64,000 nt of DNA from Styela clava (taxonomy: Eukaryota > Chordata > Ascidiacea > Stolidobranchia > Styelidae), in contig NC_135250.1 of assembly GCF_964204865.1 (NCBI RefSeq), forward strand, positions 13,516,001 through 13,580,000, in the 5' to 3' direction. The notes beneath the pieces are model-generated. The model saw nothing but the letters and a program-made list of their open reading frames with translations. It ran no database searches and was not told where the DNA came from. Below, piece by piece: positions 1-64,000 of the stretch. Every line of letters begins with the position of its first letter. The stretch's first letter is position 1. The position numbers and the translations under genes were made by a program.

Positions 1-83
1 CGAACAATCGCAGGTCGGGCCTTGTAGTTCAAAACAAATAATCTTTTTATTTAATACAGATTATTCATTTTGTAAATGGAGGT

Positions 84-1869
84 TAGGGATGCCACTTTTG
101 GATTTACGAATCGGATCGATTCGAATCGCATCTTTTCCGAATCGATTCGAATCAGATTTACGCGATTCGGAAAAAGAGAGCGATTTGCTGAAGAAAAAAA
201 ACATTGAACGTTTGTTAATTGTTGTTTTCGGCTGCGTTAAAACTGCCGAATGCATTTATGCGGCACTCCAAATTACGGGACGGAAATAAATGAAAATTTC
301 GTGATTGACTTTTTTACTTATCTGCCGTCATTTGTTTCAAGTTCGGCACAACACACTCTTCTATGCATCACTCGAGATGATGTGTCGCGTAATTTCCACC
401 AAACTGCGAGTTCAGTTTTCCACCGAATAGCCTTATTTTATATTATGCGCGAATTTGAAAGGATCGTATACCTGAAAATTCGTGAGAATTTTGATGAAAA
501 TTTTCAACAGCACACCTGCGCTGCGACTAAGTTATTGTACGTCCCGGCATGATTGGATAAAGAATCGACTACCGACGTCTAGATAATATTTAATTTTGAT
601 TGAAATTTAATTTAAACTTTGTTCTGAGTGAAATATTTCGTGTACATTTGAAGAGAACTATTACTGAATGAGTTCATTGGCCACTATCTTAACTGACGAT
701 CATGTTTCTCATCCTAAATATATATTTATTTTATTTGCGTTTGTCAGGCTTTCACTCGTGTGGCGGTAAACGAAATGAGAGGAACATAATATACGTTTCT
801 TTTTCCAGCTGTTACATTAAAAGAAATGTATTACTTTCTTTTGAATTTGTTAGCACGATACAAGCCAGAATAAAACGTTTCGGTTTATTTCTAGCAAATA
901 TCGTAACACGTGCCAGATTTCATACCAGATCAAGCATACTGTGCGAATGTCGTCTTACTTTACTCCAGCGACCATGTTTGATCGAGATACAGCGTCGACC
1001 AATTCTCGCTCGTCAGCGCGGCGTCCATTATGCACATTTGGACTTTCTGAATTACGAAATTAAACCACGATAATAATGAAGCCCGAGTTAGCCAATAACG
1101 CTGTTAACCACAAAAAATATATTGTCTCTAATACTAATGGAAATTTTTGTTCGCAATCATAGTCGGGTGAACGATTGTTTTTCTCGAAATTAACTTAATT
1201 TACCCTTGGTTAATTTTATCGTCTTCAAGCATATTCTTGCAAGCATTCCCCATTTATAGTAATTCAGATGCAATTAGAATGTTTTTGTCGTATTACTATG
1301 CTGCTAGCATAAATTTAAAACATTGTACTAAAATTTTGAAGATAAAAAATCGGTAATAAGGTCGGCCTTAATTCAATATAACAAGAAGTGAAATACCATA
1401 GTCACAAATTCACAATATACTAGTGTGGGACTAGTGAAAGCAGTGCTGTTACTGTGTTTATGACATAACAGTACAACTGTTCCCTGCTCATTTTCTCATA
1501 TAAATTCCATCAAATTGCCTCAGTCCTGATACAAGTATAACACAATAATAACTCAGTATTGTAAGACTCACAGATAAGTTGCAACAGCAAGTTTTACATC
1601 AATGCATTTATTGGTGATATCTATGACCTACATCTTTGTTATCATGATGGAAACAAGTGTAGCTTATTCACTGAAAAACCCTTATCATTCATGCTATATG
1701 GCGTATTCCATTTTTAAGTTTTTCTCGCTTTTTTGTGACTTTGAGCAAACATATGCGTGCAATAAAAAAAAAAAACTTAATTGAATCAGATTCGGAAAAA
1801 TTCGATTCGAAAATTTTTGATTCGAGATTGGATTCGAAAAAAAAAATGTATCCATAAGTGGCAACCCTA
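84..1869. mobile_element. Decayed hAT-type DNA transposon
   Basis: The left end reads TAGGGATGCCACTT and the right end, read inward on the minus strand, TAGGGTTGCCACTT. Each end is flanked by ATGGAGG plus one further base (76-83 and 1870-1877), a 7/8 match to an 8 bp target duplication, which is the hAT hallmark. Just inside both ends are clusters of GATTCGAATC-like palindromes (about 108-172 and 1784-1840), typical of hAT subterminal transposase-binding repeats. The 1.8 kb interior has only short open frames (for example 250-552 and 702-1073) with no transposase motif, so it is probably a non-autonomous or internally replaced copy. Confidence 0.72.
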
Positions 1870-3168
1870 ATGGAGGCAGTTCACTTTTCACAGATTTTCG
1901 ACTCACTTTACTAGTTCAGTAAGATAAAGAACTAATATATTGCTATTGTACTATTTATTTTACTTTTAATACGTCAATGTAACGTCTAACATTAGCTGTA
2001 CTGCCCTTAAATTGTTTAAAAGAAAGTGCACGCTTTGAATACTACTAATGTTCAATGACCTGAATATTACTAAAACTGAGGAACGAAGCAAGACTTGTCG
2101 AATCCGCACTGTCCCAGTTTTATGTTTCCTATATTTGGTAGGCATATTTTTGTGTATTTCATTGCTGAAAATACTGAATTTGGTGATATGTCACAAATGC
2201 AATCCAACATATCAAATTGTATGGTGAAAGGGATGAATAAAATAAAACATCTACCACCCCATACCTTTGGACCCCCCAATAAAAAGCTGGGAGCATACTG
2301 TGTACACCTCAATGGATATTCACGTAAATGAATAGTAGTGCATTTTCATTTTTTGGAAAAGCTAGGCTACACCAGTAGTGCTGTTACATATATCAAAAGT
2401 CAAAAAAGGTGTTCCACAGTCTGAAATATTTGGCAGTCGCTTCGTATCCTGATCTTTTCAAAATTCTAGCAACAGATGGAGAAAGGACCTGTAAAAAAAA
2501 TTTTTCCTGGTCAATATTGACCTGAATACTGTTAGTAATTCAAGGATGTAATAATCATGCTACCAGTATTTAATACTCAATTGAAGATCAATCCTACTTA
2601 AAACGAGTGAATACCTAAATCAATACATTGTGCTATACCTGGGCTGAATATTTATTAACCGACATTTTTGTCAACCTATTAAGGTAAACATGTTGGTCTG
2701 TTAATTTACATGACTGCTTCAGATGTTTTTAGACATATCTTCATAAATTTCCTGTATGTGTTTTCATGCCAAAACGCCATCCGAAGACAAAATATCATTC
2801 TTTAAAAGTGAGTTTCTAGCAGTCTGCAACAGTTGATGTTTTAGGTATTTCAAAATAAATTGCCTACAACAATTAGGGCTTGAGCCTTGTATATATACAT
2901 ATATAAGTACAAGAGCTACTTCGACAAATTATTATTATTTTAAATAAAAATGTGAAATACCTCAAAAACCTAAATGGAAATCAATGAAAATGCAACGGTT
3001 CTGGGAGAAATATACATACCTTCAATAAATGTGGTGAATCTGAATAGGTAGATGTGACTCTTTGGTTCAACAGGATTTTCCAATTTATAATTTCGGTTGG
3101 GGTACTGTACAATACTGCAATAAGTCTTAAAAGTCCTTATTCAAGGATTTCTCACTGACCGTTTGTTT
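1870..3168. other. Intergenic stretch without a recognised gene
   Basis: AT-rich DNA. A 78-residue open frame on the plus strand (2095-2331) has a fairly balanced amino-acid composition but matches no family I recognise and lacks clear splice context. A terminal or 3' exon of the minus-strand THAP gene could also lie here, but I cannot define one. Confidence 0.4.
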
Positions 3169-3798
3169 TCAAACACCATTTCTAAGTTGTAAACTTTTCG
3201 CATAAAACAAAACACTCGAAATTGTGTCTTCAACAATATTAGGGCCTTCCCACTCAATTATTCGCTCTTCTATTTCGTTTTGTAATGTGCACCCTATGGT
3301 CAAATCTTTCTCAATGTTGATGAATATTCTGTGAGATTCCATGTTCCCCACTAACTTGAATGTTTCAAAATTTTGAAAGATAAACCAATTTGGCTGTTTC
3401 AACTTAAGAAAGGAATTGCTTATATCAGCCCAAGATTTATGCCTTGGTGTTTTTTTCAACCCAGACTTTACTATCTTTCTCCAAGCTTTCGGTTGCGAAG
3501 ATTCAAGAAATTTTTGGGGTAAGTTTTTTGTAGGAATGCTTCCAACAATAACACGTTTTCTTCCTTTACGATAACTGAATTCATTTGAATCGAAATGTTT
3601 CTCACAAATTCCTAGATGTCTTTTTTTAGCCAATTTAAAAATATCTTTCTTATCACGATAGTCGTAACAAAACTCCAACAGTTTCTTTTGCCACTCTTTA
3701 TTTATTCGCGGATAAGGATTTATTTCCAATATGTAAACACCGTGATTACCTCGACCTCTTGCTACATTGCATCCTGGCAGGGCACAGTGTTGTGCCAT
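3169..3798 (-). CDS. THAP-type zinc-finger domain protein (209 aa)
   Basis: The N-terminal ~95 residues form a THAP domain, a C2CH zinc-dependent DNA-binding fold. Cys5-x4-Cys10 is followed by Cys65-x2-His68 (CEKHF), with the conserved Trp36 between them and an IPTKNLP segment where the family has its AVPTIF-like box. The spacing between the Cys pairs (54 residues) is at the long end for the family. Residues ~100-209 match nothing I recognise; no coiled coil is obvious. The ATG at 3798 is chosen because it puts Cys5 at the usual distance from the N-terminus. It lies only 17 bp from the outer boundary of the satellite-armed palindrome, so promoter and 5' UTR must lie in that repeat. THAP domains occur both in host transcription factors and in P-element-like transposases; no RNase H-like transposase core is present here, so a domesticated or truncated gene is possible. 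Further downstream exons are not excluded. Confidence 0.75.
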   Translation of the reverse strand: MAQHCALPGCNVARGRGNHGVYILEINPYPRINKEWQKKLLEFCYDYRDKKDIFKLAKKRHLGICEKHFDSNEFSYRKGRKRVIVGSIPTKNLPQKFLESSQPKAWRKIVKSGLKKTPRHKSWADISNSFLKLKQPNWFIFQNFETFKLVGNMESHRIFINIEKDLTIGCTLQNEIEERIIEWEGPNIVEDTISSVLFYAKSLQLRNGV

Positions 3799-3814
3799 AA
3801 TACCCGTGTGAAGT

Positions 3815-3962
3815 TAGCGAAATTCCGGCGAAATTTTTTACCCACAATTCTAAGCAATGTTCCCTTTAAAATCGTACATTGAAGGACCATTACCGCGAGA
3901 TATAAAAATGTACATTGCTGGGAATAAGATTTTATCCAAGAAAATCAAATGCGATATTATGA
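3815..3962 (+). repeat. Left outer terminal segment of the palindrome
   Basis: About 150 bp, inversely matching 16436-16585. It contains the ACATTGCTGGGAAT block and is non-satellite sequence capping the tandem array. It must include the promoter region of the minus-strand THAP gene starting at 3798. Confidence 0.75.
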
Positions 3963-6915
3963 TATTTCCCACATCAGAAGTGGAAATATTTTTATTTTAC
4001 ATTATGTACACTAAATTTAATTTTTTTAAGAATGTAGAAAATAATGTGCATCTGCATCAGTTTAAAAGATTTATAGCAAAGAATGGCGATAATTGGCGAA
4101 AAATTTGTAAAAGGGCGTTACAGGCAATTCAATTGCGATTTTCTAAAATATCCCACATTAAGAGCAGAAATATTTTTATTGTAGATTAAAGTACCTTAAA
4201 TTTACTTGTTTTTAGAATGTAGAAAATAACACGCATTCATATTAGTTCAAAAGATATAGAGCAAACAATGTCGATAAGTAGCGAAAAATGTAAAAAATTT
4301 CGACGTTTCGACGTATTCATCTGCGATTCTCTAAGATATCCCACATTAGGAGTAGAAATATTTTTATTGTAGAATAAAGTACATTAAAATTACTTGTTTT
4401 TAGGATGTAGATAACAATGTGCATCCGTATTAGTTTAAAAAATATAAAGCAAATAATATCGATACCTAGCAAAAAACGTATAAAAGTGCGTTTCGACGTA
4501 TTCATCTGCGATTCCTAAAATATCCCACATTAGGAGTAGAAATATTTTTATTGTAGATTAAAGCACATTAAATTTACTTGTTTTTAAAATGTAGAAAATA
4601 ATGCGCATCCATATTAGTTCAAAAGATATAAAGCAAACAATGTCGATAATTAGCGAAAAATGTAAAAAAAATGGCGGTATAAGCAATTCAACTGCAATTT
4701 TCTAAAATATCCCACATTGGGAGTAGAAATATTTTTATTGTAGAATAAAGTACATTAAAATTACTTGTTTTTAGAATGTAGATAACAATGTGCATCCATA
4801 TTAGTTCAAAAGATATAAGACCAATAATCTCGATAAGTAGCGAAAAACGTATAAAAGGCGTTTCGACGTATTCATCTGCGATTCTCTAAGATATCCCACA
4901 TTAGGAGTAGAAATATTTTTATTGTACATTAAAGTATATTAAATTTACTAGTTTTTAGAATGTAGAAAATACTGCGCATCCATATTAGTTCAAAAGATAT
5001 AAAGCAAACAATGTCGATAATTAGCAAAAAAATGTGAAAAAAATTGCGGTATAAGCAATTCAACTGCATTTTTCTAAAATATCCCACATTAGGAGTAGAA
5101 ATATTTTTATTGTACAATAAAGTTTATTAAATCTACTTGTTTTTAGAATGTAGAAAATAACACGCATTCGTATTAGTTCAAAAGATATAAAGCAAACAAT
5201 ATCGATAATTAGCGAAAAATGTAAAAAAAATGGCGATATAAGCAATTCAACTGCAATTTTTTAAAATATCCCACATTAGGAGTAGAAATATTTTTCTTGT
5301 AGAATAAAGTACATTAAATTTACCTGTTTTTAGAATGTAGAAAATAATGCGCATCCATATTAGTTCAAAAGATATAAAGCAAACAATGTCGATAATTGGC
5401 GAAAAATGTAAAAAAAATGGCGGTATAAGCAATTCAACTGCAATTTTCTAAAATATTCCACATTAGGAGTGGAAATATTTTTATTGTAGAATAAAGTACA
5501 ATAAAATTACTTGTTTTTAGAATGTAGATAACATTGTGCATCCATATTAGTTCAAAAGATAAAAAGCAAATAATCTCGATAAGAAGCGAAAAACGTATAA
5601 AAGGCGTTTCGACGTATTCATCTGCGATTCTCTAAGATATCCCACATTAGGAGTAGAAATATTTTTATTGTACATTAAAGTATATTAAATTTACTAGTTT
5701 TAAGAATGTAAAAAATACTGCGCATCCATATTAGTTCAAAAGATATAAAGCAAACAATGTCGATAATTAGCGAAAAATGTAAAAAAATGGCGGTATAATC
5801 AATTCAACTGCAATTTTCTAAAATATTCCACATTAGGAGTGGAAATATTTTTATTTAACATTAAAGTATATTAAATTTACTTGTTTTTAGAATGTAGAAA
5901 ATAACACGCATTCATATTAGTTCAAAAGATATAAAGCAAACAATATCGATAATTAGCGAAAAATGTAAAAAAAATGGCGGTATAAGCAATTCAACTGCAA
6001 TTTTCTAAAATATCCCACATTAGGAGTAGAAATATTTTTATTGTAGAATAAAGTACAATAAAATTACTTGTTTTTAGAATGTAGATAACAATGTGCATTC
6101 ATATTAGTTCAAAAGATAAAAAGCAAATAATCTCGATAAGAAGCGAAAAACGTATAAAAGGCGTTTCGACGTATTCATCTGCGATTCTCTAAGATATCCC
6201 ACATTAGGAGTAGAAATATTTTTATTGTACATTAAAGTATATTAAATTTACTAGTTTTTAGAATGTAGAAAATACTGCGCATCCATATTAGTTCAAAAGA
6301 TATAAAGCAAACAATGTCGATAATTAGCGAAAAATGTGAAAAAAAATGGCGGTATAAGCAATTCAACTGCATTTTTCTTGAATATCCCACATTAGGAGTA
6401 GAAATATTTTTATTGTACAATAAAGTTCATTAAATCTACTTGTTTTTAGAATGTAGAAAATAACACGCATTCTTCAAAGATATAAAGCAAACAATATCGA
6501 TAATTAGCGAAAAATGTAAAAAAATGGCGATATAAGCAATTCAACTGCAATTTTCTAAAATATCCCACATTAGGAGTAGAAATATTTTTCTTGTAGAATA
6601 ATAAAGTACATTAAAATTACTTGTTTTCAGAATGTAGATAACAATGTGCATCCATATTAGTTCAAAAGATATAAAGCAAACAATGTTGATAATTAGCGAA
6701 AAATGTAAAAAGGGCGTTTCGACGATATTCATCTGCGATTCTCTAAGATATCCCACATTAGAAGTAGAAATATTTTTATTGTACATTGAAGTATATTAAA
6801 TTTACTTGTTTTTAGAATGTAGAAAATAATAAGCATTCATATTATTTCAAAAGATATAAAGCAAACAATGTCGATAATTAGCGAAAAACGTAAAAAAGGC
6901 GTTTCTAAGCATATT
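3963..6915 (-). repeat. Left satellite array, about 16 monomers of 185-187 bp
   Basis: Each monomer contains a conserved block reading TATCCCACATTAGGAGTAG followed by AAATATTTTTATT, recurring near 4153, 4340, 4525, 4712, 4896, 5085, 5272, 5458, 5642, 5830, 6016, 6198, 6385, 6567 and 6752, with a diverged first unit at ~3969. Two monomer types alternate: one with a GTTTCGACGTATTCATCTGCG stretch and one with GGCGGTATAAGCAATTC. The first type recurs at intervals of three or four monomers, a loose higher-order pattern. Short open frames of about 61 residues in each unit are by-products of the periodicity. Confidence 0.95.
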
Positions 6916-7379
6916 CGATCGCTAAAATCGTCGGTTGTTTCGCCTTAGGCACACATTGTTGTTGGTTAGCATTAGCAACCGACTAAAATCGGATCGAATC
7001 ACTGAAACAATATACAAAGTTGTAAACGCGACGCGGATTGTGATGATAAATTAATTAATCCAATCAAGTTTTATTGCGCTAAAATATATTTTACTTCGTG
7101 AGATTATAACGGGTATACGGATTCCTAACGACGATTACGCATTAGCAAGATTGCAAACATACCTATCAAAACTGAATATAACCAGGCAGTTTATCTCATG
7201 TGTTTATGTCCACATATTAAATTTGTATTTAATGTATTAAATAGACGCCACTGTGAGTAACGTTAAACACAATTAAGTTAATTGCCATGGGTTGAATATT
7301 TTACGCAACAGAAAAATCTCGCTGGAAAAGTCTTTTTTTTTCTAACGAGCGAATAATCACCGCGAATGTTTCATGAGCA

Positions 7380-7960
7380 AAACGAGATATATGTGGACAA
7401 AATATCTAGTGAATGAGATGCATGATAAATGGGATTCATGTGGACAAAATGGTTCCATTACATTTGAACCCACGTACATTTGAACCCATGACAATTGCAC
7501 CTGCATACTATTGCACCCATGGCATTTTTTTTGTTTTACGGATATTTGAACTCATACTAATCCTAACCCATGGGTTTTAGCACCCGCATATAGATTGAAC
7601 CCGCGGATATACACATGGGTTCAAATGTACGGTCACCGGACAAAATATTTGGCGCATGAGATATATATGAACAAAACCCCTGCACGACATATATAAAGAG
7701 AAAACACTTCGCGAATGAGCTGTTGATGCATTATGGAAACGAGATGTATGTGGACAAAATACGAGATGTATCACGTGAATGAGATGTATGTAGAAAAAAT
7801 ATCTGCTGAACGACATGTACGAGTATGAAGAGAAAACACTTTGCGAATGAGATGTTGGTAGACAAAACATCTGTTAAATGGTATGTGTGGTAGATTGGAT
7901 ACATGTGGACAAAACATCTGATGAATAAGATGTAGGTGTACAAGTCATGTGATTCCCAAC
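7380..7960. repeat. Degenerate ~40-50 bp tandem repeat
   Basis: Variants of GAATGAGATGTATGTGGAC followed by AAAATATCTG recur about ten times with heavy divergence and some deletions. The array is interrupted by the 187 bp inverted-repeat element at 7451-7637. Confidence 0.7.
7451..7637. mobile_element. 187 bp inverted-repeat element (MITE) inside a tandem array
   Basis: The left end reads GGTTCCATTACATTTGAACC and the right end, inverted, GGTGACCGTACATTTGAACC. GGACAAAAT flanks both sides (7442-7450 and 7638-7646), consistent with an 8-9 bp target duplication. Because the host array itself repeats GGACAAAAT, that duplication is suggestive rather than certain. Internally there are repeated ATTTGAACCCATG / ATTGCACCC variants. 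Confidence 0.6.
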
Positions 7961-9494
7961 CTTTTTCGTTAAACTTCTTCCTTCTCAAAATTTTAAACCT
8001 TTTATTCTTCTCTCACTATGCATAAAAACTACTGTATTATTTTAATCCTTAGATATTTGTCTGTGCGCTGACTGAAAAACCGATTTTGTACAGTTCCAGT
8101 ATTTTCTAATTGAATGTGTGCATTATATTATAATAAGCATAACGAACTTTGGGAAATCAGTAATACTACAGCAAATACAAAGCCGATTCCTCCCCAAAAC
8201 GACAAAGTTACTCGACAGGGATGAATTTTTTCCCGGTTTGGAAAACGTGCCTCCAATGAATGAGATATTTGTAGGAAATATACCTGACGAATAAGCCTAT
8301 CTTTACATATAGCATATGCTCAATCTTTAAATGAACGATTGAAGCAATTCGTTTATTTTTGTTAGAAAGACGCATTTGTAAAGCAGACTAATTCCATCAA
8401 AAACATGACTTTATGTTCTTTGTAGTGAATGCGCCAAAAATATATGATCACAATGATTTAGGAAATTGTGATTGTAGTATTTTTTCCATTGGGCTAGTAT
8501 CATTAAGTACGAATGACTTGAAGATGAAAAAAATAAGGGAACTTAACATAGAAATAATAAAAAATTGGTATGAACTAGTAAAAGCAATTGATGCTTGCAA
8601 TAAAATAACAAACCTCTTGGCAGAAAAAAATATAAGGTATTGCAGTTACATATAAAATCGGAGAGAAAAATGCAATAGAATGATAAAAATATCATAAAAT
8701 AATATGGTGGTATTCATGATAGATGGGGCAATATTTTCTTGGTTCGATAGATAATGTCAACATCTGCTCGGGACATCATTAACTTTTACATATCATATTA
8801 GTCTACAAACTACCTGAATTATTCTCTTATTGCTCTAAATTTACAGAAAAAAATGACAAAAATCGAAAAAACATAAATAGCAAGCGAAGAACTAGGTTGC
8901 AAAGAAATTTAAGTAGTTAAAATCAAGGGTGTGCGACATTTAATACAGGTCGCACTTTCATTCAACATAAGCTTTCTGGTAATAGCAAGCACAAAAGTTT
9001 TGGTTATTGATGACATGGGTGACAAATTATGACTTGGTTCATCAGTTCCGGAATATAGCCGGGTTGATATCGGATAGGTACCGACATGGGCGCAGCCAAA
9101 ATTTTCGGTGAAATTAAAACAGAGCACACTCAAAGTGCAAACTGAAAAGAATGCGTCGTTCACAGCGAAATAGCACAGTTACGTGTAGCCCGCCCCATAT
9201 GTGCCTGCCGGTTTATGGTGAATATTTTGCAAGTCCTATTTCAAATACCGAGCCTTAATCCGTAGTCAGCAGTACCCGCATTTGAAAATAGAACATTAGA
9301 AATCGTGAGAATTAATTTTGAAAGAAGTGTAACTCGCGGATGTCAGTAGCGTCAAAATCGTTTATAGGTACAAAAACACGCTCGCATGTAGCGCCGATCG
9401 AATGCATTAAATGGGAAACTATTACTTGGATTTTAATGTTAAACAAGCTGATTTTTAATTGCCATTCAATGATAATTAACATGCGTCGTGATTA

Positions 9495-9560
9495 GTGGTG
9501 GGAAAATAGTTTTTTTAGTCGAATTATTCGAATATTTTCAACGAACACAACACCGAATAA
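9495..9560 (+). mobile_element. hAT-like terminus fragment
   Basis: TAGTGGTGGGAAAATAG followed by TCGAATTATTCGAATATT resembles the left end and subterminal palindromes of hAT elements. No matching opposite end or target duplication was identified. A similar TTCGAATCGAATTATT stretch occurs at about 26546-26563. Confidence 0.35.
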
Positions 9561-9588
9561 TTAGTATTGTCATTTCAAACAACCGTAT

Positions 9589-9761
9589 TTGGGATGTCGG
9601 CCGCCGAAACGATCGCCGTGACAACTTTATTTTTTGGAATTTACTTGAAGACTGAAAACTTCGCAACAATGCAGCGATTTTTATTTCCTAATTTTGTCAT
9701 AATCCAAGGCCGCAGTAAATAATTTAGTCACGGCGATCCTTTCGGCGGCTTGACATCCCAA
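9589..9761. mobile_element. 173 bp inverted-repeat MITE
   Basis: The ends are near-perfect inverted repeats of about 35 bp: left TTGGGATGTCGGCCGCCGAA and right, inverted, TTGGGATGTCAAGCCGCCGA, both continuing into GATCGCCGTGAC. It is too short to encode protein. The target duplication is unclear. Confidence 0.7.
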
Positions 9762-10404
9762 TTGATGATGATAAACTCTATTAAAGCACTTTTTATCCAC
9801 TAGTAAATATTAATTCTCATGCAACGGCGGATATCGCAGTTTAATTTTTATTTTTTAAACAGAAATTTGATTTCACATCGGCGACGGTGTCAAAGACAAC
9901 TATTAAGGAGTGCATTCATAACACAAATTAATTCTATGCTGCTTTTTATCTTTTTTGTAGGATTTGTATCACAGTTTGTAAACTAATTTCCCAATTTGAA
10001 GCGAACAGTATTACTGACCTCGGAATGCGATATATGTGAAGATGATAGTTGACTTTTTTATGCTTTTAATTTTATATCGTGTCCGTGTTACTTTCGTATT
10101 AAATAATAATAATTAAAAACTCCGCAAATTGGTAATCTCTCTAATACTCAGTGTTGAGAATTAACGTAACTCAGCTTTGGAATAAACACTGATACTAAAT
10201 ACTTGAATAAATCTGCAATAATGGCATTTCTACGTGGTCAAAATAATATGTTTCCCCGCTCCCAATATCTCGCAAAATTTACATAGAATACAAAATTTAC
10301 CAGTCGTACTTATCTGGTTCGACAATTCTAAATTTACAAAAACAGTGTTGACTCGCTTTCATTCAAAATTGGAAATTGAAAAATATGATAATCCTTACCC
10401 GTAA

Positions 10405-10568
10405 GTGGGACACGTGGGACAAGTGGTAGACGTGGTACACGTGGGACAAGTGGGACACGTGGAACAAGTGGTACACGTGGTACAAGTGGGACATGTGGGA
10501 CAAGTGCGACACGTGGGACAAGTGGGACACGTGGTACACATGGTACACGGCGACAAGTGGGACACGAC
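10405..10568. repeat. 9 bp minisatellite, about 18 units
   Basis: Units are variants of GTGGGACAC, GTGGGACAA and GTGGTACAC, roughly alternating C- and A-ending units. The nine-base period keeps frames open on both strands, giving artificial Pro/Cys/Thr-rich or Val/His-rich translations. Joins between C-ending and following units create repeated CACGTG E-box palindromes. Confidence 0.9.
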
Positions 10569-11757
10569 ATTTTTGAGACACCGGTGCCGCAAAGCATTTC
10601 ACGCGACTCCAATGATCCCATTCCATAATCCAGAAATAATAAAAAACAGTTCGGACCTAGGCTTATCATTCATATCCAAAAAATTGTCTGTCAAGAAATA
10701 TATAGACCAGGTTATATTGAATGAGCCGTCATCATATTTGTTATGTTGAAAACTAAAAATTGCAGTTATGAAGATATTTCACAAACCTTATTTCAGTAAA
10801 CTTTTGTCCACTATTTGGAGTAATGTATGTTTGTTCGCAACCACGCATCGAGATCGGGGTCCATTTGACGACTTTGACGACGGCAAGAGCCAGCAGATCA
10901 CGTGTATTTCAGTTCAAACTAACACAACTGTATATTAGTATTGTTACATATTTGATGGACTTTTTAAGATACCGATTTTACATGTGTCGATTAAACATGT
11001 TTTCTTCCACTTTTCATAATATTCATATCCAATTCTGATTGTACATTATTTCTATACGCCACTATCCAATTTAATTTAGTGTTATACTGTTGTGGCTGAT
11101 TGTTGTGGGTTCCTTGAACCTTTAATGTGTGCTAATTTATGTAACGATACTACTTCTACCGCATTGTAAATAAAAAATACAGCATGAAACAATGTACTCA
11201 TGTATTAGGTCAAAAATGAAAGTGTGTAAGTTATGTTGGGTGGTCATAAATTCTAGTTAAACGCTTTTAAATTTTAATTTGCACTACAGCATCCGAAATT
11301 GGATGCTTGCGATATTCACATTATGAGTCCAGTAAATATTGGTGGCCTTATTTAAGAATGCATTGCTATTTTACCTATTATTCATGGAACGTCTCAATCT
11401 TGGTACATGCGCAGAGCACTTCATATTTCAAAAAAAAAAACGAATGTCATTAAAAAAGATATTTGAATGTTTATTTTATTATATCTTTGGGGGGGGGGGA
11501 GATTTTCAAATACCTGAAAGTAAAATAAAAACGATATCTATTTATCTTTAAATACCGCGTTTAAAATAATTGCCAATCACAGATTATTAATCATTTAAAA
11601 CGAGTAGGAAAAATTTGTTGTTATTTGGCCCTATTGACTAGGTCTTGTTTTAAGTTGTGGGCTTATATTGAAATCATTTTAAATTAAAACGAGGTCTAAT
11701 TTTCCGGCTAGGTCTCATTTTTCGCAGAAACCCGGTAAAAGTAATGCTTTAGATACA

Positions 11758-14700
11758 TAAGTCACAGAATATTTCTACTCCTAATGTGGGATATTTTAGA
11801 GAATCGCAGATGAATATCGTCGAAATGCCCTTTTATACGTTTTTCGCTAAGTTTCGAGATTGTTTGCTTTATATCTTTTGAACTAATATGGATGCGTATT
11901 ATTTTCTACATTTTAAAAACAAGAACAAGTACATTTAATGTACTTTAATGTACAATAAAAATATTTCTACTCCTAATGTGGGACATTTTAGAGAATTGCA
12001 ATTTAATAGAATAGAAACGCCCTTCTTTACGTTTTTCGCTAATTATCGACATTGTTTGCTTTATATCTTTTGAACTAATATGAATGCGTATTATTTTCTA
12101 AATTCCATAGACAAGTAAATTTATTGTACTTTAATACACAACAAAAATATTTTTACTCCTAATGTGGGGTATTTTAGAGAATCGCAGATGAATATCGTCG
12201 AAATGCCCTTTTATACGTTTTTCGCTAAGTTTCGAGATTGTTTGCTTTATATCTTTTGAACTAATTTGGATGCGTATTATTTTCTACATTTTAAAAACAA
12301 GAACAAGTACATTTAATGTACTTTAATGTACAATAAAAATATTTCTACTCCTAATGTGGGACATTTTAGAGAATTGCAATTTAATAGAATAAAAAAGCCC
12401 TTCTTTACGTTTTTTGCTAAGTTTCGAGATTGTTTGCTTCATATCTTTTGAACTAATATGGATGCGTAATATTTTCTACATTCTAAAGACAAGTAAATTT
12501 AATATACTTTAATGTACAATAAAAATATTTCTACTCCTGATGTGGGATATTTTAGAGAATCGCAGATGAATACGTCGAAACGCCCTTTTATAAATATTTC
12601 GCAAAGTATCGAGATTGTTTGCTTTATATCTTTTGAACTAATATGGATGCGCCTGGTTTTCTACATTCTAAAAACAAGTCAATTTAGTTTACTTTAATCT
12701 ACTACAAAAATATTCCTACTCCCAATGTCGGATATTTTAGAGAATCGCAGATGAATATCGTCGAAATGCCCTTTTATACGTTTTTTGCTAAGTTTCGAGA
12801 TTGTTTTCTTTATATCTTTTGAACTAATATGAATGCGTATTATTTTCTAAATTCCATAGACAAGTAAATTTAATGTACTTTAATACACAACAAAAATATT
12901 TTTACTCCTAATGTGGGGTATTTTAGAGAATCGCAGATGAATATCGTCGAAATGCCTTTTTATACGTTTTTCGCTAAGTTTCGAGATTGTTTGCTGTATA
13001 TCTTTTGAACTAATATGAATGCGTATTATTTTCTACATTTTAAAAACAAGAACAAGTACATTTAATGTACTTTAATGTACAATAAAAATATTTCTACTCC
13101 TAATGTGGGATATTTTAGAGAATCGCAGATGAATATCGTCGAAATGCCCTTTTATACGTTTTTTGCTAAGTTTCGAGATTGTTTGCTTCATATCTTTTGA
13201 ACTAATATGGATGCGTAATATTTTCTACATTCTAAAGACAAGTAAATTTAATATACTTTAATGTACAATAAAAATATTTCTACTCCTAATGTGGGATATT
13301 TTAGAGAATCGCAGATGAATACGTCGAAACGCCCTTTTATAAGTTTTTCGCAAAGTATCGAGATTGTTTGCTTTATATCTTTTGAACTAATATGGATGCG
13401 CCTGGTTTTCTACATTCTAAAAACAAGTCAATTTAGTTTACTTTAATCTACTACAAAAATATTCCTACTCCTAATGTCGGATATTTTAGAGAATCGCAGA
13501 TGAATATCGTCGAAATGCCCTTTTATACGTTTTTTGCTAAGTTTCGAGATTGTTTTCTTTATATTTTTTGAACTAATATGGATGCGTATTATTTTCTAAA
13601 TTCCATAGACAAGTAAATTTATTGTACTTTAATACACAACAAAAATATTTTTACTCCTAATGTGGGGTTTTTTAGAGAATCGCAGATGAATATCGTCGAA
13701 ATGCCCTTTTATACGTTTTTCGCTAAGTTTCGAGATTGTTTGCTGTATATCTTTTGAACTAATATGGATGCGTATTATTTTCTACATTTTAAAAACAAGA
13801 ACAAGTACATTTAATGTACTTTAATGTACAATAAAAATATTTCTACTCCTAATGTGGGATATTTTAGAGAATCGCAGATGAATATCGTCGAAATGCCCTT
13901 TTATACGTTTTTTGCTAAGTTTCGAGATTGTTTGCTTCATATCTTTTGAACTAATATGGATGCGTAATATTTTCTACATTCTAAAGACAAGTAAATTTAA
14001 TATACTTTAATGTACAATAAAAATATTTCTACTCCTAATGTGGGATATTTTAGAGAATCGCAGATGAATACGTCGAAACGCCCTTTTATAAGTTTTTCGC
14101 AAAGTATCGAGATTGTTTGCTTTATATCTTTTGAACTAATATGGATGCGCCTGGTTTTCTACATTCTAAAAACAAGTCAATTTAGTTTACTTTAATCTAC
14201 TACAAAAATATTCCTACTCCTAATGTCGGATATTTTAGAGAATCGCAGATGAATATCGTCGAAATGCCCTTTTATACGTTTTTTGCTAAGTTTCGAGATT
14301 GTTTGCTTTATATCTTTTGAACTCATATGGATGCTTATTATTTTCTACATTTTAAAAACAAGAACAAGTACATTTAATGTACTTTAATGTACAATAAAAA
14401 TATTTCTACTCCTAATGTGGGACATTTTAGAGAATTGCAATTTAATAGAATAGAAACGCTCTTCTTTACGTTTTTCGCTAATTATCGACATTGTTTGCTT
14501 TATATCTTTTGAACTAATATGAATGCGTATTATTTTCTAAATTCTAAAGACAAGTAAATTTAATATACTTTAATGTACAATAAAAATATTTCTACTCCTA
14601 ATGTGGGATATTTTAGAGAATCGCAGATGAATATCGTCGAAATGCCCTTTTATACGTTTTTTGCTAAGTTTCGAGATTGTTTGCTTCATATCTTTTGAAC

Positions 14701-16435
14701 TAATATGGATGCGTAATATTTTCTACATTCTAAAGACAAGTAAATTTAATATACTTTAATGTACAATAAAAATATTTCTACTCCTAATGTGGGATATTTT
14801 AGAGAATCGCAGATGAATACGTCGAAACGCCCTTTTATAAGTTTTTCGCAAAGTATCGAGATTGTTTGCTTTATATCTTTTGAACTAATATGGATGCGCC
14901 TGGTTTTCTACATTCTAAAAACAAGTCAATTTAGTTTACTTTAATCTACTACAAAAATATTCCTACTCCTAATGTCGGATATTTTAGAGAATCGCAGATG
15001 AATATCGTCGAAATGCCCTTTTATACGTTTTTTGCTAAGTTTCGAGATTGTTTTCTTTATATCTTTTGAACTAATATGGATGCGTATTATTTTCTAAATT
15101 CCATAGACAAGTAAATTTATTGTACTTTAATACACAACAAAAATATTTTTACTCCTAATGTGGGGTATTTTAGAGAATCGCAGATGAATATCGTCGAAAT
15201 GCCCTTTTATACGTTTTTCGCTAAGTTTCGAAATTGTTTGCTTTATATCTTTTGAACTAATATGGATGCGTATTATTTTCTACATTTTAAAAACAAGAAC
15301 AAGTACATTTAATGTACTTTAATGTACAATAAAAATATTTCTACTCCTAATGTGGGACATTTTAGAGAATTGCAATTTAATAGAATAGAAAAGCCCTTCT
15401 TTACGTTTTTTGCTAAGTTTCGAGATTGTTTGCTTCATATCTTTTGAACTAATATGAATGCGTAATATTTTCTACATTCTAAAGACAAGTAAATTTAATA
15501 TACTTTAATGTACAATAAAAATATTTCTACTCCTAATGTGGGATATTTTAGAGAATCGCAGATGAATACGTCGATACGCCCTTTTATAAGTTTTTCGCAA
15601 AGTATCGAGATTGTTTGCTTTATATCTTTTGAACTAATATGGATGCGCCTGGTTTTCTACATTCTAAAAACAAGTCAATTTAATTTACTTTACTCTACAA
15701 TAGAAATATTCCTACTCCTAATGTCGGATATTTTAGAGAATCGCATATGAATATCGTCGAAATGCCCTTTTAGACGTTTTTTGCTAAGTTTCGAGATTGT
15801 TCGCTTTATATCTTTTGAACTAATATTGATGCGTATTATTTTCTACATTCTAAAAACAAGTAAATTTAATGTACTTTAATGTACAATCAAAATATTTCTA
15901 CTCCTAATGTGGGATATTTTAGAGAATCGCATATGAATACGTCGAAACGCCGTTTTATACATTTTTTGCTAATTATCGACATTGTTTGCTTTATATCTTT
16001 CAAACTAATATGGATGCACATTGTTTTCTACATTCTAAAAACAAGTCAATTTAATTTACTTTAATCTACAATAAAAATATTCCTACTCCTAATGTGGGAT
16101 ATTTTAGAGAATCGCAGATGAATATCGTCGAAATGCCCTTTTATACGTTTTTTGCTAAGTTTCGAGAATGTTCGCTTTATATCTTTTTAACTAATATGGA
16201 TGCGTATTATTTTCTAAATTATAAAGACAAGTAAATTTATTCTACTTTAATGTACAATAAAAATATTTCTACTCCTAATGTGGGATATTTTAGAGAATCG
16301 CAGATTAATACGTCGAAACGCCCTTTTATCTTTTGAACTAATGTGGATGCGTTTTATTTTTTAAATTCTAAAGACAAGTAAATTTAATATACTTTAATGT
16401 ACAATAAAAATATTTCTACTCCTAATAAGAGATCT
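11758..16435 (+). repeat. Right satellite array, about 26 monomers of ~187 bp
   Basis: The block ATATTTCTACTCCTAATGTG recurs from ~11770 to ~16420 at 182-193 bp intervals. The monomers are reverse complements of those in the left array. From 12512 a block of four monomers repeats with exactly 749 bp spacing (equivalent points 12512, 13261, 14010, 14759, 15508). Conserved 61-residue frames inside each unit are passive consequences of this. Confidence 0.95.
12512..15750 (+). repeat. 749 bp higher-order repeat (four-monomer unit)
   Basis: Equivalent positions fall exactly 749 bp apart over four intervals. The diagnostic monomer carries GATGCGCCTGGTTTTCTAC, unlike the GATGCGTATTATTTTCTAC of other monomers. 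Copies are nearly identical across the period, while monomers inside one unit differ clearly. The third unit (14010-14758) carries different inner monomers, for example a TTTAATAGAATAGAAACG stretch near 14440, suggesting segment exchange. Confidence 0.9.
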
Positions 16436-16585
16436 TTTAGAAAATCGAAATTGAATTTCTTGAATACACTCTGATTCCCAGCAATGTATATTTCTATATG
16501 TCGCGGTAATGGCACTCCAATGTCAGATTTTTGAAGTGAACACTGCTGGGATTTGTGGGTAAAATATTTCGCCGCAATTTCGCTA
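16436..16585 (-). repeat. Right outer terminal segment of the palindrome
   Basis: Inverted counterpart of 3815-3962, sharing ATTCCCAGCAATGTA, TCGCGGTAATGG and AATTTCGCTA blocks. Just outside is ATGGC at 16606, in a position comparable to the THAP start codon on the left, but the frame that follows stops after 13 codons and has no THAP features. Confidence 0.75.
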
Positions 16586-16838
16586 GGATCACGATGGCTG
16601 CCATAATGGCGTACGGGATAGAAAGTACACAATTGATATACCGGTGAAGGCTTATGCAGAACAATCTGTGAAAAGAAGTAAACTTTCTAAATACTTTAAT
16701 CTCGATATGATGTAATAGTATTATAAATAGGCACGCCGCCCATCTACTTACTGCTTAGAACCGCGGAACGGGAAGCTAGGAGCAATTTGACCTTTGTGTG
16801 CGGCGAAGAGGAAAGGTGAATATGTACAGCAGAAATCC
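16586..16838. other. Short intergenic stretch
   Basis: No gene or repeat recognised. Confidence 0.4.
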
Positions 16839-17336
16839 TAATGGACCTTTCCCCGAGCATCGACTTCCTTGTTTACTTCGTGACATTGGCCAAGATGCAA
16901 AAGTGACGTAACAATGCCCCCTTTTCGCATCCGCTCAGACACTTTTCTCACTCAGACAGATTTTCAAGCGTGATTGTAAACATTACCTCGTTTTCGCGTT
17001 TCTGAACTCTATTCGTTAGTTTTCAGTTGTGTTTTGGGAACTTAAATAAAAATCAGATAATTCAATGATCACTCTGTCTTTCTAGGAGTTTTAATTTAAT
17101 TGCAGTAATAAAAATTAGTGTAGAAATAGCTGGGATAGACTAGCCTGAAATTCTTTACCGGTACTTTTAAAAAACAGATTGTTGTATGCGATGAATCATA
17201 ATGATTGTTTGAAACACATACCCCATTTTAAAGACGCCAACTCGCAAAAGCATTCTTAAAATAGCCTTGACAATTTTGCAATGGTAAAGCATATGGATAA
17301 TTTTCCGAGGGTCAAAGGTCGGGGAAAAGTCCATAG
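16839..17336 (+). mobile_element. ~500 bp MITE, copy A
   Basis: The terminal inverted repeats read CCTAATGGACCTTTCCCCGA at the left and, inverted, CCTATGGACTTTTCCCCGAC at the right. A second copy in opposite orientation lies at 25376-25840. The shared interior includes AGCATCGA, CCTTGTTTA, CGTAACAAT, CGCTCAGACA and TTTACCATTGCAAA blocks (strand-adjusted). No coding capacity. Confidence 0.75.
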
Positions 17337-17639
17337 GAACTAGGAACTTCTTCCGCCCAAGAGGCGCAAGATTTAATCATTAAATAATTAAGTTATCTCA
17401 AGTTTTTTATACAAAGAAGTGGATCAATATTATCATCCAAAATCATGTTAGCAGGGAGTGTGGACCTCATCCCTGCTGTTCCGAGTTCAAAGACTGGTTG
17501 GGAGTGTTCTTTCTATTTCTGCGTGACATATTATGTTTAGAAGATATCCTGGCGTGCTCTCGCCAAAAATGTTTGGTCGCCAGTTGTGCGACAACTTCAC
17601 GATCCCGAGATAGCCATGGCGACCAATTTAGTCATAATT

Positions 17640-17718
17640 TTGGTCCCTTTCCCACGGAACACTTGGAAGATGCTCGCGGAACACTAGTGTTCCGCGGAAC
17701 ACAGTTTGGGAAACGCTG
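17640..17718 (-). mobile_element. hAT terminus fragment
   Basis: Read on the minus strand from 17718 this begins CAGCGTTTCCCAAACTGTG, then GTTCCGCGGAACACTAGTG, a palindrome-rich end characteristic of a widespread hAT group. The opposite terminus was not located. Confidence 0.6.
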
Positions 17719-19082
17719 ATGGAGTAAGAGCGCTTTTTTGGGGGATCCCCTAACTTACGATCGCTAAGTCTTCGGTCTCTGACCGATATTCTCGTTTTAT
17801 TGTTATGCTGATTACGGAGTCGAAATAGACTTACACCTAATTTCAATTTTTGTTTATAATTCTTTGAATGAAATTCTTGTTTAGAGCTGCTGTTTTTTTG
17901 TGCCCAATTTTTCCTGGTGCGAAATTGGCCCCGCCTTTCAGTTCTCAGTCTCACGTGTTCCCCAGTTCATGTACCGGTACTGGTATTATTTACATTCTTT
18001 GGTGCTTACCAGTAGATTGAGTACCGGTACAGTGAGTTGAAAGTAAAGGAAGTTAGATTGTCTTTATTTAGGTTTGTCTATATACATCAATCAATTTTAT
18101 TTCGGTCGCTCTGGTATAAAACAAAACAACAACAACACAACATGTTTGCATAACGTAGACAGCGAAAAAGAAAATCCTAGTAGCATGATAGGTTTTCGAA
18201 TAGGTTTTCAACTAATCGAAACTCAATACATGCGATTGTTTTCCAAAAAAAAAATTGTATAAAAAAAAAATTGACAATATAATTGGCTTAAAAAAATATA
18301 TATTTCAATAATTCCATATTGGCTCCGGAATTTAATTTGGCAAAAAAAAAAGGTCGGTACGGTGCGGGTAGTGTCGTAGTGATATTCATTTAAATTAAAT
18401 GACACAAAAGAAAAATTTGCGATGGACTAATCTTTTTTGAAAAATGTGTACAGTTTCAAAGTGGTTTGTACCGGGTATCGGTACCGTACCTGAGATGTCA
18501 AGACCAAATTTTAGTGAATTCCTTTCATATCTTCAGATTTCGGTTTAACGCATGGCTGCATCCTGCATGGTGGACTAATAAATTACTAAAGTTTAGTGCT
18601 GGGAATGGTTAACCGATTTCAGGTGGTTAAAGGTTAGTCGGTTACCGGTACAATCTATTTTGAACGTTATCGTAATGTAGACTAATTCTTCTTATAACTG
18701 TATAAGCAGAAACATTTTCATAAGTCTGTAGGTACGGTAACATTGACAGATTTAGAAGAAATATAGAAAGTTCGAGAGTAAATCAGCCTTTCGAAAATAA
18801 AGTTTATGCAAAGTACTACCGTATTACAGTATTATAAATGTTAAATTTAATATATTTTGCTGCTGTCAAAATTTCTAATTTTCTTTCATTTGCTATATGT
18901 CAAAATAGGCTAGACAAATCGAATTATAGAAATTATATAACCTATAGGAAATCATGAAACTTACTCTAATATGAAAACTGAATGTTTTGTGTGAAATGGA
19001 AGAATATCAGAATATTATTACTTACACTCATTGATTGAATCATAATTATACAAACAATCTGAGATATCAGCATCGATAACCG
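17719..19082. other. Intergenic region with repeat fragments upstream of PDCD2L
   Basis: It holds a repeat-tail fragment at 17805-17840 (GCTGATTACGGAGTCGAAAT), also seen at 57297-57316, and a segment at 18078-18138 (TCAATTTTATTTCGGTCGCT, then AACAAAACAACAACAAC) shared with 44250-44292. A hAT-like start (TAGTGCTGGGAATGG) lies at 18594. TACCGGTA palindromes occur at 17972, 18022 and 18643. No gene recognised. Confidence 0.45.
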
Positions 19083-20168
19083 ATGGCTGCCATGGCTACT
19101 TCAAGAAATCAAGTTCTTCTTGGTGTTCTGGATGAAAAAATTGGAACATCAACAATTTCATTAAATGTAAACAGAGTTGGTGGAAGAGTCAATCTAAATC
19201 AGTCAAAGTCGGTTGGTACTGTTGTGCCTAGTTGTGTGTTATGTGGTGATAGCCAAATTTTAGTAACACATCTCTATTGTCCACTAGATGTTTCATCACA
19301 CCACCGAATACTGTGTGTATTTAGTTGTTCTCGTTCATCTTGTTGGAGTAAGAGCAAAGGTTGGACGGTTTTAAGAATACTGATTTCTGATAAAAACAGT
19401 TTGGAAATTGAGAAGTCCACAAATGTTTCGGAAGAAGTTTGGGGGGATGGTGACGAGAATGAATGGGGAGATGGTGACGAAACTGAATGGGGAGATGAGA
19501 GCGATATGAATAGTTCTAGAAAAATTGTTGCAGAAGAAAAAGATGTTTCTACTAAACTCAGTCAAATGAAGATCTCAAATAATCACAAGAACATTATTTC
19601 ATGTAAATATGATAATGCAACTATGGAACATCCATCTAAAATTTATCTTCCTGCATATTATATCAATGTATATGATGAAACTGAATGTGTCAAATTAACA
19701 CAGAAGACGAAGAAAGGAGAGCAAAATTATTCTCTTTCTTCTGATGAAATGAAACAATATGCTGATTTTGCCAGTGGTAAATGCACATTGAATCCTGAAA
19801 GTTATGAGCGTACTGAGCAAAATGATAAACTATTTTACAAATTCTGGAAAACTAATCAAATCTGCCCTGAGCAGATTATTCGTTACTGCCATGGTGGAAC
19901 GCCATTGCATGCGAAAAAATCAAATGATAAAATACCCATTTGTCCTGACTGTGGATCTCTCCGGGTGTATGAAATGCAATTAATGCCAGCCCTTTTACCA
20001 TGTTTACAGACAGACAGCTTCTCCCTAGAGTTTTCTACTGTCCTTGTATATACATGTTCAAAAAACTGTTCAAATGATGGTGATTTGAGTGTTAAAAAAG
20101 AATACTTAATTTATCAAGATGATCCAGATTTATCTTATTTTAAGGGTCAAAAACAATGCACAAGTTAA
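19083..20168 (+). CDS. PDCD2L: Programmed cell death protein 2-like (361 aa)
   Basis: The order of features matches PDCD2L. The N-terminus is VLLGVLDEKI, followed by a zinc-binding motif (CVLCGD, ~res. 51-56, then YCPLDVSSHHR) and a W-containing segment (KGWTVLR). A low-complexity acidic stretch (~115-140) contains three WGDxxE/D units. The C-terminal PDCD2_C domain includes ICPDCGSLRVYEMQLMPALL and ends in an EYLIYQDDPD-type segment. Length is close to the vertebrate protein (about 360). Family members act as dedicated chaperones or transport adaptors in ribosome biogenesis, binding 40S protein uS5 or its relatives; that role is family knowledge. It reads through as one exon. An AG (ATATCAG) sits 17 bp before the ATG and could be a 3' splice or trans-splice acceptor. 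MRPL10 and ESF1 follow on the same strand. Confidence 0.93.
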   Translation: MAAMATSRNQVLLGVLDEKIGTSTISLNVNRVGGRVNLNQSKSVGTVVPSCVLCGDSQILVTHLYCPLDVSSHHRILCVFSCSRSSCWSKSKGWTVLRILISDKNSLEIEKSTNVSEEVWGDGDENEWGDGDETEWGDESDMNSSRKIVAEEKDVSTKLSQMKISNNHKNIISCKYDNATMEHPSKIYLPAYYINVYDETECVKLTQKTKKGEQNYSLSSDEMKQYADFASGKCTLNPESYERTEQNDKLFYKFWKTNQICPEQIIRYCHGGTPLHAKKSNDKIPICPDCGSLRVYEMQLMPALLPCLQTDSFSLEFSTVLVYTCSKNCSNDGDLSVKKEYLIYQDDPDLSYFKGQKQCTS

Positions 20169-20633
20169 CACAATATATATTAGAACTTAAGCAGTTTTCG
20201 CATCGCGTTCCTTTCGGTTGCCAAGTCATCAACCATTGAGCTGCAACAATACTTTGCTAGAATTTTAATTGCGGATATTTACACCTCATAGGTCATAATT
20301 AGCAGAGTTTGGTACATCAGATTGTGAACCTTTGCATGTGGCATTATTTGGTTTTCACATTACATAATGTAATAATTCCGGTACTTCGGAAAAAAATTGA
20401 AACTTGGGGTGGATTTATTTCTTTAGTTGAAATCAATGCAGCTTCTACATTTGCATAAATTTATTTATAATTAAAATCATCAATATTAATTTTGTTCATC
20501 TACATTTGTATGTCTATTAAAAACCAGTTGCTATGGCATTATTGGGATTTGCATTCAACTTAGAATTATGTTATTAAACCGATTGACTTTTTTGTTTTCT
20601 GCAGAACATTTGATTTTTAATGTATTATGTAGA
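20169..20633. other. PDCD2L-MRPL10 spacer
   Basis: About 465 bp with no canonical AATAAA; ATTAAA variants occur at 20475 and 20518. The spacer ends with a polypyrimidine tract and TTTTCTGCAG acceptor-like sequence (AG at 20602-20603), 30 bp upstream of the likely MRPL10 start codon. Confidence 0.5.
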
Positions 20634-21353
20634 ATGAGAATGGCTCTCTGTGCTGTATTAAAATCATTTACTAGTTCCAAGGTAATTCTGCCATTTACAA
20701 TTATAAAGCGATACAGGTATTATTGGGAAGCAAGGCCTGAAAACAAATGGAGAAAAAAGATGATGATGATCACTTTACCTCGTTTTGGACGTTCTGATTA
20801 TGAACCTGAAGAACAGCATAAAGAGGACGATAGACTTCATGGACTCGATGTTGTTTTACATCAAGAAGCCACAGAAGCAATGAACAAGAGCAAAATGATA
20901 GTAGTATTTTTACAAGCTCAAATGGAAATAACTGAATTTTACCGAATGCGTCATGAACTAAAGAAAATTAATATTTTTCTTGATGAATTTCCAAATCATG
21001 TAATGCAACATGTCCTAAAGAACACTCGCTTAGAAAACCTTCTTAGTTTGTATCAAGGTCGAACTTTAACGGTTTATTCGGAGGGTACAAACATAATAGA
21101 CCTTTTAAAAATATCCAATAAGAATCCTTATGTGGCTTTGCTAGGTGGGATCATTGATGACCATGCAATGAGTGCTAGGCAAATGATAGACTACAGCAAA
21201 TTACCACCAATTGACAACTTACATAGTCAATTGTCTTTCATTTTAACGAGTCATTCTTCATCCACACATAATTTATTGCAACGAAATCAAACAGAAACTG
21301 CTAGTTTATTGTCCCAGTATATTCAAGATGAGAAGACTGACACCCAAGTTTGA
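20634..21353 (+). CDS. MRPL10: Mitochondrial large ribosomal subunit protein bL10m (239 aa from preferred start)
   Basis: The body matches bL10m: a KSKMIVVFLQAQMEITEFYR segment, then RHELKKINIFLDEFPNHV, a LLSLYQGRTLTVYSE strand, YVALLGGIIDDHAMSARQ, the IDYSKLPP motif, and a C-terminal HNLLQRNQTETASLLSQYI helix. bL10m anchors the L7/L12 stalk on the mitochondrial 39S subunit. The open frame extends up to an ATG at 20568, but an acceptor-like TTCTGCAG at 20596-20603 suggests the first 22 codons are not translated. From 20634 the N-terminus (MRMALCAVLKSF, then KRYRYY) is basic and hydroxylated like a mitochondrial presequence. Length is slightly below the vertebrate 261. No intron is visible. 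It is same-strand with its neighbours. Confidence 0.9.
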   Translation: MRMALCAVLKSFTSSKVILPFTIIKRYRYYWEARPENKWRKKMMMITLPRFGRSDYEPEEQHKEDDRLHGLDVVLHQEATEAMNKSKMIVVFLQAQMEITEFYRMRHELKKINIFLDEFPNHVMQHVLKNTRLENLLSLYQGRTLTVYSEGTNIIDLLKISNKNPYVALLGGIIDDHAMSARQMIDYSKLPPIDNLHSQLSFILTSHSSSTHNLLQRNQTETASLLSQYIQDEKTDTQV

Positions 21354-21706
21354 TTAATCATTCTTTTCAGAATTATTACTTTTCTCAACAAAGGATTAAT
21401 AGAATTTGTTTAATATCCAATTGGCTACCTACAGCAACATTCTGAAATTTTATATAGTGCTATCACTGTCAAATTTTAAGTATAACTTTGGTTTGAGTGT
21501 GATGACCTTCTGGAACTTAATCATATAGAAAGCATTGATGAAATATGTGACTTGTATTTGGTGTTTTAAATTCAAATGTTGTTAACCAAATCTGCAGGAT
21601 ATCTTATCAGAGTAATTGTCAACTGTTATATTTAAGAGACACATGAAAAAAATGACTGGCTGCTAATTCATTGTATTTTTTTTGCATTTTTAGATTTCAA
21701 AATATC
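21354..21706. other. MRPL10-ESF1 spacer
   Basis: A 353 bp spacer without AATAAA. It ends in a pyrimidine-rich tract and TTTTTAG (AG at 21692-21693), 13 bp before the ESF1 ATG, consistent with a 3' splice or trans-splice acceptor. Confidence 0.5.
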
Positions 21707-23464
21707 ATGGATGAACGATTTGAAATAGTAAAACGTGATCATCGATTTCGCCCCATACGACAAAAACAACGTAAAATTCAGATTGATAATCGTTTTCATG
21801 GGGTGTTTACTAAAAAGAGCTTTCGGGAACATTTCACTGTTGACAAACGAGGTCGACCAATCAAAGAAAGCACATCAAAAAATTTGAGAAAATTTTATCA
21901 TCTATCGAAAGCGGAAAGAAAACGAATTCATAAAGAACGAATAAAAACTCGTGCGGCACTAAAAAAACAACTGGGTGGACATGAATTTCAGAATGAACAT
22001 GACATTGAGCAAAAAGGTGAAGATCATAAAGTGCCAGCCAGTAAAGACAGAATAAATGATTCTGATAGCGATTCTAGTTATTTTAGCTCGGAGGATGAAG
22101 ATTCTGACATTGATCTCGCAAGAGGTAAAGGGAATGTTGAATCAAGCTCAGATGAAGAAAATGAAGTTGATCAGGCATTGAATAATAGTAATATTCTTGA
22201 TCATGACTGGGGAGAGATGGACAATATGGCGCCGAGATCAGAGGAAACGAGTAACAGACTTGCTTTGTGTGGTATGGACTGGGACAGAGTCCATGCAGCG
22301 GATTTGTTTGTATTACTAGATTCATTCAAGCCTTCTGGTGGATCTATCAAAAGCATCACTATTTATCCATCTGAATATGGATCAAAGAGAATTGCAGAGG
22401 AAGAAAAAATGGGACCCGCAGAATTAAAAGAAATGAAACAGGATGAGTTAGAGGAAGAATGGCACAAAGAAGAAGGTGAACAATTTAACATGGAGAAATT
22501 GAGACAGTATCAACTAAACAGATTGAAATATTATTATGCAGTCATTGAATGTGATTCCATGGCTACTGCAGAGAAAATTTATCAAGAATGTGATGGTACT
22601 GAATTTGAGACAAGTTGTTCTAAAATTGATTTAAGATTTATTCCTGATGGAATGGAGTTTAACGATTTTCCGCCAAAAGAAACTGCAGCTTCTATGCCAG
22701 ATTTGGCTAAATACAAACCAATATCTTTCATAACTGCTGCCCTCAATCAAACCAAAGTTAACTTGACTTGGGATGAAACTGATCATAAAAGAACTGCTTT
22801 GACAAAGGGGAAGTTTACAAAAGATGAGTTAGAAAATATGGATGTTCGCGACTTTTTGGCATCGAGTAGTAGCGACTCTGAAGGTGGTGACGAATCTCAA
22901 TCTATGAATAGGAGTAATTCAAATATGAATAGTAACTCGCTTCAGCGGAGGGGTGATATGGAAGACAAGGAGCGTATGGAAATGTATCGAAAACTGCTTC
23001 TTGGATCTGAAGATGAAAAAGATGACATTGATATGGAAGTTACCTGGGAACCTGACCTGATACCAACTGTCAAACAAGATTTGTTGAAAGAGAAACAAAA
23101 GAAAGAAAAACCTATTTCAATAGACAATGGTGAAGAAACTAGTAAGGCAGAATTAGAAATGATTATGTTGGGAGATGAAGAAACAAATCCTGAATTTGAA
23201 ATTGATGTTAATGATGAAAGATTTTCTGCTGTGTACCAAAAATCAAACTTTGCAATAGATAGATCAAGTTCTATGTATCGTAAAACTGATGCGATGGAAA
23301 AACTAATTCAAGAAAGACAATCAAGAGTTGAAAGCAGTAGTAATACTGACTGTGTGAAGGCCCCTGATAGAGTTGAATCAAATGATGTTGATGCACTTCT
23401 TAACTCTGTCAAATCTAAGTCTGCGCTATTTGGTAAGAAAATAAAAAATTCAAATAAATCCTAA
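21707..23464 (+). CDS. ESF1: ESF1 homologue, nucleolar pre-rRNA processing factor (585 aa)
   Basis: The N-terminal block (DERFEIVKRDHRFRPI, then DNRFHGVFTKKSF and VDKRGRPI) is the ESF1 signature. A basic helix and acidic Ser/Asp/Glu tract follow, including LARGKGNVESSSDEE, which is shared with vertebrate ESF1. The central conserved domain (RLALCGMDWDRVHAADLF, YPSEYG, RLKYYYAVIECDS, IDLRFIPDGMEF) contains the RRM-like region. It also has the ITWDETDHKR-type motif (LTWDETDHKRTA), and ends in a NUC153 domain (DERFSAVYQKSNF). ESF1 is needed for 18S rRNA maturation in the nucleolus. At 585 residues it is shorter than human ESF1 (about 850), mainly in the acidic and lysine-rich linkers. The start at 21707 follows an acceptor-like AG; an upstream in-frame ATG at 21671 lies in the pyrimidine tract. 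The AATAAA closest to the end overlaps the last codons (23452-23460). Single exon. Confidence 0.93.
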   Translation: MDERFEIVKRDHRFRPIRQKQRKIQIDNRFHGVFTKKSFREHFTVDKRGRPIKESTSKNLRKFYHLSKAERKRIHKERIKTRAALKKQLGGHEFQNEHDIEQKGEDHKVPASKDRINDSDSDSSYFSSEDEDSDIDLARGKGNVESSSDEENEVDQALNNSNILDHDWGEMDNMAPRSEETSNRLALCGMDWDRVHAADLFVLLDSFKPSGGSIKSITIYPSEYGSKRIAEEEKMGPAELKEMKQDELEEEWHKEEGEQFNMEKLRQYQLNRLKYYYAVIECDSMATAEKIYQECDGTEFETSCSKIDLRFIPDGMEFNDFPPKETAASMPDLAKYKPISFITAALNQTKVNLTWDETDHKRTALTKGKFTKDELENMDVRDFLASSSSDSEGGDESQSMNRSNSNMNSNSLQRRGDMEDKERMEMYRKLLLGSEDEKDDIDMEVTWEPDLIPTVKQDLLKEKQKKEKPISIDNGEETSKAELEMIMLGDEETNPEFEIDVNDERFSAVYQKSNFAIDRSSSMYRKTDAMEKLIQERQSRVESSSNTDCVKAPDRVESNDVDALLNSVKSKSALFGKKIKNSNKS

Positions 23465-23699
23465 AATTGACACTTTCTGTAGTTGTATGGGGGTTTCTCT
23501 TGTTTCTTCCCTACATTCCCTGTTACATTGAGATGACCTTTTGTATTCCGGACGGTAAATATTAGATGAGCAATTTCATAACGGGTCATAATTAAATGCT
23601 AATTTGTTGTTTCTGGGATGTCGGAAAGTGTTTCAGAATGGTCCGCCCTGGAGCGGCGTTTTTAGGACTCTGTAGTGAAAGTCTATCCCCGTTCCATGA
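23465..23699. other. ESF1 downstream region
   Basis: No recognised gene. Confidence 0.3.
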
Positions 23700-25079
23700 T
23701 TGATCAGAGCATTCGCGCAATCACGCCTATGCACGTTACGGTCGGACAACGAGTTTGTTTTTGCTTGTCGGTCAAGAGCCTTTTGGGTTCACAAATAACA
23801 TCAGTTAAAAGAGTGCATCTGGATAGGTAGATGAAAACGGTGGAAGAGTGTGTTTCGTTACGCAACCTACTCTCTTGTATATGCGTACATTTTTTGCCCA
23901 GAAGTCTGTTAATGGCATGGCTTCGAAGTCGTCTTTTGTAGATGAATCGAACTTCATATCCAAAAATTCCTCTTCGTCGAGGCGAAATGGATCTCTTGTT
24001 AGTCTCCATTCCGGAAGTTCTGTGTTGTTCAAGTTTGAAAAATTGTGTCCAAATTCTTGTATCAAAAGTCGAAGTTGGGGGACAATATCGCCGTCCAGTT
24101 TGATTTGAAGGACAGTGTCGAATTGGGAAATGTTGCCGCGTTTCCTTTTGAGCTCGACGATACTATAATTCAAGCTTCGCTATGAAAGTACGAATGTGAT
24201 CGTAGTCAGTTATACGGTTATTTTTTTTTTACAATGTAAAAGAAATTTTAATTCAAAAATTTCCACAATTAATCTGATCTAAATGACAGTAGGAGATCGT
24301 GTTTTCTTTCGGCTTCAAGAAATAGCATAGGCTCATTTCTGCAGATTCTCGTAATTACAATCCATCTCCTTACAGAACTTGGCAAACACTTGTATTGACG
24401 GCACTTGTTTTAATGAAGTTGACGGTTCTTATTATTATCGCAAGCTTATCTTTCATCGCAGTAGATAGGGTCTTGAAAGCCATAGCCCGTGGATGGATTA
24501 CATAGTGCGATATCCAATACCGTCGTAGTTTTTCTCTGGCGATGATTTCACTTCGAGATCTTAGTGTTGCCGCGCACCATTAGTGCAGACACCTACAAGT
24601 TTCTCCCATTTTAATTTATTTTTTCAAAAAAAAAATGCAGCGACAAGCTGCACATCTTCAGATTTAAAAGTCGTCTCGGGAGGTTTGCAAAGCAACATAT
24701 CTTCTTCAATCGAAGTTGATCTTATAAAACGATGCCTCGATGACTTTGAAATAAATGGTTTTATCAACGTTTTTCCTACGTTAGGTGTTTTTTTCGCTTC
24801 GCAATCATATTAGCAATTTCAAAGAAGCTTCTACTATCTACAGGAGGCGACTAAAAAAAGGAATTCATACTGCAACTCTCTTCTTTTCAAGAATGTTTTT
24901 TGCTTTAAAAAGGCCACATGCATTCTGATGGGCAGGGTACTTTTTTTTAAGATGGCGCTGTAAGCGTCACTGCTCGGATTTTCAAAATATAAAACACATT
25001 GCGGTACAACTTCGCCATTCATTGTCGTATGTATAAAGCCATACCTAAGATAATCGCCATTATACTTTGTTCCGCTCAT
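23700..25079 (-). pseudogene. hAT transposase relic (ZBED5/SCAND3-like group)
   Basis: Minus-strand fragments lie in transposase order. At 25079-24834 is an N-terminal segment with DYLRYGFIHTT and PQCVLYF, resembling the region before the BED-type finger (the second Cys of the finger is lost). At ~24813-24640 is a VGKTLIKPFISKS segment. At ~24600-24540 is a KLVGVCTNGA-like catalytic-core segment followed by stops. At 24173-23805 are RDPFRLDEEEFLDMKFDSS and AMPLTDFWAKN, typical of the C-terminal hAT region. Stops and frame changes between them show it is dead. Termini were not located. It resembles, but is not identical to, the relic at 27.6-28.7 kb. Assignment to this hAT group rests on motif memory. 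Confidence 0.7.
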
Positions 25080-26785
25080 TTTGCAATACCTGGTAAAGTC
25101 TAACTACATTTTAACTAAAACTAGACGCAGTGCTTTTCGCACTCAAATGTATTTTCTACTTAAACGTTTACATAACACACGTGAAATCTCTATCAATTGT
25201 TGACTATTAAAAATATAGTTATTTTCAACGGACTTCTTGGCTTGCTTAATTAACGTTTTCAAGATTCACTACCAATACCTTCTGACGTGCTTACACACTG
25301 GACAAGTGCAATATTAATATTATGTACATTTTATAAAGAAAAGCAGTTAATTTTCTAATAGTTATTATTATGCATGTGGACGTTTCCCCGACCCATGACC
25401 ATTGAAAAATTCTCCCTGTACTTTACCATTGCAAATTTTTGAACACATACTTTAAGATAGTTTTGGAGAGTTAGTGCTTAACCACTGGCTCGCATGTTTA
25501 AAACTATCATTTCCATTCAAAACATTAAATCATGTGCCGCCTACAGGTACTGATAGATAATTTTAGACTAGTTTATCTCAGCGTTTGCGGTATCAATTTT
25601 TAATTATTGCAACTAAACTAAATGTCCTCGAAAAACATAATGACAATTGAGTTATTTGGTTTACTACTGTTTTCTTAAAACACAAAAAAACACGAAAATA
25701 TGGCAATGTTTACAACCATTCTAGAATATTTGTCTGAGCGACTGCACAAATTGTAATTGTTACGCCATTATTGACTTATTGCTGATTGGTCGTTGTTACG
25801 GCAATAAACAAGGAGTCAATCGATGCTGGGGGAAACACCCTGCTTGTTTGCGCCTATATTACTTTCTCTCAAAATGCGGAAATGACACGAAAGTCAAAAG
25901 CGTGGTGTAGACGTGTATTTTCGCATCTTCTGAAAAATTTAACTTTGGTTACGGGTTCATGTTAATGTACGCTAAATACATTAGTAAATATAATATTAGG
26001 CTAATTTATTTTTATCATGTAGTCCTATGTTATGTTTATGGTATTGTTGAAAAACTCATGGCTGTTTGCTAGACTGGTAATGAACTACGTCATCGTTTTG
26101 CTATTCTTCGGAGCATGGAAAAGCAGGTCCCGTCTGCTATTCACGTGTATTTTTAAAGGATTTTATAAACACAAACAAGCAGGGAGATGTCATTGGCCAT
26201 TTCAATCCTGACCGAACTCACGCATTTATTTTGAGAAATATCGGGGTACCAGGGATGCCTGAGTTCGTACCGAAAGCATAATATGTTAGCGAACCACTGA
26301 TACACCAGTCAATTATTGGACGTATACTGCCAAATTTCATATTAACGTGTTCCAGTATAAAATAAAAACAGAATTCCCACCTCACACAAAGGAACATTCC
26401 TGCTTCTAAAAACTCTAATTTAGTTCATAATTGAGGGAAAATACCATAACTTTTATTGTGACGAAACGAATCTTCGCTTCGAATTCTTCAATGTTCGATA
26501 TTCTCAATTATGTGAACAATTGTTTTTACTTTTAAAATAATCATTTCGAATCGAATTATTTTGAAATAATTCAAATGTTCTGGCCAACTATATTATCATA
26601 CAAATTGGGCAATTCGTAGAAAGATCAATTACAAATTAAGCTCATTATAATTTCGATTCAGCCTTTACTCACAATAATTCTAATTTTGTTTTGCAATACA
26701 TCCCGATAATCAAGATGTAGGCTACTTCCATCTGGTCCGGATCATGCCTTCCAGAAGACTTAATTAAGCACTTCAGACTTTGGTG
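25080..26785. other. Intergenic region with MITE copy B
   Basis: Apart from the MITE at 25376-25840 and hAT-like TTCGAATCGAATTATT at 26546-26563, no gene is recognised. Confidence 0.4.
25376..25840 (-). mobile_element. ~465 bp MITE, copy B
   Basis: Opposite in orientation to the element at 16839-17336. The left end reads GTGGACGTTTCCCCGACC and the right end, inverted, GGTGTTTCCCCCAGCATCGA. Shared interior blocks confirm that the two copies belong to one family. No coding capacity. Confidence 0.75.
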
Positions 26786-27589
26786 CCCTATACCAGGGGT
26801 GGCCAACACGATCGAACACAACACGATCGCCACGTCTCGAGCAGTCGATCGCGTCTGATGTTGAGTAAATTTTATTGAAATACCACCCAAAATTGCCTTG
26901 AACCAGTTGTGTGTTTTACAACAGGAAGCATACAGTACTTTACATGCGCAAAATACAATATACACATACAGTATTTGAGTATGGGCAAGCCCGATAAAGC
27001 ATATTATCACGTAAAAATGCAAGTTTTTCCGCTGCCAAGGTTTAAAAATGAAGTGCCGAATATCGCGGGTCTAGACCAGGCATGTCCAACCTTTTTAGTG
27101 TCGCGGGCCACTTTCACATGAGGAAATTCATTGCGGGCCGCAAACGTTTTTATCAAACTTAAACACCAGCCCAGTTCCGATTTACGTTAGAATTTGAGCG
27201 TCACTAAATCAAACCCCTGGATTTGATTATGCCCAACAATTATGCGGATTACTGAACACAAAGACCATGAAATTCAACTCAACTTTTACGCAAACTGCCC
27301 AACTTTCAAGCAATATTATACTTTGGCATAAAAAATCGAAAGAAAAAAAAAAGTCAGCAATTATTCCTTTCAACTAGTGCAAAACTTGCTTTTGAATGTC
27401 ATTGCTCAACTGTTTAATATTTTTTTGTTGTTTAATATGTTTTGTTGCAATTTGTCTAATTATATTAAATTATATTCTCATTAAGCGAGTTATTGTGAAT
27501 TTTATACTTGTTAGAATATAATATATTTTGGTCTAAACGTGACTCACAATAAATTCTGTTACGTAAAGAATATAATCGCCAAAAAAAAA

Positions 27590-28660
27590 AAAAAAAAAAA
27601 GTTTTCAATTTTGAAAAGAAAGATTCGCACAAATATGTTGTTCCTATTGCCGCCGCAATACGCATTGCCATTTGTCTGAGGATGGGAAACTTATCTTCGT
27701 CGACATACTCACTGTAGAATTCAAGTTTTCTATCTCTTTCAGTTCCGTACTCGACTGGACATCGATCAATTCAAGTTGCATATATATTCTCGCGTCTCTT
27801 CTACCCGAATGGCAAATGGACACATAAAAATTTTAAAGAGACTGTCGAATTTTTGCAAGTAGGCGAATCTCTCTTTGAATGCTTTCAACAACTTTGCGAC
27901 TTCGTGGCAATATTCACAGAAATCCCTATTGTTGGTATGCGAATTTCTCTTCAAATGCTTTCAACAACTTTGCGACTTCGTTGCAATATTTACAGAAATC
28001 CTTATTAATGCTGTCGAAGCTATTTAGTAAAGGAAAATGAACTGCTTTCTTCAATTCAAATTGAGCTTTATACAGTTCAAGTTTTGTGATAAACGCCTGT
28101 ATATCTTCATAACAGTCTGTAATTAATTTGTTTTCACCTTGAAGGTTCTGATTGCGTTCATTTACCTTTTTTGTTATATCAGTTAGAAAGCAAAGATCCG
28201 GAAGCCATTGTTCATCACCGAATTCAGGAATATCGCAGCACTGTTCATTATAATACTCTTTAAACTGATGATGTTTCAAAGGGCTTTTTTTAATCAAATT
28301 GACTGCTTTGACTACGACTGTCACCACATGTGACATATTCAGTGCTTGAGCACATAAGTTTTCCAAGTGCAAAAACAATGACAAACAAACATCTCCGCTC
28401 CAGAAATGGAGCATCCCTCCAAGCGTTTGATATGTTTGCGAATCAAAGTAACAGCTCAGATATTTTTCCAATCATCGACGCTGCTCCATCTGTTGCGATG
28501 TCTATGAGACGTTTCACACCAAGTTTATGATCTTTCAAGTATTCTATCGCAGCTTCTTTTATGTCCCTTCCTGTTGTTGTAGTTTTTAAGCTCAGAACGT
28601 CGAGGAATTCCTCCGTCACTTTCATTTGACTGTCAACTCCTCGAACAAAAAGGAAGGAAC
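27590..28660 (-). pseudogene. hAT transposase relic inside the 26.8-29.0 kb element
   Basis: Minus-strand pieces in order: KTTTTGRDIKEAAIEYLKDH then IDIATDGAASMIGK (28625-28443, the core region with the D-G-A motif), a frame change near 28450, and 181 codons (28471-27926) including QWLPDLCFLTDITKKVNERN and FELKKAVHFPLL. At the end is TTYLCESFFSKLK near 27600, the diagnostic hAT C-terminal dimerisation motif. The reading frame is broken at least twice, and an A/T run follows at 27582-27600. It belongs to the ZBED5/GTF2IRD2-like hAT group by motif. The coding part contains a local tandem duplication at about 27862-28010. Confidence 0.82.
27862..28010. repeat. Local tandem duplication within the hAT transposase relic
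   Basis: Two adjacent copies, about 75-80 bp each, of GCGAAT(C/T)TCTCTTTGAATGC-like sequence followed by TTTCAACAACTTTGCGACTT and TTGCAATATTTACAGAAATCC. It duplicates the coding segment ending in LLKAF and is a clear disrupting change. Confidence 0.8.
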
Positions 28661-29034
28661 AAATTGTAAATTAGATACTGAAGTTACAGTCATGTAACAT
28701 TCATGGTTTGAGAATATTTATTTTTCTCTGTTTGGATAATATATACATGAATACTTATAAAAATATTTACTCCGGGTACAATTGAATAATCAAATCAACA
28801 ATCTAAATATAACATAGAAAATACAAATTTTGTGTCGATTTATAATAATAATGTGTCCACAAAGCTTTCTTATTTTCAGCGGTGGAATTTTATGTATGTG
28901 TGTGTGCAGTTATCTGAATATTCAGTGCCCGTTCGTTTTTGTCTAGGACCTTATTCCCGATCAGTCGATCGCGATCTATTTTGAAAATTTTAGTCGATCG
29001 CAGTCGAAAGCAGGTTGGCCACCCATCCCTATAC

Positions 29035-32000
29035 GTAAAAAGTGATAATAATATTGAAACCAGTGTTCCATGTCATCTGAAATTGAATAAGTAAGTTTCA
29101 GTGTGGATGTTAATCAATATATATATATCTTTGTTTCTTTACCCATAAAATCGACCTATCAGCATCAGCAATGAGTTAACAATGACGTAAGGAATGAAAT
29201 TTGTCTAAACCCTCAGACAGATATTCAACCATCATCGTAAACAATACTTCGTTTTTCGTTGTTTTGCGTGTTACTTATTTGTTTTCGAACCACCAACTTA
29301 ATGGCCATTATGTCTTCCGAGAAGCTTAGTTGCAATGATCGTAAATAAGTCCCACGAACGCTGCGACAGACTGAGCCTCCTGTAAGCGGAACGTGGTCAA
29401 ATAGTTTTAGTAAAAATAATGTTTCTAAACATTTAAACCATATTGTAAGCGCCATCTCTCGAAAACACTCTCTAATAGGCATAAACGTTGATTGAAATTT
29501 TTTTGTTATAATCGCTGAATTTCGTTGTCAGTGTGATTATTTTTGGCCGGCATCCTCATGTTGGTAAATCTTTCTGCCAATTCATCTTTGTTCAAATACT
29601 AACTAGTTTTTGTCCCGCGGCAGACATCCAAGTTTAGCTTAATTTTGTTTCTTGCAAAACTGTGCGTTCAGTTGAACAAACAATTCCCGAAACAAAACGT
29701 TAATATGCGATCATCGGCGACAGGTGAAAAGCAGTGGAATACAGGAGGTTCATGCGAACCCGTTCTTGCAATGTTCGCAATCATCAGCATACGAGATCTT
29801 GTTTTTTTAAAGCTATATTGGACAATATTATTAGCATTAAAGACTTCGGAAAGCATATTGATATTATTATCGTGAATGCATTATTTCGGCGTTGAATAAA
29901 AACTCCAAGACTTCGTTGGATATACCAGTAAAAAAATATCCCGTCAGTAAATCATTAAATTAGCCCACGACCTTAGTGCTTGCTCGTGTGCGTTTTTCTG
30001 ATTCAGTGTTTTACTCTTGAAGCATACTACCCTGCTTTTCCAAGCGGAGTTTAAGACTGGTAATTTTGCATTTTTTTTGTATGGATGAAAATTCCGACGT
30101 TTTTTTCAACATTCCAAATTGACAAAAAATAATTGAATATCCAACGACAAATCACCAGATACCGTAGCCAACACATTTCCTAACTACATAAATATAGAGT
30201 ACGCTCGCGCGCTTTTCTCTTTGTTCTATGACGAAATAATTAGTAATAGCATTGCGACAAAGCTTGTTTCATAGCAATATTAGCAGCCGTATATTAGTCT
30301 GGCAGATAAGGGGAACTTTTCGGCCCAACTTTGATTTCAGACATAAAGTTTTTTGTATTTGTGATTATTCATCTTGGGGGCATTGCCAATCATTTCTACA
30401 TGGGTGTGGAGTTTGCAGCCTTGAGCAATTTTTTACGGCTCGATATTTATATTAGTGTTTTTCGTCAAACCTGTGCATCATAATAACGCACAACCTGAAC
30501 CATAACCTGTTACAATTTTATGTTCAGATTGTGCGTAATCTTGGTGCACAAACTACGCAAGCACCAAATTTCTAGGAAATAAAATCAATAACTTTTAGGT
30601 ATTTGTTGAGATATTTGTATCAGTGTTTTTCCTCAAACCTGTACATCATAATGACGCACAACCTGAACCATAACATGTTTCAATACTATGTTCATGATGT
30701 GCGCAATCTTGGTGCACAAACTACGCAAGCACCAAATTTACTAGGAAATAAAATCAATAACTTTTAGGCATTTGTTGAGCCCAGCTTTGGGTCGCGACCC
30801 ATATACATGGAAATACTGTCGAAACCTACGCGTAAAATAAAGAGTACTATTTCAAAATACCCGTTTTGTTGCAATTAACAATACAAGCCTGCTAATGCAA
30901 TCGCCAGTAGTTCAAGTGAATATACACCCGGTGGAGAACAGTCAATTATTTGTTAGCGAGAATTGTTATGCAGCGGGATGATCACGACGACGCAGTGAAA
31001 GATAATGATATCACGAGAACAAGAATGAGAAAATTGCTACATTCTATATTATTTCCCTGGGAAAGAATGTAGTTCATTCTTATGTTCCATGCCAATGCTT
31101 TTCAAACTACCAAAGACTCTCAACACTTTTGCTTTTTCTCTTCTATAAAAATATATTGTTATTATATATTCGCATTTCCATCTGTTTGTTCGTGCTTCCA
31201 GATAACCGATCAGCGGCTTCCAAGGAGGACGGGGTCCCCTTTTAAGAAACCCTGTCATAAACTAGAAGAGGCGACCGTGCTTCTCTTGCCTGTTGTCATG
31301 CTGTCCCTGGAATTCAGCTACAAAAAAAATTCACGAAAACGGATTTTTAAATTTTATGATTTCATTAATAATAATATTCTCAACCATGAATACGGGTATA
31401 AAATGATTTACGAGTGGTAAAATGTCAAGTTATTCCAACAACATGATCATGTTTTGCAATTTACAACCAATATTATGTATGTAACTTTGTTTGACAGAGC
31501 CCCAAGAGCTCTAACTAGAAATATCAAAAATGCGAGGCCAAAAAAGTCACACTACAACATTGTCAAATGTGCTGTATTTACGATAGATAACAGGTTTACC
31601 AAAAAGAATTACATGAAAAATGGTAAAATAAAGATCAATTCAGAAATATCTACTTGGTGATATGCATCTGTTGATGATTCTATGTGTTTGTATCGGAAGT
31701 TTAATAACAGAATTAATTGTGGTTGCTGGGGATGTTTCAAAAAAAAGTTTGAATGGTAAAAAGTTTTCACAAAATGTCAAGGTTTAATAGTATTAGAAAA
31801 AGTGCTCCCATGTTTTTTTTTTATTTGATAACCACGCCACAGAACTTATCCGAGAAGTATACGCAGCAATTGCGAGAGGCAGAAATGCCAAGATGGGATT
31901 TCATCGCATCGCAAACCAATATTAGCAATTCTTAGCAATATATATTCGCGCATTCCCAACTGAACAGCGTGGAAAAGATTATACCTATCTACACACTTTA

Positions 32001-33045
32001 AGAACTATGTCAGATGAGCGTCATATTATCGAATATCAGTAAAGGAATAGTGCAATGGGAAAAAACATATAATGCAGAACTTTCAGTAGTATGCAATCAA
32101 ATAATCCTATTGTAGAATATATATTTTAAAACATTTCGTCACGCCAACTGCAGTCCGAAACTTTTTGTCTCTGGCTAAGCTTAGATACCAATTGACACTC
32201 ATGTAAACTGGTAAGACCGTAAGAGGCACGCAATGGAGCAGATACTAGGAGTATCCATCCCCCAGCTGTCATTTGAGTGGGTACTGCTGTTTTTATTTGC
32301 AGATGTTACTGATCTTTTCGTATTGCAGATTTACTGGCATCACCGATTTAAGGATGTTGGAAACCAAAACGCAATATTACAAAACTTACTTTCAACACGC
32401 GGTTTGAATGAATGAAAAAGCTGAAACTAGTATTCTTTAGAACAGCATACAAATTCTATGGAATGAAATCATACGACAAAAGCTCAAAAACCTATAGCTC
32501 AATAATCAAGTGGAATTTGATGCATGTGCGCAAAAATGTGCGCGTTACTACGTACAACCGAAGCACGCAGGGATGTACTAGTAATTAAAACGTTTGACTC
32601 AACTAGGTTGGCATAACAGGTGCACATCTCCACAAGGATCTATTGATTTTGCCAAAGTCAATGCAGCACTGAAAGGTTCCGGTTCTTCCAAAAGAAAACA
32701 CGTTACACATCGTTAGATACCAGTGGATGGTTTTACATGGCCTTGTTCGGAGTGAAAGACGAGGTCAAATATTCCAATCCAATGCAACTAATAAAATATT
32801 TCCCAAGTCCCTAAGCTTAAACCAGGAAAACGAAATGCACGCGGCAACGAAAATGTAGTTTGAAGAGCGCAATAGAAAGTGGCTAGATGCTGTCGATGGA
32901 TCTTGGCTTGTATTAGTGAAATAAACTACCATTTATTCTACTAAAATTGAATTTCTGACATTGTAAGTAGATTCAATGTTACTATGTATGCAAAACTAAA
33001 CCATGTAGTTATGAAATAATTGTTTTTAACAAAAAGGCGGGCCAG
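29035..33045. other. Intergenic region with small repeats, no recognised gene
   Basis: It contains a duplicated hairpin repeat (30453-30779) followed by GGGTCGCGACCC (30790-30801), a palindrome typical of hAT ends. Open frames such as 31049-31258 (-) and 32233-32415 (+) were examined and match no family I recognise. Much of it may be decayed transposon. Confidence 0.4.
30453..30779. repeat. Two ~168 bp direct copies of a hairpin-forming repeat
   Basis: Both copies begin AGTGTTTTTC(G/C)TCAAACCTG and contain inverted arms CGCACAACCTGAACCATA and TATGTTCAGATTGTGCG-like, then CTTGGTGCACAAACTACGC and AAATAAAATCAATAACTTTT. They differ at scattered bases. The arms match the element at 33046-33137. 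Confidence 0.8.
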
Positions 33046-33137
33046 AAGTATTCGTACCAAGATGGCGCACAACCTGAACATTGTATGTTTACCAGGTTAG
33101 GGTTCAGGATGTGCGTCATCTTGGTACGAATACTTTT
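33046..33137. mobile_element. 92 bp near-perfect hairpin element
   Basis: The left arm, GAAGTATTCGTACCAAGATG then GCGCACAACCTGAAC, pairs with the right arm GTTCAGGATGTGCGTCATC then TTGGTACGAATACTTTT, at about 33 of 36 positions, around a ~20 bp loop. It is related to the arms at 30.45-30.78 kb and is likely a miniature foldback element. Confidence 0.75.
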
Positions 33138-33931
33138 AATCCACTCAAAAAAAAAATTGCTCAACATTATATACTCCACACCCACCTGAGTATCATTATA
33201 TATGTCATCTACATTATATCTAAACAATAAAAAAAACTTTATGTCTTAAAACAATGTTGAGGCCCGATTCTGCCGGACTATATTGCCGACCAATGAATTA
33301 CAGGGAAAACTTTTGTAGGGTCAAGAAGACATCGATTCACTACTAATTGAGGGCCAAGTTATGAATAATTTGTCTGATTTTTTTTAATAAGATGGAGGGT
33401 TTAATAAGATGATAATTGTGAACGAAAAATATGTACGGATTTATTGAAACCAAATATATATTGAAGTCTGTGTCACCGGACCAACTCGAATTTGTACATT
33501 TAACACTTAGGCACCATCGAAGATTCCTCTATGCAAATTTTCTGTGTTTACCCCTTTCCCTTGGTATCCTAAGCACGTGCTTATATTGTTTTATGGTCGA
33601 TCCAGCCCTGACTCACATAATATAACATCAGATTGATTAATTAGAAATGAATTCTTACACGTTCTTGCATTTATGTGACGCGTGCATTGCGACGTGTGGC
33701 AGGTCATTCCTTGTTTTTATTTATGAGAAGTGCATTATAACTGGACGAATGATTCTAATTACGCCTTATATTGTTGTTATAACAAATATGTCACATTGAC
33801 GTGTTTAATTGGGGCGTCGAATTGTAATTCATGACGTTCGGACACGCAATCCGACGTTCCATTGAAAAGTTTAAAGCCTTCTATTTCAATAACATGGATT
33901 TAGCCTGGGGCCACGACATATTCCTTGCAAG
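33138..33931. other. Upstream region of the thrombospondin-repeat gene
   Basis: No other gene recognised. A pyrimidine/purine-mixed, AT-rich promoter-proximal region. Confidence 0.35.
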
Positions 33932-33943
33932 TATATATAAAAG
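33932..33943 (+). promoter_or_regulatory. TATA box of the 34.0-37.7 kb gene
   Basis: TATATATAAAAG matches the TATA consensus. About 28-30 bp downstream is CAATCAGA (33961-33968), a plausible initiator, giving a short 5' UTR before the ATG at 34039. The spacing supports a strong, regulated start site. Confidence 0.7.
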
Positions 33944-34038
33944 CAACGAAGACTTCCCTTCAATCAGAACAGTTTACAACGTTTGTATTGTTTGTATAAG
34001 GTAACATAGTTACCGATATCGAACTCTTTTCAATCAAA

Positions 34039-37000
34039 ATGGGAAATCTTGTCCACATGCTTTGTACCTTTATGTTGTTTTGTGCACTGGTGACTGGAGA
34101 AGAAAATAAGTCAGAACCCGTAAAATGCGCCGCAAGAACACGTCTCAGCACGGCAACGTGTCCACAAGGTTGGTATATTTGATATTAATTATATTTACTA
34201 GTTTTGTGGTTTACCTCCATTTAATATCGAAAAATATTGTTTAACTGATCTAAATAAGCCATCTAACTAAAGCTCTAATTTATAATAACACCATATAGGT
34301 AAATTACACTTATAATAATTTTATATTTGAAAACATTTTTATAGTTTCATCAAATGCTATCTGTTACGACGCCTGCAATGGTCGCGAGATTACTGCACGG
34401 AAAGAATGCAAAAATACGCCAGAGTGCTGTTTTGTCAAAAATCGATGTGTTCCAAAAGAGAGTAAGTACTTTCTTGAATGCGGATTGTCATTAATACGGG
34501 TCTAGGACGATTGACAAAATTTTCCTATTAGTGTGAATTGAGTAGAAACTTAGATTGATTTTAATTTTATATATATACATATTTTCTTTCAATAGTTTAC
34601 AATAGTGTTTTATTTTTAACGTAGTGGTAGCAGCTACATTTGAGGAAGAAAAGAAAAGCGAGGAAGAAAAGGCAGTATTTGAAAAATTCAAGAAAAATAT
34701 GGAAAAACCGGATGACAATGATGAATCACACAAAAGCATGCTGTCGGCAAGAAATCTCAATATGGGAGGTGAGAACAGCTTCATATAACACCACAAGCAA
34801 AAATAAAAATTGATTAATTATACTACGAATGCGTTTTGATGGAATGTCCATATTGCCAATATCAAAAGTATATTTGTTCCTCTATGGATATTATTCGAAA
34901 GGAACGACTACGAAAACAATCGTTTTCTGAATAACATAGCTAATTTTACTTACTTTATCCTTATAGCTTACTATACTTATTGAAACTTCATGTACTTTTT
35001 TCAGGATTTCCCGGAATTCCAGGACCTCCTCTCCCACTTGGCGTTCACGGTGCTTTACCATTTGGATCAATTCCATCACAATCCCCTTCAAATTGTTTAA
35101 TTTTTCCATTTAACTGTCCACCAGTGACAAATGTTGACGATATTTTGATTCCACCGGTAAACATTCCCTACTGCCAAAGGTAATGTAAATTCTTATATTT
35201 AAGGGGTTGAGACGGTATAAATACCGGCTGACTTTACAAGTAAACAAATAATTGTAAATAGCCTTAGAAGAGATATTTTTTTGGAATGGAAACTGCCTTT
35301 GCAATGTGGTTTATCGATCGTGAGGTAGTTAGTATAAGTTCAGTTCGTCCAGACACCCAATTCTTTAAATGTATAAGTCAAATGAACAGGCGATCATTTG
35401 TTGAAAATAAAAACGATATTTCTGTAAACTTTCAATTCAAAATATCCTTCTTTGTAGAGAATACTGCTCATTAGCCGACTATTCACTAGAAGATAACTTG
35501 GAGGCATGTCTGATGCAACCTGGTTGTTATTTTGACCGGGAATTGCATTCACTTCGCAAAGCTTTTGGGCATCGCGTGTTACCAACAGTTCCAGTTTGTC
35601 ACATCGCTATCAAGAACCATTTTTTCCAGAAGAAATGTCAGAAACATATTCAGCGGGTAAGATATCATTTCGCTCTTCAATTTATTGTTTTATATCTCAA
35701 AACTTCTCGATTTTTCTCGAAAATGTCGTAATGTCAAAAGACATGGCCGTTTTTTTTAAGTAGATAAAATGAATCGCCTGCTGTTTGATTTGTTAACATG
35801 GCCGACCCCCTCTTTCCATTGGACAATGGCATAAATAATATGAAGTGTCTAACATTCAGCAAAAGTGTTTCAGGTTTATCATTTTCTTATTTTTTTCACG
35901 AGATGTCTAATATGATTTTATTCGCGGAATTAATTAGGTAGTCTTTAACGAAATGAGTTATATTAAACGAAAAAAATAGTGTGTCGTTTCGTAATGCATG
36001 TAACCAATCGTCTTATTCAGTGCGACTTTTCAATCAACATACATTTTTTTATTTAGTTTGGAAAATGGAATCCAGCTTTAACAAAATGCATGATGACTCA
36101 ACACTACAGTGAAATATATTCTCCTCCGAAAGGGTGTGACATGAATCAAGTAATTGAATACTTTGGATATCTACCAAAAATGGCAGGATGGACAGGTGCA
36201 TAAAATTTCACTATAGAAGCAAACTTTACATAATGCTTGAAAGAAAACTAAAATATTTTGTAATTTTTTTTTTTTTTATAGGAATTCTAGAAAAAGAATG
36301 TTATCTCATTAATGGGTGCTGGAGACCGGGACATGGTTGCTTCTATCCAATGCAACTGTCTGAAATCATTGTGAAATCTACAAATATAGACATCAGTGGC
36401 AGGAAACTTGCGTCAGCAACTCAGATATTCGGGATGCCAAAATGTCAGAATTTCGACAGCTCGACTCCTGAAAACTTCCTCAGAAGTTATCACAATTGTT
36501 TGTCTTCGGGATGTTCTCTCGATCCTTCTGTAACCAGTCAGTTGTACTACTATAATCTTTGGAACCTGACGCAGTCTCTTCCACCACAACTCCAATACCT
36601 TTCATGGGTCGATATAGCAAAGTCCAATATGAGAGCCGACAACTTTGAAGAACAAATCAAAAAGTACCAAGAAATGTCTGGTTCAGATCGTGGATTTTCA
36701 ATGATGAATTCCATCAACACCGGGTCAAATTTCCAAGTCAGCCATCTATTGCATTCCCTTACTCCAACACCAAACATTCTAGGAAATGGTATTTTAAACA
36801 CTGGATTAAATCAGAATCCACTGAACTCTCTTCTTGGCAACACACTTACAGGAACAGCAAGTTTAAATGGCATGGGGTTCCTCGGCAACTCTTTTACAGA
36901 GTCACCCATAATAAAAAGCATTGATAACGTAAACTGTCCATATCAACAGGTCAATCTGTATAACTTTCCTCCACTCAAAGGAAGCTTTACTGGATGTTGT

Positions 37001-37699
37001 GAAAAAAATTTATGTTATCTTCCAAAGAAAACTCAAAACATACAAACGTCTGGAATAGCAAATTATTATGCAACCTGGACCCAGTGGACTACTTGTACCG
37101 CAACCTGTGGCGGAGGACAGATGTCACGTACAAGACTTTGCGTTAGTCGCTCAGGAGGAAAATGTGGTGGAGTTGCTGACGAAACGCGTGAATGCAATAC
37201 TAGGAGGTGTCCGAAATGGTCACAGTGGAGTGGGTATGCGCCCTGTAGCGTGACCTGCGGAGCGGGTAAAACGACTCGCACCCGTAAGTGTTTAGGTGTT
37301 GGTTGTGTGGGATCTTCACAGTCAGAAGCAGTATGTAACTCAGGAAGATGCCCTGTATTCTCAGACTGGACGCCATGGAGCGAATGCAGCGTCACTTGTG
37401 GAGAAGGTAAAAAGTTACGATTCAGACTTTGTGAAAATGGGGGCGACTACGGATGCCCTAAAGAAGATCCAGTTAATGAAATTGGATGTAGATCTTACTG
37501 CGGAAAAATGACGTGGAGTGAATGGTCTGAGTGTGATTACAAAACGTGCACCAGGAAGAAAACTCCTCGTTGTGATCACAATGGTGCTAGAGGATATTGC
37601 CTCAACTTTCCCAAACCGGTTACAGAAAAGTGCAACCAAATGACGTGCTATTGCAGGAATTATCCTGGAAATATTCTTTGTGCGGGTTACAACGGATAA
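34039..37699 (+). CDS. Secreted Cys-rich protein with trefoil-like segments and four thrombospondin type 1 repeats (773 aa)
   Basis: Seven exons with matching phases: 34039-34168, 34345-34461, 34625-34768, 35005-35179, 35458-35656, 36057-36195, 36282-37699. All introns are GT-AG, total 2322 bp. Residues 1-20 form a signal peptide (hydrophobic MLCTFMLFCALVTG). Exon 2 has a trefoil-like Cys pattern (REITARKECKNTPECCF). Exon 3 is a charged linker. Exon 4 opens with collagen-like GFPGIPGPP. Exon 5 (EACLMQPGCYFD) and exon 7 (ECYLINGCWRPGHGCFYP) carry further trefoil-like motifs. From ~565 to ~757 come three canonical TSP1 repeats (WTQWTTCTATCGGGQ, WSQWSGYAPCSVTCGAG, WTPWSECSVTCGEG) and one divergent repeat (WSEWSECDYKTCTR). 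TSP1 repeats mediate extracellular matrix and cell-surface contacts. There is no membrane segment. The exact orthologue is unknown. The ATG at 36188 is intronic and not the start. A strong TATA box lies ~100 bp upstream. Confidence 0.85.
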
Positions 37700-39657
37700 G
37701 TCCAATTATTTATTTATTCATGTCTACTAGCGTCATCTTATATGATTATATATTATATATTTCTTCAGTTAACATCGCTATTTAGGTTTTCCTGGAAATG
37801 GAATGCTATTTGATGTTCATACTTATTTTGCATTTGTATTCGTAAAATATCTGTTTTGTATTTTTGAAAGATGTAATACAAATCACTGTATTGAAATATT
37901 TATAACGTTCTTGTTTCCATTGGTCATAAGGCAGTTACAGATTTTAAGGGTTTGTTATATCTGCCCTACAGACTTTTTGAACCCTTTACTTTCGCGGAAA
38001 CTCGCATGTTCGGATAGGAAATAATAAATCTTGCTCCTCCTGACCGGAACAACATGTAGACATATGCTGAGGTAAAACAGACATAAAACAAAAACAATGA
38101 ATACACAAAAGGTTGGAAAAACCTATAATAACGTTCAAAACACGTTGAAATACACAAACATAACTTGCGTAGCATAAACAAACTGCAGACACGGCGGTTT
38201 CCCATATACAGTATAAATGTTTACACGCCTAAGCTAAGAGCACATGGACAATAGCCGGATTTCTGCAAACTAATAAATTGATTGAGTTATATCGTAAATA
38301 TATACTACTATGTTATAGAACTGCAAAATAGTGTGTTATGTATTCTAAATTCGACGAGTTGTACTCTAGCCCAGGGCTACTCACTTATTTTTACCGAAGA
38401 TCCGCATACAAAACTTCAAAAATATTTGGGTCCGGACTTTCCAGAAATTATATTTAAACACGCACTTCCTCGACAGACTAATGATTATTAGCTATATAAG
38501 ATTGTTTATTATGGCGTTAGAGTTCTTTTCATATATATATTTAAACCTATCGACGGAAGGTCCGGATTCGGACCGCGGTCCGCCAGTTGAGTAGCCCTGC
38601 TCTAGCCTAGCGCACGAGGTGCAACGTAGTTTCATATAAACAGAAAATTTCTCACCGTTTCTTCCTAAGTTTCTTGGGTATGTAAAATTGGAATGACAAT
38701 GCCAAAGTAATCCACATTATTTGAATCCCGTTCTTTCGTTGCCCGCCATTTCAATTGTAAACTGTTCCGAATTTTTATATCCATACATGACACATGTTTC
38801 CAAGTCCGCCAACGGAGTTGTTATCTTCGTTCATCTGATCGCATCGACGCGTCTGTCTCGCACCTCGTCCCAAGGTACCGAGATTTGGAAGTGGAGTGGC
38901 TGGACTTACAGTCATAGAAATAGTTGAATATGGTGCTCGTACAGCAGTACCGTGGTATTCAGGTCCAACAACAACTGAAAAAGAGCTGACAATAGTAATT
39001 TACGCAAAATGGGAAAAATCATTGAAATTCCCAACTAAATGCTTTATAAGTCAAATTGATGTCCAAAATAATTAACACTGTAACAAGCAGACAAGTGAAT
39101 GGAGCAGGGAAGCCAGGAATTCTGTAATTATTGTAGTGATATATCATTGATAAATCATAATATACTGGAAAAATCGAAAATACACATGATCTATCTACTT
39201 TCACCCAAAATGGGGAAAATTAAAAAAAAATGTTACATATTACTGTATTATTATAATATGTACCGTATATTACGCAATAGTTCAATTTTAATATTCTGAT
39301 TGGTAAAATATTTGGCAAAAAAATTTTTGATTTCATTAATATGGGCTACTACTATATAAGTTATATTTTTGTTTAACTTTTCAAAATATTTTTTATCATG
39401 CAAATATAAACCAAATAATCAATATTATAATAATATTTTGGACAATATTCACTTCAAATGGATCTATGATGAACATAACGTAGGATCTGGATATCATAAG
39501 TACATAAAATCAATTCTATATTGGCACTGGATTTTAATTGGGAAAAAGGGAAATTATTTTGTACCTTGTCAGCTTTTGTTCTGTCTTGTAACAGGTTGAG
39601 GCAGTAAGGTTTATAGACTTATACACTTTTATCTGTATATACCGTAGCGGAGTGGAC
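37700..39657. other. Intergenic region with a small hAT MITE
   Basis: Apart from the element at 38372-38599, no gene is recognised. After the stop at 37699 a GFPGNG-coding stretch follows an AG at ~37785, but I found no donor to join it. Confidence 0.4.
38372..38599. mobile_element. 228 bp hAT-type MITE with perfect target duplication
   Basis: The termini CAGGGCTACTCA and, inverted, CAGGGCTACTCA are identical over 12 bp. CTCTAGCC flanks both sides exactly (38364-38371 and 38600-38607), an 8 bp hAT target duplication. The interior includes CCGGACTTTCC and GGTCCGGATTCGGACCGCGG palindromic stretches. It is non-coding and likely recent. Confidence 0.93.
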
Positions 39658-42600
39658 ATGTCTCGATCTACAATACATGCATTACTATTCACTGCAATTA
39701 TTCTGTTTCACTCTGGATTTTGCATAGAGCTAAAAGGTAAGTTACTACAATAACTGAATAATAAGTTACATGCTCAACAGAGTCAGACAGAAGAACCTAC
39801 ATGAGTGATGAATACCTTGTCTTCTTTCACCGCTGGTTTAGTTATCTGTATAGTTCTGAATTGATTTGTTAGCCATCCTCTCTGACACAATACTGCAATA
39901 TTCAAAGTCAAGCGTAAATTTTTAATATTGTAAATAAACACTTAAACAATAAAATTGGGATTTTCACAAATTTATGCTCAAAACACTGTTGGAAATGTTG
40001 AATGTTATCATACCAAATTTTATATCAATTTCTTGTAGATTTACGAATTCGAAGACAAGTTATAGGCTCTTCAAATGATGATTTATCAGTTGGTGATCTT
40101 GTGGATCCCATTGGAGACATTGACAATGATGAAGATGCACCATTAGATTCTCCAAGATCTGATGCTGGAGAGAATGTACAGCCTCCCAATGATGATGGAG
40201 ATAATACTGGAGAGGGTGTACAGCCTCCCAATGATGATGGAGATAATGCTGGAGAGGGTGTACAGCCTCCCAATGATGATGGAGATAACGCTGCAGAGAG
40301 TGTACAACCTCCCAATGATGATGGAGATAACGCTGGAGAGAGTGTACAGCCTCCCAATGATGATGGAGATAACGCTGGAGAGAGTGTACAACCTCCCAAT
40401 GATGATGGAGATAACGCTGGAGAGAGTGTACAACCTCCCAATGATGAAGGAGATAAAGCTGGAGAGAGTGTACAACCTCCCAATGATAATGGAGATAACG
40501 CTGGAAAGGGTGTACAGCCTCCCAATGATAATGGAGATAATACAGGAGCGAGTATACAGCCTCCTAATAATGATGGGGATAATACTGGAGAGAATACACA
40601 GCTGCCCAATGATGATGGAGATAATACTGGAGAGAATGTACAGCCTCTCAATGATGATGGAGATAATAATGAAGAGAGTATGCAGCCTCCCAATGATGGA
40701 AATAATGCAGGAGAGAATGCACAACCTTCCAATGATGATGAAGATAATACTGGAAAGAATATACAGCCGCCCAATGATGATGGAGATAATACTGGAGAGA
40801 ATGTACAGCCTCTCAATGATGATGGAGATAATACTGAAAAGAATATACAGCCGCCCAATGATGATGGAGATAATACTGGAGAGAATGTACAGCCTCTCAA
40901 TGATGATGGAGATAATAATGGAGAGCGTAAGCCTGCCAATGATGGAAATAATGCAGGAGAGAATGTACAACCTCCCAATGATGATGTAGATAATGCTGGA
41001 GAGAGTGTACAGCCTCCGAATGATGATAGAAATAATGATGGAGATGGTATACAGCCTCCCAATGTTGATGGAGAAGGTGTGCAGCCTCCCAATGATAATG
41101 TGATAACTTCCAATACCGATCCGCAAAATATCATTCCATCAACATCTCCCAATGGTCTAGATATAGAGTCTACAGAAACAACTGGTTCTACTGTTATTAA
41201 TGAAGAAATCATTGTTCCAGTTACTGAAGAGGATGAAAATTCGCAGAATGATAAGGTTATAACTATTAGAAGTACCAGTCAACCTTATGATGATGGTGTC
41301 AATGTTCCCACAGAGGTCCAAGAAATTTTTTCGCCAACCATGATCAGACAGCTGATGACACAACAAGCAACAGGTCGTATGACAAGTCCACTTTATTATC
41401 AATTGACCACCAGAGATGGAAAAGTTCAGAATATCCCTTTGACTACAGTCTTTCCTAATTCAAAACAACCACAATATGTAACTAACATTCCAGAGTTGTA
41501 TACTGCCAATGATCTTGAAGAAAATTCTAATATTTCTTCAGAGAGTCCTTTGAATTCTCCAACATTATCAACTGAAGATTCAAATGCCTTATTAACAAGT
41601 ACAACAAAACTTGAAACTACCACATCTATCGCGGAAGAAATTACAGAATCAGCAACTACCACAAATATAATTTATACCACAGAGCAAACCAGTCATTTTA
41701 CAACACCTGAGCAAATCTCAATTGAAGAAACAACACAACCTGTCAATTCATTTGAAATTACAACCAAAGCAACAACACCATCACTCCAGACAACATCTTC
41801 TGGCATAAATAATGTTCCTGAAATTGAGATGCCAGGAGAATCCACTATTGAAAACACAGAAGTTGTAACCCACAACAGGTAATTTTTTTTTTTTATTCCC
41901 GTTTTATCAATCTAAAATTACAACACATATTAGTAACCTTGCTTTATGATTGCTTTCTTATGTGACGATGCGAAATTCAAAGCTATCTAAGCAGTGTGAT
42001 GTCAACACAACGAGGTTAATACTAAATTATGAAATTATGGTAGTTTTAGTATAGTATGACTCATGTTTTAATAATCAACTGTTATTCAACTTAATCAGGA
42101 ATATTTTGAAATGAATTAGTTGTTTGGGTTTTCATCAGGCTTTATATCAGGCCAATAATATATGAGGTATTTAGTTTATATGGAAGAAGGTATTTGCATA
42201 AAATGTTGATTGTTGACAATTGTGTTATTGAGGTTAATTAAAACTCCAGTTTTATGTCAATGACTTATGACTCAAGAATTTAGGTCTCTCAGGAAAATAT
42301 ATTGTTGTCAATTAATAGTAGAGGTAGCTATTCAAAGGAGTGCTGACTTCAATACTAAAATTATGTATCATCCTGAAATGGTCCTTGCATGATCAGAAGT
42401 AATTTAATGTTTAAAACCGATGTGCACATATCCCGCTGACAGCTATTTTTCTATGACATGATTGGGAATAGTAGAATAAAATCGGTCAAAATGTTCTCAT
42501 ATTTTCTTTGTATAATATGCAGATTTTCTAATACTTGGGATTTGGGAAACATATGCATGATAATAATTTACAAAGCAAGAATTTTTCGAGCCTCTTTGCT

Positions 42601-45600
42601 GCGTTTTGTTTTATTGATTAGAAACCCAAAGTCCAATCTCAATATCATGTTGTAATTTTTAGGTAATTCAAAAGACCCTTGTTTGTAATACAATCTAAGA
42701 TATTGAGCAGGCAAATCCAGTTAATAATTAACAGCACAAAAATGGAGAAAATAAGCAAGCTAGACAGGATTTATGTAAGCTAGGGATTTGTGGTGTGATT
42801 GGTCTAAGCATGATATCATAGGCCGGTGGACTTTCAACACAGGTAATCAAACACTGATTATTCAACACATTACAAAGTCACAATCCATGGCACGTGCCAT
42901 TTGATATTGAAGCAAATTTTTATTGATATTTTTCAGAAAGCGACCCTCTTTAGATTTTACTGGAAGAGAAGGTGAGCCTATTGATGATGATACTTACAAA
43001 GAAGAACCTACAGCTGCTTCTGTTGTATCAACTTCACTACCAGGTATGTTGCATCAATCAATTATTTTTGAGCTGTCCAATGTAGCATCATTATAAAAGA
43101 ATAAAGTCACACCACTGATTGGCACTTTTGGTGTATAATTAGCAAAAAAGAACTAAACATCATGCTTGGAGTCGTGATGAATTGAATTTTTATTGATCAC
43201 TCGGCAGTGTGGCGCATCATGCTAAGCGTTAAGAACGCTTGTCACCGCACCTCTGATTATCATGCATGGGTTTGCACTGTTTGCAGATTCAAACCCTGTG
43301 GGAGATAGTTATGTGTGAGTTAGTATGGTGGTTCACGTAATCGCTGGTCGGCTACTGCTTCCTCCACTATCGAGTCCATGCTTTTAAAAGAAATCCTATA
43401 CTCGATATGGACTGGTAGGTCGGACTAAAGGTCGTAGTTCGCGTTACAACATCAAATCATATTCTTTGTACACCAGTAAACTACATTTTTCTTTTCTGAT
43501 CATTTTGAAAAAATCTTGATTTACCTGACTCCTTCTCATAGACATTTTTTTTTATTACCGGTAAATAGCAAATTTTCAGTGTGTACTGAAGCATGATTTT
43601 CAGAAATTTGAGAAAATGTGCTCATGATAATGTTACTCATGATAAGAACTGAGAATCACATGAGAACTCTGACTCATCATATGATTAGGCAATCTTCGAC
43701 TTTCCTTTTTCCTGGGATAAATATGAAATTCCTATTTTATCCTGCTTGTTAGTAAAATATACAGTATCGTGTATAACATTATGGTTGCATTTTTTTTTTC
43801 AGAAATGTCAACTGTGAATGGCACGGAGGAGAAAACAGACAAAGGTGAGTGTTAGATGACTAGAAAGATCCTTAGACTAATGATATATAGAGATCATATA
43901 AAACTTCTTATTAATTATGTTGCTTGATATCACCAACTCCCAAATTTCGAGATTGCAGGTTTGCATCCTGTGGGAGATAATTATGTGCGAGAGGTTTACT
44001 GGACTCCGTTGCGAGGTTGTTCACGTTACGATGGGACGGTTACGTCTTCCTCCACCATCAAGTCCATAAGTCTGAAAACAAATTAACTAGCTAACTAATC
44101 CCATACCCCGAGGCAAGAGGTCGTGGTTTACCATATGATTGGGCCGCCCTGACAGCTTTCCTCTCCCCCGTGATAAATATGGAAATCCTAGTTGTTTCCC
44201 AGTAATGTTTGGAAACCCAGGTTCAGCATTTTTTTCATCAATAAATCAATCAATTTTATTCGGTCACTCTGATACAAACAAAACAACAACAAAGGGACAA
44301 ACAAAATACAGGGGACCTGGAGGACGGGCATAACTTAATAAAAAAGTTAAATACGTACAAGTACGTGCCCGTCCCCCAAAAACAGAATAAAACAAAAACA
44401 CGATGTAACATCGGGCAACAACTTGTAAATTCAAATTAAAATGTGAGACGTGTATGTGCTTTTCCTATACAGATATATCGATTAAAACACTCGCTGACGA
44501 AAAATGGTGATGTTGTGGGCCTACTTCAATTATATTGCAAAAATAACACAGTGACAAATTCTTTTTTACTAAAAAACAAGTTGGGTAAATAGATTGAATG
44601 TTCCATAGCAGTCTATGCACAAATCATGGATTAGGTTCTTTTGTCGTTTTCGGTTGGTTCACTTTAAAATCATTGTATCCGTTCCAATGCTTCCAACATT
44701 AATATCGAATTTCCACGCACGACCACCATTCAGCCATTCCAACAGGTGCAGTGATCCCATCTTTTCTACGCTCTGTTCCATCATACACGACTAGATTCAT
44801 AAAAAGATCGAAACCTCGCAATATACCCGTAACAAATCGTCCACCATTCAACTTTAAATCCAATCTTTTATCCATAAACTACTTTAATTCTAGTGGATGG
44901 GCTTTGCTCATGTTGATAATACGCGATACAGACTACAGATACCGAGATATGCACCTCTTGATTCACTGGGTACTGAACCGCATAAGTTTTCTGTCAGCAT
45001 TCTGCCTTGAGGACAGACTTTTGTATGTGGGACACTCCCTAATTAACAGTGGATGAGAATAAGAATGATTTTATTGCTATTTTATTCTTTTCATATTAGG
45101 TATATTGGATACAATAAAGAAAACTGCTCAGGATGTTGTGGTAATATTTGTATATGTTTTTTTATCCTTATCAGATTGTAATCTAGGTCTAACCAATGGC
45201 ATCTTTTATCTAATATGTCTGTTAGGTGTGTATATGTTTTTCTTTATTTTGATCAGATTATAATCTAGATCTAACTAATGGCATCTTCTATCTAATAAGA
45301 GTGTTAGTTTTTTGACAATATTTCACAAATGTATCTCTTTGCCTAGAACAAATATGGAGCATTTCAAGTTTCTCTCATTATGCTTGCTGTGATCTTTGTA
45401 ATGTTCATCTCAATATTCTGTTGTTGCAAGCTCTGTGGAAGAAGGGCGTATAAAATGCGACAGAGGAGGTTGAGGGTGAGTTTATATGTTTAGGTATTTT
45501 CCCTCTGAGCACTTTGCATTGAAACATGGCGTCCTTGAATTGTATATCATAATTAGTTATGATTGTATGATGCAGCTGTTATGAGCTAATGTTATCAAAC

Positions 45601-47835
45601 AATTCTGGAATTAGCTAGAGATATCTCGCTTATAGTCAGCTTTTGTCATATTGATTCACTCAGACCTAATAAATTCGCCGAATTTCGTTTGCAAATAGAA
45701 AACTGTTTCTTTTTTTTTCGTGGCCCATTAACCAAAGAAAAATCAAAATCTCTGTGCAAAAATGGACACTTTCCCTTTAATTAGAATGAAAATTACCATT
45801 CAATAGCAGAAAACAGCATTATCAATCATTTGTACTACAATCGAAATCAAGGATAGTGATACATATAAGTAGCTATTTTTTATAGTTAATTTTTAACTGT
45901 AATTTAACTTGACAATGAAACCCTCTTACATCCTGGTTCAATAGAAAGTGTTCAACGAATTATCTCTTGGAAGGCAAATCTAGTTTGGTCCTCACATATC
46001 AAGTCTTTATTAAATAAAGTCAGGAAGTGATGAAACTATTCAAGTGCAAAATTAAAATATCAGCTAGTAAATCTTTCATCTTATATGGACACTAAAGTCT
46101 TCACAAATGAAAGAATTATAACGTGAGAGACGAATGTATGACAGAAAACATGAACTGATACAATAATTATTCGCGATATTGTGAAAATTACAGCATAAGT
46201 ATTGGAAGAGAAAATGCAAATAACTAACTCAATGAGTTGTGAAAAGCTCCGCTTCCATAGTTTGTTTTGTAATAATACTTCACCAATTTTTCTTGAAGTC
46301 CTTCCACAACATCCTACTATGTCTAGTTGTGACGCGCTATAAGTAATTCATATATGACATATGATGCTGTTACAATTTTACCAGATTTTTTTTCAATTTT
46401 TACTCAAACATTGACTATCACTTACAAGAACTCTCTGAAAACCACATTGCAATCTCACTCCCAATGTTAATCCAACATTTGCCCAGTTAATACGCCAGAT
46501 TATTCAGCATTTAGGTTTTGCAATTGTGACATATGGCGATTTGCATCAAACAGAATGAGAGATCGGTTCCACGTCTCAGTGTACATATTACTGACTACAG
46601 ATTTATAACCTTTTTTCATAAATATTTTATCGAATTATAATTATGTAATTTATTTCAATGCTGCTGGGATTATTATAGTTCCATGTTCATGACAGTTGTG
46701 GAATAAAACATGTGAGTACATTTGATAATCGAAAGCTATCATTATTGTGGCTTTCCATCCATGATTTCAGAAAGTGTACATTTGAGGATATTTTACTTTT
46801 ATCAAATATTCAATAATACCAACACACTTAGTTGTTATTCGTTCATTCGTGTAACTGGTGCTTGCGCTTCTATACCAAAATAGTCATCATAATTTAACCC
46901 ACACCTACCAGTGAACAAAATTATTACCGAGTGTCGCTTTCATGCTGGAAAATTATCGGCAATTTGCCGTATTGTTGGAAGTTGAAACTCTTTTTCCCAG
47001 ATTGGTAACTCATTTTTGACACTGTATTATATCTGTGGGCTGTGGCCTACTTCGAGAGTATTTCCCGGTGTTGTGAACATATGAGGCCAATCATTGAAGC
47101 TTAAATAAAAACAATAAATCAAACTCATGAAAATTTAAAAAAAAATTTTTACCTTTTAGTCTTAATATGTACTGAGAAAAATATTTTTTGTCATATTTCC
47201 CATCAGATAATAAAATATCTTGCTGATCTTTCTATTGCAGGAATTTGGACAAGAAAAAGAATTTTTACTAAGAGATAGGAAAAAGGTAATTTTCTTCAAT
47301 AATTCTTGAGCAATGCATTTACTATTCTATATTTACTATTTCTATACTTACTAGTAAAGTGCAAGACCGACACCAGTCTGCGGACCAGCGGTTGGGAAAT
47401 GATTTATACTATAAATTTTATAGGCTGTGAGGTAGCAATTGATGAATATAATACTGGCCATAAATCTACACACAGCACTAAACATATTATTCATTTTGCT
47501 AGTCGACCTCCTAATGACATTAAGAATTAAGTTGGATAAAGAATATTATATACAAAATATACTATCAAAAATATTTTCTATTGCTATGATTTCTGACTTT
47601 CAATACACTTTTTACATATTTCTTCTACTAGATCATGTCAGCTTTAAACCTCGATTTAATATATTGATTTTTCAATTCAGAATTTTTCATGTTCTACATG
47701 TAGAAATAAAAAGTATTGCTACAAAAGATATTTCTAAAATCTAATTTGAAAATTTATGTTATCTTTTACCAGAATGATCGTTATTCAAATGATGCTGTTA
47801 CTTTGTTGGAAGGCTCTTCTGAAGATGAATTTTGA
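39658..47835 (+). CDS. Type I membrane protein with acidic 14-residue repeats and Ser/Thr-rich stalk (781 aa)
   Basis: Eight exons in consistent phase: 39658-39736, 40039-41878, 42937-43043, 43803-43844, 45100-45140, 45347-45475, 47241-47285, 47773-47835. All are GT-AG, total 2346 bp. Exon 1 encodes a signal peptide ([15 protein letters not shown]). A furin-type RIRR site follows (residues 29-32). Exon 2 (1840 bp) has about 22 copies of a [18 protein letters not shown] repeat (residues ~70-380), then a Thr/Ser-rich region (~400-640), probably O-glycosylated. Exon 6 encodes a single transmembrane helix ([19 protein letters not shown], ~712-730) and a basic stop-transfer. The 50-residue cytoplasmic tail has two acidic dileucine motifs (EKEFLL, DAVTLL) and ends SSEDEF. 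No orthologue is recognised; it looks like a mucin-like surface protein subject to endocytic sorting. SINEs occupy introns 3 and 4. Confidence 0.85.
40164..41098 (+). repeat. 42 bp coding minisatellite, about 22 units
   Basis: Each 42 bp unit encodes 14 residues around [10 protein letters not shown]. Early units are almost identical in DNA as well as protein; later units vary (QPLND, NIQPP, shortened NDGNNA units) and form a larger compound pattern. Since 42 is a multiple of three, other frames also stay open on both strands, producing long but spurious antisense and Met-rich frames. Copy number is likely polymorphic. Confidence 0.95.
43205..43770 (+). mobile_element. tRNA-derived SINE, copy 1
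   Basis: A box-A-like GTGTGGCGCATCATGCTAAG (43208-43227) and box-B-like GATTCAAACCC (43286-43296) show tRNA-type Pol III promoter layout. It is followed by GTGGGAGATA, GCTTCCTCCACTATCGAGTC, CATATGATTAGGC and GGGATAAATATG blocks shared with the copy at 43.9 kb. It lies in intron 3 of the membrane-protein gene. The exact 3' end is uncertain. Confidence 0.7.
43920..44345 (+). mobile_element. tRNA-derived SINE, copy 2 (5' part diverged)
   Basis: It shares box-B-like GGTTTGCATCC (43958-43968) and the downstream blocks TGTGGGAGATAATTATG, TCTTCCTCCACCATCAAGTC, CATATGATTGGGC and GTGATAAATATGG with copy 1. It lies in intron 4. It is followed at 44241-44292 by a repeat tail also found at 18078-18138. 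Confidence 0.65.
44241..44400 (-). repeat. Dispersed repeat tail with hairpin
   Basis: ATCAATCAATTTTATTCGGT and ACAAACAAAACAACAACAAA match 18.08-18.14 kb. They are followed by GGACGGGCA and TGCCCGTCCC arms flanking a short AT-rich loop. Possibly the 3' end of a non-LTR element in antisense. Confidence 0.5.
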
Positions 47836-50800
47836 TGACAAGCCTTTATTAGGAAAATTATTGGTATGGGCTGCCATCCATACTTGCTGGAAAAGAAAGC
47901 GTGATCTGTTTGATATAAACATAAATATTTTAGAACTAGAAATATTCCTATAATATGACAAAATATTCCAAAAGTTATTATTACTATTGCATAGATAAAG
48001 TAGCTCTGAATGGAGATTTTAAAACCAAGAAATAAATGAAAACAAGACAAACTCCATGGTTAAGTAACTGTAACCTATCAAGTTAATTGAGTTTACTTCG
48101 TATCACAGTTCTTTGTGTTTTGAAATGGATCTTGAGCATCAAAAATTAGCATATCTTGCTAAATAGATGTTTTTCTACTTTTACCTGAGAGTTGCTCGGC
48201 CGATACATATACGATATAAACTCATATGCTATATATTCTAGAAAATGTAGGTCGCTATTTTTATTTTTCATATATGTTTGACCATGCATATTACAATAAT
48301 GGGCTCCAACGGTACATTTGCACTTCTTTTTGTGTCTGCGTTATACCTATTCCATTTATTATGGTTCTGAAAACATGATCATGTTTCAATCCTTGTTATA
48401 AATATGTTCGCTATCTGGCAAAATTCATAATTCTCTGAGTGTTTCTTAACCAAGATCAAACTTTAGTTCAGTATTGAACTGTTATGTGATTTACACAGTT
48501 TTGATGGTATGGATTTTTACATGTACTTCAGCAATATTCTTATTCTTTTTTTGCCTAATAGCAGCCTCAATAATTTTTTATTGAGATATAACTCATTAAT
48601 TACACCTGATTTGAATTGAGTACTTCAATATTGTTAATCATAATTCAGTGAAGCATTTGTCATCATTAATTTACTGTGAAATCCAATGAATTTTCTTCAA
48701 TTTTTTATTATTTCTGTAGCACTTTTTCTGTAACACATATTTTTGTAATTTTCTTTGCCTAGTATTTTTTCCGCCCTTGCAATATTGATGATTTTGAAAA
48801 CAACCCAGCTGTAGCTAGTTCTGGGCTTCTGCAATGTTGTGTATAAATTTTTTCAAAGCAATGAAATTTTCATTGGTATTGCCAATTTCTCGACTGAGAA
48901 CTGAAGTGAAATATACTGGTAAATATCCTGTTGTGTCTACCAGGTTTCTTCCAGATGAACCGGTGTGCGCATTGACAACTGCTGATCATTGAGACCCATT
49001 CAACTTCTAATTACAGTTTAAGTGATGCACTGGAAAATATTTCTGTTAAAAATCAATTCTTTGACAATTTAAAGGAACTCTGGTGATATTTTTTTCTATG
49101 AAAATGTAAATTATATGTATGTACCGTAGTTCTCGAATATTTTGGTTAAAGCATTGTGAAATCAGTTATAGCAGAACTATGTATGTATATTTGTCACCAT
49201 TCATCTAAAGCAGGGCACATTAAAAAAATAGGAGAGATTGTTTTTTTCTCCTGCAACGCCCTGAAGAACAACAGTAGTTACTATTTACAATGTTATTTGC
49301 TTAGTTATAATATCAAATACCAAGTGCCATATAAAGTATTTGCTTCCTTATGTTACATGCTTTAATAGATGTGTTTACTAATTTCTTATTCTTGAGAGTA
49401 TTGAATAGATATTTTCTGAAATTGTCTTATCTCATGTCTGGCCCTGGTGGTACCCCAACTGTAAGTTATATCTGGATTTTAATCATTTACCTGTTCCTGA
49501 CATTACTTTTCTCTTTTCTAAAGCTACCTTAGTGGGAATGTCATGGGCCCCATTGACCATTTTTCTCAGGCAATTATAATATGTATATTTGCGACTGGGT
49601 AGGGCCTTGATTAAGTCTTATCATCAAACAGGCTTACCAACCTTGTCCCACTAATTTTTGTGAAAATGTTATATTTGTGTTGAAAGACTTGCATTTTTCA
49701 ATACCATTAAATTTTTAATATTGAGTTTACAGAAGGACATATAATCCTTATTCGCTTCGAAAAAAATGGGGTTATTCTATTTCATCCATGACAATTATTT
49801 GTCGAAATGTTGCAATTCGTCATATTTGATGACTATTTCACACGGACCAAAGTCTCTGAGATTTTTCCAATATGGTTCGATTTTAAATTTGTAACTGCGG
49901 TTTAACATATTGTATTAAATTTAATTTGTAGTAGACTGTTTGTACTCTTTCAAATGTACTGGGAAAATGATCTGCAATTTCAAGTATTGTATTAAATTTA
50001 CCCCAATATATATCTTGAAATACTAATGCCATGGCTAGTAAAGTAACGAGTATTTGTCATGTTTAGAGTCTGAAATGAAATAGTTGGGACTTGGGAGTGT
50101 AAATTAGATATGAAATACATTGAATTTTTTGTCAGAATCCGATTCACTGGAACCAGCTAATTCTGTATATTGTTTTCATGCTTATTTGCAAACTTAGAAG
50201 GTAGCCAAATGTGCATGATACCGTTGTGATTTTGCAGAGATCAGGCAAACGTCAGTAGGAACTTGTTTAACAACCTATGCCTTTAGGAACTGGAGATTGA
50301 ACCCTAGAGAATCGGCCTGGTCATGAATGGCTAATCTGTGTCATAATTTGGGATTATGTCTAAATTAAATGTATTTTGGGGGGTCAATAGTATTTCATAG
50401 TGGTCTGCATGTGAACAAAACCAATTTCAGAACTCAAAATGTTTGAGTTTACATTATCCATGCTTGATCCGAGTGTTCTTAATTACGGTGACGTCATCAT
50501 ATTTTTTTTTTATGTATAATTTTTATTTTGCAACAAGGTCAATTTTATTTGTATGAGTATTTCAAAGCCCAAAAATAAACAAAGAATCTGTTGTTAGTTG
50601 AAAACGAAGTATTTTGAACGCGCGAGCAACGTTCTCCGGCTCATAATAAACAAACAAAGATACCAGACAGCACGCGATCAAATGCTCTTCGATAAAACGA
50701 ATATCACTTCCCCCACAAATCCCACTTTTGTTTTATTTTGAAGGTGACGTAAAGCTCTTCTAAAAGAGAACTCTTTCTTTCGCATATCAATCACGTGTCG

Positions 50801-51751
50801 ACCACAGCGTTAAAAGTGAGAAACTTTTTCTCGAAATATTTTGAAATTTCTCTCTTCTTACCGGCGTACGGCCGTACACATTTACGCCACGTAATGTGGG
50901 CGCGTTTTAGTGGAAAGCGACGAAAATAAGCTTTTTAGGGCACATTAATGATGTCTTTGGCATATTTGGTTGATGAAATATTAAAAAAATTATAGAGGGG
51001 TGTCAAAATGACCCAGGAACACCAGCGGTCATTAGAAAGAAGCCTAATGATGATTGAGAAAACGAATATTGTTGAGCATCTTTGTTGAAAAACATTCTCT
51101 AAGTTCCGTAAGTTATGACGTGAATATTTTAATGAACACCGAACTGGTCGGAGTATTGAATATTGTTATGCCATAATTATATGAAGTTTGAACCACACCA
51201 ACTGTACTGTCGTTGAATCTCCGGAACGTCGAAAACAAAGTGCGTAACGTTTAAACTATTAGTAAGCCTCGGAATGGAACCAAAGTTAGCTTACCAATCG
51301 GCACCGTCCCGGTTTTTAGCTCCATATATATAGTAAGCCTAGAAATAGGGTTTCGCAATCTTTAACCCGGGTTTTTGCGAGTTTCGTTTTTTTTTTCAAA
51401 TATATGCATTTGGTTTCCTACTATGTATTGAAAAAAAAAATGCTCGCTTTCGATTTATTACAAAACAAAATTGACGATTGCTTCTACGTTCTATTCTTGT
51501 TCACAATTTGGCCACCCAACCCACCGTTCATGCATTTTATTTTACTCCTCAAATTGTATTAAAAATGCTTTGGACACATAAATACAAATCCACCCCGCTG
51601 AATCAATTATGGTGGTGGTAGTTTTTTTTTCCGTATTCCGTTTTTACAGTTTGAACCCGTCCAACCTCCAGAATCTCGACCCCATCTAAATTTATAATTG
51701 TTTGATATATGAAACACCCGACCTCTAGTTATCCAACATCATTGACAACTG
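47836..51751. other. 3' UTR of the membrane-protein gene and intergenic DNA
   Basis: About 3.9 kb without a recognisable gene; open frames are short and AT-rich. An AATAAA occurs at 48033-48038, about 200 bp past the stop, and is a plausible polyadenylation signal. No retroelement 5' LTR was found upstream of the Gypsy-type remnant. Confidence 0.45.
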
Positions 51752-51802
51752 GTGCCAAACGGAACGATTCCATCACAAATTTAAAAATTACTCCAATAAA
51801 TT

Positions 51803-52169
51803 TTGTGCCCGATTTGGATGGAATTGAACTGGCTGGCCGTAAAAGAGTTCCTTGGTTTAACCCAAAACGTGTTTGATGCGCTGCTGCGTTCAAAATTTTT
51901 CGAAGGTTTAGAGGCTGACATGCAGAGGCACCTTCGTTACCCAGAGCCCGAGTCATTTGAGGAACTGGTGAGGGCAGCAGTAGCATTTGAAGATTAAGAA
52001 CGTTCTGGCCGTAAAAGCGTTCCCTGGTTTAGCCCAAAACGTGTTTGATGCGCTGCTGCGTTCAAAATTTCTCGAAGGTTTAGAGGCTGACGTGCAGAGG
52101 CACTTTTGTTACCCAGAGCCCGAGTCATTTGAGGAACAGGTGAGGGCAGCAGTAGCATTTGAAGATTAA
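51803..52169 (+). pseudogene. gag fragment present as a tandem duplication
   Basis: Two adjacent ~172 bp copies encode nearly the same ~55 residues, including QNVFDALLRSKFxEGLEAD and YPEPESFEE followed by VRAAVAFED. This is the gag segment just before the nucleocapsid. Each copy ends in a stop after FED, so the frame into the zinc knuckle is broken. Confidence 0.8.
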
Positions 52170-52306
52170 GAACGTTTTCGTTTTGCATCTAAGTAATCCT
52201 GAAACCGATTGTTGCAATAGCCCAAAATGTTTTCGACAAACCGGAGGGAGAAACAATTCAAAAACAGGAACAGCCATGTTGTGATTCTTCCAAACAAATT
52301 GAGGGA

Positions 52307-52654
52307 TTGCAGGTAATTTTTAAACAGTTGGTAGAAACGCTGTCTGCCCACATTTCCCAGTCTGGCCCCCCTTATAGGTATTCCAATAGTAATAATCGTC
52401 GTTCTCGCTTACGTGGAGCATGTTATACCTGTGGTGCTTTTGGCCTCTATCGTAATAATTGTCCACATCGTCCCTGCCCACGTTGCAATAATCCCGGACA
52501 TTCTGGTCAAGCTTGCCCCCATGCTACAAGGAATAGTAGATTTAAAATCTCAACAGCGATTATAAGGTCCACATTTTTTGCTGCGCCCACTTGTTCAAAC
52601 ATTTGTTTGGAACAATATGATGTCGAAAACTTAATCATTTTATTCTATTCCTAA
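52307..52654 (+). pseudogene. gag nucleocapsid zinc-knuckle fragment
   Basis: Two adjacent CCHC motifs lie at residues ~38-66. The first, CYTCGAFGLYRNNC, has Leu where the zinc-binding His should be; the second, CPRCNNPGHSGQAC, is intact. A G run (52685-52695) and stops follow. Confidence 0.8.
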
Positions 52655-52776
52655 GTTAATTGATCCTAGTTTATATGAATGCATTTGGGGGGGGGGGAAT
52701 TAGGGCCATGTTCTGTCGCAATCAGAGGAGTTGCTGAGGGTTCTGCCCAAGCTTTTGGTCATTTAATGGCGAAATT

Positions 52777-53199
52777 GTGCATTGCATTGACCATGTTTGT
52801 GTTAAACAATCCATAGTAGTACCTGACATTAAGGTCGCTCAGGGGATTTTGGGCATGAATTATTTTGTCGAACATGACTGTACGCTTAAATTGCGTTCCG
52901 GTGAACTTGACGATCAAAATGTTTCCCTTGTTAAAAAAAAAACTTGGCTGAGCCCTGGTGTAATGATAAAGGTCCCAGTATGTCCCCCTGAAGAGGGGGA
53001 AAGTTTGCCTGAGCACCTCGATCCGTGGAGTGGAGTGGAACGTTTAAATGAAGATGAGCAAAGCCAACTTCGGGCACTGTTAATCAAGTACCAAGATATA
53101 TTTGCCGAGCCTGGGGCACCCATGGGAAGGATATCAATAGCAAAACATCAAATAGTAACAAGATCAGCTCAGCCTGTTAACGAAATCCATATCGAATAG
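52777..53199 (+). pseudogene. Protease-to-reverse-transcriptase linker fragment
   Basis: It encodes GILGMNYFVEHDCTLKLRSG, typical of the end of Gypsy-type protease regions, then LRALLIKYQDIFAEPGAPMG and a H-QIVTRSAQPVNE segment that normally leads straight into reverse transcriptase. The frame stops at 53199 and resumes in another frame at ~53200, a frameshift. Confidence 0.8.
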
Positions 53200-53240
53200 G
53201 ATTTGCAAAGCGAAAAATTGCAGAGAAAGAAGTAGATGAG

Positions 53241-54101
53241 ATGCTATCTTCTGGAGTCATTCAATCTAGCGTAAGCCCATACAATGCCACGATCGTGCTT
53301 GTCCCTGAGAAGGATGGGAAGTGGAGGTTCTGTGTCGACTATAGAGCCTTGAATGAGGTCACTCTGAATGACGCGTATAGCCTGCCACACATGGAGAATG
53401 TTGTCGAAACATTGGGCGGAGCCAGAGGTTTTTCAACGCTTGATCTTGCGGGTGGATACTGGCAGATGGAACTGGATGAACGAGATCGTGAGAAAACTGC
53501 ATTTTTTGTGCCTGGAAGAGGGCATTCCAAGTTCTGTGTGCTCCCCTTCGGCTTGTGTGACTCGGGAGCACAGTTCAGCCGCGTTTTAGAGCACATGCTG
53601 AAAGATGTTTTGTGGGGATCATGCGTTTCATTTTTGGGCGGCGTTCTGTCGTATGGACAGGATTTCGGTTCTGCCAGTTGCAACCTGCGGGCGGATTTTG
53701 GGAAAATTCGTGGGGCAGATTTGAAACTTGGGCCAACGGGATGTCACCTGTTTTCTGGGTTGGTGGAATGTTTGGGTCACGAGAGTGCGGAAGAGAGGGT
53801 TGTGTGCGGCGGAGGGAAGATTCCAGCAGTTCGAGATCGGCCAAGTCCTGGTTTCCTCGGAGGGGTAGGAGCATTCCTCGGATTCACTGGTTTCTGCCGA
53901 GGGTTTGTCACCTTATATGCGAAAATTGCGAGCGGATGCGGGGTTTACAGAAGGGCCGATTCGCATGTTTCACATATAATTGGGTGCTTGGGGCAACGTG
54001 ACGGTGAACCCTCTCGTGCTGAGTTGCTCCTTTTTTCAAATTTTGTTCGTGGACTTGTGTCCCGTGGTCATCCCTTTTCATTGAGGGTGGGGTTCTTTTA
54101 A
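53241..54101 (+). pseudogene. Gypsy-type reverse transcriptase, catalytically dead
   Basis: Conserved blocks are clear: GVIQSSVSPYNATIVLVPEK, KWRFCVDYRALNEVT, FSTLDLAGGYWQMELDE, KTAFFVPG and FCVLPFGLCDSGAQFSRV. The catalytic (Y/F)xDD position reads FLGG at 53631-53642, so both metal-binding aspartates are glycine. Downstream, LGPTGCHLFSG and AFLGFTGFCRGF remain from the thumb/connection. The C-terminal part becomes Gly/Arg-rich and loses RNase H similarity. Confidence 0.85.
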
Positions 54102-54264
54102 GGAGCCACGAAAAGGATTCTTGGTTGCCGGGGGGTCATTTGAGTTGGCTCGTCGACAGTTGCAGAGGGCCGCCGTTGGATATGACAGTTTTTCATGCGA
54201 GTGGTTTGGTGTGTTGTTTTTGACCTGCCGGGGCGGGGAAGCTTGACTCTGGCTGAGTTGGCCC

Positions 54265-54519
54265 TTGTCAAGTTGTGAAGCCTTTACCCAGTTGTGCGTG
54301 TCGTATTGGAAAGGAAGGGGGAGGGGGATGATTGTTTGTCCATGTGGAAAGTTTGAGACCTTTTCCAGCGGTGACGTTGCTGGAATTGGCGCTGGGGCGT
54401 TGGAGTGCATAGACACAGATGTCCCCCAGGATCAAAAAATAGTCACTAGTCCAAATATTGATTCTGGAGGTCGTGTTCGCAAGCGACCCAAATACTTGAA
54501 GGATTACGACTGTAGATAA
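54265..54519 (+). pseudogene. Terminal piece of the Gypsy-type polyprotein
   Basis: The end RVRKRPKYLKDYDCR resembles the very C-terminus of Gypsy-type polyproteins. The rest of integrase is absent between this and the reverse transcriptase fragment, an internal deletion. Confidence 0.5.
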
Positions 54520-54703
54520 ATATTTGCTTTTATACAGTTTCGTTTATGACTATTTTTATTGTATCATCTTGTTTAAACCATCTGGCTATGAGGTGAGATA
54601 TTTTTACAAGGGGAAGGGGTTAAAATTAAATTAAAAAAAAAATTATTATGATTACTTTATTCAATTTTGAGAATTAAACTTGTGGAGTTTCATCTTAAAC
54701 AAG

Positions 54704-54950
54704 GGAGGAATTCTGTAACGGATTTTTTTATCCTTGTGTTTTAGTTTAGTCTGTTTTTTTATATTTGTCTATATGCTTTTTGAAGACCCTTAATTTGGAT
54801 ATACTTCATTCGGGTCCGGTTACTGTGAGACTCCGACCACCATCAGGTCGTGAGGAAAAGGACTGATGTCGGACGTGTTTTCATGTGTTATCCATTTTAT
54901 GCTGTTTTGAGTGTTTTAACTGTGGAGCTGCCTCATAATAAACCACAAAT
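54704..54950 (+). repeat. Polypurine tract and 3' LTR-like sequence
   Basis: AAGGGAGGAATTC is followed by TGTAACGG, a common Gypsy-type LTR start. The sequence contains an AATAAA at about 54938. The 3' boundary cannot be fixed without the partner LTR. Confidence 0.5.
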
Positions 54951-55224
54951 CCGGAATCTGAGTCTTCTGATTCTTTCAACACACAAAATAAAAACCGATC
55001 TGTGACACTTTGACATAGACTTTTGACCTTAGAAAAATTCTTCTTATACTTTACTATTGCTATTGCATTTTTCATGATTATTTTGAGACCGTTTTCGCGA
55101 GTTGGCGATTACAACCTAGTTTGCACTTTTAAAAACCATCATTTTGATTAAATATATCCAACTACCTTCCATATAAAAGTGGGTACCGGTAAAATTGAAA
55201 AGAAAAATGCATTGAAAGATTTCA

Positions 55225-55800
55225 AATTTGGTTTCAGAAAAGACTCCACAACCGAGCTCGCAATAACAGAATCGATGGGAAAATATTTGAAAATTTGTCA
55301 AATGGCAGAGTTACTAGTAGGCTACTGTTTTTTTTTTGGAATTAGTTAAAGGTTATTGTTACTGTAAACCATAAAACTGTGCTTGGTAAAATGTCAAGAC
55401 AACAGTAGGCCTACATTAAATACATAACATGTGGTGCACAACACAAGGAAGCACTTTTGGACCTCTTCTACTTTTAATATATATTAATGACTTACGAGTA
55501 GCAACTAGCTTGAACTCGAGACGGCACTCATTGATTCCGCTACACGATGTGAATAACTTCATCTTTCTATAAGAGAAAAATCAAGATGGTCAACCTCTGC
55601 TAAAAAGTAATAAATTATCTTTGAAACATTCAAAAACTAAATTCAAGGTTCAGGGTATCAGACAAACGTCTTGGCAGCTCCAAATTGACGATAAAAAAAA
55701 CAGAAAGAACAGAATTTATTAAATGAAGAACTTGTCTTGAAAGTATCATATTGATAACTTATGTAAAAAAGTTTCACGATCGCTCGGAATGTAAATTACT
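55225..55800 (+). pseudogene. Non-LTR (LINE) reverse transcriptase relic
   Basis: Translations in shifting frames give FGFRKDSTTELAI (55228-), then after a gap QGSTFGPLLLLIYINDL (55442-55492), PLHDVNNFIFL in place of the usual ADDTxLF catalytic block, KLSLKHSKTKFKV (55613-) and a TERTEFIK segment (~55700). These are consecutive motifs of jockey/CR1/Rex-type reverse transcriptases. The first catalytic Asp region is deleted and the second is mutated, so it is inactive. Confidence 0.75.
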
Positions 55801-58286
55801 TACGCCAAGTCCATAGAATCGATGCATTGAAAGTTATATAATGATATATATTATATATCATATATTCCCATTTGAAAAATAGCGTTATCAGTTCGGGATG
55901 ACGCTCTAAATCTAAAATTACCAGTGATCCTACACAAAGTTGGTTCTACAGGAGTCCATTCGCTGCATGCTGTTTTCCGAATCACGGCGCGTTCATAACT
56001 CACTATTATACAAGCTAGATAAAAATCATATACTACCTTCAAAGTTTTACTAGAATTTTTTACTAGAATTTTAACCATCCATAATCATACCACAAGAAAA
56101 GTTACTTACCACAAAAAGAACTTATTTCATGCATCGGTGCTCAATTTCGATAGCAAAATAATCGCCTAAAACAAAATGTTTTTATTTGAAAAAATCTCCC
56201 ATTATGTATTGAAGACAACTCATGTACAACCGTAAATATATCGAACCAACGACTAAAAATCATCTCCTGGTGACTATGAATAGATGGGAATAATAGATCC
56301 CATGTTATTTCTCATATTCAAGTAGTTATATTAAAAATCAGGAATTTAGAACGTAAAGATTATATAAAAAAAAAACGATTTTGATCAAGTTTTGATTGTG
56401 TTACCATTGTAATAATAATTTCGTCACTAGCAGTTCTCAATTCGAACAACAACCGTGTATACAAAACCATAGTTTGTTTTATTTCTTTCATATAATTCTC
56501 ATCTTTAAATAGCTGCAATAATTCATAGGGTGTCACTGCTAGTTAACCTTTGGAGGCTTTCTATGATTCTCATCACCTGTGATTAGCAATGTTTTGCCCC
56601 CTTTTGTAAATGTGTGTTTCATTTATACAGGGTGATGAATAAATATTAATATTTGATTACAAGTTGTTAAGTGTCGTTACGTAAATATAGTCAGAATGAT
56701 ATATTTAGTGATTTGTCAACCAAAAACAAAAAAAAATTAAAAACACACATACAAAAAAGAAAATATTTGGACGTTAATTTGGCTTCTATCTGGTCGGTGA
56801 AGCAGGTCTAGCCCACTTCTTCATGCATCTGACTTGGCAATTCTGATTGGGCAATTTGGCATTAGGTGACTCCAATTATAATCAGCTTGACGATATCTTT
56901 TGAGAAATATTTTTCTATCCAAAGTATATAACTCCTGTTGCTTAATTCGGTATCCAATTCGGCAATTCTCATAAAATTATTAAGTTGGTGGGGCAAAATA
57001 ATTTATTCTTTTTTTTTTATTTGTATATTTTTCTTTTTACTAATTAATTAATTTTATTCTCTCGCTTTTTTCACTCCCGACTTATCATGTCTCAGTCATG
57101 ATGATTGTATGCGTGTGTGCGTGCGTACCTTAATTAGTTTTAATACTTTTGGGTAAGCGAACACGTACTACTACTTTTATCAATACCTTCCCACCTAAAA
57201 TACGCTATAAACCTTACTTGAGGTTTCGTTTGCTTTCTCGATTCTACAATCAGTTTTATTTATTTTTGTTTTCATCAATTATTTTATCGTCTATTGCTGA
57301 TTACGAAGTCGAAATAAACTTATACTTACTTATACTTATACTAAACATTGTTTTTTGGTAAAGACGTGAGGGAGTGATACGACCATACGGCCATTCAATT
57401 CAGCTCTTCCCATTATCACTGTTATGTAGAGAATTCACATTGGGTTACTGTATATGCATGCAACGGCCAATAAGTAACATCATTAAAAATAAAAATGTAT
57501 TCATGTCTGAGTGAGAATTGGGCTCAGTGATTATTTTAGTGAATATTCAACTAATCCCAATGAGCATTTTTGAATAATGATTCAGCTATACACTGCATAA
57601 GTAGGATCTTGCGAAGTAGGCCTCCTGTAGACTATATGAAAGAGGATGGTAATTTCATGATGAAGGGAAGCAAGAATTAAAATTTTGCATGTACAAAGAA
57701 GGTTACAATTAAATTAACGATTGCTTATAGGTATTTTTCAACATAGACTGGTTTTTGTTGGTAAATAACCAGCGCATGTTTAAATATAATTGTAAGTATT
57801 TTTATATCATTACATAGTCATAAAATTGGTCTTCCAAAAATCGTAAATAGTCAATCATCAGAAAGATAATTTTCTAGATGTCAACACAGATTTGCAATGG
57901 GAAAATGTTTTCAAATCATTATCTTTTTTAGAGTTAAATTAATTTGTCTTATTTGGAACCGAAAGTCCCAAGGTAATAATTTGGTATTTTACAATCGGAA
58001 CAAATTTTCCAAATTTGGTAAATCGGACTCCAAAACGTTCGTGTAAACACCTCAACATGACACTCGGTAATATACATTTATTTTTTGACTGACGTGATTG
58101 TGTGGCCAGTGGTCACTGGTAGAATGTAGAGAATATGTGCCGTACCTACACTACAGCTATACGAGTTATACGAACTGGTGCAGAAGCAATCGGAAGGTCT
58201 TGTTGATTACATAATGATGGTCTGCAAATAGATACAACAATATCGCTAACGCTACCGAGCGGTACGATCCAACCCAGCTAAGTAAT
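55801..58286. other. Intergenic region with repeat tails
   Basis: No gene is recognised. At 57297-57340, GCTGATTACGAAGTCGAAAT followed by ACTTATACTTACTTATACTT is the tail of a repeat also seen at 17.80 kb; the preceding ~300 bp may be its 3' UTR. An AT microsatellite-like stretch lies at 55838-55866. Confidence 0.4.
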
Positions 58287-58845
58287 CGAGGGTCTGATGT
58301 AGTTTCTTACCTAACATACTTCTAGTGGGCGTAACATGACAATTTTTTTACATATCAATCCTAACCCCCACCTGACCACACCATCCAAAAATTACGTCAC
58401 TACGACGTCACAGTGACGTAATAGAGCGCTTCAAACTATGCGAACTGTCATCCAAGACGCGCAGACGAGAACCCGAAATCGAACAGCCATTTCTCTCGTT
58501 TTCTCGTCGCAACGATCCCGATAGGAGAGAGGTCGCTGACGTCAGTCAGTTCTTTATCGTCGGCGCCGATGCTATTTCGCGCGATCGTACGAGTATTTGA
58601 CAAGCTCTATGACGTGATTGTGACGTCGTAGTGACGTAATTTTTGGATGGCGTAGTCAGGTGAGGGTTAGGATTGGCATGTCAAAAAATTGTTATGCTAC
58701 GCCTACTAGAAGTACGTTAGGTACGAAACTACACGAGACCCGTTTGGATGGTGTAGTCAGGTGGGGGTTAGGATTGATACCTGAAAAAATTGTCATGCTA
58801 CGCCCACTATAAGTACGTTAGGTAAGAAACTACATGAGACCCTCG
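58287..58845. mobile_element. 559 bp long-armed inverted-repeat element
   Basis: The outer arms read CGAGGGTCTGATGTAGTTTC and, inverted, CGAGGGTCTCATGTAGTTTC, continuing for about 100 bp (TTACCTAAC, GGGCGTAACATGACAA, TCCTAACCCCCACCTGAC). The right arm is duplicated (58648-58735 and 58743-58845). Inside are further inverted AATTACGTCAC / GTGACGTAATT blocks with many TGACG units, and a perfect TGACGTCA at 58537. It ends 110 bp before the TRIP11 start codon. Confidence 0.85.
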
Positions 58846-58954
58846 ACGTACGATACCGGTACCGTTATGCTGTAAATACGGTAATGTTTTATGATTCATA
58901 ATTATATTTCAGTCAAGCATGGATTAAACTAGACTAGTTTAACCTAATTTGAAT

Positions 58955-61468
58955 ATGTCGTGGCTTGGAGGACTGAATGACAGTTTTAATCAAATTTCTT
59001 CCTTTACTGGACAACTAGGTGGACAATTATCTAATTTTACAAAAGAAGTGCTAACCGAAGATGCTGATAATGAAATTGGTATGCTATCACCTGATTACTG
59101 TATTACTACTGTACTAGGCCAGACACACAATTTTGTTGTCTTGAGAAGTACCGCTTTAATACTGTAATATGTTTATCTTCCAATGGAAATAGGAATAGAA
59201 TCACAATAAAATCAATATTGAAATTTATAGTTCATATTGGTTTCGGTCAATACCGGTACAGCAATAGCAATGTTATTTCGAATGACAATAGATTTCTGTA
59301 TTTACGGAAATAACTTAGCAAACAAGCTCTCGTTCCAACACTGATAACCTAGATTGGTTATGGTTTAAGACACCACATGATATATTCATTTATTGATTTA
59401 TAGGATATTAATTTTATAATCCAAATCCCAGAACCCAATTTTATTTTATATATTCTCAAAAAATTAAAAAAAATTACTTAATTTTGAACAAGATGGTATT
59501 GGAGTGATGAATAAAAATAACATATTCTTTTTCCATGAAATAGAAAGTAGGCCATATTTCTAAGCATTCGATAGATCACAGTCTAACTTCTTCAGATAAA
59601 CAGGATCTATACATTGGACTATTGCCTATACAGTTGTACCAGTTTTTATGATTTTTTAACTTGCATCACTTTTTATGTTTAATTAAAACAATGATTCCTA
59701 TCTTATTGATGTTCATTAGTGTTCTTGGTATAATTCTGTCGCACCTCCATCTTCAACTAGTTTTATCTGAAGAAGTTGTACTATGGTCTAACCAAAGCTC
59801 GCAAATATTGGTACTTGGAATTTTGTGAGAAGAGATTACGCTATTCTTATTTGATACGAATTGGACCTTCGGATAATTTTGGTAAATTACGTTATTGATG
59901 TTGGTATTCTTTCTCCTATTGTTGTGAAAAAATCACTTTCATCATTACTAGACCTATTGGTTTATAATTTTCTGTGGTTAAAGATTGTTGTTTTGGCTAA
60001 GAGGCTATTTCGCTATGAGACTAACTTTTATTTCTGTATATAGTGCGAAAAATTCTATGGGATTGTTTTTTTTGTGTGTGATGACACCATCAAAGTTGAA
60101 ATTTGCGCACTTTGTGGTTTCTACGCTGACGTTCGCGACCTGGTGGTCAGTCGAAATCTAGAAGACTACCGTACCGATACTGTGAACATCCGTACTACTT
60201 CGTTTTGGTCTGTGTGCTCAGCACATATATTTTACATAGATTTTTTGTTTATATTGCAGATGGTTCGACATATCACCTATTTGTAAATTTTCTGGGTATA
60301 GAGACAAATGTTTAGGGCTTAATACTTTCTGAATCTTAGCGGTGTATGCCCAGTTGTCAAGTCTTGGATGCATAATATAGAAAAATACAAATAAACTATT
60401 ATTCGATTATGCCAGCATGTTTTTTTTATGCATATATTAAAGAGTTCCGCGAAGAGCTTGTGGGGAATCATGTGGGGAACAAGTTTTACCAGTTGATATA
60501 TTTAGTTGATTTTTATTTACTCGAGTATCCTATTGCATTATTATTCTATTATTTTTCCAAATGCTTGCTCTGAGGTTCTTCCTGATATCAATCACTGTGT
60601 ATATTTTAGGACAAATTGATTGCCAATATTACAAATCAATGAACCTTAGATTTGATATTCTATTAAAAAATGCGACAGCCAATATCAGCGTGGATGCTAA
60701 ATTTTTAGCAGAAAAATTTTGACATAAATATTCCTAGAGTTGTCTTGCAAATTGTTAGAAATTAATACTATTCTGTTATTCTATCACTCATATCAATTCA
60801 TTTTGATCATTTTATGTCAAAAAAAACATATATCTTGAGTAAAATATTGAACCCTGGAATAAAAGATTGCCCAAATGACCATCGTTCTTTAAAAAATGAC
60901 GAGTTTATAGGTCACAAGTCAAAGGTCATTTCACATTTACCTATTTAAAAAGATATTTGAAATATTTGATATTCAGCAAAAATGTTCAGTGGAAACATTT
61001 GTTAGGGGTTACATCAATCTTCTAAGAGGTATATAACTGACAGCAAAAACTAGTTACAGTTACCAGTGTTTAATAAAATATCTTAGGTTGCTGTATTTAT
61101 TTGCTTCTGTTTTTTTTATGTCAGGACTAATAATTTATTCTGTTACATTTAACATCACCAATATTTTTCTTTCAGATTATGGAGTTGAAGCAAAAAAGTT
61201 GGAAGATCAACAAAAACAAAATGCAGTATTGGTAATTTAGATTTCACTTTTTTATTTTCTTCGTCATTGAGAACAATAGTAATGAAAAGTTTTGTTTTTT
61301 GGCTGGAACTTTTGTTTTATTGACTCCATTTACTGAATTTATATTCTTATAAAACAGATACAAAATTTGAAGCAAGAAAATATAGATTTGAAGCAGAAAG
61401 TTCACACAGCTGAACTACACATAAGTACTTCTGGGATTGAATATGAAGCAAGATTGGAAAAGAAAACT
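58955..61468 (+). CDS. TRIP11: GMAP-210 (thyroid receptor-interacting protein 11), first three coding exons, partial
   Basis: Exons 58955-59078, 61176-61231 and 61358-61468 join in phase and encode 97 residues. The N-terminus SWLGGL, then SSFTGQLGGQLSNFTKEVL, matches the curvature-sensing ALPS-type amphipathic helix that begins GMAP-210. It is rich in Ser, Thr and Gly with bulky hydrophobics and few charges. The following LKQENIDLKQKVHTAELHIS and ARLEKKT are start-of-coiled-coil sequence. GMAP-210 is a cis-Golgi golgin that tethers small vesicles and carries IFT20. The start is the ATG at 58955; an in-frame TTG upstream is not needed. An AG acceptor-like site (TATTTCAG, AG at 58912-58913) lies ~40 bp upstream. 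Intron 1 is 2.1 kb. Later exons were not found in the last 2.5 kb. Confidence 0.82.
59575..59800. repeat. Inverted-repeat segment in TRIP11 intron 1
   Basis: GTCTAACTTCTTCAGATAAA near 59581-59600 recurs inverted as TTTTATCTGAAGAAGTTGTA near 59761-59780, with GGTCTAACC outside. Possibly a small foldback repeat. Confidence 0.4.
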
Positions 61469-64000
61469 GTAAGTGTAATATTACACCTAAGTGTTATCAT
61501 CCATTATCCTTACTTCTTTCACTCCTGTAGGTGACAATCTACTTAGTTGCAGTCAGTTCTTCTACCATATCAATTGTGGATTATCACTATTTGAGAAACT
61601 TTAAGACTCATGCGAATTTTATTTTGGTTTGCTCGAGTTTGTGCAAAATAGTATGTATACCGGGTATGGAGACAGTGATTTTAAATTGAAGAGGGTTGAT
61701 GACCCCAGGGTTGTAATGAACCTCCCATCAGTCATAGACAGGGAATCCATATCGTCCTTATTTCTGAGATTTGTCCTTATTTTTGATATATTTTTAGCTT
61801 GCGTCCTCATTTTTGGCTTGCATGTCCTTATTTTGTCATATTTGTATTTCATAAAGCAAGCTTTGTGTTGTTTGTTTTATCGCCAAAGCTTTATTGTGGC
61901 ATCATAAAAGCAACACAATCTTATTTGGAACACAAACGAGCAAGACACAAATAGGCATGAAGCATTGTTAGTGTGGCGATCCTTTGTCGTGGTGGTGGTT
62001 ATTTTAGCCCAGATTTAAAAATGAGCAAATGTAAGAACGTTTTTCGTGATTAGTACGGGGAAGAATTCAAAGTTAAACGAAGTTTGAAGGGTGAGTGCTT
62101 GGCACACTGTGATGTCTGTAATTGTTACATTATCCTGGAGGCTCATAATGCAGAAATTTTTTCAGTCAGCCTTATTTTGAGTTCCAGATCGATGGAATAC
62201 CTGGTCATAGGTGTAGCCATGGCATGGCCCCCTCTCAGAAATTTTCAACAATATTTTTTAAATGCAATTTTGCTGGATTTGCAGTGAGATAAATTCTTAC
62301 GCCTCTTCAAATACCATTTTACTCTATTCTTGAATGATTGACTGAAAGCCGGTCGTTTCCTGGCTTGTTATAAATAAATGAATCAATCGAGATAGATGAT
62401 AATGTGCGCTTATATACCTTTGATTACTTCGACAGTGAAGTAAGTATGTAGAGGAATTTACACAGTGCAACCACGACGTAAGTCGCAACGCCACTAGGTG
62501 TCGCCCCGCTGAAACACGATAAATTGCTCGTGGTTAAAAGGAAAGCCTTTCGCTTACCTTGCACCAAAGTGGCTAAAAAATTTATAGTCACTTTGCCTTG
62601 CACTCGTTCATTAACGGCGTTCATTACATTCCAGCGAATTGCTAACGAAAAGCTGTTAATTATTTTCAACGTTTCCCTCGCTTTGCGCTGAAACACGGCT
62701 TGAATAAATTCCAGTGTTTTCCTCGTGCCGCGCCTTGCTCATTGGGTTAATTCGTCAAGACTAAAAACAACTAAAAACTGACTAATTTAATGCAGGGATG
62801 TCCAAATCAAATTTAAATTCAAATATCGCAAACTTCAAATACTGTTTGTTCGTGTTTATAATAATCCCGAATATGGCGCACATATCCTAGCGTCGTCGTC
62901 CATGTGTGGTTCGGCAATATATTACAGCTGACATGGAAGAATTTCGATAAACGCCGACTTGAAGAACTTATAAGACTTCGAGGACGTTTTTGATTGAAAA
63001 TATTTTCTTATCGTGTATTTTAACTTAGTCAAGATGGTTAAGGCGTCCTCGGCAAATTGTGTCTTAATTAGTTGTTTTCATCCTCAGTTTCGATAGTGAC
63101 CGAACATAACAGGAAATTTTTTCATTTCTTGTAATTTAGCGCGTATAAAATAGCTCGTATTTAATATCTATCGCGGATTTCGTCGGCATCCGGCGTTGAT
63201 GGCAACATCGTTCTGTTTAAGTTAGCGGTATTCATTTACAAACAAAAATACATAACAGTCGACACGAAATATTAAAATCAGCGCAGAGTTCAAAAATAAA
63301 ACACGTTTTAGAAGAAAGGACAGAGAAATAACGACTAAGAACGGTATGGTATGTTTGTGTACTTTTGTTTACCATCGTCATCATAATCAAATAAGTTAAA
63401 CCCGATTCCCAAATTTCCGTCCGCCAATAATGGAGAATAAAGATGGAAAAACGTGTTTTATAATGAATAATGAAAAAAAAAAACGAATTTCAAACGGGGG
63501 GACACGATCCCCGTAACCCCCCGCTGGTTGCGCCACTGACCCAACGGGCTGGATTTGGCCTGTGGGCCGTAGTTTGCCCATGTCAGATTTACAGCTTTTG
63601 CTAGATAATCTTGATTAGGTATTGGAAAACATCGAATTAGATTTTTATCATTGTGTGAGTCGATTTCGCTTATTGCAACACATATATCAAACCAGGTTTA
63701 AAGTTTTTTTCATTATATTTGCCCTTTGAAATTTTCTCGCATCAAGCGCACATCATCTTTCACCTCTATGAAGATCAGGGTAAACAGAATCTAATTATTA
63801 AACCTATATGGTTATATCTTTTAAAACGTACATTGATAATGTATTACAGTGACTTATTAGACAAATTTCACTTTGGGGATACTTCACCAAACTATAGTAA
63901 TTGGCTGTATCGTTATGATGTGTTATTAAACCTTTTTGACACATGAACTTAGGTAATAATGCATTAGTGCAATGTATTTTTAATTTTTGGTTTGGCCAGA
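61469..64000. other. TRIP11 intron or downstream region with hAT fragments
   Basis: At 61753-61845, repeated TGTCCTTATTTTTG-like units resemble a hAT subterminal region, and CAGGGTTGTAATGAACCTC (61707) may be its end. CAGGGATGTCC lies at 62794. At 63551-63588, GGCCTGTGGGCCGTAGTTTG then CCCATGTCAG is a hAT-type end in inverted orientation. An open frame at 63719-63946 (75 codons) is unrecognised. No further TRIP11 exon found. Confidence 0.4.

Follow-up and report, generated by a model that had tools for sequence, protein, structure and literature searches.

A 12.8 kb palindrome built from inverted satellite arrays lies in the 64,000-nucleotide stretch of Styela clava DNA considered here (hereafter the window; contig NC_135250.1, positions 13,516,001 to 13,580,000), and poses the question of whether it is a mobile element and, if so, to which family it belongs and what moves it. 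The analysis confirms the palindrome and shows it to be a transposon (Table 1). Very probably, it is internally deleted and non-autonomous, and derives from a Mutator-superfamily DNA transposon of giant foldback type that most resembles Rehavkus.

Table 1. Features of the element and its surroundings, in window coordinates.
Feature	Position	Strand	Remarks
Target gene, THAP-domain frame, outside the element	3172..3798	-	Pfam THAP E 5.8e-5, 24.2 bits, cut-off 23.9
TSD, left copy, TGCCATAAT, 9 bp	3793..3801	.	Holds ATG of minus-strand THAP frame
Whole transposon copy, non-autonomous	3802..16598	.	12,797 bp; TSD, and termini common to other genomic copies
Left terminal cap, L-type end, ACCCGTGTGAAGTTAGCG...	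3802..3966	+	
Left satellite arm	3967..6919	+	About 16 units (~187 bp each) with a dimeric period of ~371 bp
Centre part 1	6920..10583	.	About 98-99% identical to two large copies; C1 copy lacks part of it
Microsatellite, 9-bp unit	10405-10566		Within centre part 1
Deletion junction	10583..10584	.	8,068 bp of the C1 9.17-9.20 Mb copy absent
Transposase-frame remnant, last 72 codons (1879-1950)	10584..10800	+	Broken by a frame shift
Centre part 2	10801..11767	.	About 0.73 kb of large copies missing at about 10874-10882
Right satellite arm	11768..16432	-	About 25 units of ~186 bp; ~749-bp four-unit higher-order period in much of the arm
Right terminal cap, R-type end, GCCATCGTGATCCTAGCG... on minus strand	16433..16598	-	
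TSD, right copy, TGCCATAAT, 9 bp	16599..16607	.	

The exact start TAGCGAAATT that a preliminary description had assigned to both ends does occur once per strand, at 3815 on the plus and 16576-16585 on the minus strand, and the two-capped palindrome is borne out, but the element extends 13 bp beyond these points on either side, to 3802 and 16598. The terminal segments, described as identical and sharing about 150 bp of inverted homology, are instead similar, with 79% identity over 258 bp in inverted orientation (E 6.6e-45). Just outside both ends, in symmetric positions, stands the 9-bp direct repeat; a 9-mer is shared at any of 31 symmetric offsets by 0.14% of random flank pairs from the window, and anywhere within 60 + 60 bp by 2.8%. 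A search of the assembly with the caps, set beforehand as a test, located them at 15 genomic places (counting the two of the window), with inverted cap pairs recurring at the same outer boundary, a target duplication, and termini beginning at the same bases as the ends of the window copy. Both ends are complete in three copies, in which the two TSD copies match at 9/9 (window), 9/9 (C18) and 8/9 positions (C1 9.17-9.20 Mb). The earlier suggestion of a giant foldback-like element whose inverted arms consist of satellite stands, and the copy fits the foldback-type structural class, in which a variable middle is enclosed by long inverted arms containing tandem repeats.

Palindromic arrays are typical misassembly sites, and a second satellite palindrome, free of caps, exists on C1, both of which speak for an ordinary satellite array that was duplicated locally in inverted orientation or misassembled. 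This explanation is nevertheless scarcely credible, since other loci that differ in flanks and TSDs show the order cap-array-centre-array-cap again, and the left and right arms form distinct lineages in the four paired copies.

The arms are indeed opposite-facing arrays of one satellite, as first described, about 83-85% alike when inverted, the tandem repeat comprising 15.8 units of 187 bp on the left (3967-6897) and, on the right (11768-16329), 24.4 of 186 bp. In the four paired copies the array monomers group by arm, those of left arms together and those of right arms together, in a comparison that set aside each arm's final unit and four array intervals with lengths beyond the 150-230 bp range (147 in three, 369 in one); judged from these sequence relationships, the arms are shown to have been inherited together with the element. 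Comparison of caps with array monomers revealed no significant homology (500 shuffles per test), the real score being reached on the plus strand by 56/500 shuffles for the left cap and 62/500 for the right, and on the minus strand by 312 and 256 of 500. Within the arrays the 8-mer TAGCGAAA has 17 occurrences oriented as the element and 0 in reverse; it was dropped as a candidate for repeated binding sites, since a single shared 8-mer is unsurprising for two sequences this long.

Eight satellite clusters emerge from the rows listed for the 206 array matches, and seven of them carry caps. The eighth (C1 21.388-21.391 Mb) is cap-free over the 4 kb inspected and belongs to a separate palindrome, whose flanks are different and inverted. 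It bears on the earlier idea of a vehicle that spreads a satellite, and could suggest that a host satellite was captured by the transposon, or that the element seeds free satellite arrays, much as the TIR repeats of Tetris also build long arrays (PMC4079207). The caps in the other seven clusters, together with the small size of the exception (about 3.2 kb) and its position 38 kb from a rearranged copy, make capture or seeding improbable, and for the latter two reasons the cap-free cluster may be local debris.

The palindrome is not continuous: its inverted arms are separated by a centre that measures about 4.85 kb (6920-11767). The preliminary description saw no transposase inside, which holds for an intact gene but not for the end of the frame, as its last 72 codons persist, frame-shifted, from 10584. 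The two larger of the three copies with complete ends, of 32.4 and 25.3 kb (25 kb being the size of a large copy without nested insert) and 99.7% identical to each other, show what has been removed: the 8,068 bp missing at the junction comprise most of the transposase frame and the 2.4 kb preceding it. With about 8.1 kb lost and the last 72 codons retained, the window copy is, on sequence comparison, a non-autonomous deletion derivative.

Both large copies hold 1,950 codons without stop in one frame (introns are possible), encoding a PHD finger, a DDE core, and Ulp1-like and USP protease domains, the Ulp1 and USP fusion being present in 13 uninterrupted frames. The PHD finger (PF00628) exceeds the cut-off of 24 bits in L048 (25.6) and L049 (28.8) and scores 21.6 bits in L029; the one in the L033 fragment has matches at E<=0.001 to 26 distinct PDB sequences, and the finger carries a Y-Y-M-W cage as in PHF2-type readers. 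In DDE cores of the Mutator superfamily, a C/DxxH motif follows the second D and precedes the E, and here D, D, CxxH and E are invariant in 6/6 members of DDE alignment A2. The model of the core has an RNase H-like strand order, and its closest match in predicted structure is ISCth4 of the IS256 family, with the P element ranking below it; the model of the Ulp1-USP part was too poor for use. Profile searches gave no match to Pfam transposase or MULE models in 6 members (E up to 10), none in NCBIfam for 4 proteins (E up to 0.1), and 0 hits for the DDE alignment profile against PDB sequences.

A kinship with Galileo had been raised at the outset, and the long inverted arms with internal tandem repeats are a genuine likeness to published accounts of that element. 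A P-superfamily foldback-like element would be moved by a THAP transposase, of which the neighbouring THAP frame could be a relic. That frame, however, lies outside the element, has its ATG within the TSD and one full match in the genome; it is a target gene, cut off by the insertion from its upstream sequence. Galileo and the P superfamily combine a THAP transposase with a 7-8 bp TSD. Since the TSD here is 9 bp, no THAP domain is found in the 1,950-aa protein (E up to 1) and the P element falls below IS256 in structural matching, kinship with Galileo is unsupported, and this alternative is highly improbable.

Insertion occurred within 30 bp of a start codon in two of the three copies with complete ends, against an expectation of 0.2-0.5% per insertion for assumed gene numbers, a comparison made post hoc. 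The C18 copy was considered as a further start-codon insertion and not counted: its TSD holds ACCATGG, but the frame opened by this ATG runs for 19 codons before it closes, and ~0.9 kb downstream lies the start of the nearest recognisable frame (Ig-like, CFAP65/ASH-type); two frames on the other side have no Pfam match. For one-ended copies, frames of at least 60 aa were listed for six flanks; as one of these (L041) was scanned with Pfam, without a match, they neither support nor contradict the idea of targeting.

These features allow a mechanism to be proposed. The protein of a full-length copy would act in trans, binding the caps and perhaps also repeated sites in the arms, and would excise the element and reinsert it via a 9-bp staggered cut. 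The PHD finger might steer insertion toward H3K4me3-marked gene 5' ends, where the two protease domains could cleave ubiquitin or SUMO off chromatin proteins or repair factors, and the arms may grow and shrink through unequal exchange within each arm. A chromatin-guided transposon, in which an H3K4me3 reader and Ulp1-like and USP deconjugases of its own direct a 25 kb element to the start codons of active genes and edit ubiquitin or SUMO marks during insertion, is a tentative reading, possible though not the probable one. The fusion of PHD, DDE, Ulp1-like and USP domains would provide a system for asking whether a transposase can read and edit chromatin in choosing targets. Maize Mu, as described, likewise has a 9-bp TSD and favours gene 5' ends and H3K4me3 regions, a link known as a correlation (PMC2774946), although the targeting similarity here rests on three insertions, and satellite arms and PHD/USP domains go unmentioned in the Mu descriptions consulted.

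Among described foldback elements, Tetris/DAIBAM of Drosophila virilis has a comparable layout, with an outer flanking domain, ~220-bp tandem repeats, a middle and an 8-10 bp TSD, for which the authors guess a Mutator affinity and report no autonomous copy (PMC4079207). As far as that account goes, Tetris differs in the homology reported between its flanking domain and repeats, none significant being found here, and in its long free arrays, compared with one small cap-free cluster. The gene mobilising Tetris was never found (PMC4079207), whereas in Styela derivatives and open-frame source copies occur in one assembly, whose contigs reach tens of megabases, so that the mover of a foldback element, the origin of satellite arms and the seeding of satellites by such arms become testable.

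The protein, too, has partial precedents: Ulp1 is known in Mutators of hydra and lancelet, PHD and Ulp1 occur together in Ginger1-9_HM, and a Trichomonas protein joins Peptidase C19 to a transposase (PMC2836005). In the descriptions available, however, the Ginger core is Gypsy-integrase-like rather than IS256-like, and Ulp1 and USP are not described together for Ginger1 or the Ulp1-bearing Mutators. The Ulp1 of hydra and lancelet Mutators, the pairing of PHD and Ulp1 in a Ginger, the minisatellite following the transposase frame of aphid Phantom (PMC6446971), and the distant sister L050, whose PHD finger sits at the opposite end of the protein, would suit an independent animal MULE lineage in which PHD finger and satellite arms are convergent, the more so as Rehavkus was compared by description and not by sequence. 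Such convergence is considered unlikely, given that the accounts available for Rehavkus report this very combination: a 9-bp TSD, one large frame, a PHD finger and inverted termini that both carry a satellite of ~160-190 bp. A place among MULEs agrees with the CxxH-type DDE core, a predicted fold closest to IS256/Mutator transposases, and TSDs in the three testable copies of the kind typical for MULEs (8-11 bp, mostly 9 bp).

The feature set thus fits Rehavkus, a little-described Mutator-like group, as far as likeness to published descriptions can indicate. Rehavkus (a Mutator-like outgroup in Repbase, with Rehavkus-1_TC of Tribolium and Rehavkus-1_HR) is characterized by a 9-bp TSD, one frame, a PHD finger and a terminal minisatellite (PMC6446971), and the inverted termini of Rehavkus-1_TC carry a 164-bp satellite, mostly in 5 and 8 units (PMC10218199). 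The Styela element shares the TSD length, the single transposase frame with its PHD finger, and the satellite of the terminal regions combined with long TIRs. It departs from Rehavkus, as described, in size (25 kb where no nested insert is present, compared with 9.5 kb), in the number of units per arm (16-42 for the three long copies, 5-8 for Rehavkus), and in Ulp1-like and USP domains that the Rehavkus descriptions consulted do not mention. Its size, the Ulp1 and USP fusion and the proximity to start codons in two of three insertions are its unusual features.

At the palindrome, TAGCGAAATT occurs once per strand of the window (at 3815 and, reversed, at 16576-16585). From it, 258 bp of inverted homology run inward into arrays of a 186-187 bp satellite that face opposite ways, with 15.8 units in the left array and 24.4 in the right. 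The exact shared start, inverted ends and opposed arrays read from the sequence in the preliminary description are thus all present, although its "identical" caps are only similar (79% over the 258 bp), and its palindrome of 3815..16585 stands with other limits, the true ends lying 13 bp further out on both sides. Because TGCCATAAT flanks both ends, and because cap matches in the genome begin at the same bases, the element is placed at 3802-16598, spanning 12,797 bp, and the repeated nine bases are its target site duplication (TSD). Among random flank pairs from the window, 0.14% matched at any of 31 symmetric offsets and 2.8% had any common 9-mer in 60 + 60 bp. Support independent of the TSD match comes from the genome at large, where left-cap matches start at base 3802 (C1 9.17 Mb, C13, C2) and right-cap matches at 16598 (C1 9.20 Mb, C9 3.60 Mb, C9 23.21 Mb, C1 21.348 and 21.350 Mb).

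Coordinates of the window copy (window positions) and of related copies (contig positions)
Feature	Position	Length	TSD or remark
Window copy, TSD	3793-3801 and 16599-16607		TGCCATAAT, same nine bases, exactly 13 bp outside both caps
Window copy, centre	about 6920-11767
C18 copy	C18:14226026-14258403	32.4 kb	CACCATGGC, 9/9
C1 copy	C1:9170868-9196169	25.3 kb	AATTCATTA/CATTCATTA, 8/9, compared by eye
Fourth copy	C9:23214654-23220045	5.4 kb	Tip of one end missing, hence no testable TSD

A search of the assembly (376.6 Mb, 379 contigs) returned 12 matches to the left cap and 15 to the right, which together mark 15 places: two in the window, 12 more elsewhere, and one on C14 where the match is weak (76% over 110 bases). 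Both ends are complete in three copies (window, C18 and C1 9.17-9.20 Mb); apart from these and the fourth copy, the cap places hold isolated ends or copies that have been rearranged. Pieces of the window copy's centre are 97.6-99.6% identical to those of the two large copies, and the family has therefore moved recently. At C1 21.348 and 21.350 Mb (positions 3237 and 5166 of the fetched stretch L045) two right-type caps with arrays form a direct tandem with a spacing of 1,929 bp and similar outer flanks, apparently because flank and end were duplicated together.

Between window positions 10583 and 10584 the large copies carry extra DNA, 8,068 bp in C1 and about 15.8 kb in C18, and both hold a 1,950-codon frame without a stop, differing at 15 of 5,850 bases (5 changed codons synonymous, 10 not). 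Past the junction the window retains the tail of this frame, from codon 1879 up to a frame shift near the frame's end; because the frame continues through the junction, the window copy arose by deletion. The 5.4 kb C9 copy, which lacks other parts of the centre, is a second deletion derivative. The C18 surplus includes frames with RVT_1 and GIY-YIG domains, which suggest a nested Penelope-like retroelement insertion. Such RT and GIY-YIG frames occur at C18 14.234-14.250 Mb in both orientations and with parts repeated (L029:8406-9998, L030:116-1609 and L030:2095-5028 of the fetched stretches). Beside the junction, at 10405-10566, lies a microsatellite of unit GTGGGACAC, also seen in both large copies.

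Comparison of the satellite arms used 207 suitable monomers, taken from 11 arms. Among the four copies with paired arms, the nearest neighbour outside a monomer's own arm lay in the same-side arm of another copy for 173 of 173 monomers (15+24+31+25+41+30+4+3), so that the arms have been inherited with the element, left and right remaining unexchanged despite their ability to fold on each other. Three more diverged single arms are less clean (same-side monomers 2/5 in C2_L, 14/23 in C1d_R, 6/6 in C1c_R). Arms number from 4 to 42 units, and in the window's right arm a repeat of four units includes identical monomers, the pattern expected from recent unequal exchange. In the genome, a 371-bp query from the array gave at least 206 matches; among the matches listed the satellite falls in eight clusters, seven of them loci with caps. 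The eighth, at C1 21.388-21.391 Mb, has two arrays that face opposite ways with about 30 bp between them (L054:468-2458 and 2489-3632); the 4.0 kb covered (C1:21387900-21391900) shows no cap. The flanks outside the arrays repeat each other in inverted orientation, with about 90% identity over 1.5 kb (array included) up to the end of the stretch, and are not this family's caps. Lying 38 kb from a rearranged copy of the element, the cluster may be debris of this family or one of its rearranged copies; alternatively, the satellite may have a second, cap-free user here.

The DDE core has at least 84 matches in the genome (74 of 165 candidates scored), and a query spanning the last portion of the Ulp1-like region and the USP has 56. 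The two kinds of match stand side by side in one stop-free frame of the same length at 13 places, with 360 or more of the 389 residues covered by the second and identities of 23-100%; the frame itself was read for three (L029, L048, L049). Two 1,288-codon frames (C2 27.27 Mb, C6 15.75 Mb) match DDE and residues 5-113 of the Ulp1-like/USP query, before USP, with no USP match, possibly representing the state before USP gain. A distant sister of 1,267 aa (L050, C13:226500-231300) combines DDE, an Ulp1-looking stretch without Pfam confirmation, and a PHD that is C-terminal instead of N-terminal. Together with its kin, at 24-31% identity in the DDE-core search, it forms a sister lineage with DDE and Ulp1-looking stretch, several in stop-free frames. 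Given the 13 open fused frames, the USP-less frames and this sister, USP seems to have joined a lineage already bearing Ulp1, the fusion itself being old and still open.

Empty sites were reconstructed by joining the flanks of the three complete copies. In the window, the TSD includes the initial ATG of a frame with a THAP domain; in the C1 copy, it spans bases 21-29 past the initial ATG of a PEBP-family frame (PF01161, E 2.1e-12). The C18 copy is inserted within ACCATGG; the frame at that point closes at 19 codons, and an Ig-like CFAP65/ASH-type frame follows about 0.9 kb downstream of it. Two of the three copies lie within 30 bp of a start codon, and the probability of this by chance is about 2e-5 to 7e-5 (assuming 15,000-30,000 genes, in a post hoc test). 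Insertions of maize Mu, whose TSDs are also 9 bp long, favour 5' ends and H3K4me3 regions (PMC2774946).

The C-terminal part (residues about 140-190) of the THAP frame, at 3172-3798, shows similarity to 19 short stretches at other genomic positions. Further along the window are ordinary genes at 19080-23464 (a PDCD2-type frame, a ribosomal-L10-domain frame, presumably MRTO4-like, and ESF1), a frame with three TSP1 domains (36158-37699), a 626-codon frame in which a 42-bp repeat occurs 22 times and which encodes a low-complexity protein (40002-41882), and a reverse transcriptase frame preceded by a 172-bp tandem duplication (51833-54101), probably a degraded LTR retrotransposon.

The family inserts with a 9-bp duplication, has common ends, carries an open candidate transposase frame in its large copies and has left deletion derivatives; its transposase would be supplied in trans, the PHD may govern target choice, and the protease domains could have a role in transposition. 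The window copy itself is a passenger; its source copies are the more interesting part. In the Ginger paper, ubiquitin/SUMO proteases in transposases are proposed to act perhaps on repair during or after transposition (PMC2836005). Among the listings, abstract openings and cited passages searched outside Repbase, no MULE or Rehavkus that combines Ulp1 with USP turned up. Rehavkus is, according to PMC6446971, a Mutator-like outgroup with a 9-bp TSD, one frame, a PHD finger and a minisatellite, hosted by insects and annelids only and described in Repbase only; Rehavkus-1_TC measures 9.5 kb, with a 164-bp satellite in its inverted termini, mostly in 5 and 8 units (PMC10218199). The testable features of this description recur in the element, which is a real, recently active, giant foldback transposon, Rehavkus-like in these features.
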